DNA from: Nitrospirota bacterium
Lineage (GTDB): Bacteria > Nitrospirota > Thermodesulfovibrionia > Thermodesulfovibrionales > UBA6898
Assembly (NCBI GenBank): GCA_004321925.1
Contig: SCQH01000040.1
Location: forward strand, 1-64,000
DNA length: 64,000 nt
Direction of reading: 5' to 3'
The notes beneath the pieces are model-generated. The model ran no database searches and was not told the DNA's origin. It saw only the letters and a program-made list of their open reading frames with translations. The translations under genes were made by a program, and so were the position numbers. Position 1 is the first letter of the stretch. Each line of letters starts with the position of its first letter. Below are positions 1-64,000 of the stretch, one piece after another.

Positions 1-1
1 T

Positions 2-1603
2 GACGACCCGCAGTTGAGGCAGCATGCGCACGGCACCTGCCCGGGCAGCTCCCCGAGGGTCGGACCGAGGCTATTGTATACCCATTATCCGGCCGGCTAT
101 CTCCTGCCTTATGCGGTCCTCTTCAGGGTAGGCCTCGACAGCCTGTTTGCCGTCAGGATGCTCTCGGTCGTTTTTTCGGTCGGGGCGCTGATACTGATGT
201 ATATGGTATTTTCGAAGATAACGAACCCCGGGATCGGCTTCCTCTCTGTTTTTTTCTACGGCCTGACGCCGACGTTCCTGGGATACGCCGATACGCTCGC
301 AAACCAGCCCCTGGATGATCTGCTGAGATTCGGGTTCATGCTTGCGGTGGTGATGTCGACCCGTGCCGACTCAGAGGTCCACCGCCATCGCTGGTTGATC
401 AGCGCCTGGCTGGCTGAATTCATGCTTTCGCTCTCTTCTTTTGATTCGGTCTTTTTCATATACGTCTGGCTGATCGGCTGGGATCTCATCGACAGGCAGG
501 GCTTCAGGCTGAAACGGTATCTGCTCTTCAGTCTGGCGCCCCTCTCTGCCCATGGCCTGCAGTTCATGCAGAATGTCTGGTATCTCGGATTCAGCGATGC
601 CCTGATCGATATCAAGGATGCGTTCCTCTTGAAAAATGCGGCGGATGCCAGTTACAACCTTGGACAGACGAGACTGACCATCATCCGCGATACGATCTAT
701 ATTCTGTTCAATAACCTGTACAGCCCTGCGGCCATGGTCCTTTATCTCCTGGCGCTTTACAGCGCCTACAGCCTTTTTCTTAAAGAGCAGAACGACAGGA
801 CCATGCCGTCGATCTTCCTGGTCCTTCTGCTTTTCGTCTGCGGCCTTGCGTTCGTCATGATCCTTCCTCATGCGGCGCGCATGCCTTATGAGGCACGCCA
901 GATGATCCCGTTTGTGGCGCTCCTGGCAGCCGGGGTCACCTATTCGTTCGGCAGGGAGTTCGGCGTCAGTATCCACGGTCCTGCTGCGGCCGAGGCACCG
1001 GCCGGAGGTCCCTGGACCGGCCGGTTCAGGGCGGTTGCGCGGCCTGTATATCTCCTCATTGCCACTGTCTTTTTGATGTTCTTCTGGTACCGCTTCATGC
1101 TCAACGACAGGACCCCTGTCTATTACATACCTGATGCAAAGACCGATGCCCGGTATGCGCAAGAGATAGAGACGATGCGGAAGTATGACCTGCAGCGCTT
1201 TCGCACCCTGAGGGCCGATGTGCTTGTCGCCGAGGGACTCAGGAATATAAAGACCGCTTATGACCCGGTCATCTTCAGCATAAGCGGCTTTGAGCTCTTC
1301 TGGGACCCGAAATATGTTCCGGGCTATCCCCAGATCATGCCGATCACCGAATATTATACCGGCAGCAGGCCCGTGCTCTGCTTTAACGCCCGGGAGGGTG
1401 TTGTGAACGACCTGATGACGATGATCAGCAAGAGCCCGCAGAGGTTCTCGCCGCTGCTCATCTCCCGCGATGCCGGGGCTCTCAAGGAGATAGCAGAGAT
1501 GTTGAGCGCGCGTGGTGCTTTGAACGGCTTCCCCCCCGGCATTATAACGGTGGTGGACATGGCCGTGCTCGACCTTACCGACTATATCAGGTGGCCGCGG
1601 TGA
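2..1603 (+). CDS. membrane glycosyltransferase (GT-C/ArnT-like), 5' partial
   Basis: The reading frame is open to the window edge. A TTG at 14 is possible as a start, but the codons before it (Asp-Asp-Pro-Gln-Leu) continue in frame, so I treat the gene as truncated. The protein has about eight hydrophobic segments. Near its N terminus is a Tyr-Thr-His-Tyr-Pro-Ala-Gly-Tyr stretch, then a helix carrying Arg-Met-Leu-Ser, the usual layout of the first periplasmic loop and next helix in PMT/ArnT-type GT-C transferases. Such enzymes move a sugar from a polyprenyl-phosphate donor at the outer face of the inner membrane. The N-terminal Asp-Asp could be the catalytic acidic pair of loop 1, but the upstream sequence is missing. 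The next gene starts 79 bases downstream on the same strand. Family-level assignment only; the acceptor is unknown. Confidence 0.6.
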   Translation, partial: DDPQLRQHAHGTCPGSSPRVGPRLLYTHYPAGYLLPYAVLFRVGLDSLFAVRMLSVVFSVGALILMYMVFSKITNPGIGFLSVFFYGLTPTFLGYADTLANQPLDDLLRFGFMLAVVMSTRADSEVHRHRWLISAWLAEFMLSLSSFDSVFFIYVWLIGWDLIDRQGFRLKRYLLFSLAPLSAHGLQFMQNVWYLGFSDALIDIKDAFLLKNAADASYNLGQTRLTIIRDTIYILFNNLYSPAAMVLYLLALYSAYSLFLKEQNDRTMPSIFLVLLLFVCGLAFVMILPHAARMPYEARQMIPFVALLAAGVTYSFGREFGVSIHGPAAAEAPAGGPWTGRFRAVARPVYLLIATVFLMFFWYRFMLNDRTPVYYIPDAKTDARYAQEIETMRKYDLQRFRTLRADVLVAEGLRNIKTAYDPVIFSISGFELFWDPKYVPGYPQIMPITEYYTGSRPVLCFNAREGVVNDLMTMISKSPQRFSPLLISRDAGALKEIAEMLSARGALNGFPPGIITVVDMAVLDLTDYIRWPR

Positions 1604-1682
1604 CCTGCAGGTACTTTGCAGCCGCCGGATGAGACTCTGTCTTTCAGAAAAGACCTGCTGCATCAGGTAAAAGGTTGCGGCG

Positions 1683-3164
1683 GTGACAGTCACCCTCAAT
1701 AGGGCATTCTCTCTCTTGGTTCTCCTCTTCTGGCTCGTGACGATGGGGTTCCTCCTGCAGAGGCATTACGGCATCTTCAGTCCCTCCAGCAGCCCTCAGG
1801 GCAATCGCTCAAGTTCGTCCGGAATAACGGTTGCCTCTGAAGAGCAGTGGATGGGGGTATATCTCAAGGGCGAAAAAATAGGGTATATGTCGCGGAAGCT
1901 CTCTCCGTCTCCTGAGGGCTATACCCTGGCCGAGACCTTCAGGATACGCATGATCGTTATGAGCACGGCGAAGGACGTTGAAACGGTCATGAACGCACGG
2001 CTCGATCCCAAGCTCAGGCTCGTCTCCTTTGCTGCGCAGATAAAGGCAGACCTCGATATCGGTATCTCGGGTGTGGTCACGGGAAAAGAGCTTTTTCTGA
2101 CGCTCGATTCTTCCGGGGTAAGGACCGCAAAGAAGATCCATCTCCCCAAAGAACCCACACTGGAGGGCTCTGCTGTGACCGGGATGCTCAGAGGGCTGAA
2201 GCCCGGTGACCGGCTCAGCGTTCCGGTCTTTGATCCTTCCCTTGTCGGTATTGAAGAACTTGAGCTGAAGGTCCTTTCAGAAGAGAGGATCATGTCCCTG
2301 GGGAAACTGCAGGAGGCCTATAAGGTCATCGGGAACATGAAGGGGTTTGAGTTTACACTCTGGGTAAATCAGCAGGGGGAGGTCCTGCGGGAAGAGAGTC
2401 CAATGGGTTTTTCCCTTGTCCGGGAGGCCAAAGAGGAGGCGCTGAGGCTCACGAAGCCCTCCAACGACCTTATCTCACAGGCTGCCGTCCCATTCAGTCT
2501 GAAGCTTCCCCGCAGCACCGACTATCTCAGGGTGCGGATAACCGGCATTGATCTTAAGGAACTTGAACTCGATGGAGGGCGGCAGAGACTGCAGGGAAAT
2601 ATTCTCGAAATTACCAGAGAGAAAATAGGAGTGGAAGGTAGCGGCCTGAAACCTGCAGGAGAAAAGCCCGAGGTCAGGAAAGAGGCCCTGGATGAATATC
2701 TGAAGGACACGATCTTCATCCAGTCAACACACCCGATGGTCACCGGTCTTGCCAAAGAGATCGTTCAGCAGGAGAAGGACCCGCTGCTCGCGGCCCGGCT
2801 GATCCATGATTGGGTATACCGGAATATCGAAAAGACCCCGGCGATCACCCTGCCTATGGCAGTTGATGTGCTGAAGACGAAGAAAGGTGACTGCAACGAG
2901 CATACGACCCTCTTTGTCAGCCTTGCCCGGGCAGCAGGGATCCCGGCACGGATCGCGGTGGGTCTGACCTGGAAGGACGGCTTTTTTTATTATCACGCCT
3001 GGCCTGAGTTCTTTGCCGGCAGGTGGATCGCCGCTGACCCGACCTTCGGCCAGTTCCCTGCAGACGCCTCCCATATCAGGCTGATCACGGGCGACCTCGA
3101 CCGGCAGGTCCTGCTGCTTTCGGTGATCAGCAGGGTCCGGCTTGAGGGGCTGGAGTCCCGGTGA
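1683..3164 (+). CDS. membrane-anchored transglutaminase-like protein
   Basis: 493 aa starting at GTG. One N-terminal hydrophobic helix (about residues 8-26) should anchor it in the membrane with the rest periplasmic. The last third is a transglutaminase-like domain (Pfam Transglut_core type) with a complete triad: Cys404 in Gly-Asp-Cys-Asn-Glu-His, His438 in Tyr-His-Ala-Trp-Pro and Asp452 in Ala-Ala-Asp-Pro-Thr. The middle (about 60-330) is beta-rich, as in bacterial proteins of this class. Such proteins act as peptidases or acyl transferases on peptides; the substrate cannot be told here. Its stop overlaps the GTG of the following ABC ATPase gene (GTGA), so the two are translationally coupled and the enzyme probably works with that transporter. 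Confidence 0.8.
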   Translation: MTVTLNRAFSLLVLLFWLVTMGFLLQRHYGIFSPSSSPQGNRSSSSGITVASEEQWMGVYLKGEKIGYMSRKLSPSPEGYTLAETFRIRMIVMSTAKDVETVMNARLDPKLRLVSFAAQIKADLDIGISGVVTGKELFLTLDSSGVRTAKKIHLPKEPTLEGSAVTGMLRGLKPGDRLSVPVFDPSLVGIEELELKVLSEERIMSLGKLQEAYKVIGNMKGFEFTLWVNQQGEVLREESPMGFSLVREAKEEALRLTKPSNDLISQAAVPFSLKLPRSTDYLRVRITGIDLKELELDGGRQRLQGNILEITREKIGVEGSGLKPAGEKPEVRKEALDEYLKDTIFIQSTHPMVTGLAKEIVQQEKDPLLAARLIHDWVYRNIEKTPAITLPMAVDVLKTKKGDCNEHTTLFVSLARAAGIPARIAVGLTWKDGFFYYHAWPEFFAGRWIAADPTFGQFPADASHIRLITGDLDRQVLLLSVISRVRLEGLESR

Positions 3165-3868
3165 TCATCCTTGACAACATAACAAGATCATTTGACGGGG
3201 TCCGTGCGGTCGGCAACCTTTCCCTGAACATAGCACGCGGAGAGGTCTTCGGCCTTGTCGGGCCGAACGGGGCCGGAAAGACGACCACGATCAGGATAAT
3301 GACCGGTCTTCTCAGGCCGGATGAAGGTGATGTCACCATCGGCGACTTCAGCATAACCAGAGAGCCGGTGAAGGCGAAGTCCATCCTCGGCTATGTGCCT
3401 GACCGGGCATTCCTCTATGAAAAACTGACTGCCCGGGAATTCCTGAAGTTCATCGCCGCACTCTATGGAATGGAAAGATCTGTGACGCCAGGGAAGATTG
3501 AAGCGCTTGCCGGGACCTTCGGGATCGGGGATATCATGGACGAACTGATCGAGGGTTTTTCCCAGGGCATGAGGCAGAGGCTTCTCTTTGCGGCAGCGCT
3601 CATGCACGACCCGAAGGTGCTGCTCATCGATGAACCGTTCATGGGGCTGGACCCCTTCGGCGTAAGGATGCTGAAGGACTTCATCAGGGACCTCAGCGCA
3701 GGCGGGGTCACGGTCTTCCTCGTGACACACAGCCTGCATATTGCGGAGGAGCTCTGCCACCGGGTCGGCTTCATCAACAAGGGCGCGCTCACTGCGGTCA
3801 TGACCTCGGAGGAGATCGGAAAGAGCGAAGGCGGCCTCGAAGGCCTGTTCCTCTCCCTGGGCGATTGA
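3161..3868 (+). CDS. ABC transporter ATP-binding protein
   Basis: 235 aa, the cytoplasmic motor of an ABC transporter. All nucleotide-binding motifs are visible: Walker A Gly-Pro-Asn-Gly-Ala-Gly-Lys-Thr-Thr, a signature loop Phe-Ser-Gln-Gly-Met-Arg-Gln-Arg, Walker B Leu-Leu-Ile-Asp-Glu-Pro followed by the D-loop, and the H-loop His in Val-Thr-His-Ser. It resembles the ABC-2/DrrA-CcmA type used for export. GTG start overlapping the upstream stop; its own TGA overlaps the ATG of the permease gene. The length is normal for a single ATPase domain, so it should work as a dimer with the permease next to it. Confidence 0.93.
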   Translation: MIILDNITRSFDGVRAVGNLSLNIARGEVFGLVGPNGAGKTTTIRIMTGLLRPDEGDVTIGDFSITREPVKAKSILGYVPDRAFLYEKLTAREFLKFIAALYGMERSVTPGKIEALAGTFGIGDIMDELIEGFSQGMRQRLLFAAALMHDPKVLLIDEPFMGLDPFGVRMLKDFIRDLSAGGVTVFLVTHSLHIAEELCHRVGFINKGALTAVMTSEEIGKSEGGLEGLFLSLGD

Positions 3869-5496
3869 TGCTGAGGCTCCTGACCCTGGTAAGGCCGAAG
3901 GTCCTCTCCCTGAAGAATACCCTTACCAGGCGGGTCCTGCTGAAGAGGGCCCCTTTCATTGCCGCGGGCATAGGCTTCTGGATGCTGCTCTACCTGGGGA
4001 CAGCAAAGGTCCTCGGCTTTGTCCGCGAAATACCGTTCCTCGGAGAGATGCTCTCTGCGAAACTGCTTTCGATGACCTTCTTCGGCCTTACGGGTTTTCT
4101 GATCCTGAGCAATGTGATAACCGCACTCTCTTCATTCTACCTTTCGAAAGACCTCCCCTTCCTTCTGACAAAGCCTGTTGAGGTGAGGGATATCCTCAGG
4201 CTTAAAGCCCTCGAAACCTGCCTCAATTCCTCCTGGATGGTCATTTCCTTTGTCCCGCCCCTCTTTTTGGCCTATGGCATCAGCTATCATGCGCCTGCGG
4301 TTTATTACCTTGCGGTCTCCCTAACCTTTCTCCTGCTCGTCCTCCTGGCCGCTGCCATCGGCATATGCGTAGCCCATATTCTGACAAGGTTCTTTCCCGC
4401 AAGAAGGATACGGATCGTTATCCTGGGGGCAGGCATGCTCCTTTTTCTCATATTCTATTTTATGACGAAGTCCGTCATACCCCAGACAGCCGCCGCTCCG
4501 GAGGACCTTTTCCGTTCGCTCATTTCCTTCAGGACCGATGCCCCCTTCCTGCCGGGGTACTGGATAACAGAGACCCTGCTGCCGCTGCTGAGGGGGAAGG
4601 CCCCGGATGTCTTCTATCTGCTGCTCTTGCTGAGCAATGCCGCCTTTTTCAGCTTGCTTTCTTTTTCGGCCGGCAGGAGTTTTTTCAGGGGGAACATCGA
4701 ACGGCTGCAGCCCTCAGGGCCGGGACCGGGCAGGGGGATATCGGGCAGAGCGTATCCTGACCGCGCGACGGCCGTGTTGTATAAGGACGTCATGGTCTTC
4801 TTCAGGGACACCGGCCAGTGGTCGCAGCTCTCCATAACCGGCCTGCTTGTGCTGGTCTATATCTATAATTTCAAGACCATTCCTATGGATGCCATGGCAG
4901 GGCTCACCCCGCTGATAAAGGAACTGATGCTCCTGGTCAATATGCTGCTGGCAGGGCTCGTGCTTTCGGCAGTCGCCGCCCGGTTCCTTTATACGGCGGT
5001 GAGTCTCGAAGGAGAGGCCTTCTGGATCATCAGGACAGCTCCGGTGAATATTTCCCGGTTCCTCTGGTCAAAGTTCCTCTACGGTTGCGCTGCCCTGACC
5101 GCGCTTATCGTGCTCGTTGTCTTTTTCACCAACCGTGCTATCGGGGTGACAGGACCCTTGATGGGCATATCCGTGGGGACCACGGGGCTGCTCTGCATAT
5201 CGGTCTGCGGCCTCGGCACAGGCCTGGGTGCGATCTACCCGAAATTCAGATACGAAAATATCGCCGCGGTCTCGATGAGCCTCGGCGGCATGGTCTTCAT
5301 GCTGCTGGCCTTCCTGGTGGTGATCGTCACCCTCTCGCTCGAAGCCTGGGCCTTCTTCCTCTGGCATGCCGGACCGGAGACTGAAGGAAAGGTCCTGATC
5401 GGTATCTGCACCCTTCTTATTGCTGCCATCAACGCAGCCGCGTTGCTGCTGCCGATGAAGATCGGCGCAAAACGGCTGGCAGAATATTCTCCCTGA
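3868..5496 (+). CDS. ABC-2-like permease, multi-pass membrane protein
   Basis: 542 aa with about twelve hydrophobic segments, the membrane partner of the ATPase just upstream. I chose the ATG overlapping the ATPase stop (TGATG); a TTG one codon earlier is also possible. The protein is long for an ABC-2 permease and appears to hold two six-helix halves joined by a hydrophilic loop near residues 275-300, so it may form the whole channel alone. No Cys-rich or enzymatic motif is visible. Gene order (glycosyltransferase, transglutaminase, ATPase, permease) suggests export of an envelope component or peptide, but the cargo cannot be inferred. Confidence 0.75.
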   Translation: MLRLLTLVRPKVLSLKNTLTRRVLLKRAPFIAAGIGFWMLLYLGTAKVLGFVREIPFLGEMLSAKLLSMTFFGLTGFLILSNVITALSSFYLSKDLPFLLTKPVEVRDILRLKALETCLNSSWMVISFVPPLFLAYGISYHAPAVYYLAVSLTFLLLVLLAAAIGICVAHILTRFFPARRIRIVILGAGMLLFLIFYFMTKSVIPQTAAAPEDLFRSLISFRTDAPFLPGYWITETLLPLLRGKAPDVFYLLLLLSNAAFFSLLSFSAGRSFFRGNIERLQPSGPGPGRGISGRAYPDRATAVLYKDVMVFFRDTGQWSQLSITGLLVLVYIYNFKTIPMDAMAGLTPLIKELMLLVNMLLAGLVLSAVAARFLYTAVSLEGEAFWIIRTAPVNISRFLWSKFLYGCAALTALIVLVVFFTNRAIGVTGPLMGISVGTTGLLCISVCGLGTGLGAIYPKFRYENIAAVSMSLGGMVFMLLAFLVVIVTLSLEAWAFFLWHAGPETEGKVLIGICTLLIAAINAAALLLPMKIGAKRLAEYSP

Positions 5497-5570
5497 TCAG
5501 ATTTCCATCAGGGTTAGGGTCTGCTGAAACTACTGTCGGTGTATGATCGTTTTCCTGAGAAAATATGCAA

Positions 5571-5598
5571 TTCAGTGAGCTCAACTACGTGGTATAAT
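5571..5598 (+). promoter_or_regulatory. possible sigma-70 promoter of the repeat protein gene
   Basis: A perfect TATAAT at 5593-5598 lies in an AT-rich stretch about 80 bases before the start codon. The best -35 (TTCAGT, 5571-5576, 16-base spacing) is weak. The leader after it contains short inverted segments but no riboswitch I recognise. Confidence 0.4.
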
Positions 5599-5677
5599 AT
5601 AATATATAAGACTGACTACCCTTAAAGGGCTCGTTAGTCTTCCGAAGCCCTGACCTTGCGCCTGAGGAGGATGTGAC

Positions 5678-6742
5678 ATGAAAAAGATGCTTATCATTCT
5701 TGCTGTTTTGCTTCTGGTATCCTCCCCCGGCAGTCCGGCCTTTGCCGTATGCCCCTGCACACTCACGAGCAGTTGCGTTCCTAATACGGATACCTGGGTG
5801 GTCCAGTGGACCGATGACTTTACACAGACGACCTACCAGCTTGAGGCGCCCTGCAAGGTCTTGTTGGGAACCCCGTTTGACGTCATTGCAACGGTAACCG
5901 ATGCGGCCTATCCAAACGACCTTGTCGGGCACAGTTGGGCGGTCAAAGATGAGGGAAGCGTCATTGCGGGCGGCGGGTTCAACTGGATCGAGACGGTCGG
6001 CGGCATATGGCAGACCACGATCTCTCAAACATATTCAGGAGTTCCGATCAATCATCTCATTGAATTTGCGTTTTCCGATCTCGGACAGGGCGGTGGCGGG
6101 CATAATTGGGCAACAAGCCTGGTCGGCGAGACGACAGTGGACCCCTTTCCCCCTGCAGCAGTCGGAATCTATGCAGAGGGCGTATGGTATCTTGACCTCA
6201 ACGGAAGCAGAGCCTGGGACGGGACTCCGGCTGATTCGTTGTTCTCCTATGGCGGCCTGCCCGGAGCGGTACCGGTGACCGGGGATTGGGATGGGAGCGG
6301 CACGACAAAGCTGGGTATCTATGCAGACGGCCTGTGGTATCTTGACCTGGACGGAAGCGGTGGCTGGGACGGGACACCGGCTGATTCGATGTTCTTTTAT
6401 GGCGGCATGCCCGGAGGTTTGCCGGTGACAGGAGACTGGGACGGCAACGGAACCACAAAGATCGGCATATACAGCGATGGGGTGTGGTATCTTGACATGG
6501 ATGGCAACGGCGCCTGGGACGGGACACCGACTGATTCGTTGCTCTTCTTTGGCGGCATGGCCGGAGGTGTACCGGTAACCGGGGACTGGAACGGGAGCGG
6601 TACAGCGAAGATAGGGATCTATGCAGACGGCGTATGGTATCTTGACCTGGACGGGAACGGTGCCTGGGACGGGACGCCGACCGATTCGATATTCGCCTAT
6701 GGCGGCATGCCCGGAGCAATGCCGGTAACGGGGAAGTGGTAG
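5678..6742 (+). CDS. secreted protein with four 50-residue FG-GAP/VCBS-like repeats
   Basis: 354 aa with a clear signal peptide (Lys-Lys, hydrophobic core, cleavage after Ala-Phe-Ala near residue 23) and a strong ribosome site (GAGGAGG) before the ATG. The N-terminal 140 residues form a Cys-containing domain I do not recognise. The rest is four tandem repeats starting at bases 6161, 6311, 6461 and 6611, exactly 150 bases apart, each with a Gly-Ile-Tyr...Trp-Tyr-Leu-Asp core, then Trp-Asp-Gly-Thr-Pro, then Pro-Val-Thr-Gly-Asp-Trp-Asp. Asp/Asn/Gly-rich turns of this type bind calcium in FG-GAP/VCBS-like propeller repeats. Four units are fewer than a closed propeller usually has, so it may assemble with a partner or be only part of a blade set. 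Extracellular or periplasmic; function unknown. Confidence 0.75.
   Translation: MKKMLIILAVLLLVSSPGSPAFAVCPCTLTSSCVPNTDTWVVQWTDDFTQTTYQLEAPCKVLLGTPFDVIATVTDAAYPNDLVGHSWAVKDEGSVIAGGGFNWIETVGGIWQTTISQTYSGVPINHLIEFAFSDLGQGGGGHNWATSLVGETTVDPFPPAAVGIYAEGVWYLDLNGSRAWDGTPADSLFSYGGLPGAVPVTGDWDGSGTTKLGIYADGLWYLDLDGSGGWDGTPADSMFFYGGMPGGLPVTGDWDGNGTTKIGIYSDGVWYLDMDGNGAWDGTPTDSLLFFGGMAGGVPVTGDWNGSGTAKIGIYADGVWYLDLDGNGAWDGTPTDSIFAYGGMPGAMPVTGKW
6161..6742 (+). repeat. four tandem 150-bp coding repeats
   Basis: Units begin at 6161, 6311, 6461 and 6611; the last is cut short by the stop codon. The period is exactly fifty codons and units share long near-identical stretches at the DNA level, pointing to recent duplication or ongoing gene conversion. 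Copy number could vary between strains. Confidence 0.9.
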
Positions 6743-6774
6743 GGTAAAAGCTATCCCGGAAAGGGGATCTGTCT

Positions 6775-6795
6775 GACAGCCGGTCTTTGGCTGTC
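6775..6795. terminator. possible bidirectional hairpin between convergent genes
   Basis: Seven-base arms GACAGCC and GGCTGTC enclose a seven-base loop between the repeat-protein gene and the end of nifV. The right arm reaches the nifV stop codon. There is no clear T-run on either side, so termination is only suggested by position. Confidence 0.35.
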
Positions 6796-8030
6796 TAGAT
6801 CTCCATTGTCAGTATTTTCCTCACCGGATCAGGATGTTGTGCTATCAGCCGCAGTTCATCATCGGTCAGGGGCTTCTGCGTATGCAGGTTCGCATACTGG
6901 ACCAGCTCAAGGATGGCCCGTGCCTCAACGTCAGTGCTGAAATGAATGCCGAGCTTGTCATAAACATGCCGGAATCCTTTAATACCGCCATATTCGCCGG
7001 TTGTTATTATCCTGCCTGTCTGCGAAAGCTCAGGTTCTCCCCTGCCGACATCTTCAGGGGCATACAGTTCGTAATTGCGCCTGTCTTTCAGCGTCCCGTC
7101 GGCATGGATGCCGGACTCATGCGCAAAGGCATTGGCCCCGACGCCCGGCTGGCTGATCGGTATCGGCAGATTGAAGGCGTATGAGGCATACTTTGCGAGC
7201 TTCCAGGCTTCGCTGAGGTTCACCTGTTCATCAAGCTGCATCTTCCTGCTCAACCCCGGTGAATACGTCAGGGCGAGGATCGCCGAAACCAGGTCGCAGT
7301 TTCCGCAGCGCTCACCATAGCCGTTGACCGTGGTGTTGATGTAGGCATCGACCCCGCTTTCGATCGCCCCCTGGGCTCCGGCGCAGGAGACCGCCTCTGC
7401 CATTCCGAGGTCATTATGGCAGTGCAGTTCAAGCGGCATGTTCGTCGCGGCCGCAAGGGCCCTGATCCTCTCATAGATAGTTATCGGATCATCGGCCCCG
7501 AGAGTGTCGCAATATCTGAAGCGGTCTGCCCCGGCCTCCTTTGCCGCCAGTGCACAGTCTATCAGCCTGCTGATATCTGTCCTTGAGGCATCCTCTGCAT
7601 TAACGCCTACGGTTTTGGCCCCGAGTTCCTTTGCGGTCCTGACCGCTTCGGTCATCGACCCGACAATATCCTTCCAGATCTTCCTGCCCTGGAACTTTCC
7701 CTCTATCATGATCTCCGAGGTCGACAGGGAAATGTTCAGGTCCCTGATGCCGGGACAGTTCTTAAAGACAAGCCTGATGTCTTCAGGGACCGCTCTGCAC
7801 CATCCCTCAAGGTGTAAATTTTTTATTGCGCCTGCCCGGGCAAGCTCAAGGTTCCCGTTGATATAGTTGATCTCATGCTTCAGGGTAGGGAACCCTATCT
7901 CGCTCTGATAGATGCCCATCCCATCAAGATATATGTTCAGCATGGTCTTTGACAGCTTCGGCAAAAGGATCCTAGAGGTCTGGACGCCGTCCCTGTTCGT
8001 TACATCTATGAGATAGACCTTAGGTTTCAT
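6795..8030 (-). CDS. nifV: homocitrate synthase NifV
   Basis: 411 aa. It condenses acetyl-CoA with 2-oxoglutarate to give homocitrate, the organic ligand of FeMo-cofactor. The N terminus carries the DRE-TIM metallolyase pattern in the form Asp-Val-Thr-Asn-Arg-Asp-Gly, and the metal-binding His-x-His is in Glu-Leu-His-Cys-His-Asn-Asp. The C-terminal Gly-Ile-His-Ala-Asp-Gly matches the isopropylmalate/homocitrate synthase family. I chose the ATG at 8030, which overlaps the stop of the upstream HesA-like gene (TAATG); the frame extends 16 codons further without support. Membership of the nifB operon supports NifV rather than LeuA. The length is somewhat above the 380 or so residues typical of NifV. 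Confidence 0.88.
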   Translation of the reverse strand: MKPKVYLIDVTNRDGVQTSRILLPKLSKTMLNIYLDGMGIYQSEIGFPTLKHEINYINGNLELARAGAIKNLHLEGWCRAVPEDIRLVFKNCPGIRDLNISLSTSEIMIEGKFQGRKIWKDIVGSMTEAVRTAKELGAKTVGVNAEDASRTDISRLIDCALAAKEAGADRFRYCDTLGADDPITIYERIRALAAATNMPLELHCHNDLGMAEAVSCAGAQGAIESGVDAYINTTVNGYGERCGNCDLVSAILALTYSPGLSRKMQLDEQVNLSEAWKLAKYASYAFNLPIPISQPGVGANAFAHESGIHADGTLKDRRNYELYAPEDVGRGEPELSQTGRIITTGEYGGIKGFRHVYDKLGIHFSTDVEARAILELVQYANLHTQKPLTDDELRLIAQHPDPVRKILTMEI

Positions 8031-8809
8031 TATCGCGGTTCCTCCGCTGCGGAAGCATAGGGAGCGCAGACCGGACACTGCTCATTTCGATGGATATTGA
8101 GGCTCGTAAAATGCATATCCAGCAGACTGAAGGTCAGCATTTTGGAGAAAAGCGGCTTTCCAAAGCCCGTGAGCAGTTTTATCGCCTCGATCGCCATCAG
8201 GCATCCCAGCGCCCCCGATACAGCACCGAGGACCGGGAACCCGAGTTCCTGCCACTGAGGGTCGTCCCCGGGGAATACGCAGTCAAGGCATGGCGTCCTG
8301 CCAGGGACAACATTGAAAAGATAAGCCTCCATTCCGTCCATGGCCGCCTCGACCATCGGTATCCCCTGCTGAACACACGCCCGGTTGAGGGTCCGCCGCT
8401 CCCTGAAATTGGGGCGGGCGGACAGGGCGATATCCGTGCCTTTCAAAAGGCCGGCAATGCCTGATTCCGTTATCCAGCGGTCGAATATATCGACCGTGAC
8501 ATTACTGTTGACCTCCTGGATGCTCTTCTTTGCCATGACCACCCTGGACCTGCCGATCCAGTCTTCCCTCATGAGGATCTGGCGGTTCATATTCGAAAGC
8601 GTCAGGTCTCCGCGATGGACCAGGACCATTTTCCCGATCCCGGCCGCGGCAAGGTAGAGGGCCGCTGTTCCGCCGAGACCTCCGATGCCGGCCACAAGGG
8701 CCGTTGCCCTGCCAAGGCGCTCCTGATGCTCCCGCGTAAAGCCCTCAAGCATCAACTGCCGCTTGTACCGTTCCATCATATCGACTGAAGATTCCAGAAG
8801 CAGGTCCAT
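8030..8809 (-). CDS. HesA/ThiF/MoeB-family adenylyltransferase-like protein
   Basis: 259 aa from the ATG at 8809. It has the Rossmann ATP-binding Gly-x-Gly-Gly-Leu-Gly of the E1/ThiF fold, an Asn-Arg-Gln pattern for ATP contact, and two Cys-x-x-Cys pairs (Cys-Leu-Asp-Cys and, near the C terminus, Cys-Pro-Val-Cys) that bind structural zinc in this family. ThiF/MoeB proteins adenylate the C-terminal glycine of small sulfur carriers; HesA relatives are common in nif loci and are thought to help molybdenum or sulfur delivery for cofactor synthesis. No sulfur-carrier gene is seen here. A TTG at 8836, inside the preceding gene, is an alternative start. It sits between the 64-aa membrane protein and nifV, with an overlap to nifV. 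Confidence 0.8.
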   Translation of the reverse strand: MDLLLESSVDMMERYKRQLMLEGFTREHQERLGRATALVAGIGGLGGTAALYLAAAGIGKMVLVHRGDLTLSNMNRQILMREDWIGRSRVVMAKKSIQEVNSNVTVDIFDRWITESGIAGLLKGTDIALSARPNFRERRTLNRACVQQGIPMVEAAMDGMEAYLFNVVPGRTPCLDCVFPGDDPQWQELGFPVLGAVSGALGCLMAIEAIKLLTGFGKPLFSKMLTFSLLDMHFTSLNIHRNEQCPVCAPYASAAEEPR

Positions 8810-8816
8810 GTCAGCG

Positions 8817-9011
8817 TCACCAAACCAGGCCGGCAAGGTGTATGATCGTCGTGAGACGGGTCAGGGACAGGCCGAAAAGGAATGAACCCCAGCCGAAAAG
8901 CAGAAAGTAGCTTGTCAGTTCAGACTTCTCTATCTGCTCATATCTTTTGACGACCAGAAAACAGAGCCCGGCCGATAGTAAGCTGAATAGAACGACACCT
9001 GTCTCGATCAT
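8817..9011 (-). CDS. small two-helix membrane protein in the nifB operon
   Basis: 64 aa with two hydrophobic helices (about 4-20 and 34-60) separated by a short charged loop, and a strong ribosome site (AAGGAGGAGG) before the ATG. It lies between nifB and the HesA-like gene in the same orientation, with a 27-base gap to nifB. I do not recognise a family. Ribosome-site quality and tight packing argue that it is a real gene; a role in metal or electron supply to nitrogenase assembly is guesswork. Confidence 0.6.
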   Translation of the reverse strand: MIETGVVLFSLLSAGLCFLVVKRYEQIEKSELTSYFLLFGWGSFLFGLSLTRLTTIIHLAGLVW

Positions 9012-9038
9012 GATTGCCTCCTCCTTTGCCGCGGTCCT

Positions 9039-9929
9039 TCAGACCGTTTCGCAATATTCTTCGCCGATACGCGCATTCAGGATCTCGAGCTCCATGTCCC
9101 TGTCCTCGCCGAGGATCCCGAAGGCGTCGGCCCTGCACTGCCTGCAGTGCGTCATCTGGGGGATATGCCTGATGCATTCCGACCGCTTTTTGTCGATCAT
9201 CTCGCGGGTGGGCCTCTCTATGTTTTCGAATTCGGCCTGAGGGATCAGCGACATAAGGTTCATGATATCCGCACCCCGCTCCCCTGCATGCCAGGCAATA
9301 AGAGGTATCTCAACGTCGTTCACCCCGGGGATATACACCGTATTGACCTTGACGACCAGTCCTGCATCGATGGCATTGGTAAGTCCGCGCCACTGATTTC
9401 CAAGGATGAGCGTGGCTGCCTCTTTCCCCGTATACCGTTTCCCTTTGTAGGATGCCCAGGCATATACCTTTTCAGCTATTGCCGGGGTCACGGCATTTAT
9501 CGTCACCGTAAGACTCCGGACACCCACTTTCATAAGCTCATCCAGCCTGTCGGGAAGATACAGACCGTTCGTCGAGACGCAGAGTATTATCTCGGGGAAC
9601 TCCCGGTGCAGGGACTCCATGACCTCGAACGTGGCGTCATTGGCAAGCGGATCACCCGGGCCTGCAATGCCGATGACACTTATCCGGTCATTGCGGTCAA
9701 GGACTGTCCTGACCTTTTCGAGGGCCTCGTCATGCCGCATGACCTTGCTGGTGATGCCCGGGCGCGATTCATTGGCGCAGTCATATTTTCTGATGCAGTA
9801 GCGGCACTGGATATTGCAGGCAGGCGCAACCGGCAGGTGGATCCTGCCGAACTTGTGATGCGCCTCTTTCGAAAAACAGGGATGGTTCTTTATAAAGCTG
9901 TTCGGTGTGAAAACTTTTGCCTCTGCCAT
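9039..9929 (-). CDS. nifB: FeMo-cofactor biosynthesis radical SAM protein NifB
   Basis: 296 aa. NifB fuses two [4Fe-4S] clusters and inserts carbide from S-adenosylmethionine to form NifB-co, the precursor of FeMo-co. The radical-SAM motif is Cys-Asn-Ile-Gln-Cys-Arg-Tyr-Cys (Cx3Cx2C), preceded by the family's His-Pro-Cys near residue 17, and further Cys residues for the extra clusters lie at the C-terminal His-Cys-Arg-Gln-Cys. It is the short form: radical-SAM domain only, without the C-terminal NifX/NafY-like domain seen in many proteobacteria. First gene of a minus-strand operon with its own sigma-54 promoter and NifA site 37-145 bases upstream. Confidence 0.95.
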   Translation of the reverse strand: MAEAKVFTPNSFIKNHPCFSKEAHHKFGRIHLPVAPACNIQCRYCIRKYDCANESRPGITSKVMRHDEALEKVRTVLDRNDRISVIGIAGPGDPLANDATFEVMESLHREFPEIILCVSTNGLYLPDRLDELMKVGVRSLTVTINAVTPAIAEKVYAWASYKGKRYTGKEAATLILGNQWRGLTNAIDAGLVVKVNTVYIPGVNDVEIPLIAWHAGERGADIMNLMSLIPQAEFENIERPTREMIDKKRSECIRHIPQMTHCRQCRADAFGILGEDRDMELEILNARIGEEYCETV

Positions 9930-9965
9930 CGTGCACCTCGCTCAATGAATTATTTACCGGAATAT

Positions 9966-9982
9966 TTGCAAGAGCAGTGCCA
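9966..9982 (-). promoter_or_regulatory. sigma-54 (-24/-12) promoter of nifB
   Basis: On the minus strand the sequence reads TGGCACTGCTCTTGCAA, with the invariant GG and GC ten bases apart and an almost consensus TGGCAC-N5-TTGCA. It lies about 40 bases before the nifB start, and a NifA-type site is about 80 bases further upstream. Confidence 0.9.
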
Positions 9983-10058
9983 GAGATAGCAAACCTTGGT
10001 TTCACTTTATAATCAGCGGGTTGGCGCGGTGATACCCATTAATGAAAGCTTGCACTAA

Positions 10059-10074
10059 TGTAGATATAGAGACA
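10059..10074. promoter_or_regulatory. NifA upstream activator site for nifB
   Basis: TGTAGATATAGAGACA matches the NifA consensus TGT-N10-ACA and lies about 80 bases upstream of the nifB -24 element, a normal distance for looping activation. The motif is short, but the pairing with a good sigma-54 promoter makes it credible. Confidence 0.75.
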
Positions 10075-10079
10075 AAATT

Positions 10080-10702
10080 GTAGGAAATGCGATAGAAGGA
10101 CTAAATTGATGCGCCGGAAAGCCTTATTACCAGCGATTACGCGAGACTTGGCGCGGAGTCAATTTTACGAATTGCTTGAAACGGGCGTGACCATATTTGC
10201 ATTGACGCCTGAAGAACCGGCTTGATATAGTAACGACAGTTCTTTTTGGAGGTAACGCTGTGGAAGGGGAATTTGTGAGGGATTTCAAAGACGAAAGCAA
10301 TACCGGAATATTGCCCCCTGCCTGTCTCCGCATCCAGCCGCAGCCTTCTTCAAATAACGACCTCAAATCGCCCCGAAATAAGGGGCACTGCATGTTGAGC
10401 AGAAAACTTGATAACACGCTCAATGGAATGTTAGTCAACTCGGCTAATACAATTAATTCAAGAACTTATTAAGATGTAGGTTCTTGTTGTATGAAGGAAG
10501 ATGTGAAAATCTGGAGTTAGCGAGAAACTATCTAATAACTGGTTAGCCAAGTTATGGAAGCAAAAGGCGACGGCCGGAAGTGAGAATGTTTATGGTTAAA
10601 ACTTGTGCAGCGGAAGAAAGGATTTCTACATATGGCCCTGTGTGTATGCTAATATTTCCAGGGACAAGAAAAGCTTAACAACTGGGAATTTACAATAACA
10701 GC
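10080..10702. other. non-coding stretch with possible RNA structure or element relic
   Basis: About 620 bases without a convincing gene. A GTG at 10260 has a fine ribosome site (GGAGG, seven bases away) and opens 70 codons, but the product has no recognisable features. A 38-codon frame at 10108 is equally anonymous. The right half (about 10430-10690) is purine-rich and folds locally: ATAACTGG pairs with CCAAGTTAT (one bulged A) around 10531-10555, and CCCTG pairs with CAGGG around 10635-10664. The texture recalls domain I of a group II intron, but no domain V or reverse transcriptase follows, so it is at best a relic. Confidence 0.35.
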
Positions 10703-11197
10703 ATGGATGAAAAACACATTTTAAATCTTAATCCGCAGAAGGTAATACGATGCCTCGGACCCATCCTACCGGCGGCTGAGATAGACAAAGTAAAGGAAGT
10801 GTTGCGCGCCAATATTCAGCAGATGCTTAGACTAGGGCTAACGCATCTTCGTTTCGCTGAAAGAGCAGCCGGCCCTTCGAGTTGGAGACAACGAGTATCA
10901 CGAGGATACTACTGTGCTTACTGCACGAGTAGAGCAGTCCGTCTTGCAATCAACGGGCATTACAGTCAGGACATAGGAGACCATAAAAAAATAGGTGATT
11001 TACCCTCGGATTTCCCGTCAAAGGCGACTTGGGAAGACTTTCTGATGAAATTCAAGGCCGATCGAAACCTCGCTGACTATGACCATACAGTATCTGAAAA
11101 AGCTTTGGAACTTGGAAGCAATATATACATGGAAAAAGCTGGGGCGTTTTACCAGACCGCACGCAAATACTTGATTGAGAAAGGAGCGATCAGATGA
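10703..11197 (+). CDS. HEPN-like domain protein paired with an ATPase
   Basis: 164 aa, mostly helical. The segment Ser-Arg-Gly-Tyr-Tyr-Cys-Ala-Tyr followed by Ser-Arg-Ala matches the second-helix pattern of HEPN domains. Six residues on is Arg80-Leu-Ala-Ile-Asn-Gly-His86, an Rx5H that fits the Rx4-6H active motif of HEPN ribonucleases. HEPN proteins are commonly the RNA-cutting or helper subunit of toxin-antitoxin and phage-defence systems. The stop overlaps the start of the downstream ATPase gene by four bases (ATGA), so both are made together. No good ribosome site is seen before the ATG. Codon use is more AT-rich than in the flanking nif genes, suggesting transfer. Nuclease activity is inferred from the motif only. 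Confidence 0.6.
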   Translation: MDEKHILNLNPQKVIRCLGPILPAAEIDKVKEVLRANIQQMLRLGLTHLRFAERAAGPSSWRQRVSRGYYCAYCTSRAVRLAINGHYSQDIGDHKKIGDLPSDFPSKATWEDFLMKFKADRNLADYDHTVSEKALELGSNIYMEKAGAFYQTARKYLIEKGAIR

Positions 11198-12735
11198 ATA
11201 GTGCCGCCGCTCGCTTTGTTGAACACTTCGCAGCTGCCTGCAATATAACTTTGCCAGAGTACTCGCTGAGCGATAAGGCAGGGGAGATATATTTAACTAT
11301 CCACGTAGGACAAATTAACGACATTTACACAAAGGCGCTTTCGGAAGTCCGTAGCGAGCTCGCCGCGAGTAATGAGTACGCCGATCGCGTATTCCTTAAG
11401 GCCGTCACTCCAAAATCTTGGCTTAAGGCTGCAGAGGTCCAGCTCCTGCAGCGGATCCTCACCGAGTCGCTTACTGTGGGGAAGTCAACACTTGATTCGG
11501 TATTTCATAGAAAATTTATCCCTTTTTTAGGTGGAGAAGAACGGCGAATCTATAGTGAGGCGAACCACGTCGTTTTCGGGCGACGAGGGGCCGGGAAATC
11601 AAGTCTGGTTCTATATGCCTGCCATCAAGCACAGCGGGACGCGCGACCATATGCCTGGATTGCACTCCAACAGTACAGTGGCAGGGATGACTTGCTCGTT
11701 ATCCCTCAAGTACTTTATGAAATTGTGGAAGCTTTAGCCCGAGACCCTGAGATCGGCGCGGATAGGATAGATCGCCTTAAAACTTTAATCTATTCACTAG
11801 AGGAACGAGGAGAACAGCTTACTAAGCGGGAAATTAACCAGAAACTGCCTGTTTTTGCTCGTGATTTTCTTCCCTATGTGCGAAAGCGTAAGTATTTCTA
11901 TCTTTTCCTTGATGATGTTCACTTACTACATCCGGCGATTCAACCGTACTTCTTATCTGCACTGTATTCCTTTGCGCGGGGAAACAACATCTACCTTAAG
12001 ATAACTGCCATTGAAAATTTGACTACTTTGCTCCATGAAGGTTCCCAGGAAGGACTTCAGACACCTGGAGATGCACAGGTCATTCGGCTGGATTACAATC
12101 TGGTTAATCCAGAAGACGCCCTCAATCATCTGCGCATGATTCTTGACAGTTACGTGAGATATGTTGGCATTCCAAGTATAGCGAGCTTGGCAGATAAGAA
12201 CGTTTTTAATCGTCTAGTGTGGGTTGCTGCTGGTGTGCCGCGGGATGCACTGTACATTTTTAATAATGCGATAACAAAAGCGATTGCTGCTGGCCGACGA
12301 GCTATCGCTGTAACTGACATAAATATGGCGGCAGCAGATTCGTTGACGGAAAAGGAAAGATATGTATCTGATGACGTAGCTGAAAATGCTGCAATCATTA
12401 TGAAGATCGTTAGTGATATCAAGGATTACTGCCTGAGGGAGATTCGATGTAACGCTTTTTTGGTTCGACTTGATAGTGCTGATGATAGATATCGACTACT
12501 GAAGAAGGTAAGTGATCTCAGGTTTATTCACATTCTACATCCTGGCATCACGCCTGAAGCAGCAGGGGAGAAGTACGAAGCGTATATGCTGGATTATGCT
12601 TTTTATACGGGATTCAGAAAAGCACCCAGTGTTAAGGAATTTATGTCGAAACCGGAACAGCCGCTGGCCAAGGATCTGAGAAAACTGAAAAGGTATAGTT
12701 ATGATCAGCGGTCGGTATTTGATTCCACGCCATAG
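11194..12735 (+). CDS. P-loop ATPase (ORC/Cdc6- or STAND-like) coupled to HEPN protein
   Basis: 513 aa. The first 110 residues show no known motif. Walker A is Gly-Arg-Arg-Gly-Ala-Gly-Lys-Ser-Ser near residue 130, Walker B is Leu-Phe-Leu-Asp-Asp-Val-His near residue 240, and a sensor-1-like Lys-Ile-Thr-Ala-Ile-Glu-Asn follows about 30 residues later. This order and the helical C-terminal third are typical of AAA+ ATPases of the ORC/Cdc6-like group, several of which accompany effector proteins in accessory islands. It is translationally coupled to the HEPN gene. A sensor-ATPase controlling a HEPN ribonuclease is the simplest reading, but I cannot show which stimulus it would sense. AT-rich compared with the neighbouring nif genes. 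Confidence 0.6.
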   Translation: MNSAAARFVEHFAAACNITLPEYSLSDKAGEIYLTIHVGQINDIYTKALSEVRSELAASNEYADRVFLKAVTPKSWLKAAEVQLLQRILTESLTVGKSTLDSVFHRKFIPFLGGEERRIYSEANHVVFGRRGAGKSSLVLYACHQAQRDARPYAWIALQQYSGRDDLLVIPQVLYEIVEALARDPEIGADRIDRLKTLIYSLEERGEQLTKREINQKLPVFARDFLPYVRKRKYFYLFLDDVHLLHPAIQPYFLSALYSFARGNNIYLKITAIENLTTLLHEGSQEGLQTPGDAQVIRLDYNLVNPEDALNHLRMILDSYVRYVGIPSIASLADKNVFNRLVWVAAGVPRDALYIFNNAITKAIAAGRRAIAVTDINMAAADSLTEKERYVSDDVAENAAIIMKIVSDIKDYCLREIRCNAFLVRLDSADDRYRLLKKVSDLRFIHILHPGITPEAAGEKYEAYMLDYAFYTGFRKAPSVKEFMSKPEQPLAKDLRKLKRYSYDQRSVFDSTP

Positions 12736-12760
12736 CATCCACCCGAGGGCGGGAGCCAGC

Positions 12761-12775
12761 GGGGTCAGACTTGAC
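12761..12775 (+). repeat. 15-bp element-end sequence shared with 45232-45246
   Basis: GGGGTCAGACTTGAC occurs here, just after the ATPase gene, and again at the end of the tandem repeats beside the RAYT remnant at 45232-45246. Short, but exact and in both cases at the edge of accessory DNA, so it may be a footprint of the same REP/RAYT family. Confidence 0.5.
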
Positions 12776-12822
12776 AGAGAAAGACTTTGAGGGGGCTGTT
12801 ATAAGTAAGTAGACTTGTTTAT

Positions 12823-12871
12823 TTCTAACCAGCAGGTCAAGACCGGCAAGCGGCTTACCTGCGCGTTAAAC
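12823..12871. other. integron attC-like recombination site
   Basis: The stretch shows the parts of an attC site in order: R'' ending TAAC (12826-12829), TCAAG plus CCG with two extra-helical bases (C12838, A12841), a short loop (12846-12850), CGGCTTA (12851-12857), and R' GCGTTA within GTTAAAC (12865-12871), which fits GTTRRRY. Arms GCAGGT and ACCTGC pair. The same blocks (TCAAG.CCG, CGGCTTA, GCGTTA) occur in the classical aadA attC. The signal peptidase gene starts 16 bases after the presumed crossover, as a cassette gene would. No integron integrase or second attC was found. Confidence 0.6.
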
Positions 12872-12886
12872 TGAAAGGAGCAAAAA

Positions 12887-13735
12887 ATGGAGAACAGACC
12901 GAGAAAGCCTTGGCTTGCAGGCTTATTGAGCCTGATCCAGCCTGGGCTTGGTCAAGTATATAACGGAGAAATTCGCAAGGCTCTTCCCATCTACATTATT
13001 CCGATATTACTCATACCAGGAATGATTTTGTGCCTGCACAGCGAGTTTATACGAATATTTCTTGCAGCCTATGCTATCCTTGGTTCCGCATATTATGGTC
13101 TAGTCTTTATTGACGCAGTTAGAACAGCAAGACAATTCAAAAATGAATACACCCTCAAAAAATACAACAAAGCAATCGTATACATTGGAATCGGCGTTCT
13201 GGTTGTGATATTGAGCCAATCCATAGGCTTAGCTGTAAAGACCAACATAATTCAAGCGTTCAGATTCCCATCTGGGAGCATGGAGCCGACTTTGCTGATC
13301 GGTGATCATATACTTGTAGACAGGAGCAAATCGGCAAGAACTCCGAAACGAGGAGATTTGATCGTTTTTAAATACCCTGAAGACCCAGCTAGAGACTTTG
13401 TCAAAAGGGTTGTAGCTGTTGGTGGCGATAGGGTTGAAATCAAGGACAAGGTCTTGTTCGTAAACGACAATGAAGTTAAAGAATCCTATGTTTCCCACCA
13501 AGAAGCAAACATGATCCCTGCGAGTCAAAATCCTCGTGACAACTATGGGCCACAAGTCATTCCAAAGGATTCATATTTTGTCTTGGGAGATAACCGCGAC
13601 AAAAGCTATGACAGCCGCTTTTGGGGTGCTGTTTCAAAGGATAAAGTTAAAGGCACTGTGAAAAACCTTTATTGGTCTTGGGACAAGGAAAAGTTTGCTG
13701 TTCGATGGAACAGAATAGGCATGAAAGTGCTGTAG
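12887..13735 (+). CDS. lepB: signal peptidase I with extra N-terminal membrane domain
   Basis: 282 aa. The catalytic Ser131 is in Pro-Ser-Gly-Ser-Met-Glu-Pro-Thr and the general-base Lys173 in Asp-Phe-Val-Lys-Arg-Val-Val-Ala; the Gly-Asp-Asn-Arg box follows near residue 240. It would remove signal peptides from secreted proteins at the periplasmic face. Unlike ordinary LepB, the first 125 residues hold three or four helices beginning Lys-Pro-Trp-Leu-Ala-Gly and containing Gly-Leu-Gly-Gln-Val-Tyr-Asn-Gly, similar to small TM2-like membrane proteins. The ribosome site is AAAGGAG. It begins right after an attC-like site and is AT-rich, so it may be a second, acquired signal peptidase rather than the housekeeping copy. 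Confidence 0.88.
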   Translation: MENRPRKPWLAGLLSLIQPGLGQVYNGEIRKALPIYIIPILLIPGMILCLHSEFIRIFLAAYAILGSAYYGLVFIDAVRTARQFKNEYTLKKYNKAIVYIGIGVLVVILSQSIGLAVKTNIIQAFRFPSGSMEPTLLIGDHILVDRSKSARTPKRGDLIVFKYPEDPARDFVKRVVAVGGDRVEIKDKVLFVNDNEVKESYVSHQEANMIPASQNPRDNYGPQVIPKDSYFVLGDNRDKSYDSRFWGAVSKDKVKGTVKNLYWSWDKEKFAVRWNRIGMKVL

Positions 13736-13836
13736 TCCAACCATGTTTGGAAGGGCAAGTAGGAGACGTTCTTATCGTTGTCCAGAGATAGTATCGAAAT
13801 GTATCTTGGAATCGAGACTATTACCGGAGGGAAAGA

Positions 13837-14724
13837 ATGAAATATCGATTGGCAGTAATTCTGGTAACCTTGCTTGCTCTTTCAGCCTGTGCGGGCCTGC
13901 CATCAAAACAGTCCGTCTACACTAATCCAAATTCCGAATCAATGATCGGTAATGTTGCGCGCGTGGCAATCATAGCAGACGTTTGCCTCATGAAAGATGT
14001 TCTCGGTGACGGCTACTGGGTTGTTCAAGAGTCTCGATCAGCCGCGGAACAAATGTTGGATGCTGCCGGGACCTATCTGGCAGGCAAGGGATATGAGGTG
14101 AGTTCTGCACAGGCGCCTTTTGTTGGAGCTTTCAAATCCAGGACACAGCCATTCAGGGTTCGCGCCACGAGCGAGGGAGAGGTGGCGGAAATAAATCCTC
14201 CGCTATTTGAATCTGAAAGTTTGGCAAACGACCCGGTATACAAAGAGTCACTGCTGCAGGTTATTCCGAATATCCCTGCCGTACAAGCCCCGCAGTCAAG
14301 TCTCCCGGCCGTCTGTTGTTCTAATGCAGAGATGAAGAATCATTTAACCGTTATCGACAAAAATACGGGTGGAGATGCAACACTATTTCTCATCGGACAC
14401 GGTTCAATTGTTTCTGGCGGGAAGCAGTTTGTTCAAGGTTTGACAACCGGTCTGCTGACCACCGCCCTTACTTTGGGGATGGTTTCAGTGGCCAGATATA
14501 ATGTATCATTTCTGGACACGTATGCAGTACTTGTCGATAATGCCACCGGGGAGGTTCTGTGGTCAAACTCCATGAGGATGAAAGGAGATGGGTTTACCGA
14601 TAAGGCCTATTATGATGCCGAGAAATGGCCTAAGAATATACTGTATTATCTGCCGTCTAAGACAGGTCAGTTGAGGAATAACGAAGCCGAGCCCACGAAC
14701 AATAAAAAACCATCCCCGATGTAA
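13837..14724 (+). CDS. putative lipoprotein of unknown function
   Basis: 295 aa with a lipoprotein signal: Lys-Tyr-Arg, hydrophobic core and a lipobox Leu-Ser-Ala-Cys at about residue 18. A strong ribosome site (GGAGG, six bases) precedes the ATG. The mature part is hydrophilic with one hydrophobic segment near 205-222 and no family motif that I recognise. The gene follows the signal peptidase gene by about 100 bases in the same direction and faces the GNAT gene at the end of the nif operon. Probably outer- or inner-membrane attached. Confidence 0.6.
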   Translation: MKYRLAVILVTLLALSACAGLPSKQSVYTNPNSESMIGNVARVAIIADVCLMKDVLGDGYWVVQESRSAAEQMLDAAGTYLAGKGYEVSSAQAPFVGAFKSRTQPFRVRATSEGEVAEINPPLFESESLANDPVYKESLLQVIPNIPAVQAPQSSLPAVCCSNAEMKNHLTVIDKNTGGDATLFLIGHGSIVSGGKQFVQGLTTGLLTTALTLGMVSVARYNVSFLDTYAVLVDNATGEVLWSNSMRMKGDGFTDKAYYDAEKWPKNILYYLPSKTGQLRNNEAEPTNNKKPSPM

Positions 14725-14848
14725 GAGCGGTTAGAGGACTTTTTGGGGGACGGTGATGAATTAGTTGACTTGTTTTGATTTTCAATCAATCGTGAAGGAA
14801 GCTAGACCTCCGGACTAATATTTAGAGACGATGCGGTCCATCTGTTGC

Positions 14849-15304
14849 TCATAGAAACTTCCGCATGCAGACAAGCTTGGTGCTGTTCCAGCCGTTAGTA
14901 TGATAAAAGTCCAGCGCCTGTGCGTTATCCATATCTCTCAGAAGCTGTATCCTTGAAATATTCCTGCTCGCACCCCAGGCGCTGATTGCGGCAAGCAGTC
15001 TTGCTCCTGTTCCTTTCCCCCTGTGTGCCCTGCTTACGATCAAATCTTCAAGCAGACCTGCTGGTCCGCCTTCAGAGGTTGAGATCACTGTTTGCGCTGA
15101 GCACATGCCGATTATCTCGCCGTTCTTCTCAGCCACCAGCACGATCGATGACCCGTTTTCATCGTTCAGCAACAGTTCAAGTCCCCTGGCTTGTTTCTCT
15201 GCATCTGGGCTGAAGTCGGCTTCTATTTCAAAAAGCTCTGAAAGAAGCCTGCATAGCGCCGGAACCTCATCTGCAAGCGCCGGCCTGACTGAAACATCGT
15301 TCAT
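14849..15304 (-). CDS. GNAT-family N-acetyltransferase
   Basis: 151 aa, one GNAT domain. The acetyl-CoA pyrophosphate-binding motif A is Arg-Gly-Lys-Gly-Thr-Gly-Ala near residue 96, following the beta-4 strand ending Leu-Ile-Val. The C-terminal Asp-Phe-Tyr...Gly-Trp is also typical. The acetylated substrate cannot be predicted. Its start overlaps the end of the TauE-like gene, making it the last gene of the nifH-led run; whether the nif promoter drives it is inference. Confidence 0.8.
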   Translation of the reverse strand: MNDVSVRPALADEVPALCRLLSELFEIEADFSPDAEKQARGLELLLNDENGSSIVLVAEKNGEIIGMCSAQTVISTSEGGPAGLLEDLIVSRAHRGKGTGARLLAAISAWGASRNISRIQLLRDMDNAQALDFYHTNGWNSTKLVCMRKFL

Positions 15305-16041
15305 GACAGGATGAATTTCAACCCGGCGACTGCCACGACTGATGCCATGAGGCGGCGGAGCGCCACTCCTGAGAAGTGGCGGCTTCCGAGCCCGGAGCCG
15401 ATGATGCCGCCGGCAACGGCAGCTATCCCGAAAAAAACAAGCGTGTCCGGAAGCGCCTGGATCTTCGAGTAATACCCCAGTATCCCTGCCACTGAGTTCA
15501 CGAAGATGAATGCGGCCGAAATACCGGCAGCCTCCCGGGGGTTCGCCCAGCCTTTAAACAGGAGGAGGGGGCTCAGGAAGATACCGCCGCCTACACCGGT
15601 AAGTCCGGATAACAGACCTATCCCTGCACCCCAAAGGATGGCTGCAGAAAGCGGGACCGGTCTGCTATCGATATCTGCTCTTTTTTGTGTATGGCGAAAG
15701 AGCTGGAAAGCGGCAAAGAGAAGCACAAGCCCTATTACCGGTCTGTAGAAAGTGCCGGGAAGGGACAAGGTCCCTCCGATAAACGCGAAGGGAATAGAGG
15801 TGGCAGCGAACTGAAGAAAGATGCGCCATGAAAACCCTCCTGCACGGTAGAACCTGACGGTGGCGATAAGTGAGACAAGAATATTAAGGGAAAGGGCGGT
15901 AGGCTTCATCATCCCCGGCGCAAGACCGACCAGGGCCATGGCAGCCAGATACCCCGAGGCCCCTCCGTGACCGACCGAGGAGTATAAAAGCGCGGCTGCA
16001 AAGATCAGTACAGTGAGAAATAAACTGTCAAAGGCATTCAT
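15301..16041 (-). CDS. TauE/SafE-family anion (sulfite/sulfonate) exporter
   Basis: 246 aa with about eight transmembrane helices. Two half-repeats are visible, each starting with a Gly-rich helix: Ser-Val-Gly-His-Gly-Gly-Ala-Ser-Gly near residue 22 and Gly-Leu-Thr-Gly-Val-Gly-Gly-Gly-Ile near residue 145. This is the TauE/SafE (DUF81) signature. Members move sulfite, sulfoacetate or related anions. It follows the nif ferredoxin gene by 37 bases. A transporter of this type at the end of a nif operon might handle a sulfur or oxyanion species, but nothing in the sequence proves the substrate. Confidence 0.82.
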   Translation of the reverse strand: MNAFDSLFLTVLIFAAALLYSSVGHGGASGYLAAMALVGLAPGMMKPTALSLNILVSLIATVRFYRAGGFSWRIFLQFAATSIPFAFIGGTLSLPGTFYRPVIGLVLLFAAFQLFRHTQKRADIDSRPVPLSAAILWGAGIGLLSGLTGVGGGIFLSPLLLFKGWANPREAAGISAAFIFVNSVAGILGYYSKIQALPDTLVFFGIAAVAGGIIGSGLGSRHFSGVALRRLMASVVAVAGLKFILS

Positions 16042-16078
16042 GGTCAGCTCCTTTACGGGATGAGATGAAAAGGGTTCA

Positions 16079-16354
16079 TCACATTTCGATATGGACCTGG
16101 CATTTCTTTGTGCAGGTCCGGGCGCAGGCCTCGCAGCCTATGCAGTTGTCAGGATGGGCCACTGACATGACCTTGTTGCCCATATCGTCTCCGTACTCGT
16201 CCTCTCCTTCGAACGGCTTTTCGATCAGCATGAGCACATCCCTGCTGCAGGCCTTATAACAGCGGCCGCAGCCGATGCATTTGTTTATATCGATCGACTC
16301 TATGAACCGGGGCGTCCATGTCTGTCCGCCCCGTGTATAACCCACGACTGACAT
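16079..16354 (-). CDS. nif-associated 2[4Fe-4S] ferredoxin (FdxB type)
   Basis: 91 aa with two cluster motifs: Cys-Ile-Gly-Cys-Gly-Arg-Cys-Tyr-Lys-Ala-Cys and Cys-Ile-Gly-Cys-Glu-Ala-Cys-Ala-Arg-Thr-Cys, separated by a longer acidic insert (about residues 42-68) and followed by an extra Cys. This spacing and the N-terminal Arg-Gly-Gly-Gln-Thr-Trp-Thr-Pro-Arg are those of ferredoxin III (FdxB) proteins found in nif clusters. It likely donates electrons to NifH or serves cofactor assembly. It is downstream of nifI2 with a 52-base gap. Confidence 0.9.
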   Translation of the reverse strand: MSVVGYTRGGQTWTPRFIESIDINKCIGCGRCYKACSRDVLMLIEKPFEGEDEYGDDMGNKVMSVAHPDNCIGCEACARTCTKKCQVHIEM

Positions 16355-16406
16355 ATGTATCTCCTTTCTGATAAAGGGGCAGGCACAAGACCTGCCCCTG
16401 CACTTT

Positions 16407-16826
16407 TTACGCTATTGCCTCTCCGCCGGTCTCTGCTGTCCTGACTCTGAGAGCTCCTTCGACAGGAGAGACAAATATTTTGCCGTCTCCGGTCTTTCCG
16501 GTCTGGTTCACGCTCATGATCGACTTGACGATCTTCGTCACCAGGTCGTCGGGAACGACCATCGTGAGCATCCGCTTCGGCACGAAAAGAGCCACCTTCG
16601 GCAGCGTATGCTCGAGCGCATAGGTTGACGGGGTCGGTGTCAGCTTCACCGAGGTGCAGAATTTCTCGGGCATATCCGGATCAAGGTCGTTGTCGCATAC
16701 CATGCCTTTTTGTTTGCCCCTGCCGTCAACGCTCTGGATCGTGAGCGAAGGGAATCCCAGGTCCTCCAGCACCTTCTTGGTCTCAGGGAGCTTGTCCCTC
16801 CGTATGATGGCGGTGATCTCTTTCAT
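16407..16826 (-). CDS. nifI2: nitrogenase PII-like regulator NifI2
   Basis: 139 aa PII-family protein. The T-loop region is longer than in GlnB, as is usual in NifI2. The C-terminal Gly-Asp-Gly-Lys-Ile-Phe-Val-Ser-Pro-Val-Glu is the conserved PII ATP-binding signature. Together with NifI1 it forms the hetero-oligomer that blocks nitrogenase directly when nitrogen is plentiful, relieved by 2-oxoglutarate. Its start overlaps the nifI1 stop by four bases, so the two subunits are co-translated. Confidence 0.9.
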   Translation of the reverse strand: MKEITAIIRRDKLPETKKVLEDLGFPSLTIQSVDGRGKQKGMVCDNDLDPDMPEKFCTSVKLTPTPSTYALEHTLPKVALFVPKRMLTMVVPDDLVTKIVKSIMSVNQTGKTGDGKIFVSPVEGALRVRTAETGGEAIA

Positions 16827-17140
16827 AGCACTGCCTCTCCTGTCCGTACGGTATAGGTCGTCTCAACGGGACTGACGAAGATCTTCCCGTCTCCTACAAA
16901 GCCCGTCCGTGACTTGTCCATCATAAGATTGACCACCTTGGTGACATCTCCGTCATTGACGACCATCATGATGAGCATCTTCGGCAGTTCGTCATAATGC
17001 ACCGGCCCTACCTGCAGGCCCTTCTGTTTTCCGCGTCCGAATACCGGCATTTTGGTGAGAGACGGAAACCCCGCACCCTCCAGTGCCAGCACAACCTCCT
17101 GCTCTTTTTCAGGTCTGATAAAAGCTCTGATCATCTTCAT
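16823..17140 (-). CDS. nifI1: nitrogenase PII-like regulator NifI1
   Basis: 105 aa, short PII-family protein starting Met-Lys-Met-Ile-Arg-Ala-Phe-Ile-Arg, with Gly-Arg-Gly-Lys-Gln-Lys-Gly at the base of the T-loop and the C-terminal Gly-Asp-Gly-Lys-Ile-Phe-Val signature. The T-loop lacks the GlnB tyrosine context for uridylylation. Partner of NifI2 in post-translational switch-off of dinitrogenase. In archaea and clostridia this pair usually sits between nifH and nifD; here it follows nifX. Good ribosome site (GGAGGAAGAG). Confidence 0.9.
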   Translation of the reverse strand: MKMIRAFIRPEKEQEVVLALEGAGFPSLTKMPVFGRGKQKGLQVGPVHYDELPKMLIMMVVNDGDVTKVVNLMMDKSRTGFVGDGKIFVSPVETTYTVRTGEAVL

Positions 17141-17197
17141 TTTCTCTTCCTCCTGGTTGTTAATTTATTTAAGCTGGCCGGCCTGCAGGCTTGTCAG

Positions 17198-17596
17198 CTA
17201 TCCGTTGTTGTTCAATGCCTTGCTGAGCCATGGCGGCGGGGACGCCTTTATGGTTGCAAGGAGTTTTTTCAGCGACTCTTCGATCGTCACCGCCTCATTT
17301 ACCTTGACCGGCATGATGCCTTTTTTGATCAGCCTCGCTGCCGACGGCCCGCCTATCTCGGTCATATAGATGATCCGGCAGTCGGAGAGCCGGGCGATCT
17401 TTCCGTCGACCTGTGCATCATGCAGCTGCCCAAGCCCCTTGGTTGCTTCGACGGCGCTGTCCCTGCCTTCGGCAAACCTCCTGAGTTCGATGAAGGAGTA
17501 GCCGTCCATGGTCAGATCGTAAACAGCAAACTTCCCTGACCTTCCAAAATGTTCATCCACCTTTGTGCCGTCTGTTGTTGCGAAGGCTATTTTCAT
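17198..17596 (-). CDS. nifX: NifX-like FeMo-cofactor carrier
   Basis: 132 aa of the dinitrogenase iron-molybdenum cofactor-binding family. It begins Met-Lys-Ile-Ala-Phe-Ala and contains Val-Asp-Glu-His-Phe-Gly-Arg-Ser, a family hallmark, then Gly-Gly-Pro-Ser-Ala-Ala. NifX carries NifB-co or the VK-cluster between NifB and NifEN. The start overlaps the nifEN stop by four bases, which fits a role beside the NifEN scaffold. Confidence 0.87.
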   Translation of the reverse strand: MKIAFATTDGTKVDEHFGRSGKFAVYDLTMDGYSFIELRRFAEGRDSAVEATKGLGQLHDAQVDGKIARLSDCRIIYMTEIGGPSAARLIKKGIMPVKVNEAVTIEESLKKLLATIKASPPPWLSKALNNNG

Positions 17597-20232
17597 GCGT
17601 GCACCTCCTGGGCCAATATATTGGCTATGTCGTTAATAAGTTCCAGAGTCCCCCGATAACCTATGGTCATCTTCGCGGTATTGCCCAATTTCTTAAAAAC
17701 CGGGAATCCTGTCTGCAGGAGGGGTACCCGGAGTTCCTCTGCCCTGTCCCCGGCGTGCGAGTTCGAAAGGATGATGTCGAACTCTCCCCGCATGGAAAAA
17801 AGGTCCCCGGTCCTGACGCATTCTGCAGCGATCCGTGCCGTTGCTGCCGATCCGACCGGGGTGACCACAAGGCTGATGTCCATGCCGATCTCCCCCAGCA
17901 CTGCAGCGCTCTGGAGCGCATGGTCCGGCTCAAGCGCCATTGCCGCCTTCCTGCCGGCGGTAAAAAAGTGGGCGTCTCTCATGCCGTCGACCAGAATGCG
18001 CCGCTGCCTTTCATATTTCGGGGCGGCCCGGCAGCCGCTCAGCAGGCTGAGCAATTCCAGGAACCGGTCGACCTGATGAAGGCCTGAAAGACTTTCGATG
18101 ACGCGGTATTCAATGCCGAAACGTTCTTTGAGCATCTGTGCCGGTCGTTCCATGCTGGGACCGACCGCAAGCGTAAATTCTGACGACCCCATCGCCCGTA
18201 TCTCTTCAACGGTCGTCCCGCCGGCTGCCAGCGGAGAGACTCCCTCTCTGCTGCCGTCAAGGGCGGAGAGGTCAGGGAGGATGATCGGTCTTATACCGAA
18301 GGACCCGATGATCTCCCGGAGTTCGGTGACATCTGCCGGGGTGAGATGCGATCCGGCCAACACATTGACCTGTATATCCCGCCGGCCGTCGACCTCTTCA
18401 AAGGGGAGGGCAGAGGGCGTATACAGTTCGCGCCTGTTCTCAGCCAGGGCGAGCAGGGCTTCCGTTGCCCGGGCATAGCCTGTCTCAAGACTTCCGTCAT
18501 AGTCAGGGGTCGGGATATGCAGCAATTCGGTTTTATTGCCTCTTCCCCTGATCGCTTTTAGCGTGGAGGCGACATCGTCTCCACGGACCTCGGACAGTCC
18601 TGAGGTGAGTACAGCGATGACCCCGGGGCTGTTCTTTTCGATCAGACCCTCAACGACACGGGACAGGGCATCCTCACTTCCCATGACAACGTCCTCGGCA
18701 AATAATTTCGACCCGGCAAGCGCAATCGGCTCCCTGAAGTGCCTGGTAAGCAGCACCTTCCCGAGAAAGGTGCAGCCCTGTGCCCCATGGATGACCGGTA
18801 TCGCGCGATCGACACCCTGCAAGGCCAGTGCCGCACCCAAAGCAGGGGAGTGCTTCAGGGGATCGATGACCACGTCTCTCACCGGTTTCGGTTCCTCAGG
18901 CCCTGCTGCCTCTGCCCGGTTTGGTTTGCTCCCTGCATAGAACATTATGCTGTTATGTATCTGAGCGGCAAGATTCAGCAGCCCCTCGTATCCTGCATAG
19001 GCGATATGACGTTCCTGGTTCACATCCACGAACGGATAGCCTTCCTTGACCGCAAGGTACTGGTTCCTTCCTCCGGCTATCAGAATGTCCGCCCGGCGCT
19101 CTCTGAGGGTCTTCAGCAGATTTTTCGGGGTCACGTCCTCAAGGAGCGGGGCGTCAGCACCCAGGATCTCCTTCATCTTTATTTCATCTTCGTACGAGCT
19201 CTTCTTCGTGCCGACACCGACGATCTCCATGCCGAGGTCGAGCAGGGCCGAGATGAAAGACCAGCTCTTGACCCCTCCGGTATAGAGGACCGCCTTCTTC
19301 CCTTTCAGATGTTCGTATGGCCGCAATCTCTCCTGAAGTACCTTCTCTTCGCTCCTGATCACTTCTTCGGTCTTTTCGATGAGGTCTGAGCCCCATGCTC
19401 CGTGCTCTATGCCCTTTGCTGCTATAAGCCTCAGTGCCTTCGACATCTCGGTCTTCCCGAAGAACGAGACCTCGACATAAGGAATGCCGTACCGGCGCTC
19501 CATCTCCCGGGCTACATTGATCAGTGCCCGGCTGCAGACAACGACGTTCAGCCGTGCGCGGTGCGCATATGTTATCTCTTCAAAGGTGCTGTCGCCCGAT
19601 ATCCTTGAGAGGACCGAGAAACCGGCCTTCCTGAGCACCGGCTCAACCAGCCAGAGGTCGCCGCCGATGTTATACTCGCCGATAAGATTGATATCGTATC
19701 CTGTTACAGCCGGTGGTTCTCCTGTCCCGATAACATGATCGAGCAGCACTTCGCCTGCTATGCGGTTGCCGAGATTTTTCGGCCCCGCAAACCCCGGGGC
19801 AATGACAGGTATGACCCTGCAGCTGATCTCAGCCCCGGTTTTCCTGCAGACGGCCTCAATGTCCTCACCGGTCAGGCCGCTGACACAGGTAGCATAGACA
19901 AATATGGCCTTAGGCCTGACAGCCTCAAAGGTCTGCAGGATGGCGCGACGGAGTTTTTCTTCCGAACCGTAAATAATATCCAATTCGCTCATGTCCGTGG
20001 TAAAGCCCATCCGGTGCAGAGAGCCCTGATGGGTCAGCGTGCCGCGGCCCTCCCAGGAGTTCCCGCAGCAGGCAATGGGACCATGGACCAGGTGAGCTGC
20101 ATCGGCAATAGGCTGCAGGACTATCATGGCCCCGTCAAAGGCGCATGACTCTCCGCCGCGGGAACGGCATACCTTGTCCTTCTTTTCTGCTCCACACCCA
20201 TGTTCTGTCAGTCTGTCCATGCTCGTTGTCAT
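17593..20232 (-). CDS. nifEN: fused NifE-NifN FeMo-cofactor scaffold
   Basis: 879 aa from the ATG at 20232, which has AGGAG nine bases upstream; an ATG at 20241 touches that ribosome site and is less likely. Residues 1 to about 430 are NifE-like: Cys-Ala-Phe-Asp-Gly-Ala, Gly-Pro-Ile-Ala-Cys-Cys-Gly-Asn and Thr-Cys-Val-Ser-Gly-Leu-Thr-Gly-Glu-Asp give the P-cluster-like ligands. From about 455 a NifN-like half starts (Asp-Pro-Leu-Lys-His-Ser-Pro-Ala-Leu-Gly; Gly-Ala-Gln-Gly-Cys-Thr). NifEN converts the NifB-derived precursor to FeMo-co by adding Mo and homocitrate. The genes are usually separate; here one unbroken frame with an Ala/Pro/Glu-rich linker near 430-450 joins them, so the tetramer becomes a dimer of fusions. 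Confidence 0.93.
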   Translation of the reverse strand: MTTSMDRLTEHGCGAEKKDKVCRSRGGESCAFDGAMIVLQPIADAAHLVHGPIACCGNSWEGRGTLTHQGSLHRMGFTTDMSELDIIYGSEEKLRRAILQTFEAVRPKAIFVYATCVSGLTGEDIEAVCRKTGAEISCRVIPVIAPGFAGPKNLGNRIAGEVLLDHVIGTGEPPAVTGYDINLIGEYNIGGDLWLVEPVLRKAGFSVLSRISGDSTFEEITYAHRARLNVVVCSRALINVAREMERRYGIPYVEVSFFGKTEMSKALRLIAAKGIEHGAWGSDLIEKTEEVIRSEEKVLQERLRPYEHLKGKKAVLYTGGVKSWSFISALLDLGMEIVGVGTKKSSYEDEIKMKEILGADAPLLEDVTPKNLLKTLRERRADILIAGGRNQYLAVKEGYPFVDVNQERHIAYAGYEGLLNLAAQIHNSIMFYAGSKPNRAEAAGPEEPKPVRDVVIDPLKHSPALGAALALQGVDRAIPVIHGAQGCTFLGKVLLTRHFREPIALAGSKLFAEDVVMGSEDALSRVVEGLIEKNSPGVIAVLTSGLSEVRGDDVASTLKAIRGRGNKTELLHIPTPDYDGSLETGYARATEALLALAENRRELYTPSALPFEEVDGRRDIQVNVLAGSHLTPADVTELREIIGSFGIRPIILPDLSALDGSREGVSPLAAGGTTVEEIRAMGSSEFTLAVGPSMERPAQMLKERFGIEYRVIESLSGLHQVDRFLELLSLLSGCRAAPKYERQRRILVDGMRDAHFFTAGRKAAMALEPDHALQSAAVLGEIGMDISLVVTPVGSAATARIAAECVRTGDLFSMRGEFDIILSNSHAGDRAEELRVPLLQTGFPVFKKLGNTAKMTIGYRGTLELINDIANILAQEVHA

Positions 20233-20258
20233 TGTCTGCATCTCCTGACGTTATTTCC

Positions 20259-21770
20259 CTACCGTATTACATCAAAGCTCGTTGTGTCGATCGTCTTTCT
20301 GTCGAGCTCGTCCAGCACCGTATTGACGAGCAGACTGACGAGGTTTATAACGCCCTGGTACCCGATTATCGGCTGCCGGTGCAGATGGTGGCGGTCAAAG
20401 AGCGGAAAGCCGATCCTGATGAGCGGGGTCCCGGTATCCCGTGTCAGGAACTTGGCGTAGGAGTTCCCGATAAGGATATCCACCGGCTCCGTAAACAGGA
20501 GAGACCGCATATGCCACATATCCTTTCCAATGTAGACGGTTCCGCCTGCCCCGAAGGGGCTGGATGCGAGGAGCTCCTTCGCCTCTGACTCGAAGTGCTT
20601 GTCGCCGTTCGTACAGACAATATGCACCGGCTCGCCGCCCATCTCCATGATAAGGCTCATCATGCCCAGCAGCTGGTCAGGGTCTCCGACCAGGGCAAAG
20701 CGCTTGCCGTGGACATAGGGATGTGAATCAACCATGGCGTCGACCGCCCTGCCGCGCTCTGTCTCGATCGCAGCCGGGATCGGCCGGCCCGTGAGTCTGC
20801 TGAGCTCTTCAAAGAAGCTGTCTGTATTTTTTATGCCGATCATGGACCTGACCGCTGTCTTCTGGTGGCCCCATTCTTTCTGTATATAATCCATGGTCTT
20901 TGCGGTCGAGTACCGCTGAAGCGAGATCGTACCAACTGCGTTCACTGCGTCCATGGCGTCAGGGAGCGGGGTGCCGCCGGGGTAGAGCTTGTACTCACCC
21001 GTGTTCGGTGAATCAAAGGCATCGCTCACATCCGCAAGGAGAGTGTATGCGGCTCCCATCAGGCCCATAAGCCTCTTGAGCTCATGGTAGTTCCCGGTAT
21101 AGGTATCGAACCCGGGGATGATATTCACCTTTCCGTTTGTCTCGCCCTTCCTTCCTTCGGAAAGCGTCTTCAGGATGCCTTTGAGCATGTTGTCGTAGCC
21201 CACGATATGCGACCCCACAAAGCTCGGCGTATGCGCGAAAGGCACCGGCAGGTCTTCAGGGATAACGCCCTTCTCTCTTGCGGTCTTGATATAGGCATTC
21301 AGGTCGTCGCCGATGACCTCTGCCATGCAGGTCGTCGAGACCGCGATCATTTTGGGCTTGTAGAGGGCATACGTATTTTCCATCCCCTCGATCATGTTGT
21401 TCAGGCCGCCGAATACCGCTGCATCCTCGGTCATGGAGGTCGAGATCGCTGCAAAGGGCTCCTTGAAGTGCCTGCTCAGATGGCTCCTGAAGTAGGCGAC
21501 GCAGCCCTGGGCTCCCTGGACAAAAGGCATGCAGCCGTCAAAGCCTGAGGCGCAGAAAACAGCGCCGAGGGGCTGGCAGGCCTTTGCGGGGTTTATCTTG
21601 ATATTCTCCCGTTTAAAGTTGAGCTCCCGGTATTCAGGGGTCTTGGTCCACTCAGAGATCTCCCTGACCTTTTCCTCAGGCCAGGGTCTCTCGAACTCTT
21701 TTTTGCGCCCGAACTGCTCCTGATAATCAGGCTGGCAGAACAGCTCATTATGGTCTTTTATCTTTATCAT
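20259..21770 (-). CDS. nifK: nitrogenase MoFe protein beta subunit NifK
   Basis: 503 aa. The beta chain of dinitrogenase binds half of each P-cluster. Ligands are visible in Cys-Gln-Pro-Leu-Gly-Ala, Gly-Ala-Gln-Gly-Cys-Val-Ala and [11 protein letters not shown]. The N terminus starts Met-Ile-Lys-Ile-Lys-Asp-His, like other NifK chains. Its ATG overlaps the nifD stop (ATGA), giving 1:1 production of the two chains. The next gene (nifEN) follows in the same direction. Confidence 0.97.
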
Positions 21771-23194
21771 TTTTTCCTCCGTATCAGGTCCCAGGTAGGG
21801 CTGTTGACCGTCATGTCCATGTCCCTCGCAAAGACCGGGAACCCGTCGAACCCGTGGTAGGGACCTGAGTAATCCCAGGAGTGCATCTGGCGGAACGGCA
21901 CCCCGAGCTTGTGATATGAATATTTCTCCTTTATGCCTGAACCGACCATGTCGGGCTTCAGTCTCCGGGTGAACTCTTCGAGCTCGTACAGCGTTGCGTC
22001 GTCCATGACCACTGCGCCTTCCTTCAGCTCGGGATAGGTGCGCTTATAGTCGTCGCTGTGTCCGAATTCGTAGCCCGACGCCACCACTTCCATGCCCAGG
22101 TCCTCGTATGCGCCGATCGTGTGGCGGGGTCTCAGCCCGCCGACATAGAGCATCACTTTTTTGCCTTCGAGCTTCGCCCGGTACTGCTCTACGATCTCAT
22201 CCATGAGCGGTTTATACTTTGCGATCACAGCCTCGGCCTTTTCCTGTATCGTCGTGTCGAACCTGGCAGCTATCTTCCTTATGCTGTCATAGGTCTTCGT
22301 GGGCCCGAAGAAATTGAACTCCATCCAGGGGATGCCGTACTCCTCTTCCATATGCCGGCATATGTAGTTCATCGACCTGTAGCAATGGATCAGGTTAAGC
22401 TTTGCCTTGGTTGCGATCGCGATCTCATTGAGCGTCGCATCACCGGTATATTGTGAGATGACGCGAAGGCCCATCTCCTCAAGGATCTTCCGCGAGGCCC
22501 AGGCGTCACCGCCGATGTTGTAGTCACCGATAAGCGCAACGTCGTAAGGGGTGGATGTCTCAAGCTCTCCTTTGCCGAGGACATAATCCTTGATGGTGTC
22601 GTTGGCAATATGATGGCCGAGCGACTGGCTCACGCCCCGGAACCCCTCGCACCTCACCGGCACGATCGGGAATTTGAACTCCTTTGCCACCCGTTTTGAT
22701 ACGGCCTCGATGTCGTCTCCGATGAGACCGACCGGGCATTCCGATAGTATCCCTATCCCTTTTGCGAGGGGGAACAGCTCCTTCAGTTCATGCAGTGCGG
22801 CATCCAGGCCCTTGTCGCCGCCGTACACGATATTCTTTTCCTGGAAGTCGGTCGTGATATGCATGGTGCCGAACGTGTCGATGCCGGTCTGGCCGTTATA
22901 GTAGTTGCGGCGCGACCACCAGCTGTACTGACCGCAGCCGATGGGGCCGTGGCTGACCGTGATCTGGTCCTTTACCGGTCCCCAGACCACGCCTTTGGCC
23001 CCTGCATAGGCGCAGCCCCTGACCGTCATGACGCCGGGACGGGATTTAATGTTCGACTTCACCTGGCAAGTGCTGCACTGCCCTGAGGGGTCATTTGCCG
23101 CAAGGTGCTTTGCCCGGTCCTTCTTCGATTTCTCGGGATAGGCGTCAAGTACTTCCTCTATCATTTTCTGGGTCTCTTTTATTGCCGTGCTCAT
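21767..23194 (-). CDS. nifD: nitrogenase MoFe protein alpha subunit NifD
   Basis: 475 aa. P-cluster ligands: Arg-Gly-Cys-Ala-Tyr-Ala-Gly, Gly-Pro-Ile-Gly-Cys-Gly and Ser-Glu-Cys-Pro-Val-Gly-Leu. FeMo-co ligands: the Cys in Leu-Ile-His-Cys-Tyr-Arg-Ser and the His in Arg-Gln-Met-His-Ser-Trp-Asp-Tyr, the latter followed by Gly-Phe-Asp-Gly-Phe. These identify a molybdenum-type NifD rather than AnfD or VnfD, in keeping with no anfG/vnfG nearby. Strong ribosome site AAAGGAGG. Separated from nifH by 105 bases that hold an inverted repeat. Confidence 0.97.
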
Positions 23195-23225
23195 TGGTTC
23201 CTCCTTTGTAGTAGCTGTCAGTAAT

Positions 23226-23254
23226 CAGGCTTAACGACGATTTCAAATCGCCTG
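23226..23254 (-). other. inverted repeat in the nifH-nifD gap
   Basis: CAGGC and GCCTG frame an inner palindrome (GATTT-C-AAATC) in the 105-base gap. No T-run follows on the minus strand, so a full terminator is unlikely. A stem here could stabilise the nifH part of the mRNA, as described for other nifH-nifD gaps; that role is inference. Confidence 0.35.
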
Positions 23255-23299
23255 CTTTTGTTGTTGTCTTGGCTGATTGCTTAAAGCTGACCGCTTTCT

Positions 23300-24172
<873 letters not shown>

Positions 24173-24176
24173 CTAT

Positions 24177-24192
24177 CGCAGATTCCATGCCA
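24177..24192 (-). promoter_or_regulatory. sigma-54 (-24/-12) promoter of nifH
   Basis: The minus strand reads TGGCATGGAATCTGCG with GG and GC ten bases apart. It lies about 40 bases before the nifH start. The -24 half is consensus-like, the -12 half (CTGCG) weaker than that of nifB. Confidence 0.85.
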
Positions 24193-24193
24193 G

Positions 24194-24227
24194 GTCTACC
24201 GATGGCGTGGATAAGCCATCGGTAGAC
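24194..24227. promoter_or_regulatory. perfect 13-bp inverted repeat upstream of nifH
   Basis: Arms GTCTACCGATGGC and GCCATCGGTAGAC are perfect complements with an eight-base spacer, directly behind the -24 element and before the NifA site. No T-run follows. It could be an operator for a dimeric regulator or a barrier to transcription. I know of no standard nif site of this shape. Confidence 0.6.
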
Positions 24228-24255
24228 ATTCAGACAATTTCAGGGAAAACAGTAT

Positions 24256-24271
24256 TGTACGGATAATGACA
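24256..24271. promoter_or_regulatory. NifA upstream activator site for nifH
   Basis: TGTACGGATAATGACA fits TGT-N10-ACA and lies about 65 bases upstream of the -24 element. The same arrangement precedes nifB, suggesting one NifA controls both operons. Confidence 0.75.
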
Positions 24272-24405
24272 AATTTGAAGCATATGGAGCATGAATCGTG
24301 CATGACTCAGCGAAATCCCCTGAGGGCCCGCGGGGACTGAAAGGCACGCGCCCTCAGAAGCGTGGTATGAATAAGTTCATAAAATTTAATCATGTTTGAA
24401 CGAGG

Positions 24406-24433
24406 TGGACAATTCGCATGAATATGATATGAT
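24406..24433 (+). promoter_or_regulatory. possible sigma-70 promoter of the giant cytochrome gene
   Basis: TGGACA (24406-24411) and TATGAT (24428-24433) are 16 bases apart, about 70 bases before the cytochrome start. Reasonable but not strong. Confidence 0.35.
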
Positions 24434-24502
24434 TGGCGTAATGTCTATATGGACTAAATTCGGCCTGAACACTGGGAAGCCGCTCTTGGGAAGGAAGATA
24501 CA

Positions 24503-27500
24503 ATGGCCGTGACAGTTCAGATGAAGATTGCGGGTGTCTGCATAACAGTCCTGCTGGTCATGGTGACGCTGATGCCTCTGTGCGCGTATGCCCTCGACGC
24601 ACCCCACAGCAACATCCCCGGCGCCTATCCGGTAGGCTGCAGCAACTGCCACTGGACGACCGGGACGGCGAATCCGCCGTGGGGCTCGGTGACCTCTCCT
24701 GATCCGCAGGATGATACGATCAACAACAGAAGGTGCTATACCTGCCACGATGGCTCAGTCGGACTGAAAAAGGCGACCCATTCGTCGACAACGACCTCTT
24801 CAAAATACTGGACCACTCAGGGTGGGTGGACAATCCAGTGTATAACGTGTCATAACCCCCATGAGCAGCGCCAGCCGAGGGTCTGGGGCACTCCTTCGCA
24901 TGCTGCCACCGGGCCGGCGCCGGTGCTTGGGGCCTGGAACACGGCCGCAGGGATGACCGGGGTGACGCTTGCCGCGCCCGTGGCTGCTGAATACAGAAAC
25001 TACTACTTTATGCCGGATAAAAAGATGCCGGTCTATTTTAAAGTCATGTCAGGCACCTGGAACACAACAACCATACAGGTAAAAGGCAATGCATACACCT
25101 ATGCGTCACTCTTCAAACCCAACGGGTATGCCTTTGTCTATGCGAAGAACATAAAGGACGTCATAACCTATGTCAACCCGCTGCCGGCAGCAGTCGGCTC
25201 CGCAGGGGTAAAGATGTTCGGACCTGAAGGCGCACACGGACCGGGCGATCTCACGAACCTGTCTGAAAGCGTCTGTTACATCTGCCACACCCTGGCGAGC
25301 CCGCCACCCTCCATTGCGCAGCATGCGCAGGTCCCCTCTGCCCGGTGCTCTTCCTGCCATTCTCATGACGAAGGCTTCAGGGCATCCTGTAATGCCTGCC
25401 ACGGGTATCCTCCCGTGGACCCTGCAACCCTGGTATCAAATCCATCACCGACCGGGTCAGTGACTGCCGGGGCCCATGCCAGGCATGCCACAGGCGGAGC
25501 AAATTACAGCTATGCCTGCAGCAACTGCCACACAAGCGGCATGCCGGTCACGCCGGTAACGGACAATAACAAGGTCCAGATTGGCTTTAACATGTTCGGC
25601 ACAGGCGGCGGCTCCTATGACGGCCAGACTCTGAGCCCTCCCTATACCTATGAGGCGGCCAACGGCACGACGGTCACTGCAGGGGGCACCAAGACCTGTT
25701 CCAACATCTACTGCCACGGCAACTATCCCGGCAGCGGAAGGAATGCTTCCCCGAAATGGGGCAGTTCAGCAAGCGGTGCATGCGGGACCTGTCATGGGGC
25801 TTCAAACACCTCGACGCCCGGAACCGGGAAGCATTGGGCACATACTGATCTGACGTACCATGGCCTTGCCTGTACGATTTGTCATAAGGATATCGTTGGC
25901 TGGAGCTCTCCTGCCGGTTATGCGATCACAGACAGGAACAGGCATGTCAACGGTCTTGTCGATTATAATTTCGACCCTGCTGACCCGAGGGTCGCCGGGG
26001 GTACATACAGTGTTGCCTCAGGGACGGCAACACCGTCAAATGGGGCTCCCCGGAGCTTCGGAACCTGCAGCAACATTTACTGCCATTCCAATGTTCAGCC
26101 TGAGGGGGGTGTCGGCAAACCGACCGTTTATTCAAATCCCTCATGGGCCTCCGGCACTGTTGCATGTGGTTCCTGTCACGCCGGAGGTCATGGAGCGCTG
26201 CTGAACACAGGGAGTCATACGGCACACCTTGCCTATGGCTTTACAACGACCGATTTCTATAAATGCGTCATCTGTCATACCGGAGATCAATCATTGTCAT
26301 TGTCCTGCTCAAGCTGCCACAATTTCTACATAACGACCGAATATATAAATCATGCCAATCATAAAGTTGAGGTGATATTCGACCCGGCCTTTAACCGCGA
26401 TGCCTCCTATGGCAAAAGCCCGTCCTTTACTCCGGGGACGGGGTACAGTAACTGCTCCAACACCTATTGCCATGGCAACGGGACATCAGTCTCCTCGGGG
26501 ACGGTGAACAGTAATACGTCCCCTGCCTGGGGCACGGGAGGACAGTTGGTCTGCGACTCCTGCCACGGACTTCCGCCTTCTTATCCCAACGGATCTCCGA
26601 AAGCAAACAGTCACAAAAGCCATGCAGCACATTCTGTGACCGACTGTTCCATCTGTCATTACGGGACCACTGCAGACAATACGACGATTGTGAGCAAGGC
26701 CAACCATGTGAATAAGCAGTACAGTCTGGAGCCAAAGAGCGGCTACAGTTTTACCTACGCATACAGCACGTTCGGCGGCAGCTGCTCTTCCATTTCGTGC
26801 CATGGGGATGCCGGGTGGGGAGGAGGGGGCACAGGCTGTGAGCAGTGCCACGGGCATGATGCCGGGTATGAATATGAAGCCGGCAAGTTCAGTCAGGGCA
26901 AAGGTTCCTTCCAAAGCCACTCTACCCATACTGAATTTGATGCGGATGATCAGAAAGGCCCGAATGTCTCATGCGGCGCTTGTCATGATACTGACCATTT
27001 CCCCCTGTTTAAGTCAGGAACAGATCTCAACGGTGACGGCAAATATACCCTTTCGGAAACGGATGTCTGTGACGGCTGCCATAGTCCTGATGGTGCCTTT
27101 AACGGTGTGAATTCGTCCGGGACCTCTGTCGGCGCCAAAGACAACTGGAAGGACGGCATATACGACACATACAGTCTCAAGCCCGGCAAGGAAATGTGGT
27201 GCGCCGGATGCCATGACAATGGAACTGCGTGGTCCAGGCCTCTCAGTTCCGGTGTGCAGGCCGTCAATGTCATGGGGGACAATGTGACCTACGGCTTCAA
27301 TATCACCGGTCACGGAAGGAACCCTGCTGTTACCTGCATTCACTGCCATTCCGCGGGAAAGCCTCATCTCGACCATGTCACCAGTCCGAGGAACTACCGG
27401 TATTATGACGGCAAGAAGATGCAGACAGAAAAACTGGCTTATCCTGAGATCAGCAATTATGCGTTGTGCATGTCCTGCCATGACAAGACTGCCATAACCA

Positions 27501-30500
27501 TGAACAGCGGGACGATAACCTCAACCAATTTCAGGCAAGATTCCTATAAGATGTATACCAGTACCCATATTGACAGGAACCTTCACTATACCCATGTGCT
27601 TACAAGCAATGATGTGTTTTGCGGCTATTGCCATAATGCCCACGGGTCTACTGCACCACGTATGACCGCGACCAATACTTTCGGGAAGAAGAACCTGGGA
27701 TTCAAGCAGCTTACCTGGGATACCGGCCAGGGCAAATACTTCGAGCTTTCTGATCAGGCCCAATGGAACACTTATTTAAATCAGGGTGGCGCTGCAACAG
27801 ATTTTGCCTGTGATGTCTGTCACGGTGATTTAGCGGTTCTTACTTCAGCGGAGCTGGCTGCAGGGTTGCCTACCACTGAAGGATTCGAGTGGAACAACTC
27901 CATGCCGGACAACTGGTATTTGAGGCCTTATATAGACCTTTCCGGCGGATATGCCGTTAATTTCGACATGGACGGCGACGGAGTTTCAGATGCCCTTGAC
28001 AACTGTCCCCTGGTAAGCAACAGCAATCAGCTTGATGCGGACAGTGACGGCATAGGGGATGCCTGCGACAATTGCCCGGCCGCTGCCAACAGGGACCAGA
28101 CGGATATTGATCTCGACGGCATCGGTGATGTGTGTGACGTCCAGCCGGTGTGCGGGAAAGAGCCGGAGCCATCCTGGGAAGTGAAGGCAAAAATGGGCAC
28201 TACGGACTATGATGATAACGGCAATGCAATAGCCCTGGATCCGGAAGGCAACATATACGTGGGCGGTTCGTTCATAAAATCCATAAACGGAAACTGGGCG
28301 GATTTCATTGTCACAAAATACGACCCGAATGGAAAACAGAAATGGAAGGTCGTGTTCGATGGCGGCGATAATGATGAGATAAACGGCATTGCGGTGGACG
28401 CCTATGGCAACAGCTATGCGGTCGGGCCTTATTATCTGGGAGGGTCCGGCGTCCGGGCGGTGAAATATAATACGTATGGCGTCCAGCAATGGGTCAGAGA
28501 ATTCGGCACTGCAGGGACAGAGTATGGCAGCGGCATTGCCCGAGACAGTTCCGACAATATCTATATAGCAGGCTCTACGAACGGAGAACTTGTTGCAGGC
28601 CAGAGCAAGGGCTTATTTGATGTATTCATAAGAAAATATGATGCCAATGGAAATGAGCTCTGGACAAAACAGTTCGGAACAACTGCTGACGACTATGGAC
28701 TGGCTATTGCCGTTGATGCGACAGGTGCCAGTTATGTGACCGGGTACACCAAAGGTGTCATGGTCTCAGGACAAAACAAAGGCAATAAAGATGTCTTTGT
28801 TGCAAAGTATGACACACTGGGGAACGAAGTATGGTTAAGGCAGTTCGGGGCGACATTTGATGATGAGGGCTTAGGCATTGCAGTTGACTCATCGTACAAC
28901 TTCTATGTCACCGGTTATACCAAGAGCGTCGTCCCGCCTAATTTTACCATAGTTCCTCTGGTGCCGTGGGACAATAAAGGCGGCAAGGACATCTTTATAA
29001 GAAAATATGATGCAGCAGGAAATCCCCTCTGGACAAAACAGGTCGGCACGGAAAATGACGACCAGGGCAACGCGATCGCGGTTGATTCCTCAGGCACAAT
29101 ATTTATTACAGGGTTCATTGACCAGATAAACCCGGAGCCCGGAAAGTATTACGGGAAGATCGTCACAAGCAGCTATGACACTGACGGGAATCTCTTATGG
29201 GAGGGGCAGAGAGGGTCTGCCTACAATAACGCAGGTAAAGGCATCGCGGTCGATGCTGCCGGCAGAGTGTATGTTACCGGCTATTATGATACCCGCAGCG
29301 ATCCTTTTCAGGAACTCGACCTCTATATTATGAAGACAGGGCCCTGCCCGCTGGACGCCGATCACGACGATATCATCAATGCTGCCGACAATTGCCCGCA
29401 TGCAGCAAATGCGGACCAACTCGATAGCGATGGAGACGGGGTTGGCGATGCGTGTGATAATTGCATCTCGACTTCAAATGCGAACCAGCTCGATACCGAC
29501 GGAGACGGGATCGGCGATGCCTGCGACAATTGCACAAGTGTGGCCAACGCTGACCAGACAGATTCGGACTGTGACGGCAAGGGCGATGCCTGTAGTGGCC
29601 TGCCAGTTTACTATCAGCCTGCCGCAATGGCTGCCACCGCACAGCAGTTCCTCACTGAAGTTATGCTCTCCTGGAATGATATCATGACCGGTGAGCAGAG
29701 CTATCGGATAGAGAGAAAAGCAGAATCCTGCAGTGCAAATACGCTCAGTTTCGCGCCGGTCGGGGCCATTTACCGGCATGACGATTTTAGCCAGGGGATC
29801 GATCCGACTGCCTGGAGCCAGTTTGGAAGGGTCCAGACCTCAAGCACGACCACTGTCCCGGTCTCTGTTTCGGATGCCAGCGGTTCGGCAGAGGTAAGCT
29901 GGACAAATGGAGCGGTCAGGCTGCATACGGTCTCCAACTTCACGGGGATGGCGGGCTATAACCAGTCTTCTATCGATATAATGAATGCGGCCGGTGTAAT
30001 AGGGGACAAGGATTTCGATCTCCAGTTTGATCTCACTCTTCCGGATGGGGCAATATCTGCCACCAAATATCATATTTACGCCCGTCTGATCTTCTACTTC
30101 CCTCAGACGGGCGGCAACAAGAATGAGTTTTATCTTGAGCGTTCAGGCAATAGTTCGGGCGGTCAATATTACGCTGGTATAACCGTCAACGGTGTCCTTG
30201 AGGGGGCTTCGCTTGCCACCGCTGACCTCTCAGGCAGCCTGCGCCTTGTCCGAAGCAACCGGCAACTGTCGGCATATATATGGAATGGCACAGGGTGGAG
30301 TCTGCTGAAGAGGCATAGTCAGCCCTTTACAACTGACCTCACACCGAGCAAGGCTACTATCTATCAATTAGCCAAGCGTGACGAGCCGGTCGGTCAGGTC
30401 CTTACGACGCTCATCGACAACTTCAGGTTCAATACAGTTGGCGGCCTGCCGGTGGCAAAACTGGACATAGCCATGAACGAGACTGCCTGGAACAGCACAG

Positions 30501-32542
30501 CCGGTGTGATGAAAGACAGCGCGGTTGACGGTAACCATGGATCGGCCATGTACTCTACCTGGCTGCCCGCAGTGGTCAGCGACAGCGAGCGGGGCCAGGT
30601 CGGCAGCTTTACCGGGATCAATGACTATATTGCCGTTCCGGGCGACGGGACCCTCCAGGCGGTTACCGGTACCAGTTTTACGTTTGCCGGCTGGGCAAAG
30701 GCAGCGGCAGTGCCTGTGGGCAATCCTTACACGCTGCTCCGCCGGCCGTACGGGTTTCCGTCGAGGACAGCTCTGCAGTATGACATCAATAAGGCGTTTC
30801 AGTTCAGTATTACCAATACCGCAGCGCAGCAGACGACGGTTACCGATCCCGGGCCTTACGAGCCGGGAGTCTGGCACCATCTCGCCGGGGTGGCTGATGA
30901 CACAAGCAAGACAATAACCATTTATGTGGATGGATTGGCAAAGGGCGTGAATACCTACACCGGCACCTTATTCGATCTCGGCACCGAACTCTACGCAATA
31001 GGGCAGAGTTTCAAGGGACGCCTTGACGACGCACGCATTTTTGACCGGGCTCTTTCGGCGGAACAGGTCGGAGCTGTCTATGCCAATAGCATGGCCTATA
31101 AAGACAACGGTCTTGCACCGTCCAGCACCTATTGCTATCAGGTCTATCCGATGAAGTCCGGCACCTGCAGCAACTGGGTGAATCATGCATCCCGGATCGA
31201 ATTCAGCACGGTCGGCAATACGCTGCCCGGCAAGCCCTCAAACCTGACGCCGGACGATGGCGCAACAGATGTTACTGTTATATACCCGACCCTGACTGCA
31301 TCCGCTTTTTCAGATGCTGACGCAGGAGATACCCACTATGCGAGTCAATGGAGGATCAGCATGGGGAGCGGACCTTCCTTTGATGCCAATCTGGTCTACA
31401 ACAGCGGAGCTGCAGCGGCAACGCTTTCCCATACAGTGACAATTGCGCTTCAGGTCAATACCACATACTACTGGCAGGTCAGTTATCAGGACAGCAAGGG
31501 TGAGTGGTCTCCTTACTCGGACGATACCTCATTCCGCATCAGCAACACGCAGCCGGCCAGGCCGGCAAATATAACTCCGGCCACCGGAGCGACAGATGTT
31601 TCCCGCTTCCCTGTACTGACAGCCTCGGCCTTTGCCGACAGCGACCCCGGCGACACCCACCTTGCCGGCCAATGGCTTATAAGCCGCGGCAGCGGGGCCG
31701 CCTTTGACTCTAATATTGCCTATAACAGCGGAACAGTCGCCGGCTCAGCAAACCATTCGGTCAGTCTGCCTTTATCCCTGAATACGGTCTATTACTGGAA
31801 GGTGCGGTATCAGGACAGCAAGGGGGTCTGGTCTGACTATTCCAGTGAGACTTCGTTTGCCAGCACAGGCTTTATCAGTCAATGGCATTTTGACGAGGGC
31901 AGTGGTGCGAGCGCTGCTGATTCCAGCGGCAGCAATACCGCAACTATTACCGGCACGAGCTATTGGGCAGCCGGTTTTTCCGGGACCGGCCTTTCCTGCA
32001 GCGGAGATGACAGGGTCTCCTGGGGATATACAGAAGGCCGTTCTGCAAATAATTTTTCGCTTGAAGCTATGGTGAAAGTACCCGCAGGCGCAACCCATCA
32101 GCAGGATACCGAAAATACGACCGACTCTGGCGGGATCTCCGGTCAGAAATATCTGTTCGGTGCAAATTACTACGGGGCCCCGGATGCAGGCATGGGGGTT
32201 TCTCTTGGCACCAACGGTATTTCTGTGTATGAACACAGCGGGGGGTACATGCCTGCCCTGGCAGTCTATAATGCAGCCATAACCCCGGCGGTCTGGCACC
32301 ATATAGTCGTAACATACACCAATAAACAGCCCCGGATATACCTCAACGGCAATCTGGCCAAGATCGGTCTTGCTTCGCCGAGAACCAATGTCTATGCCAC
32401 GACCTCACTCTGCTATGATGATTCATCATACGGTTCTTTTGCGGGCAATGTGGATGAGGTAAAGATCCATGGCACTGCCCTGACCGATGCGGAGGTCCGG
32501 GCACGCTGTGAAGCGATGAAGGGGGCAGGGCAATGCCCGTAA
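24503..32542 (+). CDS. giant secreted multihaem cytochrome with adhesin-like C-terminal modules
   Basis: 2679 aa. Signal peptide of about 31 residues ending Ala-Tyr-Ala; ribosome site GGAAGGAAG. Residues 46-1106 hold 26 haem c motifs by my count: 22 CXXCH and four CX4CH (Cys-Ser-Asn-Ile-Tyr-Cys-His type), the latter known from Geobacter-type cytochromes. Then: thrombospondin-3 calcium repeats (about 1155-1213); seven SBBP-like repeats (about 1235-1600; Ile-Ala-Val-Asp...Tyr-Val-Thr-Gly), enough for one propeller; more thrombospondin-3 repeats (about 1618-1698); a concanavalin-like region; LamG-like domains (about 1985-2190 and 2457-2670) flanking two Fn3-like repeats. Electron-transfer domain and binding modules are thus in one chain, pointing to the cell surface. 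A redox partner or mineral contact is inferred. The 930-aa gene follows after 22 bases. Confidence 0.9.
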
Positions 32543-32564
32543 GGATGCGAAACAGGGGGACTCC

Positions 32565-35357
32565 ATGATCGCAGCGATTATTGAAAAAAGCAGGAAGCTG
32601 GTCCTGGCGGTTGCACTACCCGTATGTCTTGGCCTCAGTTCCTCTGCGGCAGCGCTTGGTGAGACGGCGGCACCCGTCATAACGAAGCTTCTTACAGTCT
32701 CAGCATCAGCCCGGACAAAGACCCCGTCCTTCGTTGCCACTGGAGCCGACGGCACGGTATATATAGCTGACGGCAGCAGGAACAACCTGCATCTCTATTC
32801 TGCCGGCGGTGCCTTCAGAAAGACCATTGCACTTGAGGCCCGGCCTGTTTCGCTTTCGATATCCCCGGCCAATACGGTCTATGTGGGCCAGACCACCGGC
32901 GCAGAGGGGTTTATTGATATATATACATCCGAAGGCATCCTCACAGAAAGGGTCCCCGGTTTTATCAGGCCGGCCTCAATAGCGTTTGCCCGGGACGGGA
33001 CGCTCTACGTCATAGATGCAGAGGCCCTCCGGGTCGTCGATGCAGGCCATACGGTCCGGCAGACGGTCTCAGGGGGATTCATCAGCCCCAGATCCGTAGC
33101 GGTCAATGAGCAGGCGGGTGAGCTGTATGTCCTGGACATGGGCTTTATGGCAAACGTGGACGGACGCCAGACCAATGTCTGGCGGGTCCAGACCTTTTCA
33201 TTATCGGACATACCATCAGGGGTCACCGGCATTTTTTCGAAATACGGCATGTCAGCTGACGGTTCACTCGGCTTTGTCTCTTCCATGACGATCGACAGCA
33301 TGGGCCGGCTATATCTAACCGACAACCTGCAGAACATAATCGGGATATATGATCCCCGCGGTATATACCTGGGGACCGTCTTTGATGCAACGGCAACACT
33401 CAACCCGCTGTATGCAAGCATCAACAGGGCAACAAACCGCCTGTCGGTCATATCCGGCTCCGGGAAGACCTTTTCGGTCTTTGGGATCGACGCCTACGCA
33501 AACATCTCTGTGGAGCCTGCCTCCCTGACCATCCAGTATCAGGCCGGAGCCGGTGCTCTGCAGGCGCCCCTTATCCTGAGCAACATTGGCAGCGCCACGA
33601 CCGGATGGCAGGCCAGCTTCAATATGCCATGGCTGACAATGCTGCCGGCCTCAGGGGAAATAGACAGGGATGCGCAGCAGACGGTAGCGGTCCGGGTTAT
33701 ACCGGCAGAAACAGCAGGGTTAACAGCAGGCAGAGCGTACAGCGGCAGCATCACCATCTCTTATAACGGCGGCACGGTGATAGTGCCGGTCACCCTCGTC
33801 ATGAACGACAGCCCGGTGATGACCCTGACACCGGAGATCATCAATATAACCAAGCGCATATCTGAGGCAGGAGCAATTTCTGATATAGCCATAACAATAA
33901 GCAACGACCTCAGCGGGGTAAAGACATGGACTGCGCAGTCAGACGTCCCCTGGCTCGCTATAGCGCAGAAAGCAGCCGGGGGAGCCCCTGTCAACGGTCC
34001 GGCAACGACCACCTCGGTGGCGCAGATAGTATTGAGCGGCGATCCTGCAGCCCCGATCAACACAACAGCCGGGACATATACCGGGCATATTATATTCTCG
34101 TCGGAAGGTGTAAGAGGCAGCCCCGCCCTTCTGAGGGTCAACGTGACGGTCGTTGCCGCGGGGAAGATCCTGGTCACGACGGACAACGCAGATGCAAAAT
34201 TCAGCATAGCCGGCCCCGACAGAGTGTATGAAGGGCAAGGCACACAGTATACCACGACCGCAGCAGCCGGTGATTACCGGATAACCTTCAGTCCGGTAAA
34301 AGGCTATAAAACACCTGCGCCGCAGACCAAAACGCTCAGTGCGGACAATGAGACCATCACCTTTCATGGCCGCTACAGGGATCTCAGAAAGAAAATGAAT
34401 ATAATCGCAAGCCATGGGGCAGGTCCGTCCGAGCCGTCCGAGATCGCCGTATTTGACAGCGCTGGACAGCTGCAGCTGAAGTTCAGCCCCTTTCCTCCCC
34501 GGCAGATGTACGGGGCAAATACCGCAGTAGGGGACTTTGACGGGGACGGCATCATGGATATCATGGCCGGAAGCGGGGGAGGGACCAACCTTCAGGCAGT
34601 GGTCAAGGGCTTTAAAAGGGGTGGCAGTCCCCTTAGCGGCCTTGCCTTTAAGGCCTATAAAGAGAGGACCGGGGTCATTGTTGCCGCAGGAGATTTTGAC
34701 GGGGATGCAAAAGACGAGATAGTGACCGGCCGCACGAACGGCTCGACCGTTGTGCGGATATTCTCCTATGCTCCCTCAGGAGAAACGGTACGGGACACCG
34801 GGGCATCTTTCGAGGCCTATCCCGGCCAGTCAGGCGGAGTTACCCTGGCAGTCGCCGATGTTAACGCAGACGGGCTCCCGGAGATCATCACCCTGCAGCG
34901 CAGCGGACCGGCAAACCGGCAGCTGAAGGTATTCCGGATAAACACAGCCGAAGGGGCTGGTAAATGGACGGCAGTAACTGAGCCGGTAGCAGAATTCGGT
35001 GTTTGTCCGGCAGATGCCGCTTCAGAGGGGACCTCGGCGGCTGATACCGCTATCAACCTGGCTGCGGCCGACGTAACCGGGGATGGGATTGCGGAGATAC
35101 TTGCTGCCTGTCCGGGTGCCGGGGTCAGGATATATTCCGGCAACGGGGAACTGATCGAGGCTATACCGGCCGGACCAGCGGGGTCTGATTTTATAGCTGC
35201 CGGGGATCTTACGCTGGACGGGATCGCCGAGATAGTCTTAGGGGATGCCCGGGAGAACTCGGTCCGCATCCCGGGTCAGCCTGACAGGGGCTTCAGGGCC
35301 TTTAAACGCAGCCTGGGAGTTAAGGTATCTGTGGGCGACCTCGGGTATGGGAATTAG
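32565..35357 (+). CDS. secreted NHL-propeller / BACON / FG-GAP protein
   Basis: 930 aa with a signal peptide (cleavage near residue 34 after Ser-Ser-Ala-Ala-Ala). Residues about 45-300 form NHL-type propeller repeats (Asp-Gly-Thr-Val-Tyr-Ile-Ala-Asp; Asp-Gly-Thr-Leu-Tyr-Val-Ile-Asp). Two BACON-like beta domains follow (about 315-420 and 422-535; Pro-Trp-Leu within each), then a small beta domain and five FG-GAP repeats from about 625 (Val-Gly-Asp-Phe-Asp-Gly-Asp-Gly and variants), which bind calcium. No haem motif. It starts 22 bases after the multihaem cytochrome gene and is surely co-transcribed. NHL proteins occur beside multihaem cytochromes in electron conduits of metal reducers, so a scaffold or docking role is plausible. 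Confidence 0.82.
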   Translation: MIAAIIEKSRKLVLAVALPVCLGLSSSAAALGETAAPVITKLLTVSASARTKTPSFVATGADGTVYIADGSRNNLHLYSAGGAFRKTIALEARPVSLSISPANTVYVGQTTGAEGFIDIYTSEGILTERVPGFIRPASIAFARDGTLYVIDAEALRVVDAGHTVRQTVSGGFISPRSVAVNEQAGELYVLDMGFMANVDGRQTNVWRVQTFSLSDIPSGVTGIFSKYGMSADGSLGFVSSMTIDSMGRLYLTDNLQNIIGIYDPRGIYLGTVFDATATLNPLYASINRATNRLSVISGSGKTFSVFGIDAYANISVEPASLTIQYQAGAGALQAPLILSNIGSATTGWQASFNMPWLTMLPASGEIDRDAQQTVAVRVIPAETAGLTAGRAYSGSITISYNGGTVIVPVTLVMNDSPVMTLTPEIINITKRISEAGAISDIAITISNDLSGVKTWTAQSDVPWLAIAQKAAGGAPVNGPATTTSVAQIVLSGDPAAPINTTAGTYTGHIIFSSEGVRGSPALLRVNVTVVAAGKILVTTDNADAKFSIAGPDRVYEGQGTQYTTTAAAGDYRITFSPVKGYKTPAPQTKTLSADNETITFHGRYRDLRKKMNIIASHGAGPSEPSEIAVFDSAGQLQLKFSPFPPRQMYGANTAVGDFDGDGIMDIMAGSGGGTNLQAVVKGFKRGGSPLSGLAFKAYKERTGVIVAAGDFDGDAKDEIVTGRTNGSTVVRIFSYAPSGETVRDTGASFEAYPGQSGGVTLAVADVNADGLPEIITLQRSGPANRQLKVFRINTAEGAGKWTAVTEPVAEFGVCPADAASEGTSAADTAINLAAADVTGDGIAEILAACPGAGVRIYSGNGELIEAIPAGPAGSDFIAAGDLTLDGIAEIVLGDARENSVRIPGQPDRGFRAFKRSLGVKVSVGDLGYGN

Positions 35358-35433
35358 GGAATCCGATAGGGGAAGGTACCATGGCTCTGCAACCTTCATA
35401 CATATTTATTGAGCTAACAGACAGGCCAAGAGT

Positions 35434-35637
35434 TTACCGTTGAACCACCTTCATTGTAGTTGGCTTGCGGTTGGCCATGGACATATCATTTTCGAAAAGA
35501 TATTCCGATAGGGCAGGACAGAGTCTGTAGGTCTCCTTAAAACAGTATGTTTCCATGGTATCAATGCTCGGAATATACTGAGATACTGACGCACTGCATG
35601 TGCCGATGCATCCTTCATCAAAATATGGACAACTCAT
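35434..35637 (-). CDS. small Cys-rich cytoplasmic protein
   Basis: 67 aa from the ATG at 35637, which has GGAGG five bases upstream; a GTG two codons earlier is the alternative. Six Cys: Cys-Pro-Tyr, Gly-Cys-Ile-Gly-Thr-Cys, Tyr-Cys and Leu-Cys-Pro-Ala-Leu. The spacing is not a ferredoxin but could hold a metal or Fe-S cluster. No signal peptide. It points against its neighbours and faces the end of the NHL gene. No function proposed. Confidence 0.6.
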   Translation of the reverse strand: MSCPYFDEGCIGTCSASVSQYIPSIDTMETYCFKETYRLCPALSEYLFENDMSMANRKPTTMKVVQR

Positions 35638-35900
35638 ACACACCTCCCGTAAAACCGGATAAAGATAATTTTATAAAAAAGAATAACACTCAACTGTGAA
35701 TATAATTTGAAGGTATGGAGAGATTTTGGCAGGGACTTACTCACAGGACAGGCATTATGCGATTCAGAATGCTTTTTTTATCAGTCCATGTCAAAATACG
35801 ACATGGGGTCGTTCGGAAAAACCGTGCAACAATCCCGGCAATTTAAATGAGCATAAAACAGGGCAGGATCAACCCGAAATCCTGAGGGGATCAATCGACT

Positions 35901-38204
35901 ATGTCGCATGATACAGACAGATCAAAAACTGCTGCAGGGGAAACAAATCCTGTCACGTTAGAATTCCTCGACAGGGATCTTGAAAATGATTTTGCAGCAG
36001 ATTATTTTGATAAAACAATAAAGCGGCTTCGATACTCAATAGTTTTAGGCTTTATCCTCTATGGACTCTTCGGAATATTGGACAGCTGGATAATCCCGGA
36101 GGCCAAGAACCAGGCCTGGATAATTCGCTATGTCGTTGTCTGTCCCTATCTTGCGTTTTTTATGCTGTTCACGTATTCGCCTTATTTCAGGAAGGTCATG
36201 CAGTTGTCTGTTGCAGTTACTATGCTTGTTTGCGGATTTGGGCTCATCCTGATGATATCTTTTGCGGGACCGGTCGGCGGGTCTTTATATTACTCAGGAC
36301 TGATACTGGTGATCATGTTTACCTTTACCCTGGTATATCTGAGATTCATCTATGCCGTATCCGTCTCTATGGTCCTGTTAATTTTTTATAATATCGTCGC
36401 CATTGTGAAAGGCCATATCCCCCTCCCGATCCTTATAAACAACAATTTCTTTTTTATCTCGGCGAATATCGTCGGGATGCTTGCCGGCTATTCAACTGAA
36501 CAGTATTTCCGCAGGAATTTTCTGCAGACACGGGTGATCAAGGATAACGTAAATAAACTGGAAGATGAGATCTCACGCCACAAGGGAACATATCAGGAAT
36601 TGGTCAGATCACTTTCCCTCCTTAAAGCAACAGTAGAATCAACGGCAGACGGCATTCTGGTCGTTGATACAACGGGGAAGGTCACTCTTTACAATCCGAC
36701 CTTCCTGGCGTTGTGGAAGATCCCCGAATCCCTCATGGCCCTGCATGACGACAACAGGCTTATTGAGTATGTGCTCGATCAACTCAAAGAACCGGACGCC
36801 TTTATCGCCCTGGTGAGGAGACTTTACAACAACCCTGGGGTTGAGAGCTCTGATGTTCTGGAGTTTAAGGACGGCAGGGTCTATGAACGGTATTCGAAAC
36901 CCCAGAGGATCGACGATAAAATTGTCGGTAGGGTCTGGTGCTTTAAGGACATAACCGACCGTAAACGGTTCGAAGCCGAACTTATTGAATACCGGGATCA
37001 TCTTGAGGAATTGGTGGGCACGCGCACAGAGGAGCTTTCGGTATTGAACAACCAGCTTCGCCAATCTCAAAAAATGGAGGCGATCGGTATCCTGGCAGGA
37101 GGCGTGGCCCATGAATTCAGCAATATATTATCTACCATCAAAGGGTCTGCCTATATCATACAGAAGAAACTGCAGAAGGACGACGCGTTAAATAAATACG
37201 CCGATCAGATAACCGCCTCGATCAACAAGGCGAGTGACCTTGCCCATGGTCTTCTTGCGTTCAGCAGAAAACAGATCATAGACCTGAAACCGCATAAGAT
37301 AAATGAGATCGTTATAAGGGTTAAGGATCTTATATCCAGACTTATAGGCGAACATATAGAGTTAACCGTGGAGTTGACCGCCAGAGACCTGACCATAATA
37401 GCTGACAGCAATCAGATGGAACAGGTCCTGATAAACCTTGTAACAAATGCCATCGACGCCATGCAGAAAGGCGGGCGCCTGACCATGAAGACGGATCTTG
37501 CGGAAATGACCGAGGACTTCATAAAAGAGCATGGGTTTGGCGCCCCCGGCCACTATGCCCTGGTCCGGGTCACTGACACGGGCACCGGCATGACTGAAAG
37601 GACGAAAGAAAGGATCTTTGAGCCGTTCTTTACCACAAAAGAGGTAGGCAAAGGGACCGGGTTGGGGCTATCAATAGCCTATGGCTTGGTAAAACAGCAT
37701 AATGGGTATATCGATCTGGATACCAGGCCCGGGGAGGGCACAACCTTCAGCATATATATCCCGATAGCAGAGCAGAAAGCTGAAGAAGTATCTGTTCAGG
37801 ATCCGCCTTCGGTAACCGGTGGCCGGGAGACGATCCTTTTCGCCGAAGATGAAGCCGACACGAGGAAAATAATGACCGAGGTCCTGCGGTTTGAAGGGTA
37901 TACGGTCCTGGAGGCGGCTGATGGCGAGGAGGCAATAAGGATATTCCGGGAAAACAGGGAAAGGATAGATATTGCGCTGCTTGATGTCAGAATGCCTAAA
38001 AAAGATGGAAAGGAAGTTTATGCCGAGATCAAAAAGATCAGGCCGGGCATCAGGAGCCTGTTCATGAGCGGTTACACGGCAGATGTGATCGATAACAGCG
38101 ATTTCAGGGAGAAGGGATTAAACTTCATCTCAAAGGCCTCAACACCGGAAGAGATATTAGCCAAGATACGAACGGTATTGGACGAGCCGGGCTCCAGCCT
38201 TTAA
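35901..38204 (+). CDS. hybrid histidine kinase with six-helix sensor, PAS and receiver
   Basis: 767 aa. Six transmembrane helices (about 45-210) form a membrane sensor without a large periplasmic loop; then a coiled linker, a PAS domain (about 240-355), HisKA with the phospho-acceptor His404 in Val-Ala-His-Glu-Phe-Ser, an ATPase domain with Asn-Ala-Ile-Asp-Ala (N box), Asp-Thr-Gly-Thr-Gly (G1) and Gly-Thr-Gly-Leu-Gly-Leu (G2), and a C-terminal receiver whose phospho-acceptor is Asp695 in Leu-Leu-Asp-Val-Arg-Met. No DNA-binding output domain is present, and no partner regulator is adjacent, so the signal must go to a distant protein. The ribosome site is GAGGGG, 11 bases before the ATG. Confidence 0.9.
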   Translation: MSHDTDRSKTAAGETNPVTLEFLDRDLENDFAADYFDKTIKRLRYSIVLGFILYGLFGILDSWIIPEAKNQAWIIRYVVVCPYLAFFMLFTYSPYFRKVMQLSVAVTMLVCGFGLILMISFAGPVGGSLYYSGLILVIMFTFTLVYLRFIYAVSVSMVLLIFYNIVAIVKGHIPLPILINNNFFFISANIVGMLAGYSTEQYFRRNFLQTRVIKDNVNKLEDEISRHKGTYQELVRSLSLLKATVESTADGILVVDTTGKVTLYNPTFLALWKIPESLMALHDDNRLIEYVLDQLKEPDAFIALVRRLYNNPGVESSDVLEFKDGRVYERYSKPQRIDDKIVGRVWCFKDITDRKRFEAELIEYRDHLEELVGTRTEELSVLNNQLRQSQKMEAIGILAGGVAHEFSNILSTIKGSAYIIQKKLQKDDALNKYADQITASINKASDLAHGLLAFSRKQIIDLKPHKINEIVIRVKDLISRLIGEHIELTVELTARDLTIIADSNQMEQVLINLVTNAIDAMQKGGRLTMKTDLAEMTEDFIKEHGFGAPGHYALVRVTDTGTGMTERTKERIFEPFFTTKEVGKGTGLGLSIAYGLVKQHNGYIDLDTRPGEGTTFSIYIPIAEQKAEEVSVQDPPSVTGGRETILFAEDEADTRKIMTEVLRFEGYTVLEAADGEEAIRIFRENRERIDIALLDVRMPKKDGKEVYAEIKKIRPGIRSLFMSGYTADVIDNSDFREKGLNFISKASTPEEILAKIRTVLDEPGSSL

Positions 38205-38259
38205 TTTGTTCCTCTCTGAAGATACTCTTCATATCTCACGCAGGCTCTCAGGTCATCGC

Positions 38260-39573
38260 TTATACCTTGATATGCAGCATCGGCAGGCCAAGCCTCTGCC
38301 TTTTATTCTCTCCCCTGAAAGTCTCATATTTCCTTGCCGGGATATCTCCCCGGTCACCATCATGCTGTGCCTGCAGCTTTGTCGGAAGGCTTGAGCCGAG
38401 CTGTACTGTATGCTTGCCGTATTTGGACGAAAGACTGTCGATGACCTCATAGATCCTGGTCAGTTTCTCTATTTTGGCCGTATCATCAAAAAGGCCGTAT
38501 TGGATCCTGTTACAGGGCATAAGCCCTGCAAGCACCACCCCTGTCTGGCGATAGAGCGTATCAGCCCGGAAAACGCGCCTGAAACCTTCTCTCAACGGCT
38601 CCATCAGTGACACGGGAAAGGCACTGGGAAGGCTCAGCTTTATCTCTACTCCTGCACTGCCGAAATCCTGTCTTCGGAGGAATACGATCAACCGTGTGGC
38701 CCCGAGCATATATCTTCTCGCCTTGATACAGGCATTTTCAAGGTTCTTCGAAAGCTGGGCAAATATAAAGGTCTCATCCGCAGAAGGAGGGGTAAATGTC
38801 TTTGCCTTGCTTATGGACTGATAGCTGTCCTTTGCCTCGGTCACTACGGGATATACGCTTCTGCCGTTAAGCTCATGCCAGATCTCCTGATAAGGCTTTG
38901 AAAGGTGGCTCTTTATAAAACCCGCATCTTTCTTTGCAAAGTGAAGGGCTGTCCTTATCCCCTGCTTGTTAAGGAAGGCCGACGTGTTGGCACCTATGCC
39001 CCATACCTTCTCTACCGGGAGATCTTCGAGATAGAGATGTATGTCCCTTCCGGATATAACGGTCAGGCCGTGCGGTTTATTATGTTTTGACCCTATCTTG
39101 GCAAGGACCTTTGTGAGGCTCAGGCCGATGGAAACGGTAAAGCCCAGCTCCTGTTCGACCTGCTGCTGTATCTTTTCAGCTATCACGCGGTAAGGACCGT
39201 GATAGGTCCTTCTGAGGCCTGTCAGGTCGGCGAAGGCCTCATCGATCGAATATTCCTCCACATCCGGGGTGAACCTCCGTACTATCTCAAACATCCTCCT
39301 TGAAAAGATGCTGTACGTCTCATAATCAGAGGGAAGGATCACCGCATCAGGACAGACCTGTCTGACCTCAAACAGCCTCATGCCTCTTTTTATGCCCCGT
39401 GCCTTTGCCTCATAGCTTGCTGCCGCAACGATGCCTCTTTCCTTCCCCGTTATGACAGGCTTACCCCTCAGTTCAGGATGTATCGCCTGCTCACAGGAGG
39501 CAAAGAAGGCATCCGCATCAACGTGAAGGATCGCCTGGGGCCATGAATGTATGGTTAAGGGCTGGGTCTCCAT
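38260..39573 (-). CDS. dinB: Y-family DNA polymerase (Pol IV/UmuC-like)
   Basis: 437 aa. The catalytic carboxylates are in His-Val-Asp-Ala-Asp-Ala-Phe-Phe and Tyr-Ser-Ile-Asp-Glu-Ala-Phe, both standard for Y-family polymerases. A helix-hairpin-helix follows (Val-Trp-Gly-Ile-Gly) and a little-finger domain to about residue 385; the last 50 residues are extra. It would copy damaged DNA with low fidelity. The ATG lies seven bases after the stop of the LexA-like gene, so the pair is one SOS operon, arranged like umuDC. Confidence 0.9.
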   Translation of the reverse strand: METQPLTIHSWPQAILHVDADAFFASCEQAIHPELRGKPVITGKERGIVAAASYEAKARGIKRGMRLFEVRQVCPDAVILPSDYETYSIFSRRMFEIVRRFTPDVEEYSIDEAFADLTGLRRTYHGPYRVIAEKIQQQVEQELGFTVSIGLSLTKVLAKIGSKHNKPHGLTVISGRDIHLYLEDLPVEKVWGIGANTSAFLNKQGIRTALHFAKKDAGFIKSHLSKPYQEIWHELNGRSVYPVVTEAKDSYQSISKAKTFTPPSADETFIFAQLSKNLENACIKARRYMLGATRLIVFLRRQDFGSAGVEIKLSLPSAFPVSLMEPLREGFRRVFRADTLYRQTGVVLAGLMPCNRIQYGLFDDTAKIEKLTRIYEVIDSLSSKYGKHTVQLGSSLPTKLQAQHDGDRGDIPARKYETFRGENKRQRLGLPMLHIKV

Positions 39574-39580
39574 CTGGAGC

Positions 39581-40174
39581 CTAGCGGTATTTTCTTACTA
39601 CTGCGGTGACGACCCCTGCTATCCTGAGCTCTTTCTTCGGTCTTATCGGCTTATATTTTGGGTTTGCGGGGATGAGGATAACGCTCTCCCCCCGTTTTTT
39701 AAGGAATTTCATTGTCCATGCCCCATCCACCTCTGCTATGACCACATCTCCGTTCTTCGGGGTCTGTCCTTTGTCCACGATGACCATATCCCCCGGCATA
39801 ATGCCGGCCTCTGTCATTGAGTCTCCGGACACCTTAAGCAGGAACGTCGCTTCCCTGTTGGTTATGAGCATATCGTCCAGCGATATCGAATCCGCAAGCT
39901 CTTCTTCGGCCGGGCTTGGGAACCCTGCCTCTACGGTGCCAAGGACCCTGAAAGGGAACTTAAGGGAGACAGGAATGAGCCTTCCCCGGCCGTCCTTCCT
40001 TATCACGCCCCCGGCTTCAAGTTTGGAGACCACTTTATGCACCGCGCTCTTTGACCTGAGCCTGAATATCCCTTCCATCTCTGAAAAGCTCGGCATCCTG
40101 CCTTCCCGGTGATAAAAAGAGGATAGTCCGTTGATCCTGGTCGTGAGGATATGTCCCTTGTCTTTCGTCTTCAT
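39581..40174 (-). CDS. lexA: LexA-like self-cleaving repressor
   Basis: 197 aa. An N-terminal winged helix-turn-helix (about 8-65) is followed by an S24 peptidase domain. The Ala83-Gly84 cleavage bond (Val-Glu-Ala-Gly-Phe-Pro), the nucleophile Ser119 in Gly-Asp-Ser-Met and the base Lys156 in Thr-Met-Lys-Phe are all present, so RecA-assisted self-cleavage should work. It likely represses itself and the polymerase gene through the palindrome 12 bases upstream of its start. Given its position before a Y-family polymerase it could be a dedicated LexA paralogue or a UmuD-like protein with a DNA-binding domain. Confidence 0.9.
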   Translation of the reverse strand: MKTKDKGHILTTRINGLSSFYHREGRMPSFSEMEGIFRLRSKSAVHKVVSKLEAGGVIRKDGRGRLIPVSLKFPFRVLGTVEAGFPSPAEEELADSISLDDMLITNREATFLLKVSGDSMTEAGIMPGDMVIVDKGQTPKNGDVVIAEVDGAWTMKFLKKRGESVILIPANPKYKPIRPKKELRIAGVVTAVVRKYR

Positions 40175-40186
40175 GGTCTGATTATA

Positions 40187-40204
40187 AGAGAACGAACGTT
40201 CTCT
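40187..40204. promoter_or_regulatory. SOS box (LexA operator)
   Basis: AGAGAACGAACGTTCTCT has eight-base complementary arms with two central bases, and contains GAAC-N4-GTTC, the Gram-positive/Bacillus-type LexA core. It lies 12 bases before the lexA-like start, so binding should block expression of the lexA-dinB operon. Confidence 0.9.
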
Positions 40205-40279
40205 GTCAATAGCAAGCCGCTAACCTTGTGAAAAGAAAGGAACTATCCAGCTTTCAGGAGCTAGCCATTCATGCCGCGA

Positions 40280-42502
<2,223 letters not shown>

Positions 42503-42566
42503 TTATTAGTGCGTTATATCAACAGCGTAGCACAGAACATTGGACCCCGCAAGGCAGAGCGACAGA

Positions 42567-42737
42567 GGGGACGTTGCCAACATAAACAACATATGATAAT
42601 ATTGCGGCATGACGAGACAGGTAACTCCGCAGGCCCTTTACGCGTCATCGTGCCGCCTGGAAGAAAACAGTCCGATTCCCGTGGACGACATAGAACGCTG
42701 GTGTTCATAATATGTTGTTTAAATTGGCAACGTCCCC
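42567..42737. mobile_element. MITE-like REP element with internal RAYT transposase relic
   Basis: Arms of 28 bases at 42567-42594 and 42710-42737 are inverted copies with two mismatches (outer GGGGACGTTGCCAA, inner AAACAACATAT). Between them is a decayed start of a REP-associated tyrosine transposase. Size (171 bases) and layout suggest a non-autonomous element made by internal deletion. It lies between katG and the Big_2 gene. Confidence 0.8.
42609..42703 (+). pseudogene. RAYT transposase N-terminal relic, frame-broken
   Basis: ATG at 42609 reads Met-Thr-Arg-Gln, then continues Pro-Gln-Ala-Leu-Tyr-Ala-Ser-Ser-Cys-Arg-Leu-Glu-Glu-Asn-Ser-Pro-Ile-Pro-Val-Asp-Asp-Ile-Glu-Arg. This follows the usual RAYT start (Met-Pro-Arg-Gln...Ala-Leu-His-His-Val-Ile...Arg-Gly-Ile-Glu...Val-Asp-Asp) with damage in the middle. 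No catalytic His-hydrophobic-His remains. Confidence 0.55.
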
Positions 42738-42759
42738 TATTACGTCCCCTGGAGATTAT

Positions 42760-43401
42760 ATGAAAGTCAAATTAATCAGTTTCGTTAGCTTTTTCTTACT
42801 GTTTGCAGTCCAGAATGTTTTGGCGTTGGTAATAACATCTCCGAAAAACGGTTCCACCTATAAAACAGGGGACACAGTTAAAGTTGTTGCAGAGTTATCC
42901 CAAGGTTCTGACTATGATAAAATATTATGGGTAGATTTCTTAATTTCAGAGGGATTGAATGAGAGTTGTCCCAAAGAGATCGCTACCCACCCGCGATATG
43001 AATGCACCTTCACGATTACACAATATAGCCCTCAGATTATCATAATTACTGCGTTGGGGAAAACAGTTGACAGTGCTGTTGTTTCGCCAACTATTACAAT
43101 ATCTGTCCCTCTCCCCTCCTCAGTAACTTTGCAGAGTTTGAAATCATTTACAGGAAACAGGCAATTTTTCAGTCAAATCGGCGACCATAACCAGCTTTAT
43201 ATTGTCGGCACTTACTCTGACGCTATAGAACGGGATATCTGGTTGGCAGAGAAAGGGACAACCTATATAAGCAGTAATGAGAAAGTTGTCACTGTCAATG
43301 TAAATGGTCTTATAACCGCAACAGGCGCAGGCAAGGCACAAATAACAGTAAAAAATGGCAGTAAAAAACTCGTTATTGATGCCATTGTCCAAATAAGATG
43401 A
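42760..43401 (+). CDS. small secreted protein with a bacterial Ig-like (Big_2) domain
   Basis: 213 aa from the ATG at 42760, with GGAG seven bases upstream; the frame opens 16 codons earlier inside the REP arm without support. A signal peptide ends near residue 22 (Val-Leu-Ala). The middle looks like a beta-sandwich (Ser-Pro-Lys-Asn-Gly-Ser-Thr-Tyr). The C-terminal 80 residues match Big_2: Ser-Ser-Asn-Glu-Lys-Val-Val-Thr-Val, then Gly-Leu-Ile-Thr-Ala-Thr-Gly-Ala-Gly. AT-rich and enclosed between two copies of the same 53-base REP sequence, so it is probably mobile cargo. Confidence 0.72.
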   Translation: MKVKLISFVSFFLLFAVQNVLALVITSPKNGSTYKTGDTVKVVAELSQGSDYDKILWVDFLISEGLNESCPKEIATHPRYECTFTITQYSPQIIIITALGKTVDSAVVSPTITISVPLPSSVTLQSLKSFTGNRQFFSQIGDHNQLYIVGTYSDAIERDIWLAEKGTTYISSNEKVVTVNVNGLITATGAGKAQITVKNGSKKLVIDAIVQIR

Positions 43402-43422
43402 AAGGGCTCGATAAGAATAATA

Positions 43423-43475
43423 GGGGACGTTGCCAACATAAACAACATATGATAATATGGCGGCATGCCGAGACA
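43423..43475 (+). repeat. second copy of the 53-bp REP/RAYT 5' end
   Basis: Matches 42567-42619 over 53 bases with two mismatches (at 43459 and 43468). The two direct copies frame the Big_2 gene. Confidence 0.9.
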
Positions 43476-43530
43476 AGCGAGACTGGATGCAGTTGGGGTG
43501 CTCTATTTTACCTTATATACTTTTCTTCTC
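43465..43530 (+). pseudogene. RAYT transposase N-terminal fragment
   Basis: Met-Pro-Arg-Gln-Ala-Arg-Leu-Asp-Ala-Val-Gly-Val-Leu is the classical start of REP-associated tyrosine transposases (TnpA-REP). After about 13 residues the frame leaves the family and stops at 43530. A matching C-terminal part lies 1.35 kb downstream, beyond two toxin-antitoxin pairs. Confidence 0.75.
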
Positions 43531-43576
43531 TGACCCTGATGTTTTGACCCAGTGACGTGTCACCCCCAATCGGGTA

Positions 43577-43900
43577 TTAGTCCACCAGCATTTCCCTGAT
43601 AACTGATTTTATTCTTTTAACAGCGCTTTCGTTAATTTTGCCAAGTTTCTTAACAAGACGCCTTTGGTCAACTGTCCTTATCTGGTCAAGGACGATCCAC
43701 CCGCGTTTCCCCTGGAATGACACCTTGACTCTCGTTGGATAGTCATGAGATCTTGTTGTCAGGGGAGCGATCATAACAGTCTGAATGTTCAGATTCATTT
43801 CATCGGGAGAGATGACCACGCACGGCCTTGTTTTTTTAAGTTCATGCCCGATTGTCGGGTCAAGAGATATCAGAAACACCTCGTACTGCCTTACTTCCAT
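43577..43900 (-). CDS. mazF: MazF/PemK-family endoribonuclease toxin
   Basis: 107 aa from the ATG at 43900 (GGAGG seven bases upstream); a TTG two codons earlier is possible. MazF cuts mRNA at short sequences. Family signs: Gly-His-Glu-Leu-Lys-Lys-Thr-Arg-Pro-Cys-Val-Val-Ile-Ser (with the catalytic Arg), Pro-Leu-Thr-Thr, and Gly-Trp-Ile-Val-Leu-Asp-Gln-Ile-Arg-Thr-Val-Asp near residue 70. Its start overlaps the end of the antitoxin gene, so the antitoxin is translated first. Confidence 0.92.
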   Translation of the reverse strand: MEVRQYEVFLISLDPTIGHELKKTRPCVVISPDEMNLNIQTVMIAPLTTRSHDYPTRVKVSFQGKRGWIVLDQIRTVDQRRLVKKLGKINESAVKRIKSVIREMLVD

Positions 43901-44142
43901 TCCCAACCCTCCAGTTCAGGCTCTATCTTTTCGTCCAGCAACAGGGCATCTTCTTTTCGTTCATGCATCATACTGAAAGCCTTTCCCCAGCCGTCCCGAG
44001 GTTTGCTCCTGATAGGCTTTATGACTATCATATCTTTTTCCCTGACAAGTTCCACCTGTGTTTCGATATTGCATTCCTTGAGCATCACCTGCGGAAGCCT
44101 TATTCCCTTTGAGTTTCCTATTGATATCACACTAGCCTTCAT
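43891..44142 (-). CDS. mazE: MazE/AbrB-type antitoxin
   Basis: 83 aa from the ATG at 44142, which has GGAGG eight bases upstream. The N-terminal swapped-hairpin DNA-binding domain is clear (Ile-Gly-Asn-Ser-Lys-Gly-Ile-Arg-Leu-Pro), followed by an acidic C-terminal tail (Leu-Leu-Asp-Glu-Lys-Ile-Glu-Pro-Glu-Leu-Glu) that should wrap the toxin. It overlaps mazF by ten bases. It probably represses the promoter described just upstream. Confidence 0.9.
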   Translation of the reverse strand: MKASVISIGNSKGIRLPQVMLKECNIETQVELVREKDMIVIKPIRSKPRDGWGKAFSMMHERKEDALLLDEKIEPELEGWEWK

Positions 44143-44173
44143 TGATTTCGCCTCCATCACAGTGTTTTGTGTA

Positions 44174-44202
44174 ATTATAATGTAATTACCTCAAGAAATC
44201 AA
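44174..44202 (-). promoter_or_regulatory. sigma-70 promoter of mazEF
   Basis: On the minus strand TTGATT (44202-44197) and TATAAT (44179-44174) are 17 bases apart, giving a leader of about 25 bases to mazE. Two TGTAATTA copies within it may be the antitoxin's operator. Confidence 0.7.
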
Positions 44203-44216
44203 TGCGTAGAAAATAT

Positions 44217-44235
44217 AGGGGACGCTTCATAATAT
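44217..44235 (+). repeat. possible degenerate REP fragment
   Basis: The bases from TAGGGGACG at 44217 onward resemble the start of the 43421 REP copy (TAGGGGACG) before diverging. A short match only, but it lies exactly between the two toxin-antitoxin pairs. Confidence 0.35.
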
Positions 44236-44238
44236 CTC

Positions 44239-44267
44239 TTGACGATAATATCCAGGTGAGATAATAT
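44239..44267 (+). promoter_or_regulatory. sigma-70 promoter of higBA, leaderless layout
   Basis: TTGACG (44239-44244) and TAATAT (44262-44267) are 17 bases apart. The higB ATG is at 44275, so transcription should begin at or next to the start codon. GATAATAT occurs twice (44243-44250, 44260-44267), a likely operator pair. Confidence 0.75.
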
Positions 44268-44274
44268 ATAGAAA

Positions 44275-44556
44275 ATGATCAAATCATTCAAGAGCAAGGA
44301 GGCCGAAAAATTGTTTCAGGGCCGGTTCTCCTCGAAATTACCGCAGGCAATACAACGTTCTGCCGCAATAAAGCTTGAAATGATTAACGCGGCAACCGTT
44401 TTCGAAACACTGCGGGTACCGCCGTCCAATCACCTGGAGGAATTACACGGAGCCAGGAAGGGGCAGTACAGCATTCGCATCAATAAGCAGTGGAGAATTT
44501 GTTTTACATGGAAAGGCAGCGATGCCTTTGATGTTGAAATCGTCGATTACCATTGA
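44275..44556 (+). CDS. higB: HigB-type (RelE superfamily) toxin
   Basis: 93 aa. HigB toxins cut mRNA on the ribosome. Family marks are Ile-Lys-Ser-Phe-Lys-Ser-Lys at the N terminus, Leu-Glu-Glu-Leu-His-Gly-Ala-Arg-Lys-Gly-Gln-Tyr-Ser-Ile-Arg-Ile-Asn near the middle and Trp-Arg-Ile-Cys-Phe, with a C-terminal Asp-Tyr-His. Toxin-first order is typical of higBA. There is no room for a ribosome site between the -10 box and the ATG, so it is probably translated from a leaderless mRNA. Confidence 0.92.
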   Translation: MIKSFKSKEAEKLFQGRFSSKLPQAIQRSAAIKLEMINAATVFETLRVPPSNHLEELHGARKGQYSIRINKQWRICFTWKGSDAFDVEIVDYH

Positions 44557-44568
44557 GAGGTGAGAAAA

Positions 44569-44874
44569 ATGAAGAAACGTGATTTTCCTCCGATCCATCC
44601 AGGCGAAATTCTGATTAAGGAGTTCCTTGAACCCCTGGGAGTCAGCCAGTACAGGCTTGCCAAAGACATAGGCGTTACACCGCGCCGAATAAATGAGATC
44701 GTGCATGGTCGTCGCGCAATTTCTGCCGACACAGCGCTGCGTCTCGGTCATTTTTTCGGTATGGAAGCACAGTTTTGGCTGAACCTGCAGTCCCGTTATG
44801 ATATGGAAGTCACCCGTGATCAACTTCAGGAGAAAATCAAAAAAGAAGTTCGTCCCTTCTCACACGCTGCATGA
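44569..44874 (+). CDS. higA: HigA-type antitoxin (XRE HTH)
   Basis: 101 aa from the ATG at 44569, 12 bases after the higB stop; AGAGG lies about eight bases before it. The start reads Phe-Pro-Pro-Ile-His-Pro-Gly-Glu-Ile-Leu, the HigA/VapI hallmark, then a helix-turn-helix (Ser-Gln-Tyr-Arg-Leu-Ala-Lys-Asp...Arg-Ile-Asn-Glu-Ile-Val-His-Gly-Arg-Arg). It should neutralise HigB and repress the operon. Its stop overlaps the start of the RAYT relic. Confidence 0.92.
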   Translation: MKKRDFPPIHPGEILIKEFLEPLGVSQYRLAKDIGVTPRRINEIVHGRRAISADTALRLGHFFGMEAQFWLNLQSRYDMEVTRDQLQEKIKKEVRPFSHAA

Positions 44875-45245
44875 GCTGTGAGGAATACCGTTCAGATGAA
44901 TGGGTGCTGGGTTCCTCGACCTTCATAGAAGGGATTTTGCGGGAAGCTGAAAGGCAGGAAGAGAAGAAAAGGGAAGAGGTAACCTTAAAAACACTGATCA
45001 GTCGTATCGCTGAGGACAGGGATATCAGTGAAGAATCAATGACCAGTGCGGGGAGAAGCAGGAAAGTGACGCAAGCGCGGGCGGCGCTGGCATACGTCTG
45101 GCTGAGATACCTTGGCCGGGCATTTTATCATATCACGACTACGGGGTCATATCACGACTACGGGGTCATATCACGACTACGGGGTCATATCACGACTACG
45201 GGGTCATATCACGACTACGTATCACGACTACGGGGTCAGACTTGA
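44871..45245 (+). pseudogene. RAYT transposase C-terminal relic running into tandem repeats
   Basis: The first 80 or so codons read Trp-Val-Leu-Gly-Ser-Ser-Thr-Phe-Ile-Glu, an Arg/Glu-rich helix, Leu-Ile-Ser-Arg-Ile-Ala and then Thr-Gln-Ala-Arg-Ala-Ala-Leu-Ala-Tyr-Val-Trp-Leu-Arg-Tyr-Leu-Gly. This is the C-terminal part of REP-associated transposases, which carries a DnaA-like helical domain. From about 45125 the frame enters 19-base tandem repeats and is no longer RAYT. The catalytic part is missing. The open frame alone (124 codons) could still be expressed. Confidence 0.7.
45128..45235 (+). repeat. tandem array of a 19-bp unit
   Basis: TCATATCACGACTACGGGG occurs four times in full (from 45128, 45147, 45166 and 45185), followed by two shortened copies (45204-45219 and 45220-45235). 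Units are identical, hinting at recent slippage. The array ends with GGGGTCAGACTTGAC, also found at 12761. No spacers, so not a CRISPR. Confidence 0.95.
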
Positions 45246-45370
45246 CTATTGACATTTGTGAGACCAAAGGGACGTTCGATTCAATGAGAATTATCGGAGC
45301 TCCACATTGCTCGCTCCATCCCCTCCCGCAACGCAAACCCAAAAGCATAGCATAATTAGCTAAAAAAAGA

Positions 45371-45390
45371 ACCTGTCAGTTCTGACAGGT
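45371..45390. other. hairpin just before the giant surface-protein gene
   Basis: ACCTGTCA and TGACAGGT form a perfect eight-base stem with a four-base loop three bases before the ATG at 45394. On the plus strand it is preceded by seven As, so read on the minus strand it looks like a factor-independent terminator (stem then Ts). On the plus strand it would cover the ribosome site (AGGTGA). Confidence 0.6.
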
Positions 45391-45393
45391 GAC

Positions 45394-48300
45394 ATGCATG
45401 AAATATATCACTATCATGACCAGGTGAAACGGATAGTACATAACCTGGCACAGACCTTTATCGCGGTCATGCTGTCTGCGGTACCGGTATCGTCCGCTGC
45501 CGGTGCGATTGATCAATTTGCCGCCAAAACAATTGGTGATCACGGGAACGTCACGGTCATGGAGGTGACGGGCACTTATGACGAAAAAACCCCCGACGGC
45601 ACCGTCAATGCCGGACCCCGGCAGATAATCTCAAAGGAGTTCTACCGCCTTCATAAGGATGAATATGACTTCCTCGTCATCTTTTCGAACTTCAATTTCA
45701 GGCTGTCGGACGGAACGATCGCCTTTTATCTGGGGGCCAGGAACGACACACGGGGCATCGGAAATGAACTGTTTGATAGTTCGCTTCTTTTCGGCAGCAG
45801 CAGGCTCCAGGGGACGATCGACATGGGAAATATCGCGAACCTGTCGATGGTCCCTACAGATCCGAAGTTTCAATTCACCCTCGACACGATCAGCCACGAG
45901 ATGATGCACCGCTGGGCCGCCTACGCGCGGTTCAGGAATCCCGACGGCTCGCTTAACACGGGACTGCTTGGCAAGGACGGCAGTCACTGGAGCTTTCTGC
46001 TCAGCACCGATGCATCGCTCATGTATGGTAATACCTGGCAGGACAACGGCAACGGGACCTTCACATCCGTTCGCGCAAGAAAATACTATAGCCCGCTTGA
46101 CCTCTACCTGATGGGGTTCATTGACAAATCGCAGGTCCCCCCGATGCTGCTCATCGACAACCCTGATATCGATCCGAAGCGGGTATCGCAGGTGGGCGTA
46201 ACCATATCCGGGACCCCCCGTTACATTACAATCGACGACATAATTGCTGCAGAGGGTGAAAGAGTGCCTGGACCTGCCGAGGCACAAAAGACGTTCAAAA
46301 CAGCGTTCATTTTTATAACTGAACAGGGCACTTTTACCGGCGATGAAATATACGGTCTTGAAAATGTCAGAAACGGCTGGCTTACCCGATACTCGGTCCT
46401 TACCGACGGCGCCGGACTCGTCCAGGTGGCCTTATCACCACTAGACAATCTGCCGGTAAATCCAGGCGTCATTCCTCCTACAGTGACTCCGAGGACACTT
46501 CCGCCGAATATAGATGACGCCGTAACGTGGATAAAGAATGAGCAAAAGTCTGACGGAAGCTGGATGGATCTCGGGCAGACGGCAGAAAGGGACACGGCAG
46601 AGGCCGTTGTAGCCTTGAAGGAGTTCGTTGCTGCCGGACCCAACTATTCGACCGGCCTGCAGTGGCTTGGTGGTCAGTCGTCCGGTTCAACAGATTATCT
46701 GGCAAGGACAGCTGAGGCGCTGGCGGATGCCGGGCTGGACACTGCATCCCAAATGAGCGAGATTGCCTCACGACAAAACAGGGACGGGGGATGGGGAAGC
46801 GGAAAGAGTTTTGCCAGCAGCCCCTCTGATACCGGTCTTGTACTTAAGATGCTTGCTAAGACCGGCTATACCGGTCAGCCTGTCATAGCGAAGGCAATAG
46901 AATATCTTAAGGCAAAACAGAACCCCGACGGAGGCTGGGGCAACGAAGAAGGCAGCAGGGTGGAGACAACGGCGAACGTGCTCTTCGCCTTCAGGAAGTA
47001 TACTGCAACCTATGCATTGGACGACCGAATAGCTTCAGGAAGTTCCTGGCTTCTGCAGCATCAGAATCCTGACGGCGGGTTCGGCAACAGTCCAAGCACG
47101 GTCTATGATACCGCGCGAGCGCTGCTGACCCTTGCCGAGCTTGATATTGCCAAGGACAGCAGAAATAGGGCCATAGGGTATATTCTCCAGGGTCAGTCCG
47201 GTGACGGCAGCTGGCGGGATAGCCCCTATCAGACGGCCCTTGCAATCGAGGCCCTTTACAAGGCCACCGTCGATCCCGATTTGGCGGTGAAGGCCAGTGA
47301 TCTTAGTTTTTCACCGGCGACGATCGCGTCACTTCCGAGTAATGTTGTCCTTAGCGCGAACATTGCAAACCTCGGAAGGACGGCAGTGCCTCAGGCCAAA
47401 GTTGCCCTTTATGAAAACATCTCCGGATCTATGGCCAAGCTGGCTGAACAGACGGTATCTTTCCCCGGCAGATCGACAGTGACGGTATATTTCCCAATAT
47501 TATTTGACGACGAGAGCAGCCGCACGTTTTATATCATGGTTGACCCTGATAACCTTGTGGCCGAGTCTGACAAAGCAAACAACACGGCTTCAAGGAATCT
47601 TCAGGCAGAGGCCGGCATAATGCCTGACCTTGCAATCACCCCTTCAAGCATTTCATTCGTCCCTCAAACAATCGCGGCCATTCCATCAACACTTGCCATA
47701 AATGTCGATGTTGCCAATTTGGGTTCATCAACGGTTCCACAGGCAAAAGTGGCGCTTTACGACGGGGACGTCTCCGAAGCAAACAAGATTGCTGAACAGA
47801 TCGCGGCATTCCCCGGCAGGGGAAATACCACAATATCCTTCCCTGTAGCCATCACAGACGGACGTGAAAGGGTCTTTACCGTGGCTGTCGATCCGGGCAA
47901 CCTCATCAAGGAGTCTGACAAGACCAACAATATGGCGGTTCAGCGAATCAAGCCGGTTGCGTTCACAGAGCCGGACCTATCAATCTCTTCAAACGACATA
48001 ACCTTTGCGCCTTCGACGATCGGGGCCATCCCATCCACCGTCACCATAAACGCGAGAATAGCCAATTTCGGTAAAACTGCGGCGCAGAGCTTTAAGGTGG
48101 CCCTTTATGAAGGAGTGGTATCGGACGCAAGCAGGATCGGCGAGACAACTGCTTCGGTCCAGGGCGAAGATTTCGTTGTCGTGAGCTTTTCGACCACGGT
48201 AAATGACGCCAGTGATCATAAATATATAGTGTCCGTTGATCCCGATAATCAGGTCCCGGAGTCCGTAGAGACGAACAATACAGCCTGGAATGTGCTTAAA

Positions 48301-51300
48301 AACAGTCTTGTCTATGATTTCGAGGTGCTGCAAGGTAACCTGTCAGCTTTACCGAACCCGGTCGATCTCGGGCAGGATGTGACAATAAGCGCGAAGATAT
48401 CAAATAAAGGCAGGCAGAACGCCTATAGCGTGCATGTACGATATTATCTCGACCTGCCCGGGGCGCCTTTGGATATCGCTACGACCACCGTGGATATCCC
48501 GGCAGGCGGGTCGGTCAGCGATCAGGTTACCTGGAAGACGAGCAGGCCCGGTCCTGACCTGCCTGTTACTGTCCATGTCGATCCCCTTTCCGAGTTTATA
48601 GAAGTCACGAAAGCGAACAACAAGGCCGCAATATTGCTGACAGTAAACGGCCCGACCGATCCGAACCTGACAGTCTCCTATAAGGACATTGTGATAACTC
48701 CGAACCCCGCACAGGAGAGGGGCAACGCGAACATCTTGGTGCTTGTGAAGAATGAAGGGTTCTCGGCAGCGTCAAACGTTCTGGTGAACTTTTACGAGGG
48801 AGTGCCGGGCGTCGACGGCGTGCCTTTGGGCTCGCAGACGATACCTTTGCTGAATGCGGGGGATAGTGCAAGAGCGTCGATCGATTGGGTCGGCATAAAG
48901 GATGTTGGGAAAAAGATCATATACGTTAAAGTCGATCCGGATAATGCGATAAGCGAGACAAGCAAGGACGACAATACGGCATTCCTGACCCTCCAGATCC
49001 TTACACTGCCGGACCTGGCGATCTCGACCAATTCCATCGTATTTAACCCCGTTGCTCCGAAGGACGGCGACCCCGTCAGCATTAACGTGACGATCAAGAA
49101 CCTCGGAGAGCAGAGCGCCTCCAACGTTCTTGTGAAGGCGTATGAAGGCAGCACAGTAATCGGGTCTCAAACCATCTCCGGAATTACCGGCAATTCCCAG
49201 GCAGCAACTTCTTTTTCGTATGACACAAACGGGAAGAACGGGCCCCACCAGATCACGGTAATAGTCGATCCCGACAATACGATAGTCGAACGCATCAAGG
49301 AGAACAATACCGCTTCGAGGACCTTCGGCATCCGGGATGCCAAACTCTGGGTAACCGAGCAGTATATCTCTCCCAATGGAGATGGTATAAAGGACAGCAC
49401 ACAGGTTTTCTTCGGCCTCGATGCTTCGCAGACAGTAAGGGTCCTCATTGTCAACGAAAAGGGCGAGACCGTAAGGACGTTCAGCGGGACAGACCTTGAG
49501 AATGCCACCGGAGGCAACGTTGTCTGGAACGGGCTAAACGACAACGGCTCGGTCGCTGCCGACGGCCAATACCATATCAGGGTGACGGATATGAACGGAA
49601 ATATCCTCGGAAGCCTGCTCGTCACGCTCGACAACAACCGCTCGCCCTTGAGCCGGGCACTCGGCACAAAATACCTTCTGAATAGTAACCTGACCTGTAA
49701 GCTGCCTGATTTCAGTGAATGGAAGTGGCTGCCCAGTGAGAGCGGAATGATCTTCAGCATAAATTATGCAGATGCAGATGCGGACGCTTCGGGATATCCG
49801 CCAGGACTATATTCCATGGCCCCTGACGGGGAAGATGTCATCCGCCTTGTACCGGACAACACAGTACCCTATGAATGGGCTATTGAAGCGTTCGATCTCT
49901 CGCCCGACGGGGAAAAGATAGCATTCATAGCAAATGACAGACTGTGGGTGGTTAATTCTGATGGGAAGCAACTGACGATGCTTGATGAACCCTCAAGCGG
50001 TATATATGACGTCAGATGGTCTCCTGACAGAAAACATCTTTTATATACTGTAGGGCAGATCCGCAATCAGCAGGGATATTCAGCCTATGAACTCTGGATA
50101 GTTAATGCGGAGACTAAGGCAACGACGAAGATCGACTGGGGTTTTCTGACTTTCGGGTTGGGGGCTGCCGAGTGGTCGCCAGACGGTCAGCATATCACCT
50201 ACCTGGCATTATCGGACAGCATGCTGCAGCAGTACCGGCAGGTAGACGAATTGAAACTGTCGGACCTGGCGGGCAACAAGTCGGTCATTCATACCTTTGA
50301 CAGGACAACATCGTATACGCAGATGTACTGGCTCGACAGAGCCAAAATAGCCTTTCAGCATCCCTCACAGTCCAATCAGCTATGGGCGTATGATCTGACC
50401 GGCGGAGGGCACCATCTCTTTATATCTGAATATCCCGATCAGGTCGTTCAAAACCCCGACAAAGGAGGCATCACCTACAGGGAAAGACTGAATGATAGGA
50501 AGATCTATGTGAGGACTGTTAATGCCGAAGGCTCGATATCGACGCACTATGAAGCGTCGGATCTGCAGGTAAACAGCGGTTCGGGCAGTACCGGCAACCT
50601 AAGCAATTTGATATGGTCTTTTGACGGCAGGAAGATTGCCTTTGCCGACATGACATATAAGAAGATTGATAAATGCATATATGAGCCTGCCCTGATCGCT
50701 CTTGACGCTCCGTCGATGAAGAGAAATGGCCTTAAAATATTTAATTCAGAAGTTGCTTATGCTCAGGAAGGCTATCCGTACAATTCCGACTGCGCTGACC
50801 CTAGTAAGTATGCGCTCAATAACGTCGAAAGCATAGCGTCATGGCTTCCGGATAATGAGAACCTGCTGCTTCTTGATAATAAAGGGTACTTCGACTTCAA
50901 TACCACGACGGGTGAAAAGGGAGGGTACATACCTATTGACGGAGTTGAAGCAGTGTCACCCGCCGGCAGGTATATAAATTATTATCGTGACGCAGACCCT
51001 GCCGGTATCTGTTATGGCAGGGGATGGCCGGATGTATGGGCGATCGGGTCGATGCTTAATCTGACCGCTGACCTGAGAATAAATAAGGAAAGATCCCTGA
51101 TCAGACTGAAGGGGATCGCCGCAGATCTGAATTTCGAAGGATACAGGCTGGAGTATTCAGATGCAAAGACCCCCGATAACTGGAACCTGGTTGGGCCACC
51201 ATCTGATATGCCGGTGCTCAATGATCTGTTTACGACATGGGTGCCGCCCCATGAGGGAGCTTTTTTCCTGAAACTGACCGTCTGGGACAAGGCCGGCAAC

Positions 51301-54300
51301 ATCGCCATAGATAGAAAGAGGGTTTCATGGGGGCTTTCGGCAGCCATTACGAACCTGTATAAGACTAGGGAGATATTCTCCCCCAATGGAGACGGACTCA
51401 AGGATACGGTGGAACTCCATTATACGGTCCTTGAGCCGGTACATCTGGATTTCTTCATTTATGCTGAAGACAATAGTATTGTCAGGACGCTCAATCGGGA
51501 TCATACGTCTCACATGGATGACTTTATTACATGGGACGGAAGGGATGAATCCGGCAGGATCGTTCCTGACGGGAAATATACGATCAAGTTGTTTGACTAT
51601 GAATTCTTTGTCGAGGTCGATAATACCCCGCCGGACGCAAACCTCATGTTGACCCCTGTCGTACTCGCTAAAGACGACGCAGGGTACCCGGCTGTTTCTT
51701 CAGAATTACGCGGCCATGCTGTTGACAGGAATTTAAAAAAGTGGGCAGTCGAATATGGCGAAGGCCTTAACCCTTCCCAGTGGGTTTCGTATGGGTGGGG
51801 AGTTTTTCAGTTGACCGATACCGACCCGCTGGGGAATCCCCTCCTCAACCCTCCAACCGATGTGTTACTGGAGGGATACGTTAATAATGGGTTGGAGTTC
51901 CTTGTCGGGAAGAAATTCAGGGTTGTTGCAGAAGACGCGGCAGGCAATCAGCAGACTGCGGTTACGGATATGATCGACGAAAGATTGTTTTTTAATGACT
52001 GGGATGGCACTTCAATCATTGATGAGGTGCCGGCGCATCTCCTGCATCCCGGAAGGCATATGCTTGGAGGGCTGGAGACGATACAGAATCCGGTCCATGC
52101 GCTTTATGTTCAGTACAGCCAGGAATATGATCTCAAAAAAGGAGGGTGGATAAACTGGATAGACAGTGAGCCCAAGCTCGACCCGGCATCGGGGAATTTA
52201 TTCATAGAATGGGATAACAGTCTCATAGATTTCAAGCGGCTCTATGCGATCCGCCTTAAGGCGATCGACGATAAAGGTGTTGTATTTTACTCAAACATCA
52301 TGCCCGGCAAGGAGAGATACGGTCTTCAGGTTGGCTGCAGCAGTAACATCGACAAAGGCGTTCTTGTCCTGGAGGGTAATATCTCATTGTACCAGCCGTT
52401 TAAACAACTGAGGTTCCAGGCCAAAAGCCAGGACGATTCACACTTCGCCCAGTGGACTGATATTGAGCTTTTGTATGGTGAAGCCGGTGGTGCTTTATTT
52501 GGGATCAAGGTTCTGCCTGATCATGGGGTCGAGATTCCGCAGGGTCAATTTGTGGTCGGGGCCGACAGCGTTGTCGGTATAGTCATGAATCAGTTTAGTC
52601 CGCATATGCGATATACGTTCCGCATGGTGGGCACGTTTGAAGACGGTACCGAGAAAGAAACCATTGAGGCTCCCTATCCGCCCAAATGCGACGCGGTTGT
52701 CCTTGGGATCTCAGTCAGTTATAAGGACGCTGATGAGTGCCAAATGATTTCGGGGAAGGCATCAATAGGCGCAACGGCAAGTTATAGTAGCGCCGTTGTT
52801 TCGCCGATATCTCTGAAATTATATCTCAATGATGTATTGGTGGCGAACCCGCTGGAGAATCTGGATACTATCTCCATGCCTGAGGGAACCCATCCAATCA
52901 GGGCAGAGTTCGAGTATATTGACCTGTCCGACGGAGAGGTCAGGATGGCAAAAGCTCAGGACAGGCTGATTGTTGATCGAGCTCTGCCTGCTGCTGAGAT
53001 AACCTATCCCACCAAACCGTTACGTATCTGTCCTGTGAAGGTTCCTGACGTTAAAGGCGATTGGTTTGGTCTTCCGGTAGAAGGCATTGCCTCAGATAAT
53101 ATGGCCATGAAGCGATATGAGCTGTCTTACGGCATCGGGGAGAAGCCGTCTGTATGGATCCCGGCAACGACGCAGGTAAAGGGGAAAAAAGTTCCCATAA
53201 CCGGCGACCGCCCTGTTGCGGGGCGTCTGGGGATCTGGGATATCACAGATCTTAAGGACACGGATTATTCGTTGAAGCTCAAGGTTCTTGACGTTGCAGG
53301 CAATGCTGGCTGTTATACGACCAACTTTGTCGTGGACACGTTGATCGAGGTCACGGGGCTGAATTCCGACAGACATATTGTCTCCCCGAATGGCGACGGG
53401 ACAATGGACGATGTTACAGCCAGCTATCAGATAGATGAATACGCCACGGTTGCTGTTAAGGTATTTAAGGCCTCCACGCACGCCGACGGCTCTTATGTCC
53501 TTGACTCGACCCCTGTCAGGACTATTGCCTCTGGGATTCAGCATTTAGGGGGAGCGGGCACTATAGTGTGGGATGGCATGGGTGATTCCGGCAGCGCCCT
53601 GCCGGATGGATCGTACGGGATCGCGGTCATCCCGACCGATACTTGCGGCAATACGAATATGAAATGGGTGCTGGTTGAGGTTGACAATACTCCGCCGACA
53701 ATGGTTATTACCTATCCGCGTTCCACCGATCCTATCGGTAATGTTGTTGAAATCAGAGGGACCGCTAATGACCCTCATTTTCTGTCGTATTCCCTTGAGG
53801 TGGGCGAGGGAGACATCCCCATTGCCTGGCTCCCTATTTCATCAGAAGCTTCCCCCGTAAATTACGGGATCCTGGGTATCTGGAACACCTTCGGACTTCA
53901 GGGCAGGTGGACGCTGAAACTTTCCGGAGCCGATACGGTTGGCAATAAGAATGAAACAAGTGTCAGCATCGATCTGGGCACAAGGCAGGATCTTATAAAG
54001 AACCTTAATGTTCTCCCGAAGCTTTTCTCCCCCAATAACGACAATAGACTTGATACGACAAATTTCAATTATAATCTTACCGGTGCCCACAGCACGAAGA
54101 TCGAGATAATCGATTCGAGCGGGACGGTCAGAAAGACGTATGCGACAACCGCACCGTCCGCCGGAGCATATATGTACCTGTGGGATGGCCGCGACAGTGC
54201 AGGTATCCTGGTTCCTGACGGTGCCTATATCATTAAACTTACCGCTGCCCTTTCTTCGAACCCTTCAGTGACCCAGACAGAGACCGTTACCGTTGTTGTG

Positions 54301-57300
54301 GATACGACACTGCCTCTCATAGATATCAAACAGCCTATAATCAATTCATATATCAAATCCAATGCCGTTACAGTGTTCGGCACAACCAGTGATGTCAATC
54401 TGGCGGAGTATTCCATCACTAATACCGGGGAAACCGGTACGGCGCCTGTCGATGCTGCCAGCCAGAGCAGGGGGGACTACGTTTTTGGAACACTTAACGA
54501 TCTCCCTGAGGGGACCTATGCGATGAATGTGAAAGCGAAAGACCTTGCCGAAAACTCAAGCGAAAAGAACATTCCTTTTACCATCGACAGGACACCGCCG
54601 AAGGTCACGCTCGATGCTCCGAAGGACAGAGAGTTCTACGGTAACATCAAAAACGTCATCAACGCGACGGGCGGCATAGTGGAGAGGAACCTCGAAGGAT
54701 ACAGTCTCAGGTGCGGCCTTGGCGACAATCCGACACTGTGGACGGTATTACAGAGCGGGAATGCAGTACCCGTTAACCCTCAGCTTTTCAGTTGGAAGGT
54801 CGGAAAGAACGATGCAGTTCCTGATGGCCTCTATACACTTTCACTTTATGCAAAGGACAAGGCAGGCTGGGAGCGCGAGGCGAAGGTCAAGGTTACAATA
54901 GATAATACCCCGCCGGATGTTTCCATAGCTTCGCCTAGAAATGGGGATTATGCCAAGGCTGCAACAGATATCAGAGGCACGGCCTTTGACGCCAACCTCC
55001 TGAAATATATCCTGGAAATCTCCGCCGGCCCATGCGGAAGCGCCTTCAAATGGGCCCCGCTTAAGATTGCAACCAATTCCGTGAAAGACGGGTCCCTCGG
55101 TTCACTTCAGGCCCTGCCGCCTGACGGGAATTACTGTCTGAGACTTACCGCCCTGGACAAGGTCGAAAATAGCTCGATGGTCATGACGAGTGTGAAGATT
55201 GATACCACGCCTCCTGCTTCACCTGTGCTTTCCGGCAAGGTGGAGAACAAAAAGGATGCGAGACTTACATGGACCGCCAGCACGGAGTCTGACCTCGCGG
55301 GCTATGACCTCTACCGGGACGGTCAGAAGATCAACTCGACATTACTCAAAGATGCCTTGTATCTTGACCAGAGCCTGAAGGAAAATGTTTATGCATATGT
55401 TGTGAAGGCTATAGATCTTGCGGGCAACGAGAGTAAACCCTCAAATGAGATCAAACTCAAAATCGATCTCACCGGGCCCGACGCAGCGATCCGGTCGCCG
55501 CAGGACGGTGCAAGGATCGGTGGCATAATTGACATCAAAGGTACCGCATACAGTATCGACGATTTTAAGGAGTATCGGGTCTTTATAGGAGTCGGCGAGG
55601 CTCCGTCTTCATGGATGCTCAGCAGGACATCCCCGCTTTCTACATCCTATGGCATATTGGCCCAATGGGATACCCTTGGTCTGCCCGAAAATGCCGTCTA
55701 TTCGATCAAACTCGAGACCGAGGACCTGAGCGGCAATATCAATACAGACCAGATCAAGGTGGTGATCGATAACCTTCCTCCTGCTCCACCGGTGCTTGTC
55801 ACGGCGGTGCCGAACGGTTCGGATGTGACTCTGACATGGAATGCCAACACGGATACTGATCTTAGCGGATACCTTCTGTACCGCAACGAGCAGCTTGCCA
55901 ATGTGGCAGGCATAGTTGTCGGCAATCTCAAGCCCTACCTCATGACGGCTACGGCATACCCCGACAAGGCCCTGCCGGACGGAAAGTATAAATACTACCT
56001 GATAGCTATGGACCGGGCAGGTAATATGAGCGGCCAGTCAAACGTGCTTGAGGTGACTATTGATACCCATCCTCCGCATACGATCATTACGGAACCTCGG
56101 GATAAAGCGAAGTTCGACAGGAAGACCATGCTGAAGGCAGAGTCGCCGGACAACGATATTGCAACGGTCAAATTCCTCTATAAAAAGGCTGTGGACACGA
56201 CCTGGACAAACCTGGGCGACCCTATAACAAAACAGCCTTTCGTAACATTTATAGACCCTGCAGCCCTTGCTCTGTCATACGCCGATTATCAGATCATGTC
56301 AGTCTCGACTGATATGGCGGGGAATGGTGATCCGTCTCCTGCATTCATCACCCTTACCTATACTGACGTGACACCTCCAGCTACAGTTCAGAACCTGAAG
56401 GCCGCGACCAACGGGCAGGATGTTGCTCTGACCTGGACGGCAGATACCGCGGCCGATCTTGAAGGATACAGCATTTATAGAATATCCGGAGGCTCAAGGA
56501 CGAAGCTCAATGCTGCGAAGACCAAAGAAATATCCTATCACGATAGGGGTCTATCCGATGCTACATACACCTATGAAGTCACGGCATCCGACTTAGCCGG
56601 CAATGAAAGCAAGGCCTCAAACCAGGCCATGGCCCGGGTGTATGCGCCTGTTATTACTCAACCTTATACGCCTTCCGACAAGAGTGTCATACAGCTTCAG
56701 TTCGAGAATGCAACTCCAGGTTCGTCCGTTGATCTGTTCAACGATAGCGGTTCGGGACCAGTGTCACTGGGAACTACTCAAGCCGGTACGGCCGGAACAC
56801 TTACGTTAAATCTGTCCCTGTCATCCGGCGAGAACAGGTTAACCGCGAAAGCAACTGATCAGTCGGGAAACATAAGCAGGGGTTCGGACATGGTCATGGT
56901 TGCCTACAGCATGCCGCCTGCTGCGCCGACCGGACTTGTCGCAAGCGCACAGGGTCATGACGTTGCGCTTACCTGGAACGCTAATGTCGAAACAGACATT
57001 GCCGGATATAATCTATTCAGGAACGGCGAAAAGCTCAATGCCCCTGCAGCTGTTGCCGCCTTGACCGGCAGCGCCTCTTCATCCTATTCCATCTCTCCGG
57101 CTGAAAATGCACTGGACGGGCAATGGTGGACCTACTGGAGGTCTGATTATGGCTCTGTGCCATTCAACCCTGTCTGGTACGAGATCGACCTGGCATCAAG
57201 GGAACTGATAAACAGCTTAAGCATCCAGTGGCTCACAACGAACGTCGGTAAGGATTACGAGATCCAAGCATGGTCGGGCTACGCATGGATACCAATCCAT

Positions 57301-60300
57301 AAAATGACCGGAAACACGGTGACCACGAATCATATCGATATCAAGCCGTCCTACAGGACGGACAAGTTGAGGATCCATATTACAGACACGACAGATAAGG
57401 AATATTACAAGCGGGTCGATATATCCGAGATCACGTTGTTCAGGGACGTTCAGCTGATCCAGCCGACATACAACGATCTTGCGATTCATGACGGCGCGTA
57501 TTCATATGCCGTGACCGCCGTCAATTATTACGGCTTTGAAAGCCCTCTATCTGCTGAAGCAATGGCCGAAATCGGGGATGTTACGCCGCCTGCTATACCG
57601 CTAAACCTTTCTGCCACTGTGAGCGGGACCGATATCAGCCTGAACTGGACGGCAAACACAGAGGCCGATCTTGCCGGTTACAATCTTTACAGATTTTCGC
57701 CGCAGGGCTGGACCAGGCTTAATACGGGCCCCATACTTGATACGACGTATATCGAGACGGGGCTGCCTAACGGAACCTATAGATATAGACTTGCTGCGGT
57801 CGACACTGTCGGCAATGAAAGCCTGCCGTCGAATGAGGCGACCGCTGTTATTAGTGTGACTGACACGATCGTTCCACCAAAACCGGCGCTTTTCTACCCT
57901 ACCGTGGCAGGGCTTCCAATTGTATTGCAGAAAGGCAAGACCGATGTCATCGGGTTTGCCGGGGCGGGCTCTACTGTCACGCTGTCCAGGTCCGGGGTTC
58001 CAGTTGGCACCACAACAGCCTCGGCTAGCGACAATATCAGCTCAGTCTCTATTGAAAGCGCCTGGAGCTATGCATCGCCCTCACCGGATGGCAAGACCCT
58101 TGTCAACGTCGACAGCTATAGTTCAATCTGGGTAAAGGACCTTGCAACGGGACAGATAAGACAGGTAACCCCATATGGTTATGCCCCGGGTTGGTCTCCT
58201 GACGGCAGCAAACTTTCCTATGAATACTACGAAGACAGGAATGGGTTTGGGAACTTCTTCATTGGTGTCTACGATCTTGCAACTGGAGTAGCTACAACTC
58301 TGGTCAATGAAACGAGCGAGCCATTTGTCGACGAGTTTGCCGTCTCATGGTCATCTGACGCGAGCAGGATTGCCTTTGTCAGATATGAGGGGGGTTCTTA
58401 TAATGCATGGGTCAAGGATTTTATATCCGGAGCGCTTAATCAGGTTACGAGCGGTCCTGAGCCTTATTACCCTAAACTGGCACCGAACGGAAACAAGCTC
58501 GCTTATATAGACTCGGCAACAGGAATTCTTTATGAAAAAGATCTCAGTACTGGAGAAATCATCCTTGTTGCTGAGAATCAGGACGACGATAATGTCAAAT
58601 GGTCTTTAGACAGTAAAAAGCTGCTGTTTATCGAAAATGATGGACAGAGAACCGATCTGTACCGTTACGATGTAACAACTAGGAACAAGGCCAGATTAAC
58701 GGTGACGGATACTACTGAACTTTTTGCATCATGGTCACCTGACGGAACCAGTATCATTTTTGGTCAGAATGAAAGCGACGGGAGCATCTCGGTCAGAATG
58801 ATGTCCGCGGACGTCCAGGATAGCGGCAGAGCTCTCCGGCAGAATATGCCTGGTCTCAATAGCCTCTCGTGGTTAAATTCAGGAGATATTTTCTTCATGG
58901 ACGGACAGGTATTAACAATTTTACGGCCCAAAGGGTACTTCAACTTCAAGGACATTCCTCTTGATGCTGGGGAGAACCTGTTCAATGTTGTAGCAACCGA
59001 CTCATCCGGTAATCTCAGCCAGCCCTCTGACGAGATCTCGGTCATACTGGAGACAAGCCAGCTGCCGGACCTTGAAACAACAACTGATGATATCTATCTC
59101 TATCCCGCAGTACCCCTGGCGGGGCAGACCTTGGCGATAAATGTCGTGGTCTGGAACAGGGGTCTGTTGGCGGCGATGGATGTTCAGGCAGATCTGTACG
59201 TTACCGATTTTCAGGGGAATATGTCGCTGCTTAAGTCCGTGGTTATCCCCAGTATCGACCCTGAGTCAGCCGAGATTGTGGGTGCTAATTGGGATACTAC
59301 AGGTAAAACCGGCGCTGCTCTGGTGACTGTTGTCCTCGATCCTCTCGGTAAAATATCGGAAGTGACGAAATCGAATAATTATGCAGTGCTGGACTTTGTC
59401 ATGGTCGATACAGAGGGAATTCAGATGACGACGTCGTTGAATTCCGATCAAATGCAGGCAAAGAAGGATTTACGTGCGGATATCTATATTGTCAATAGCG
59501 GGATACGCAAGACCGGAAACCTTGAGGTCTCGGTCGAGGACGAGCGCGGCTATCTTGTATCTGTGCTGTACTCCGGTGGCATTGATCTTCCGTACGGTTA
59601 TCAGAGGCATCTCGACCTGACCTGGAACTCCGGTTCAACCTTTGCCGGTCCCTATAGAGTGCATTCCTTGTTGAAGGACACCTCAGGCGTTTTGGCCGAA
59701 AACGTCGTCTCATTTACCATAATGCCCGATATCGCGGTGAAGTCCTCAATCGTTACCGACAAGGCCCAATACGGTCCCGGTGAGAACGTTTCATTGAGTT
59801 ATACCGTGGAGAACAGCGGATCAAACTATATTGTCCCTGACATGAAGGCTACGGTGAGGATTCTGGATCCTCTCAATAAAGAGATGTTCAGGGAAGAAAA
59901 AGATATTGTCAACACACTGCCGGGCGCGGCAAGTAATTTTAACGCGATATGGAACGCAGGGCTGAACGTGCCCGGTACATACACGACTGTTATCGATGTG
60001 TCGATGAACGGAAATGTCGTATCAACAAACTCCGCAAAATTCAGCATCTCTGCAAAGGCAGAGATTACCGGAGGCATAAAAACGACGCCTGCAGCCGTTA
60101 TCTATGGGAACCAGGTAGTCATTGACTACTCGGTTACAAATGCGGGAAACAGCGACAGGACAGGGATATTGTTAAGAGTCCTCGTAATGGACCCCGCAAC
60201 CCAGGCCATTGTGAATTCGTCTGACGAGACCATTGACCTTGTCATGAAAGGGACCCTTTCGAGGCAGACCGTGCTGTTGACCCAAGGTCTGGGCTTGAAA

Positions 60301-63300
60301 ACCTATGTCGTAGTGCTGCAGGACGTTTCCCCAAGTATTACAAAAACCTTGGCGAACACCTCCTTTGCCGTCATTGACGGAGTTCCGCCAACGATCGGTA
60401 TTAATTCCCCTGCTTCGGGCGCATATTTCAATGCGCAGATCGACCTTACGGCAGTCGCTGCAGACGACATCTCCGGCATCGATAAAGTGTGGTGGCAGAT
60501 CGACGGAAGAGGGTGGAAACTATTGCCGGTCGCAGATACCCAGTCCGGCAGGTATTCAGCAGCTTGGACGCCGATAAAGGCTGATGAAGGGCCGCATACG
60601 GTAAGTTTCAGGGCCGTTGATAGATCCGGGAATCAATCCGCTGCCGTCAGCGCTTCCTTCACGATCGACCTGACCCCTCCGGACTTGGCCATATCGACTC
60701 TGTCAGACGGCGCTAATACGAATAACTCAGTGCTGAATATAGCTGGGACAGTGACCGACAATTACGGAGTGCGCGAACTCTTTGTTAACGACATCGCCGT
60801 GCAGAACAATTCCGATGGGACATTCAGCTATCCCATAATTCTCAACGATGGTCCGAATACGATTAACGTAACGGCTCGGGACTTAGCCGGCAACGAGACG
60901 CAGGACGCCAGGACGATTAATCTGGATCTGACCGCTCCTGTGATAACGATACTTACGCCGGCGGACAACATTAAGACGAAGCAAAACCCAATGGATTTAT
61001 CCGGCATGGTCGATGAGCAATCGACGGTAACAGTCAGGATCAACGGGGCCGATCCCGTCCCTGCTGTGCTGGACGGCAACAATTTCAGCCTGTCGATAAT
61101 ACTGGTTTATGGGCTTAACACCATAGAGGTGACTGCTACAGATCTTTCAGGCAATACATCTTCCGCGAAGAGGACCCTGACATTCGATGACAGGACCCCA
61201 GAGCTTGCGGTCACCGACCCGGCTCAGGATGTCAAGACGAACACGCCGGATATGACTGTCAAGGGAGACGTAAGTGATATTTCGACAGTTGCCGTTACGA
61301 TAACGATGGACGGCAACACATATTCTCCTGGCATGGCTGGTGCGGGGTTTGAGCTGCCGATCAGATTTACGACGGAAAAGCTCTACCAGATCTACGTTAA
61401 GGCAACTGATGAACTCGGGAATGAGACGATAGTACAGAGAAACGTTATATATGATGCAACAGCCCCAATGGTGACTTTAGACACAGTGACAAGCCCCACG
61501 AGTATGGTAAGCCAAATAGTGACTGGCACCGTTGAGGCAGGGGCATTCGTCAGCATTGCATGTCCGACAGCGAACGTCGGCATAGTCTCATATCCTACGC
61601 CCGAGACATGGTCAGCAATATTGTCGAATATGAGCGAGGGGATACATGTGATAGAGGTTGCTGCCACTGACGATGTCGGCAATACAAGCCAGACTGTCAG
61701 GGGGGAGATAGTTGTCGATCTGACACCTCCTTCGGTAACTATTGCGGCGCCGGTAAGCGGAACTACTCATAATGGCAAGGTTGACCTTATCGCAATTGTA
61801 TCGGATAGTGGGTCTGGTGTCGAAAGAGTCGAATACCAGATCGACAGCGGTGACTGGAAACCTCTGCCCGTGTCGGATGCTGCACAGAACAAGTATTCGA
61901 CCGTCTGGGTAACTGTCCTTGCTGATGAAGGGACACATACCATCAACTTCAGGGCAGCTGACAGGCTAGGCATTATGAGCAGCCCGATATCAACCACCAT
62001 CACTATAGAAGTTTTATCCGGCACTATCAAGGCGACACCCGATCCTGTATCAAGCGGTCAGGAGGAGACACTTTCGTACAACATAACGAACGCCACAAGC
62101 GGGGATATCCCGGGTCTGACCGCCAGGATACTGATACTTGATCCCGATACCGGGGTGACTAAACAGACTTACGACCAGGTACTTTCCATCCCGGCAAACA
62201 CGGCTTTCGCCGGCAGTGTAAAGGCCCCGACGAAAGACCTTACACCAAAGAGATATAACGTCGTTCTTCAGGTCGCCGGCGCAGGTCTGCCGCTGCCCAA
62301 CAAGGAGCTCTCAAGAACGACATTTGAAGTTAAAGCAGCGCAAAATCCGGGCATCGAGATTGAAAAGACGATGCCAGATGTCAGAAATGTGCTGGTCTGG
62401 ATCAACGACGAATGCCAGTCCGAGACCGGCACAAGGTATCCGTCAGGGTATTTCGGCAGCAATACAGAAGATGTCGGATGCCTGGAAAACAAAAGAGATA
62501 GGCTGTGGCTAAATGATTCTAACTCTCAAGAAGGTGATTCAGGAGACAACGAAGATTCCTCAGGAGCTGATAATGATTGCAGAACGTGCACCAGGCGCGA
62601 CCTTGTCGATAGGGTCCTGAGCGAATCGGCCACGAGTCACGCAATCGTTTACTCGGCGCAAGACTTCCAGTATGAGATAAGAAACCCATATTACACGGAT
62701 ATTTTGATCCTCGGCAATCAGTATCCGCTGGAAGACCACTCTTGGGAAGAACTAAGGGAGAAGGTCAATATGGGGGTAGGTCTGATATCTTCACTATGGA
62801 TAAAGCAAGCAGCTGATGAGAAGAATGCGCCAGAAAACACGATGCTGGGATGCCGATACAAAGGGACAGTGCCTGGCAGGGATCATGAGATCCTTACTGT
62901 CCCGAGTCCGGTGACCGGGGCTGGCAGAATTTATTCGAAGGGAATAGCGGAAAAAATCGAAGCCCCAAAAGGGGCTGTCGTTGCCGGCTGGCTTGAAGAT
63001 GGTGCATGTGACGATGGAAGTAGATATGATTACCGGATAAATTGGCATACCGAAAACGGACCGAAACCATCGTGCGAGAGCCCTGCCATTGTTCTTAGCG
63101 GGTATGGCAAAGGAAGGACGGTATTTCATGCCTTTGATATCGGGAAGACCTTAAATGACAACACGTATTCCCAGGTAGCAGCCCTTATACAAAATTCACT
63201 GTCATACGTTCACAGCGTCTCAGACAGCAGCACCTTCGGACCACGCAGCCTTGTCCCCATAGAGATTCGCATCAGGAGCCTCGGCAGCGCCTTCGACCTT

Positions 63301-63807
63301 AAGGTTTCAGAGTCCTATCCGGCGGGAATCAAGATATATGATCCGACCACCGGCGCGTGGATCACTGCAAACCCATGGATCAACCGCCTGAAACTCGGGG
63401 CGGGCGAGACAGCGGCGGTTCTTTATTATGCCCTTATGCCAGACAGTGGCGGTACTTACACATTAAAGACCGACATAAGCTATCTCGAAAATGGTGCATA
63501 CATTCCGCTCAGGAGTATTTCCAGGGACCTTGTGGCCAAAGACCTTAAAGCCGCCCTGTCGGACGTATTACGCGCGTTGGACGAGCTGGATGCCAGGGAT
63601 AGTTCGGAAGTAATCAGCGCCAAAAGGATGCTTCAGCTTATGCTCCGGCGCGGCTCAAAGACACGGCAGGCTATGGAAACAAATATTCGGAGCATACTGG
63701 CGGCCATAGATTCCGTGATAAAGGTCGATTCCGACACCTCTTCGGTAAGGGCCATGCTGGATGAGATCCTTAAGGGTCTGGAAAGCAGATATTACTTTGC
63801 GTATTAG
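45394..63807 (+). CDS. giant modular secreted protein (6137 aa)
   Basis: One unbroken frame. The signal peptide looks best from the GTG at 45424 (Lys-Arg, hydrophobic core, Ser-Ser-Ala-Ala-Gly-Ala); the ATG at 45394 adds ten odd residues. Modules by residue: metalloprotease-like region with His168-Glu-Met-Met-His; prenyltransferase/squalene-cyclase-like alpha repeats (about 369-623; Pro-Asp-Gly-Gly-Trp-Gly); six CARDB repeats (about 628-1314); TolB-like WD propellers (about 1433-1890 and 4220-4513); FlgD-Ig repeats with Ser-Pro-Asn-Gly-Asp-Gly or similar at 1326, 1996, 2664 and 2879; five Fn3-like units (about 3273-4160), one split by an F5/8C-like domain (about 3889-4016); a seventh CARDB and Ig-like repeats to about 5640; an acidic run (5707-5728); a GATase-like domain; a helical C terminus. 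Likely a surface adhesin or protease. No sorting signal seen. Confidence 0.85.
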   Translation: MHEIYHYHDQVKRIVHNLAQTFIAVMLSAVPVSSAAGAIDQFAAKTIGDHGNVTVMEVTGTYDEKTPDGTVNAGPRQIISKEFYRLHKDEYDFLVIFSNFNFRLSDGTIAFYLGARNDTRGIGNELFDSSLLFGSSRLQGTIDMGNIANLSMVPTDPKFQFTLDTISHEMMHRWAAYARFRNPDGSLNTGLLGKDGSHWSFLLSTDASLMYGNTWQDNGNGTFTSVRARKYYSPLDLYLMGFIDKSQVPPMLLIDNPDIDPKRVSQVGVTISGTPRYITIDDIIAAEGERVPGPAEAQKTFKTAFIFITEQGTFTGDEIYGLENVRNGWLTRYSVLTDGAGLVQVALSPLDNLPVNPGVIPPTVTPRTLPPNIDDAVTWIKNEQKSDGSWMDLGQTAERDTAEAVVALKEFVAAGPNYSTGLQWLGGQSSGSTDYLARTAEALADAGLDTASQMSEIASRQNRDGGWGSGKSFASSPSDTGLVLKMLAKTGYTGQPVIAKAIEYLKAKQNPDGGWGNEEGSRVETTANVLFAFRKYTATYALDDRIASGSSWLLQHQNPDGGFGNSPSTVYDTARALLTLAELDIAKDSRNRAIGYILQGQSGDGSWRDSPYQTALAIEALYKATVDPDLAVKASDLSFSPATIASLPSNVVLSANIANLGRTAVPQAKVALYENISGSMAKLAEQTVSFPGRSTVTVYFPILFDDESSRTFYIMVDPDNLVAESDKANNTASRNLQAEAGIMPDLAITPSSISFVPQTIAAIPSTLAINVDVANLGSSTVPQAKVALYDGDVSEANKIAEQIAAFPGRGNTTISFPVAITDGRERVFTVAVDPGNLIKESDKTNNMAVQRIKPVAFTEPDLSISSNDITFAPSTIGAIPSTVTINARIANFGKTAAQSFKVALYEGVVSDASRIGETTASVQGEDFVVVSFSTTVNDASDHKYIVSVDPDNQVPESVETNNTAWNVLKNSLVYDFEVLQGNLSALPNPVDLGQDVTISAKISNKGRQNAYSVHVRYYLDLPGAPLDIATTTVDIPAGGSVSDQVTWKTSRPGPDLPVTVHVDPLSEFIEVTKANNKAAILLTVNGPTDPNLTVSYKDIVITPNPAQERGNANILVLVKNEGFSAASNVLVNFYEGVPGVDGVPLGSQTIPLLNAGDSARASIDWVGIKDVGKKIIYVKVDPDNAISETSKDDNTAFLTLQILTLPDLAISTNSIVFNPVAPKDGDPVSINVTIKNLGEQSASNVLVKAYEGSTVIGSQTISGITGNSQAATSFSYDTNGKNGPHQITVIVDPDNTIVERIKENNTASRTFGIRDAKLWVTEQYISPNGDGIKDSTQVFFGLDASQTVRVLIVNEKGETVRTFSGTDLENATGGNVVWNGLNDNGSVAADGQYHIRVTDMNGNILGSLLVTLDNNRSPLSRALGTKYLLNSNLTCKLPDFSEWKWLPSESGMIFSINYADADADASGYPPGLYSMAPDGEDVIRLVPDNTVPYEWAIEAFDLSPDGEKIAFIANDRLWVVNSDGKQLTMLDEPSSGIYDVRWSPDRKHLLYTVGQIRNQQGYSAYELWIVNAETKATTKIDWGFLTFGLGAAEWSPDGQHITYLALSDSMLQQYRQVDELKLSDLAGNKSVIHTFDRTTSYTQMYWLDRAKIAFQHPSQSNQLWAYDLTGGGHHLFISEYPDQVVQNPDKGGITYRERLNDRKIYVRTVNAEGSISTHYEASDLQVNSGSGSTGNLSNLIWSFDGRKIAFADMTYKKIDKCIYEPALIALDAPSMKRNGLKIFNSEVAYAQEGYPYNSDCADPSKYALNNVESIASWLPDNENLLLLDNKGYFDFNTTTGEKGGYIPIDGVEAVSPAGRYINYYRDADPAGICYGRGWPDVWAIGSMLNLTADLRINKERSLIRLKGIAADLNFEGYRLEYSDAKTPDNWNLVGPPSDMPVLNDLFTTWVPPHEGAFFLKLTVWDKAGNIAIDRKRVSWGLSAAITNLYKTREIFSPNGDGLKDTVELHYTVLEPVHLDFFIYAEDNSIVRTLNRDHTSHMDDFITWDGRDESGRIVPDGKYTIKLFDYEFFVEVDNTPPDANLMLTPVVLAKDDAGYPAVSSELRGHAVDRNLKKWAVEYGEGLNPSQWVSYGWGVFQLTDTDPLGNPLLNPPTDVLLEGYVNNGLEFLVGKKFRVVAEDAAGNQQTAVTDMIDERLFFNDWDGTSIIDEVPAHLLHPGRHMLGGLETIQNPVHALYVQYSQEYDLKKGGWINWIDSEPKLDPASGNLFIEWDNSLIDFKRLYAIRLKAIDDKGVVFYSNIMPGKERYGLQVGCSSNIDKGVLVLEGNISLYQPFKQLRFQAKSQDDSHFAQWTDIELLYGEAGGALFGIKVLPDHGVEIPQGQFVVGADSVVGIVMNQFSPHMRYTFRMVGTFEDGTEKETIEAPYPPKCDAVVLGISVSYKDADECQMISGKASIGATASYSSAVVSPISLKLYLNDVLVANPLENLDTISMPEGTHPIRAEFEYIDLSDGEVRMAKAQDRLIVDRALPAAEITYPTKPLRICPVKVPDVKGDWFGLPVEGIASDNMAMKRYELSYGIGEKPSVWIPATTQVKGKKVPITGDRPVAGRLGIWDITDLKDTDYSLKLKVLDVAGNAGCYTTNFVVDTLIEVTGLNSDRHIVSPNGDGTMDDVTASYQIDEYATVAVKVFKASTHADGSYVLDSTPVRTIASGIQHLGGAGTIVWDGMGDSGSALPDGSYGIAVIPTDTCGNTNMKWVLVEVDNTPPTMVITYPRSTDPIGNVVEIRGTANDPHFLSYSLEVGEGDIPIAWLPISSEASPVNYGILGIWNTFGLQGRWTLKLSGADTVGNKNETSVSIDLGTRQDLIKNLNVLPKLFSPNNDNRLDTTNFNYNLTGAHSTKIEIIDSSGTVRKTYATTAPSAGAYMYLWDGRDSAGILVPDGAYIIKLTAALSSNPSVTQTETVTVVVDTTLPLIDIKQPIINSYIKSNAVTVFGTTSDVNLAEYSITNTGETGTAPVDAASQSRGDYVFGTLNDLPEGTYAMNVKAKDLAENSSEKNIPFTIDRTPPKVTLDAPKDREFYGNIKNVINATGGIVERNLEGYSLRCGLGDNPTLWTVLQSGNAVPVNPQLFSWKVGKNDAVPDGLYTLSLYAKDKAGWEREAKVKVTIDNTPPDVSIASPRNGDYAKAATDIRGTAFDANLLKYILEISAGPCGSAFKWAPLKIATNSVKDGSLGSLQALPPDGNYCLRLTALDKVENSSMVMTSVKIDTTPPASPVLSGKVENKKDARLTWTASTESDLAGYDLYRDGQKINSTLLKDALYLDQSLKENVYAYVVKAIDLAGNESKPSNEIKLKIDLTGPDAAIRSPQDGARIGGIIDIKGTAYSIDDFKEYRVFIGVGEAPSSWMLSRTSPLSTSYGILAQWDTLGLPENAVYSIKLETEDLSGNINTDQIKVVIDNLPPAPPVLVTAVPNGSDVTLTWNANTDTDLSGYLLYRNEQLANVAGIVVGNLKPYLMTATAYPDKALPDGKYKYYLIAMDRAGNMSGQSNVLEVTIDTHPPHTIITEPRDKAKFDRKTMLKAESPDNDIATVKFLYKKAVDTTWTNLGDPITKQPFVTFIDPAALALSYADYQIMSVSTDMAGNGDPSPAFITLTYTDVTPPATVQNLKAATNGQDVALTWTADTAADLEGYSIYRISGGSRTKLNAAKTKEISYHDRGLSDATYTYEVTASDLAGNESKASNQAMARVYAPVITQPYTPSDKSVIQLQFENATPGSSVDLFNDSGSGPVSLGTTQAGTAGTLTLNLSLSSGENRLTAKATDQSGNISRGSDMVMVAYSMPPAAPTGLVASAQGHDVALTWNANVETDIAGYNLFRNGEKLNAPAAVAALTGSASSSYSISPAENALDGQWWTYWRSDYGSVPFNPVWYEIDLASRELINSLSIQWLTTNVGKDYEIQAWSGYAWIPIHKMTGNTVTTNHIDIKPSYRTDKLRIHITDTTDKEYYKRVDISEITLFRDVQLIQPTYNDLAIHDGAYSYAVTAVNYYGFESPLSAEAMAEIGDVTPPAIPLNLSATVSGTDISLNWTANTEADLAGYNLYRFSPQGWTRLNTGPILDTTYIETGLPNGTYRYRLAAVDTVGNESLPSNEATAVISVTDTIVPPKPALFYPTVAGLPIVLQKGKTDVIGFAGAGSTVTLSRSGVPVGTTTASASDNISSVSIESAWSYASPSPDGKTLVNVDSYSSIWVKDLATGQIRQVTPYGYAPGWSPDGSKLSYEYYEDRNGFGNFFIGVYDLATGVATTLVNETSEPFVDEFAVSWSSDASRIAFVRYEGGSYNAWVKDFISGALNQVTSGPEPYYPKLAPNGNKLAYIDSATGILYEKDLSTGEIILVAENQDDDNVKWSLDSKKLLFIENDGQRTDLYRYDVTTRNKARLTVTDTTELFASWSPDGTSIIFGQNESDGSISVRMMSADVQDSGRALRQNMPGLNSLSWLNSGDIFFMDGQVLTILRPKGYFNFKDIPLDAGENLFNVVATDSSGNLSQPSDEISVILETSQLPDLETTTDDIYLYPAVPLAGQTLAINVVVWNRGLLAAMDVQADLYVTDFQGNMSLLKSVVIPSIDPESAEIVGANWDTTGKTGAALVTVVLDPLGKISEVTKSNNYAVLDFVMVDTEGIQMTTSLNSDQMQAKKDLRADIYIVNSGIRKTGNLEVSVEDERGYLVSVLYSGGIDLPYGYQRHLDLTWNSGSTFAGPYRVHSLLKDTSGVLAENVVSFTIMPDIAVKSSIVTDKAQYGPGENVSLSYTVENSGSNYIVPDMKATVRILDPLNKEMFREEKDIVNTLPGAASNFNAIWNAGLNVPGTYTTVIDVSMNGNVVSTNSAKFSISAKAEITGGIKTTPAAVIYGNQVVIDYSVTNAGNSDRTGILLRVLVMDPATQAIVNSSDETIDLVMKGTLSRQTVLLTQGLGLKTYVVVLQDVSPSITKTLANTSFAVIDGVPPTIGINSPASGAYFNAQIDLTAVAADDISGIDKVWWQIDGRGWKLLPVADTQSGRYSAAWTPIKADEGPHTVSFRAVDRSGNQSAAVSASFTIDLTPPDLAISTLSDGANTNNSVLNIAGTVTDNYGVRELFVNDIAVQNNSDGTFSYPIILNDGPNTINVTARDLAGNETQDARTINLDLTAPVITILTPADNIKTKQNPMDLSGMVDEQSTVTVRINGADPVPAVLDGNNFSLSIILVYGLNTIEVTATDLSGNTSSAKRTLTFDDRTPELAVTDPAQDVKTNTPDMTVKGDVSDISTVAVTITMDGNTYSPGMAGAGFELPIRFTTEKLYQIYVKATDELGNETIVQRNVIYDATAPMVTLDTVTSPTSMVSQIVTGTVEAGAFVSIACPTANVGIVSYPTPETWSAILSNMSEGIHVIEVAATDDVGNTSQTVRGEIVVDLTPPSVTIAAPVSGTTHNGKVDLIAIVSDSGSGVERVEYQIDSGDWKPLPVSDAAQNKYSTVWVTVLADEGTHTINFRAADRLGIMSSPISTTITIEVLSGTIKATPDPVSSGQEETLSYNITNATSGDIPGLTARILILDPDTGVTKQTYDQVLSIPANTAFAGSVKAPTKDLTPKRYNVVLQVAGAGLPLPNKELSRTTFEVKAAQNPGIEIEKTMPDVRNVLVWINDECQSETGTRYPSGYFGSNTEDVGCLENKRDRLWLNDSNSQEGDSGDNEDSSGADNDCRTCTRRDLVDRVLSESATSHAIVYSAQDFQYEIRNPYYTDILILGNQYPLEDHSWEELREKVNMGVGLISSLWIKQAADEKNAPENTMLGCRYKGTVPGRDHEILTVPSPVTGAGRIYSKGIAEKIEAPKGAVVAGWLEDGACDDGSRYDYRINWHTENGPKPSCESPAIVLSGYGKGRTVFHAFDIGKTLNDNTYSQVAALIQNSLSYVHSVSDSSTFGPRSLVPIEIRIRSLGSAFDLKVSESYPAGIKIYDPTTGAWITANPWINRLKLGAGETAAVLYYALMPDSGGTYTLKTDISYLENGAYIPLRSISRDLVAKDLKAALSDVLRALDELDARDSSEVISAKRMLQLMLRRGSKTRQAMETNIRSILAAIDSVIKVDSDTSSVRAMLDEILKGLESRYYFAY

Positions 63808-63824
63808 TTAGGCTAGAAGGTAAA

Positions 63825-63853
63825 TTGACATAACATAACAAATTTGTTATATT
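63825..63853 (+). promoter_or_regulatory. sigma-70 promoter of the last (toxin-like) gene
   Basis: TTGACA (63825-63830) and TATATT (63848-63853) are 17 bases apart. The next ATG is at 63858, so the mRNA would be leaderless or nearly so. Confidence 0.75.
63835..63850. promoter_or_regulatory. 16-bp perfect palindrome operator
   Basis: ATAACAAATTTGTTAT is a perfect palindrome lying between the -35 and -10 boxes. This is the standard place for autorepression by an antitoxin dimer. Confidence 0.7.
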
Positions 63854-63857
63854 GAGC

Positions 63858-64000
63858 ATGTGGACGATTGAATATGATACCCGGGCGGAAGAATGGCTTT
63901 GCAGCCTTCAGCCTGATATCAAGGCAAGAATATTGAGAATTATTGACATGATGCTGGCTCTTGGTCCGATGAACATACATGAACCTTATGTGAAACATAT
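63858..64000 (+). CDS. RelE/Gp49-like toxin, 3' partial
   Basis: The first 47 codons are in the window and run off the edge. The product starts Met-Trp-Thr-Ile-Glu-Tyr-Asp, then Ala-Glu-Glu-Trp-Leu and Ala-Arg-Ile-Leu-Arg-Ile-Ile-Asp-Met-Met, with Leu-Gly-Pro-Met-Asn-Ile-His-Glu-Pro-Tyr-Val-Lys. This fits the Gp49-like (phage-derived) branch of HigB/RelE toxins. Its antitoxin gene would follow outside the window. The operator overlapping its promoter supports a toxin-antitoxin module. Confidence 0.7.
   Translation, partial: MWTIEYDTRAEEWLCSLQPDIKARILRIIDMMLALGPMNIHEPYVKH

Follow-up and report, generated by a model that had tools for sequence, protein, structure and literature searches.

The window analysed here, the whole stretch of 64,000 nucleotides at positions 1 to 64,000 of contig SCQH01000040.1 from a Nitrospirota bacterium, contains a 171-bp element at 42567-42737 that is bounded, as the initial annotation had described, by 28-bp inverted arms with exactly two mismatches between them. 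The left arm (GGGGACGTTGCCAACATAAACAACATAT, 42567-42594, plus strand) has the same end type as two intact elements in other genomes (L138 and L139), and the right arm lies at 42710-42737 (minus strand). A repeat-finding tool extended the inverted repeat to 32 nt (42566-42597 and 42707-42738, 91% complementary, 109 nt apart), and the best 32-mer self-match within 42500-42800 was 29/32, a value of 28 being reached once in 300 dinucleotide shuffles and the others giving 25 or less. Folded as a single strand, the whole element formed one long hairpin that was far more stable than those of shuffled sequences (z -6.18). An extra GGGGACG lies just outside the right arm (GGGGACGTAATAGGGGACGTTG, 42743-42749, minus strand), where the flank itself is not fully repeated.

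These arms had at first been read as REPs. However, neither arm alone formed a hairpin, each folding no better than its shuffles (z 0.06 and 0.24), and because of this absence of self-folding and the presence of only six such ends in the genome, the arms are not REPs, but GGGG-tipped TIRs of the published TIRtron/TIRYT kind. A REPIN, or REP doublet, of a classical RAYT would fit the short spacer between two inverted repeats and the RAYT-like character of the gene family (68.8 bits against profile NF047646, below its cut-off of 80), but is most improbable: the arms are not palindromes with a GT(A/G)G head, a GTAG across the tip is seen only at ends where GTA happens to be the last triplet of the flank, and the six ends in the genome compare with the more than 100 copies per genome of typical REPs in the available text of that literature. 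REPINs, in the available part of Bertels and Rainey 2011 (PMC3116915), are likewise short inverted repeats in pairs, associated with a RAYT-like enzyme, whereas the arms in the window are neither palindromic nor abundant.

The tips of the TIRs read GGGGACGT, and their agreement with the published TIRtron motif GGGGWSAS is limited to the first six of its eight positions; other TIRtrons in our data set have the tip GGGGTCAG, which is consistent with that motif. The dinucleotide TA is found immediately 5' of the GGGG tip at 46 of the 54 ends of this type, although not at the left end in the window, and could be either a target duplication or a part of the element, as both are compatible with the data.

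Between the arms lies a 33-aa open reading frame (42609-42710, plus strand; MTRQ/VTPQALYASSCRLEENSPIPVDDIERWCS) that joins the first 4 to the last 29 transposase codons and can be aligned to both ends of parental genes of the L138/L139 type. Alignment of both halves placed the deletion junction, GACAG/GTAACTCC, at 42620-42622 (plus strand), where a 1-nt overlap was read; in the comparison with the parents, the match to the left half extends to the end of ATGACGAGACAG and that to the right half begins at GTAACTCCGCAGG. Across the junction the frame reads MTRQ, then VTPQALYASS...IERWCS and a stop. The description of this region in the initial annotation as a frame-broken RAYT start was therefore correct in that a transposase start follows the left arm, but not in its reading of the frame, because the two gene ends (M1-Q4 and the C-terminal 29 codons) are fused in frame. 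L138, at 1071 bp, is longer than the element by 900 bp (300 codons).

A promoter-like sequence (TTGCCA-N17-TAATAT, 42574-42602, plus strand), recognized by its match to the consensus only, begins within the left TIR, and 6 nt separate its end from the ATG; by eye, L138 and L139 are similarly spaced. From this arrangement we infer that the parental gene would be transcribed, almost leaderless, from inside its own TIR, and the TIR promoter of the deletion copy may still be able to read toward an Ig-like gene at 42760, whose open reading frame begins 22 nt beyond the right TIR. The in-frame fusion, the promoter-like site in the TIR and the proximity of the 42760 start could together be taken to mean that a small gene or a cis-regulatory piece has been domesticated here, with selection acting on the 33-aa product or on a TIR promoter that drives 42760. 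We regard this as very unlikely, since an in-frame outcome is expected by chance in one third of cases, a comparable fusion in another genome (G034:C80) is out of frame, and the 33-aa open reading frame has neither a Pfam match nor an orthologue in which selection could be tested.

The ends of the element were recognized in 21 of 230 genomes of the class, at 54 ends in all, and the reversed-pattern control gave 0. Intact genes with matching ends, which the initial annotation had proposed looking for, were present in more distant genomes of the class: L139 (G183:C54) is complete at 1072 bp with an intact 336-aa gene, as is L138 (G160:C232) with an intact 333-aa gene. In G136:C45, a 333-aa gene without stops runs to the end of the contig, so that its right end is off the contig, and in G012:C42 both ends are kept around a broken gene. 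The proteins of G160 and G136 are 62% and 65% identical, respectively, to that of G183. The L139 protein matched Y1_Tnp at 41.1 bits and had a weak C-terminal DnaA-type HTH (Bac_DnaA_C, 21.8 bits, below the cut-off of 31.5), and an HFH motif and a tyrosine motif were seen by eye; these domains are on the parent and not on the 33-aa remnant.

As these intact relatives combine a Y1_Tnp domain, a weak Bac_DnaA_C domain and TIRs with no REP, we conclude, with a probability of roughly 0.88, that the 171-bp element is a TIRtron with an internal deletion, that is, the remainder of an HUH/Y1 gene (a TIRYT of Quentin subclass 2.1) between GGGG-tipped TIRs. The lineage would once have contained a full-length form of about 1071 bp with the same ends, from which one deletion event, either at the present site or prior to insertion there, would have taken out about 900 bp (roughly codons 5 to 304) and spared the two ends and the TIR with its promoter-like site, the 33-aa fusion being the result. 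Such a remnant would be inert at present and could move only by means of a transposase supplied in trans. The limited tip match, the missing TA at the left end and the failure to find an empty site among the congeners compared count against this reading. The broken element is tied to intact relatives, and elements of this TIR-type Y1 group evidently leave behind both internally deleted and one-ended copies.

The initial annotation was also right that the element derives from a RAYT-like Y1 transposase element, is non-autonomous and has kept both ends, but its further designation as a MITE implies a mobilised, multi-copy family. The copy count that it had suggested returned no second 171-bp copy in the element's own genome, nor in 26 further genomes of the family, so that a single copy stands in 27 genomes. 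Elsewhere in the own genome, the sequence matched another left end at 43422-43475 (54 bp at 96% identity) and lone ends on three contigs, C93, C40 and C52; two of these lone ends, at 1774 of locus L018 (C93) and 741 of locus L019 (C40), share about 130 bp of sequence past the TIR. A cognate intact gene with the ends found in the window was not found in the own genome either, where four Y1_Tnp genes have other ends or none detected: L017 has ends beginning GGGGACGTTGATGAA, L016 has ends beginning GGGGACGTTGTTTCAT, L014 (the C4 gene) has GGGGTCAGACTTGAC on its left side and no tip on its right, and no ends were detected for L015. A search of four congeners revealed no empty site comparable to the window region, the sequence upstream of katG being unalignable in three of them and without a match in the fourth, and part of the L017 locus compared with the same four congeners likewise gave no comparable site.

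Bacterial MITEs keep their TIRs and lose the transposase, and a true MITE would be a miniature element mobilised in trans and spreading as a 171-bp unit. The compact size, the retention of both ends and the same ends on intact elements elsewhere (G160 and G183) agree with this, but several near-identical two-ended copies, which a MITE family should have, were absent from all 27 genomes, and the Y1_Tnp genes at home have other or undetected ends. The element can thus be called MITE-like in structure though not in copy number, and we consider a true MITE unlikely. With a single copy and no intact gene with these ends at home, the element is a dead or trans-dependent deletion product, and it illustrates the shrinkage of such jumping genes, not the spread of a mini-element.

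The terms TIRtron, for such units, and TIRYT, for their enzymes, come from Di Nocera et al. 2013 (PMC3733652), whose available text describes, as in the parents identified here, a RAYT-like Y1 gene between long GGGG-tipped TIRs, with TIR repeats elsewhere in some genomes; the tip GGGGACGT differs from the GGGGWSAS given there. L138 and L139 have this organization, L139 has both the HUH/Y1 domain and the C-terminal HTH, and the copy in the window keeps the TIRs and the gene ends. We found no description of internal deletion derivatives or of tip duplications in the available text of PMC3733652. According to the available part of Quentin et al. 2018 (PMC6006769), 20 of 26 published TIRtron examples fall in subclass 2.1 of TnpA-REP, with a C-terminal HTH; proteins of this subclass resemble the parents in being long, TIR-associated and without REPs and in having a DnaA-type HTH at the C-terminus, whereas only 33 codons are left in the 171-bp element. 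What was available of both papers leaves open whether those Y1 enzymes that are associated with TIRs instead of hairpins act on these TIRs. The available text of Nunvar et al. 2010 (PMC2817692) reports BIMEs in which the 3' ends of rayt genes had become enclosed by REPs, and suspects RAYT-driven rearrangement, rather than slippage alone, behind BIMEs. There, too, pieces of a transposase gene are held between terminal repeats, but these repeats are REPs, whereas TIRs enclose the piece in the window and both gene ends are kept and fused.

Downstream in the window, 856 bp from the 171-bp element (start to start), lies a second, wrecked copy of which the 5' end alone, a TIR followed by MPRQARLDAVGVL, is found at 43423-43515 (plus strand), its first 54 bp being 96% identical to the 171-bp element. 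A C-terminal transposase remnant at 44880-45119 (plus strand; 54% identity to L139 residues 215-294, E 9e-19), with a weak Bac_DnaA_C match, probably belongs to this second copy, which we infer to have been divided by toxin-antitoxin genes. The intervening 43577-44874 encodes two such pairs, MazF/MazE (PemK 103.9 bits; MazE 24.6 bits, its cut-off of 24.7 being narrowly missed) and HigB/HTH (69.7 and 41.2 bits). Adjoining the C-terminal remnant is a tandem array (45128-45238, plus strand) of a 19-bp unit, TATCACGACTACGGGGTCA, present in 4.8 perfect copies over 45128-45219. The unit consists of flank plus the 7-nt tip of another TIR type, and the array terminates in a solo TIR of that other TIRtron type, GGGGTCAGACTTGACTATTGACATTTG (45232-45258, plus strand), as is found upstream of the C4 gene. 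Directly downstream, an open reading frame of 6137 aa (45394-63807) contains, by eye, many repeated extracellular-type domains.

When the 54 ends in the class were grouped by eye, 7 belonged to the 4 complete or contig-cut elements and 6 to 3 two-ended deletions, while 10 were on one-ended, 5'-anchored pieces of 79-279 bp (two contig-cut), 8 on pieces with the 3' end (three contig-cut) and 23 had little or nothing past the TIR. The two two-ended deletions besides that in the window are both in genome G034; that of 425 bp (C80) has the out-of-frame fusion, and that of 293 bp (C79) lacks the gene start, so that one in three is in frame, which is the chance expectation. In G015, three 5'-anchored copies (L071, L074 and L075) with mutual identities of 95-98% were found at three loci, two breaking off at about the same place (279 bp) and the third at 238, and no complete copy was found in that genome. 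One-ended movement, decay, or the spreading of a unit that had been truncated beforehand would each be compatible with this pattern, which is proof of none of them. Two 3'-anchored pieces of 158 bp in G008 (L067 and L068) are 98.7% identical at different places, and their likeness continues for about 12 nt outside the TIR.

The flank-plus-tip repeat in the array is of a kind that recurs at TIRtron ends. Tandem duplications of flank and TIR tip were found at 14 of 123 TIRtron ends, compared with 26 of 17,681 random positions; among the duplicated units some measure only 8 bp and are rich in G, and that at L154 is a run of 16 bp; one genome (G015) supplied two of the cases, and another two lie at opposite ends of the same element (L225). 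Gene-bearing elements were included if they had an open reading frame of at least 200 aa, flanks on both sides and two ends aligned at a TIR score of at least 18, which gave 45 elements with 86 ends, 83 of them testable and 3 too near a contig end; duplications occurred at 9 of the 83, and at 12 of 11,921 positions drawn at random from these loci. For the GGGGACGTTGCCAAC type, 5 of 40 other ends had them, compared with 14 of 5,760 random positions. In a first, smaller set, tip duplications were found at 5 of 62 ends; this set left out 11 loci with qualifying open reading frames but a lower TIR score (among them L178, with a GGGGTCAGG tip recognisable by eye), and contained four ends without a GGG core and 2 too near a contig end. 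An end's own 7-nt tip recurred within 30 nt outside it at 7 of 83 gene-bearing and 2 of 40 other ends, whereas ten farther 30-nt bins together held 0 and 2 recurrences, respectively, and the controls gave none (0/175 for GGGG[AT]C motifs without TIR character, 0/270 for the reversed motif). Across 229 genomes, a GGGGACG pattern gave a weak excess (17 matches versus 7 for the reversed control); the corresponding GGGGTCA pattern was not used, because many of its matches were simple runs of the heptamer and its control, too, gave numerous matches. Besides the array at 45128-45258, tandem flank-plus-tip repeats were seen at L017, L019, L128, L139 and L173, and, by eye, upstream of katG in G012:C7 (L212).

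At gene-bearing ends the duplications have their inner break 1-10 nt within the TIR. The data do not support a constant nick position of 7 nt as a rule, as only four of the nine duplications allow it (L017, L128, L139 and L242) and the remaining five break 1-4 or 10 nt inside. Frequent flank-plus-tip duplications at TIRtron ends may be new: partial-tip repeats were not met in the available portions of the literature, which was searched only in small part for duplications, while PMC3733652, in its available text, does describe REPs reiterated in tandem together with flanking DNA. It is possible, and we propose it only tentatively, that TIRtron ends are active sites of single-strand processing and that the 171-bp element is one product of it. 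If the TIR is nicked within about its first 10 nt, subsequent slippage or re-copying would yield tandem repeats of flank and tip, and the same one-ended chemistry could generate the many one-ended copies, both the 5'-anchored pieces of 79-279 bp and the solo TIRs. The duplications indicate where such a nick should be sought, and two intact elements of this end type exist.

The end pattern had no match in viral contigs, and the relatives found on plasmids (23 records) were all below 60% identity. The 5' ends of the elements in G211:C65 and G012:C42 are near-identical although the genomes belong to different families; both records carry the same groundwater project name, so that either transfer or mis-binning could be responsible. 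Lastly, lone TIRs were observed about 20-55 nt before attC-like integron sites at L148 (1439-1560), L145, L152, L020, L150, L073 and L144; the full RYYYAAC..GTTRRRY pattern was present at L148 only, 1 of the 17 examined, and the others were similar by eye.

What the first reader, a model, noticed from the sequence alone, without database searches (positions are those of the whole stretch)
45394..63807. 6.1-kilo-residue secreted protein combining an HEXXH region, terpene-cyclase-like repeats and surface modules
The domain mix (HEMMH, prenyltransferase-like alpha repeats, CARDB, FlgD-Ig, two TolB propellers, Fn3, F5/8C, GATase-like end) is exceptional in one frame of 18.4 kb. It could be a giant adhesin, a predation factor or a matrix protease.
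Basis: partly seen in the sequence, partly recalled or inferred. Interest (0 to 1): 0.68.

Follow-up and report, generated by a model that had tools for sequence, protein, structure and literature searches.

The report
Giant protease-headed secreted bacterial protein
This is a real 6,137-residue secreted protein whose near-same layout recurs in several bacterial phyla, usually beside a gene for a toxin-like RHS/transglutaminase-type protein, which suggests an undescribed giant surface system in which a protease-like head and long arms work with that partner.

Summary
The frame is real: 45394-63807, 6,137 aa, no stop, no long DNA repeats. Colinear single-frame homologues of 5.4-7.0 kaa occur in independent assemblies of Nitrospirota, Desulfobulbaceae and Geobacteraceae, and in isolate genomes of Tahibacter (5,891-6,090 aa). 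Against a same-family homologue, 5,704 aligned codons differ 0.33/0.26/0.60 at positions 1/2/3, so the whole length is under protein-level constraint.

Layout: signal peptide; HEXXH domain without a Pfam match (HEXXH and a later His invariant in 39/39); terpene-cyclase-fold toroid lacking the catalytic DxDD motif; CARDB, FlgD-Ig and other Ig arms; two TolB-like propellers; a discoidin domain; a ThuA-like (GATase-like) domain; a helical C-terminus.

New here: in 18 homologous loci a same-strand neighbour encodes a secreted protein with a transglutaminase-like domain that has apparently lost its catalytic Cys, and a variable tail. This fits the 'inactive-transglutaminase' polymorphic toxins of Zhang et al. 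2012. A small GspC/PilP-like protein often lies just 5' of the giant. In this genome the neighbours are displaced or decayed.

Best reading: a Sec-exported surface filament with a metallopeptidase-like head, working with that partner. Protease activity, anchoring and toxicity are untested.

The parts
45394..63807 (+). giant secreted multidomain protein, 6,137 aa, one uninterrupted frame
   Evidence: colinear homologues; codon-position constraint
45394..45504 (+). predicted Sec signal peptide (residues 1-37; a GTG start at residue 11 is an alternative)
   Evidence: KR + hydrophobic stretch + AxA seen directly in the sequence; homologues also begin with a hydrophobic leader. No signal-peptide program was available
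45505..46434 (+). HEXXH (zincin-like) domain, no Pfam family
   Evidence: 57-68% identical in 15 order-mates; no Pfam or PDB sequence match
45895..45909 (+). HEMMH motif, residues 168-172
   Evidence: H, E and H invariant in 39/39 homologues
45985..45987 (+). His198, candidate third zinc ligand
   Evidence: invariant in 39/39; the role is inferred
46501..47268 (+). alpha/alpha toroid with squalene-hopene-cyclase fold, probably non-catalytic
   Evidence: SQHop_cyclase_C E=1.6e-17; VIA Z about 27 to terpene cyclases; no DxDD and no thioester motif
47311..49323 (+). array of CARDB Ig-like domains (six matched stretches)
49420..49599 (+). FlgD-Ig domain
49714..50790 (+). first TolB/PD40-type propeller (limits approximate)
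   Evidence: PD40, DPPIV_N and TolB-type matches
51409..51591 (+). FlgD-Ig domain
53515..54249 (+). two FlgD-Ig domains (53515-53628, 54058-54249)
55249..55449 (+). fn3 / RGI-lyase-type beta domain
   Evidence: PF18370
57070..57414 (+). F5/8 type C (discoidin) domain
   Evidence: PF00754 E=6e-10, 2.6e-10
58126..58842 (+). second TolB-like propeller
   Evidence: TIGR02800 E=1.6e-22
59065..59382 (+). CARDB domain
60388..61800 (+). run of Big_7 / Glucodextran_B / OmpL47-type Ig domains (limits approximate)
62386..63210 (+). ThuA-like (class I GATase-like) domain with an acidic disordered insert
   Evidence: model m91eb31eda269; PDB 1t0b E=1.9e-6, target TM 0.61
63223..63540 (+). Ig/MG-like beta domain
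63544..63798 (+). C-terminal four-helix region, conserved in homologues
42712..43401 (+). small Ig-like protein, homologue of the gene that lies between partner and small protein in L042
   Evidence: 28% identity, E=2.5e-13; Big_2/Big_7
45128..45238 (+). 19-bp tandem repeats; with toxin-antitoxin-like genes they stand where the conserved neighbours stand in homologues
   Evidence: sequence read

Best explanation
The gene encodes a Sec-exported giant surface or extracellular protein. Its N-terminal head is a zinc-metallopeptidase-like domain followed by a non-catalytic toroid. A very long chain of Ig-type modules, interrupted by two propellers and a discoidin domain, forms a stalk with several binding sites; a ThuA-like domain and helices close the C-terminus. 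Shown: the frame, domain content, invariant HEXXH plus a downstream His, constraint along the full length, and, in relatives, conserved linkage to a secreted protein with an apparently inactive transglutaminase-like domain and a variable RHS or enzymatic tail. Inferred: the giant acts at the cell surface as an adhesive and processing arm for that partner (holding it, cutting it, or cutting proteins of the contacted cell), and it leaves the cell by a type II-like route, helped where present by the small GspC/PilP-like protein encoded just 5' of it.
For: Intact colinear homologues of 5.4-7.0 kaa, including Tahibacter isolates. Codon-position differences 0.33/0.26/0.60 over 5,704 codons, third-position excess in every 500-codon block. 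H, E, H and His198 invariant in 39/39. Partner on the same strand beside the giant in 18 loci: Nitrospirota (L042, L065, L127, L128, L129), Geobacteraceae (L049, L085), Desulfobulbaceae and one proteobacterial MAG (L116-L121), four Tahibacter loci (L142-L145) and a Rhizobacter MAG (L148). Partner domains: Transglut_core, Big_1, RHS with Rhs-associated core and unlike C-terminal tails, alpha/beta hydrolase, phosphodiesterase. Zhang et al. 2012 (PMC3482391) describe signal peptide + inactive transglutaminase + sometimes Ig + RHS + variable toxin tail as a class of polymorphic toxins, listed under T2SS/Sec export. Small protein: T2SSC matched by 6 of 7 members, best E=4.4e-5. Five secretin-family matches in this genome.
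Against: The small GspC/PilP-like match is weak (the member shown is below Pfam's cut-offs). In this genome the partner homologue is unlinked (C113) and is a short form without RHS or enzyme tail. The small protein and lipoprotein survive here only as a decayed remnant at C57, so the giant may act without them. No partner was found in the examined flanks of some homologues (L053, L060, L067, L075, L079). No anchor motif, immunity gene or zincin fold was demonstrated.
Confidence: 0.48

Rival explanations
1. A stand-alone giant adhesin or matrix scaffold with a metalloprotease-like head. The neighbour linkage reflects shared co-transfer of surface genes, not a joint function.
For: CARDB, discoidin, Ig and propeller content is typical of surface and matrix proteins. 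In this genome the giant persists without adjacent partner genes. The same HEXXH domain occurs in other FG-GAP/fn3 surface proteins without this layout.
Against: The same-strand linkage recurs with the partner downstream in some groups and upstream in others, which points to repeated or maintained functional association.
Confidence: 0.33
2. A secreted degradative giant (predation or matrix protease) whose main job is cutting substrates, with the stalk modules for substrate binding.
For: Invariant HEXXH and downstream His; partner tails with hydrolase and phosphodiesterase domains.
Against: No match to a known peptidase family in 16 members (only a weak Reprolysin_3 hit at E=0.14 in one). Most of the length is binding or structural. 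The hosts as a group are not known predators (general knowledge).
Confidence: 0.15
3. Assembly artefact or pseudogene chain.
For: Some homologues are split or shortened in draft genomes, e.g. Geotalea toluenoxydans L054 (1,476 aa) and a fragment in the same-genus genome G082.
Against: Intact colinear frames in many independent assemblies and isolates, and full-length codon constraint.
Confidence: 0.01

Closest known systems
Inactive-transglutaminase RHS polymorphic toxins (Zhang et al. 2012, PMC3482391)
   Same: The neighbour-encoded partner has the same order: leader, transglutaminase-like domain that appears to lack the catalytic Cys, Ig-type domain, RHS and a variable tail.
   Different: That paper describes the RHS protein; in the passages read it says nothing of a giant metallopeptidase-headed companion. 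The window's giant is not itself an RHS protein.
Giant extracellular surface proteins (e.g. Giant1-5 of Apilactobacillus kunkeei, PMC12863079, abstract only)
   Same: Several thousand residues, extracellular, implicated in surface functions.
   Different: No sequence relation was tested. This protein has a HEXXH head, toroid, propellers and discoidin domain and lives in Gram-negative phyla.
CARDB-containing adhesins of syntrophic sulfate reducers (PMC10553843)
   Same: CARDB and Ig modules in putative adhesins of anaerobes.
   Different: Defined there by domain words only; neither the HEXXH/toroid head nor this gene pair is described in the passages read.
Class II terpene cyclases (squalene-hopene cyclase)
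   Same: Toroid fold, QW-type motifs.
   Different: No DxDD; embedded in a secreted protein.

Membership tests
Zincin metallopeptidase | HEXXH with both His and Glu conserved | tested here: met
   39/39 sequences
Zincin metallopeptidase | third metal ligand | tested here: inconclusive
   His198 invariant in 39/39, but ligand geometry could not be inspected
Zincin metallopeptidase | zincin fold | tested here: inconclusive
   Good model (pLDDT 88), but the fold searches were filled by the toroid
Known Pfam peptidase family | match above cut-off | tested here: not met
   No match for the window domain; only Reprolysin_3 at E=0.14 in 1 of 16 members
Class II terpene cyclase | alpha/alpha toroid fold | tested here: met
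   VIA Z about 27, rmsd about 3 over about 256 residues
Class II terpene cyclase | catalytic DxDD | tested here: not met
   0 of 39
Thioester (TED, alpha-2-macroglobulin type) domain | CGEQ-type thioester motif | tested here: not met
   0 of 39
ThuA-like / class I GATase-like | fold | tested here: met
   1t0b E=1.9e-6, target TM 0.61
ThuA-like / class I GATase-like | catalytic residues | not tested
   not examined
Inactive-transglutaminase RHS polymorphic toxins (the partner, not the giant) | transglutaminase-like domain with lost catalytic residue | tested here: met
   Transglut_core matched; the expected Cys position is Asp in all 16 aligned partners, register judged by eye
Inactive-transglutaminase RHS polymorphic toxins (the partner, not the giant) | RHS repeats with variable C-terminal tail | tested here: met
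   Rhs-associated core followed by unlike tails in Tahibacter, Rhizobacter and L117 of Desulfobulbaceae. Nitrospirota and Geobacteraceae partners carry hydrolase, phosphodiesterase or Ig-type tails instead, so for them this feature is not met
Inactive-transglutaminase RHS polymorphic toxins (the partner, not the giant) | immunity gene | not tested
   no immunity search was made
T2SS GspC/PilP HR domain (small protein 5' of the giant) | Pfam T2SSC or PilP above cut-off | tested here: inconclusive
   6 of 7 members match T2SSC, best E=4.4e-5; the one member whose scores are shown is below cut-off
T9SS cargo (CHU_C) | C-terminal CHU_C / T9SS sorting domain | tested here: not met
   CHU_C hits overlap internal FlgD-Ig domains; the C-terminus is helical with no Pfam match

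The most novel reading that the evidence does not exclude
An undescribed two-part secreted system spread over several phyla. A giant protein with a new metallopeptidase family at its tip and a very long multi-module stalk is dedicated to a neighbouring inactive-transglutaminase/RHS polymorphic protein, which it displays, processes or delivers on contact. Both are exported by a type II-like route with a small GspC/PilP-like helper.
Probability: 0.28. Interest if true: 0.78.

Novelty: new variant of a known kind. Interest (0 to 1): 0.6.

Why it matters
A protein of this size that keeps its domain order across phyla is rare, and its steady pairing with a polymorphic-toxin-like gene would give RHS/transglutaminase-type toxins, whose surface display is poorly understood, a candidate anchoring or processing partner. 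The head is also a candidate new metallopeptidase family. Tahibacter isolates that carry the pair make both ideas testable.

Tried and rejected
Artefact or collapsed repeats: rejected. Active terpene cyclase or thioester domain: rejected by motif. T9SS cargo: rejected. Alpha-2-macroglobulin-like protein: weak MG2 and TED hits only, thioester absent. Fold of the HEXXH domain alone: not resolved, because both fold searches of the two-domain model were filled by toroid matches and no further prediction was available. Palindrome 45371-45390: unique in the window, so no regulon evidence. Literature searches for the domain combination found nothing. G082 (same genus) holds only short N-terminal fragments near contig ends, uninformative.

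Full report
WHAT IS THERE. A stop-free run of that length has a chance of about 10^-127 at this composition, and no DNA repeat of 40 bp or more lies in the region. The window is bases 1-64000 of a 66,011-base contig (C46) of a 3.2-Mb, 120-contig genome. Named homologues and the same-order genomes place it among Nitrospirota.

HOMOLOGUES. The N-terminal domain has relatives in 16 other genomes of the 149 sampled in the order, one of them (same genus, G082) only as short fragments; four of these genomes hold single frames of 5,397-6,448 aa with the domain at the N-terminus, and the window protein aligns along most of their length, mostly at 42-50% identity. A scan of named genomes gave 48 loci in Nitrospirota, Desulfobulbaceae, Geobacteraceae, Myxococcota, Gamma/Betaproteobacteria and Acidobacteriota, among others. 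Open frames of full size include Tahibacter aquaticus 5,891, T. harae 5,934 and T. soli 5,956 and 6,090 aa, three isolates. Against G013 (same family), 5,704 codons align at 54% amino-acid identity with differences 0.33/0.26/0.60 at codon positions 1/2/3, and every 500-codon block shows the third-position excess. The tree of the head and toroid does not follow phyla cleanly (Thermodesulfobacteriota and Myxococcota are split), which fits transfer, paralogy or misbinned contigs. Presence is patchy: of the three same-genus genomes sampled two have no match and one a fragment.

ANATOMY. Order: signal peptide; HEXXH domain (residues 38-347, no Pfam family); toroid (about 370-625); CARDB array; FlgD-Ig; first propeller; FlgD-Ig and Big domains; fn3-type domains; discoidin; second propeller; CARDB; OmpL47/Big-type Ig; ThuA-like domain; Ig/MG-like domain; helices. 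H168, E169, H172 and H198 are invariant in 39 of 39 sequences; the toroid never has DxDD or a thioester motif. AlphaFold models: head plus toroid pLDDT 88; C-terminus pLDDT 82 with a disordered acidic insert. Foldseek and VIA place the toroid with squalene-hopene and drimenyl cyclases and Foldseek the C-terminal alpha/beta domain with ThuA-like proteins. The HEXXH domain's own fold was not effectively tested. The same HEXXH domain also sits near the C-terminus of other surface proteins with FG-GAP, CarboxypepD_reg or fn3 domains, so it is a mobile module.

THE NEIGHBOUR. An all-against-all comparison of flanking frames found a large secreted protein beside the giant, confirmed by a 671-residue core search: 18 loci, same strand, upstream in Nitrospirota and Geobacteraceae, downstream in Desulfobulbaceae, L121, Tahibacter and the Rhizobacter MAG. 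In L085 and L127 it is broken into more than one frame. It has a Transglut_core domain and, by position, Asp where the catalytic Cys is expected (register by eye). About 1,350 residues are alike in most Nitrospirota, Geobacteraceae and Desulfobulbaceae partners; the tails then differ: alpha/beta hydrolase (L042, L049, L118), phosphodiesterase (L129), RHS (L116, L117), RHS core plus unlike ends in Tahibacter and Rhizobacter, or a short Ig-type end (L065, L128, L132). Zhang et al. (PMC3482391) define polymorphic toxins with a leader, an inactive transglutaminase domain proposed to anchor the toxin on the surface, sometimes Ig domains, RHS and a variable toxin domain, and list inactive transglutaminase under Sec/T2SS export. 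The RHS-bearing partners fit that class; no toxin activity or immunity gene was tested here. A lipoprotein-like gene of about 330 aa and a small secreted protein often stand between partner and giant; the small protein weakly matches T2SSC (6 of 7 members) and PilP (4 of 7).

THIS GENOME. The full set of neighbours does not adjoin the giant here. A short-form partner lies on C113. On C57 the end of the lipoprotein gene is followed by the small-protein gene with two stops, a decayed remnant of the usual arrangement. Upstream of the giant are an Ig-like gene related to one in L042's cluster, toxin-antitoxin-like genes and a 19-bp tandem repeat. So the gene seems to have moved or lost its cluster while staying intact (inference).

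MECHANISM. Shown: sequence, constraint, motifs, predicted folds of toroid and C-terminal domain, linkage. Inferred: extracellular location, metal binding, proteolysis, joint action with the partner, type II export. I give 0.48 to the paired-surface-system reading, 0.33 to a stand-alone adhesin or scaffold, 0.15 to a mainly degradative role.

NOVELTY. Giant surface proteins and RHS/transglutaminase toxins are known kinds. The conserved pairing, and a HEXXH domain outside Pfam, were not found in the papers searched; that search covers open-licence papers only.

Noticed in passing
window 24503-32542: 2,679-aa protein joining multihaem cytochrome-type motifs (Cytochrome_C7, GSu_C4xC__C2xCH) with SBBP propeller repeats, laminin-G and thrombospondin-3 repeats: an unusual large surface cytochrome candidate.
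   Followed up: no
window 45371-45390: Perfect palindrome ACCTGTCAGTTCTGACAGGT ending 3 bp before the giant's ATG; single copy in the window. Possible operator.
   Followed up: partly
window 45128-45238: Tandem array of a 19-bp unit (TCATATCACGACTACGGGG, about 5 copies) upstream of the giant.
   Followed up: no
L141:3079-3578: Decayed remnants of a lipoprotein gene and the small GspC/PilP-like gene, next to toxin-antitoxin-like genes, in the window's own genome.
   Followed up: yes
L132:3812-10971: Unlinked short-form transglutaminase-like protein with a carboxypeptidase-regulatory-like lipoprotein and two more secreted proteins in the own genome; the tail motif EDGK.YSY recurs in a later gene of the cluster.
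   Followed up: partly
L056, L059, L061, L069, L086: The same HEXXH domain near the C-terminus of other large proteins; in the two scanned (L056, L059) with FG-GAP, beta-helix, CarboxypepD_reg or fn3 domains.
   Followed up: partly
window 38260-40174: Y-family polymerase-like (IMS) gene next to a Peptidase_S24 (LexA-like) gene.
   Followed up: no
window 43570-44875 and L040:3858-4480: Toxin-antitoxin-like gene pairs on both sides of the giant gene, judged by eye from the sequence.
   Followed up: no
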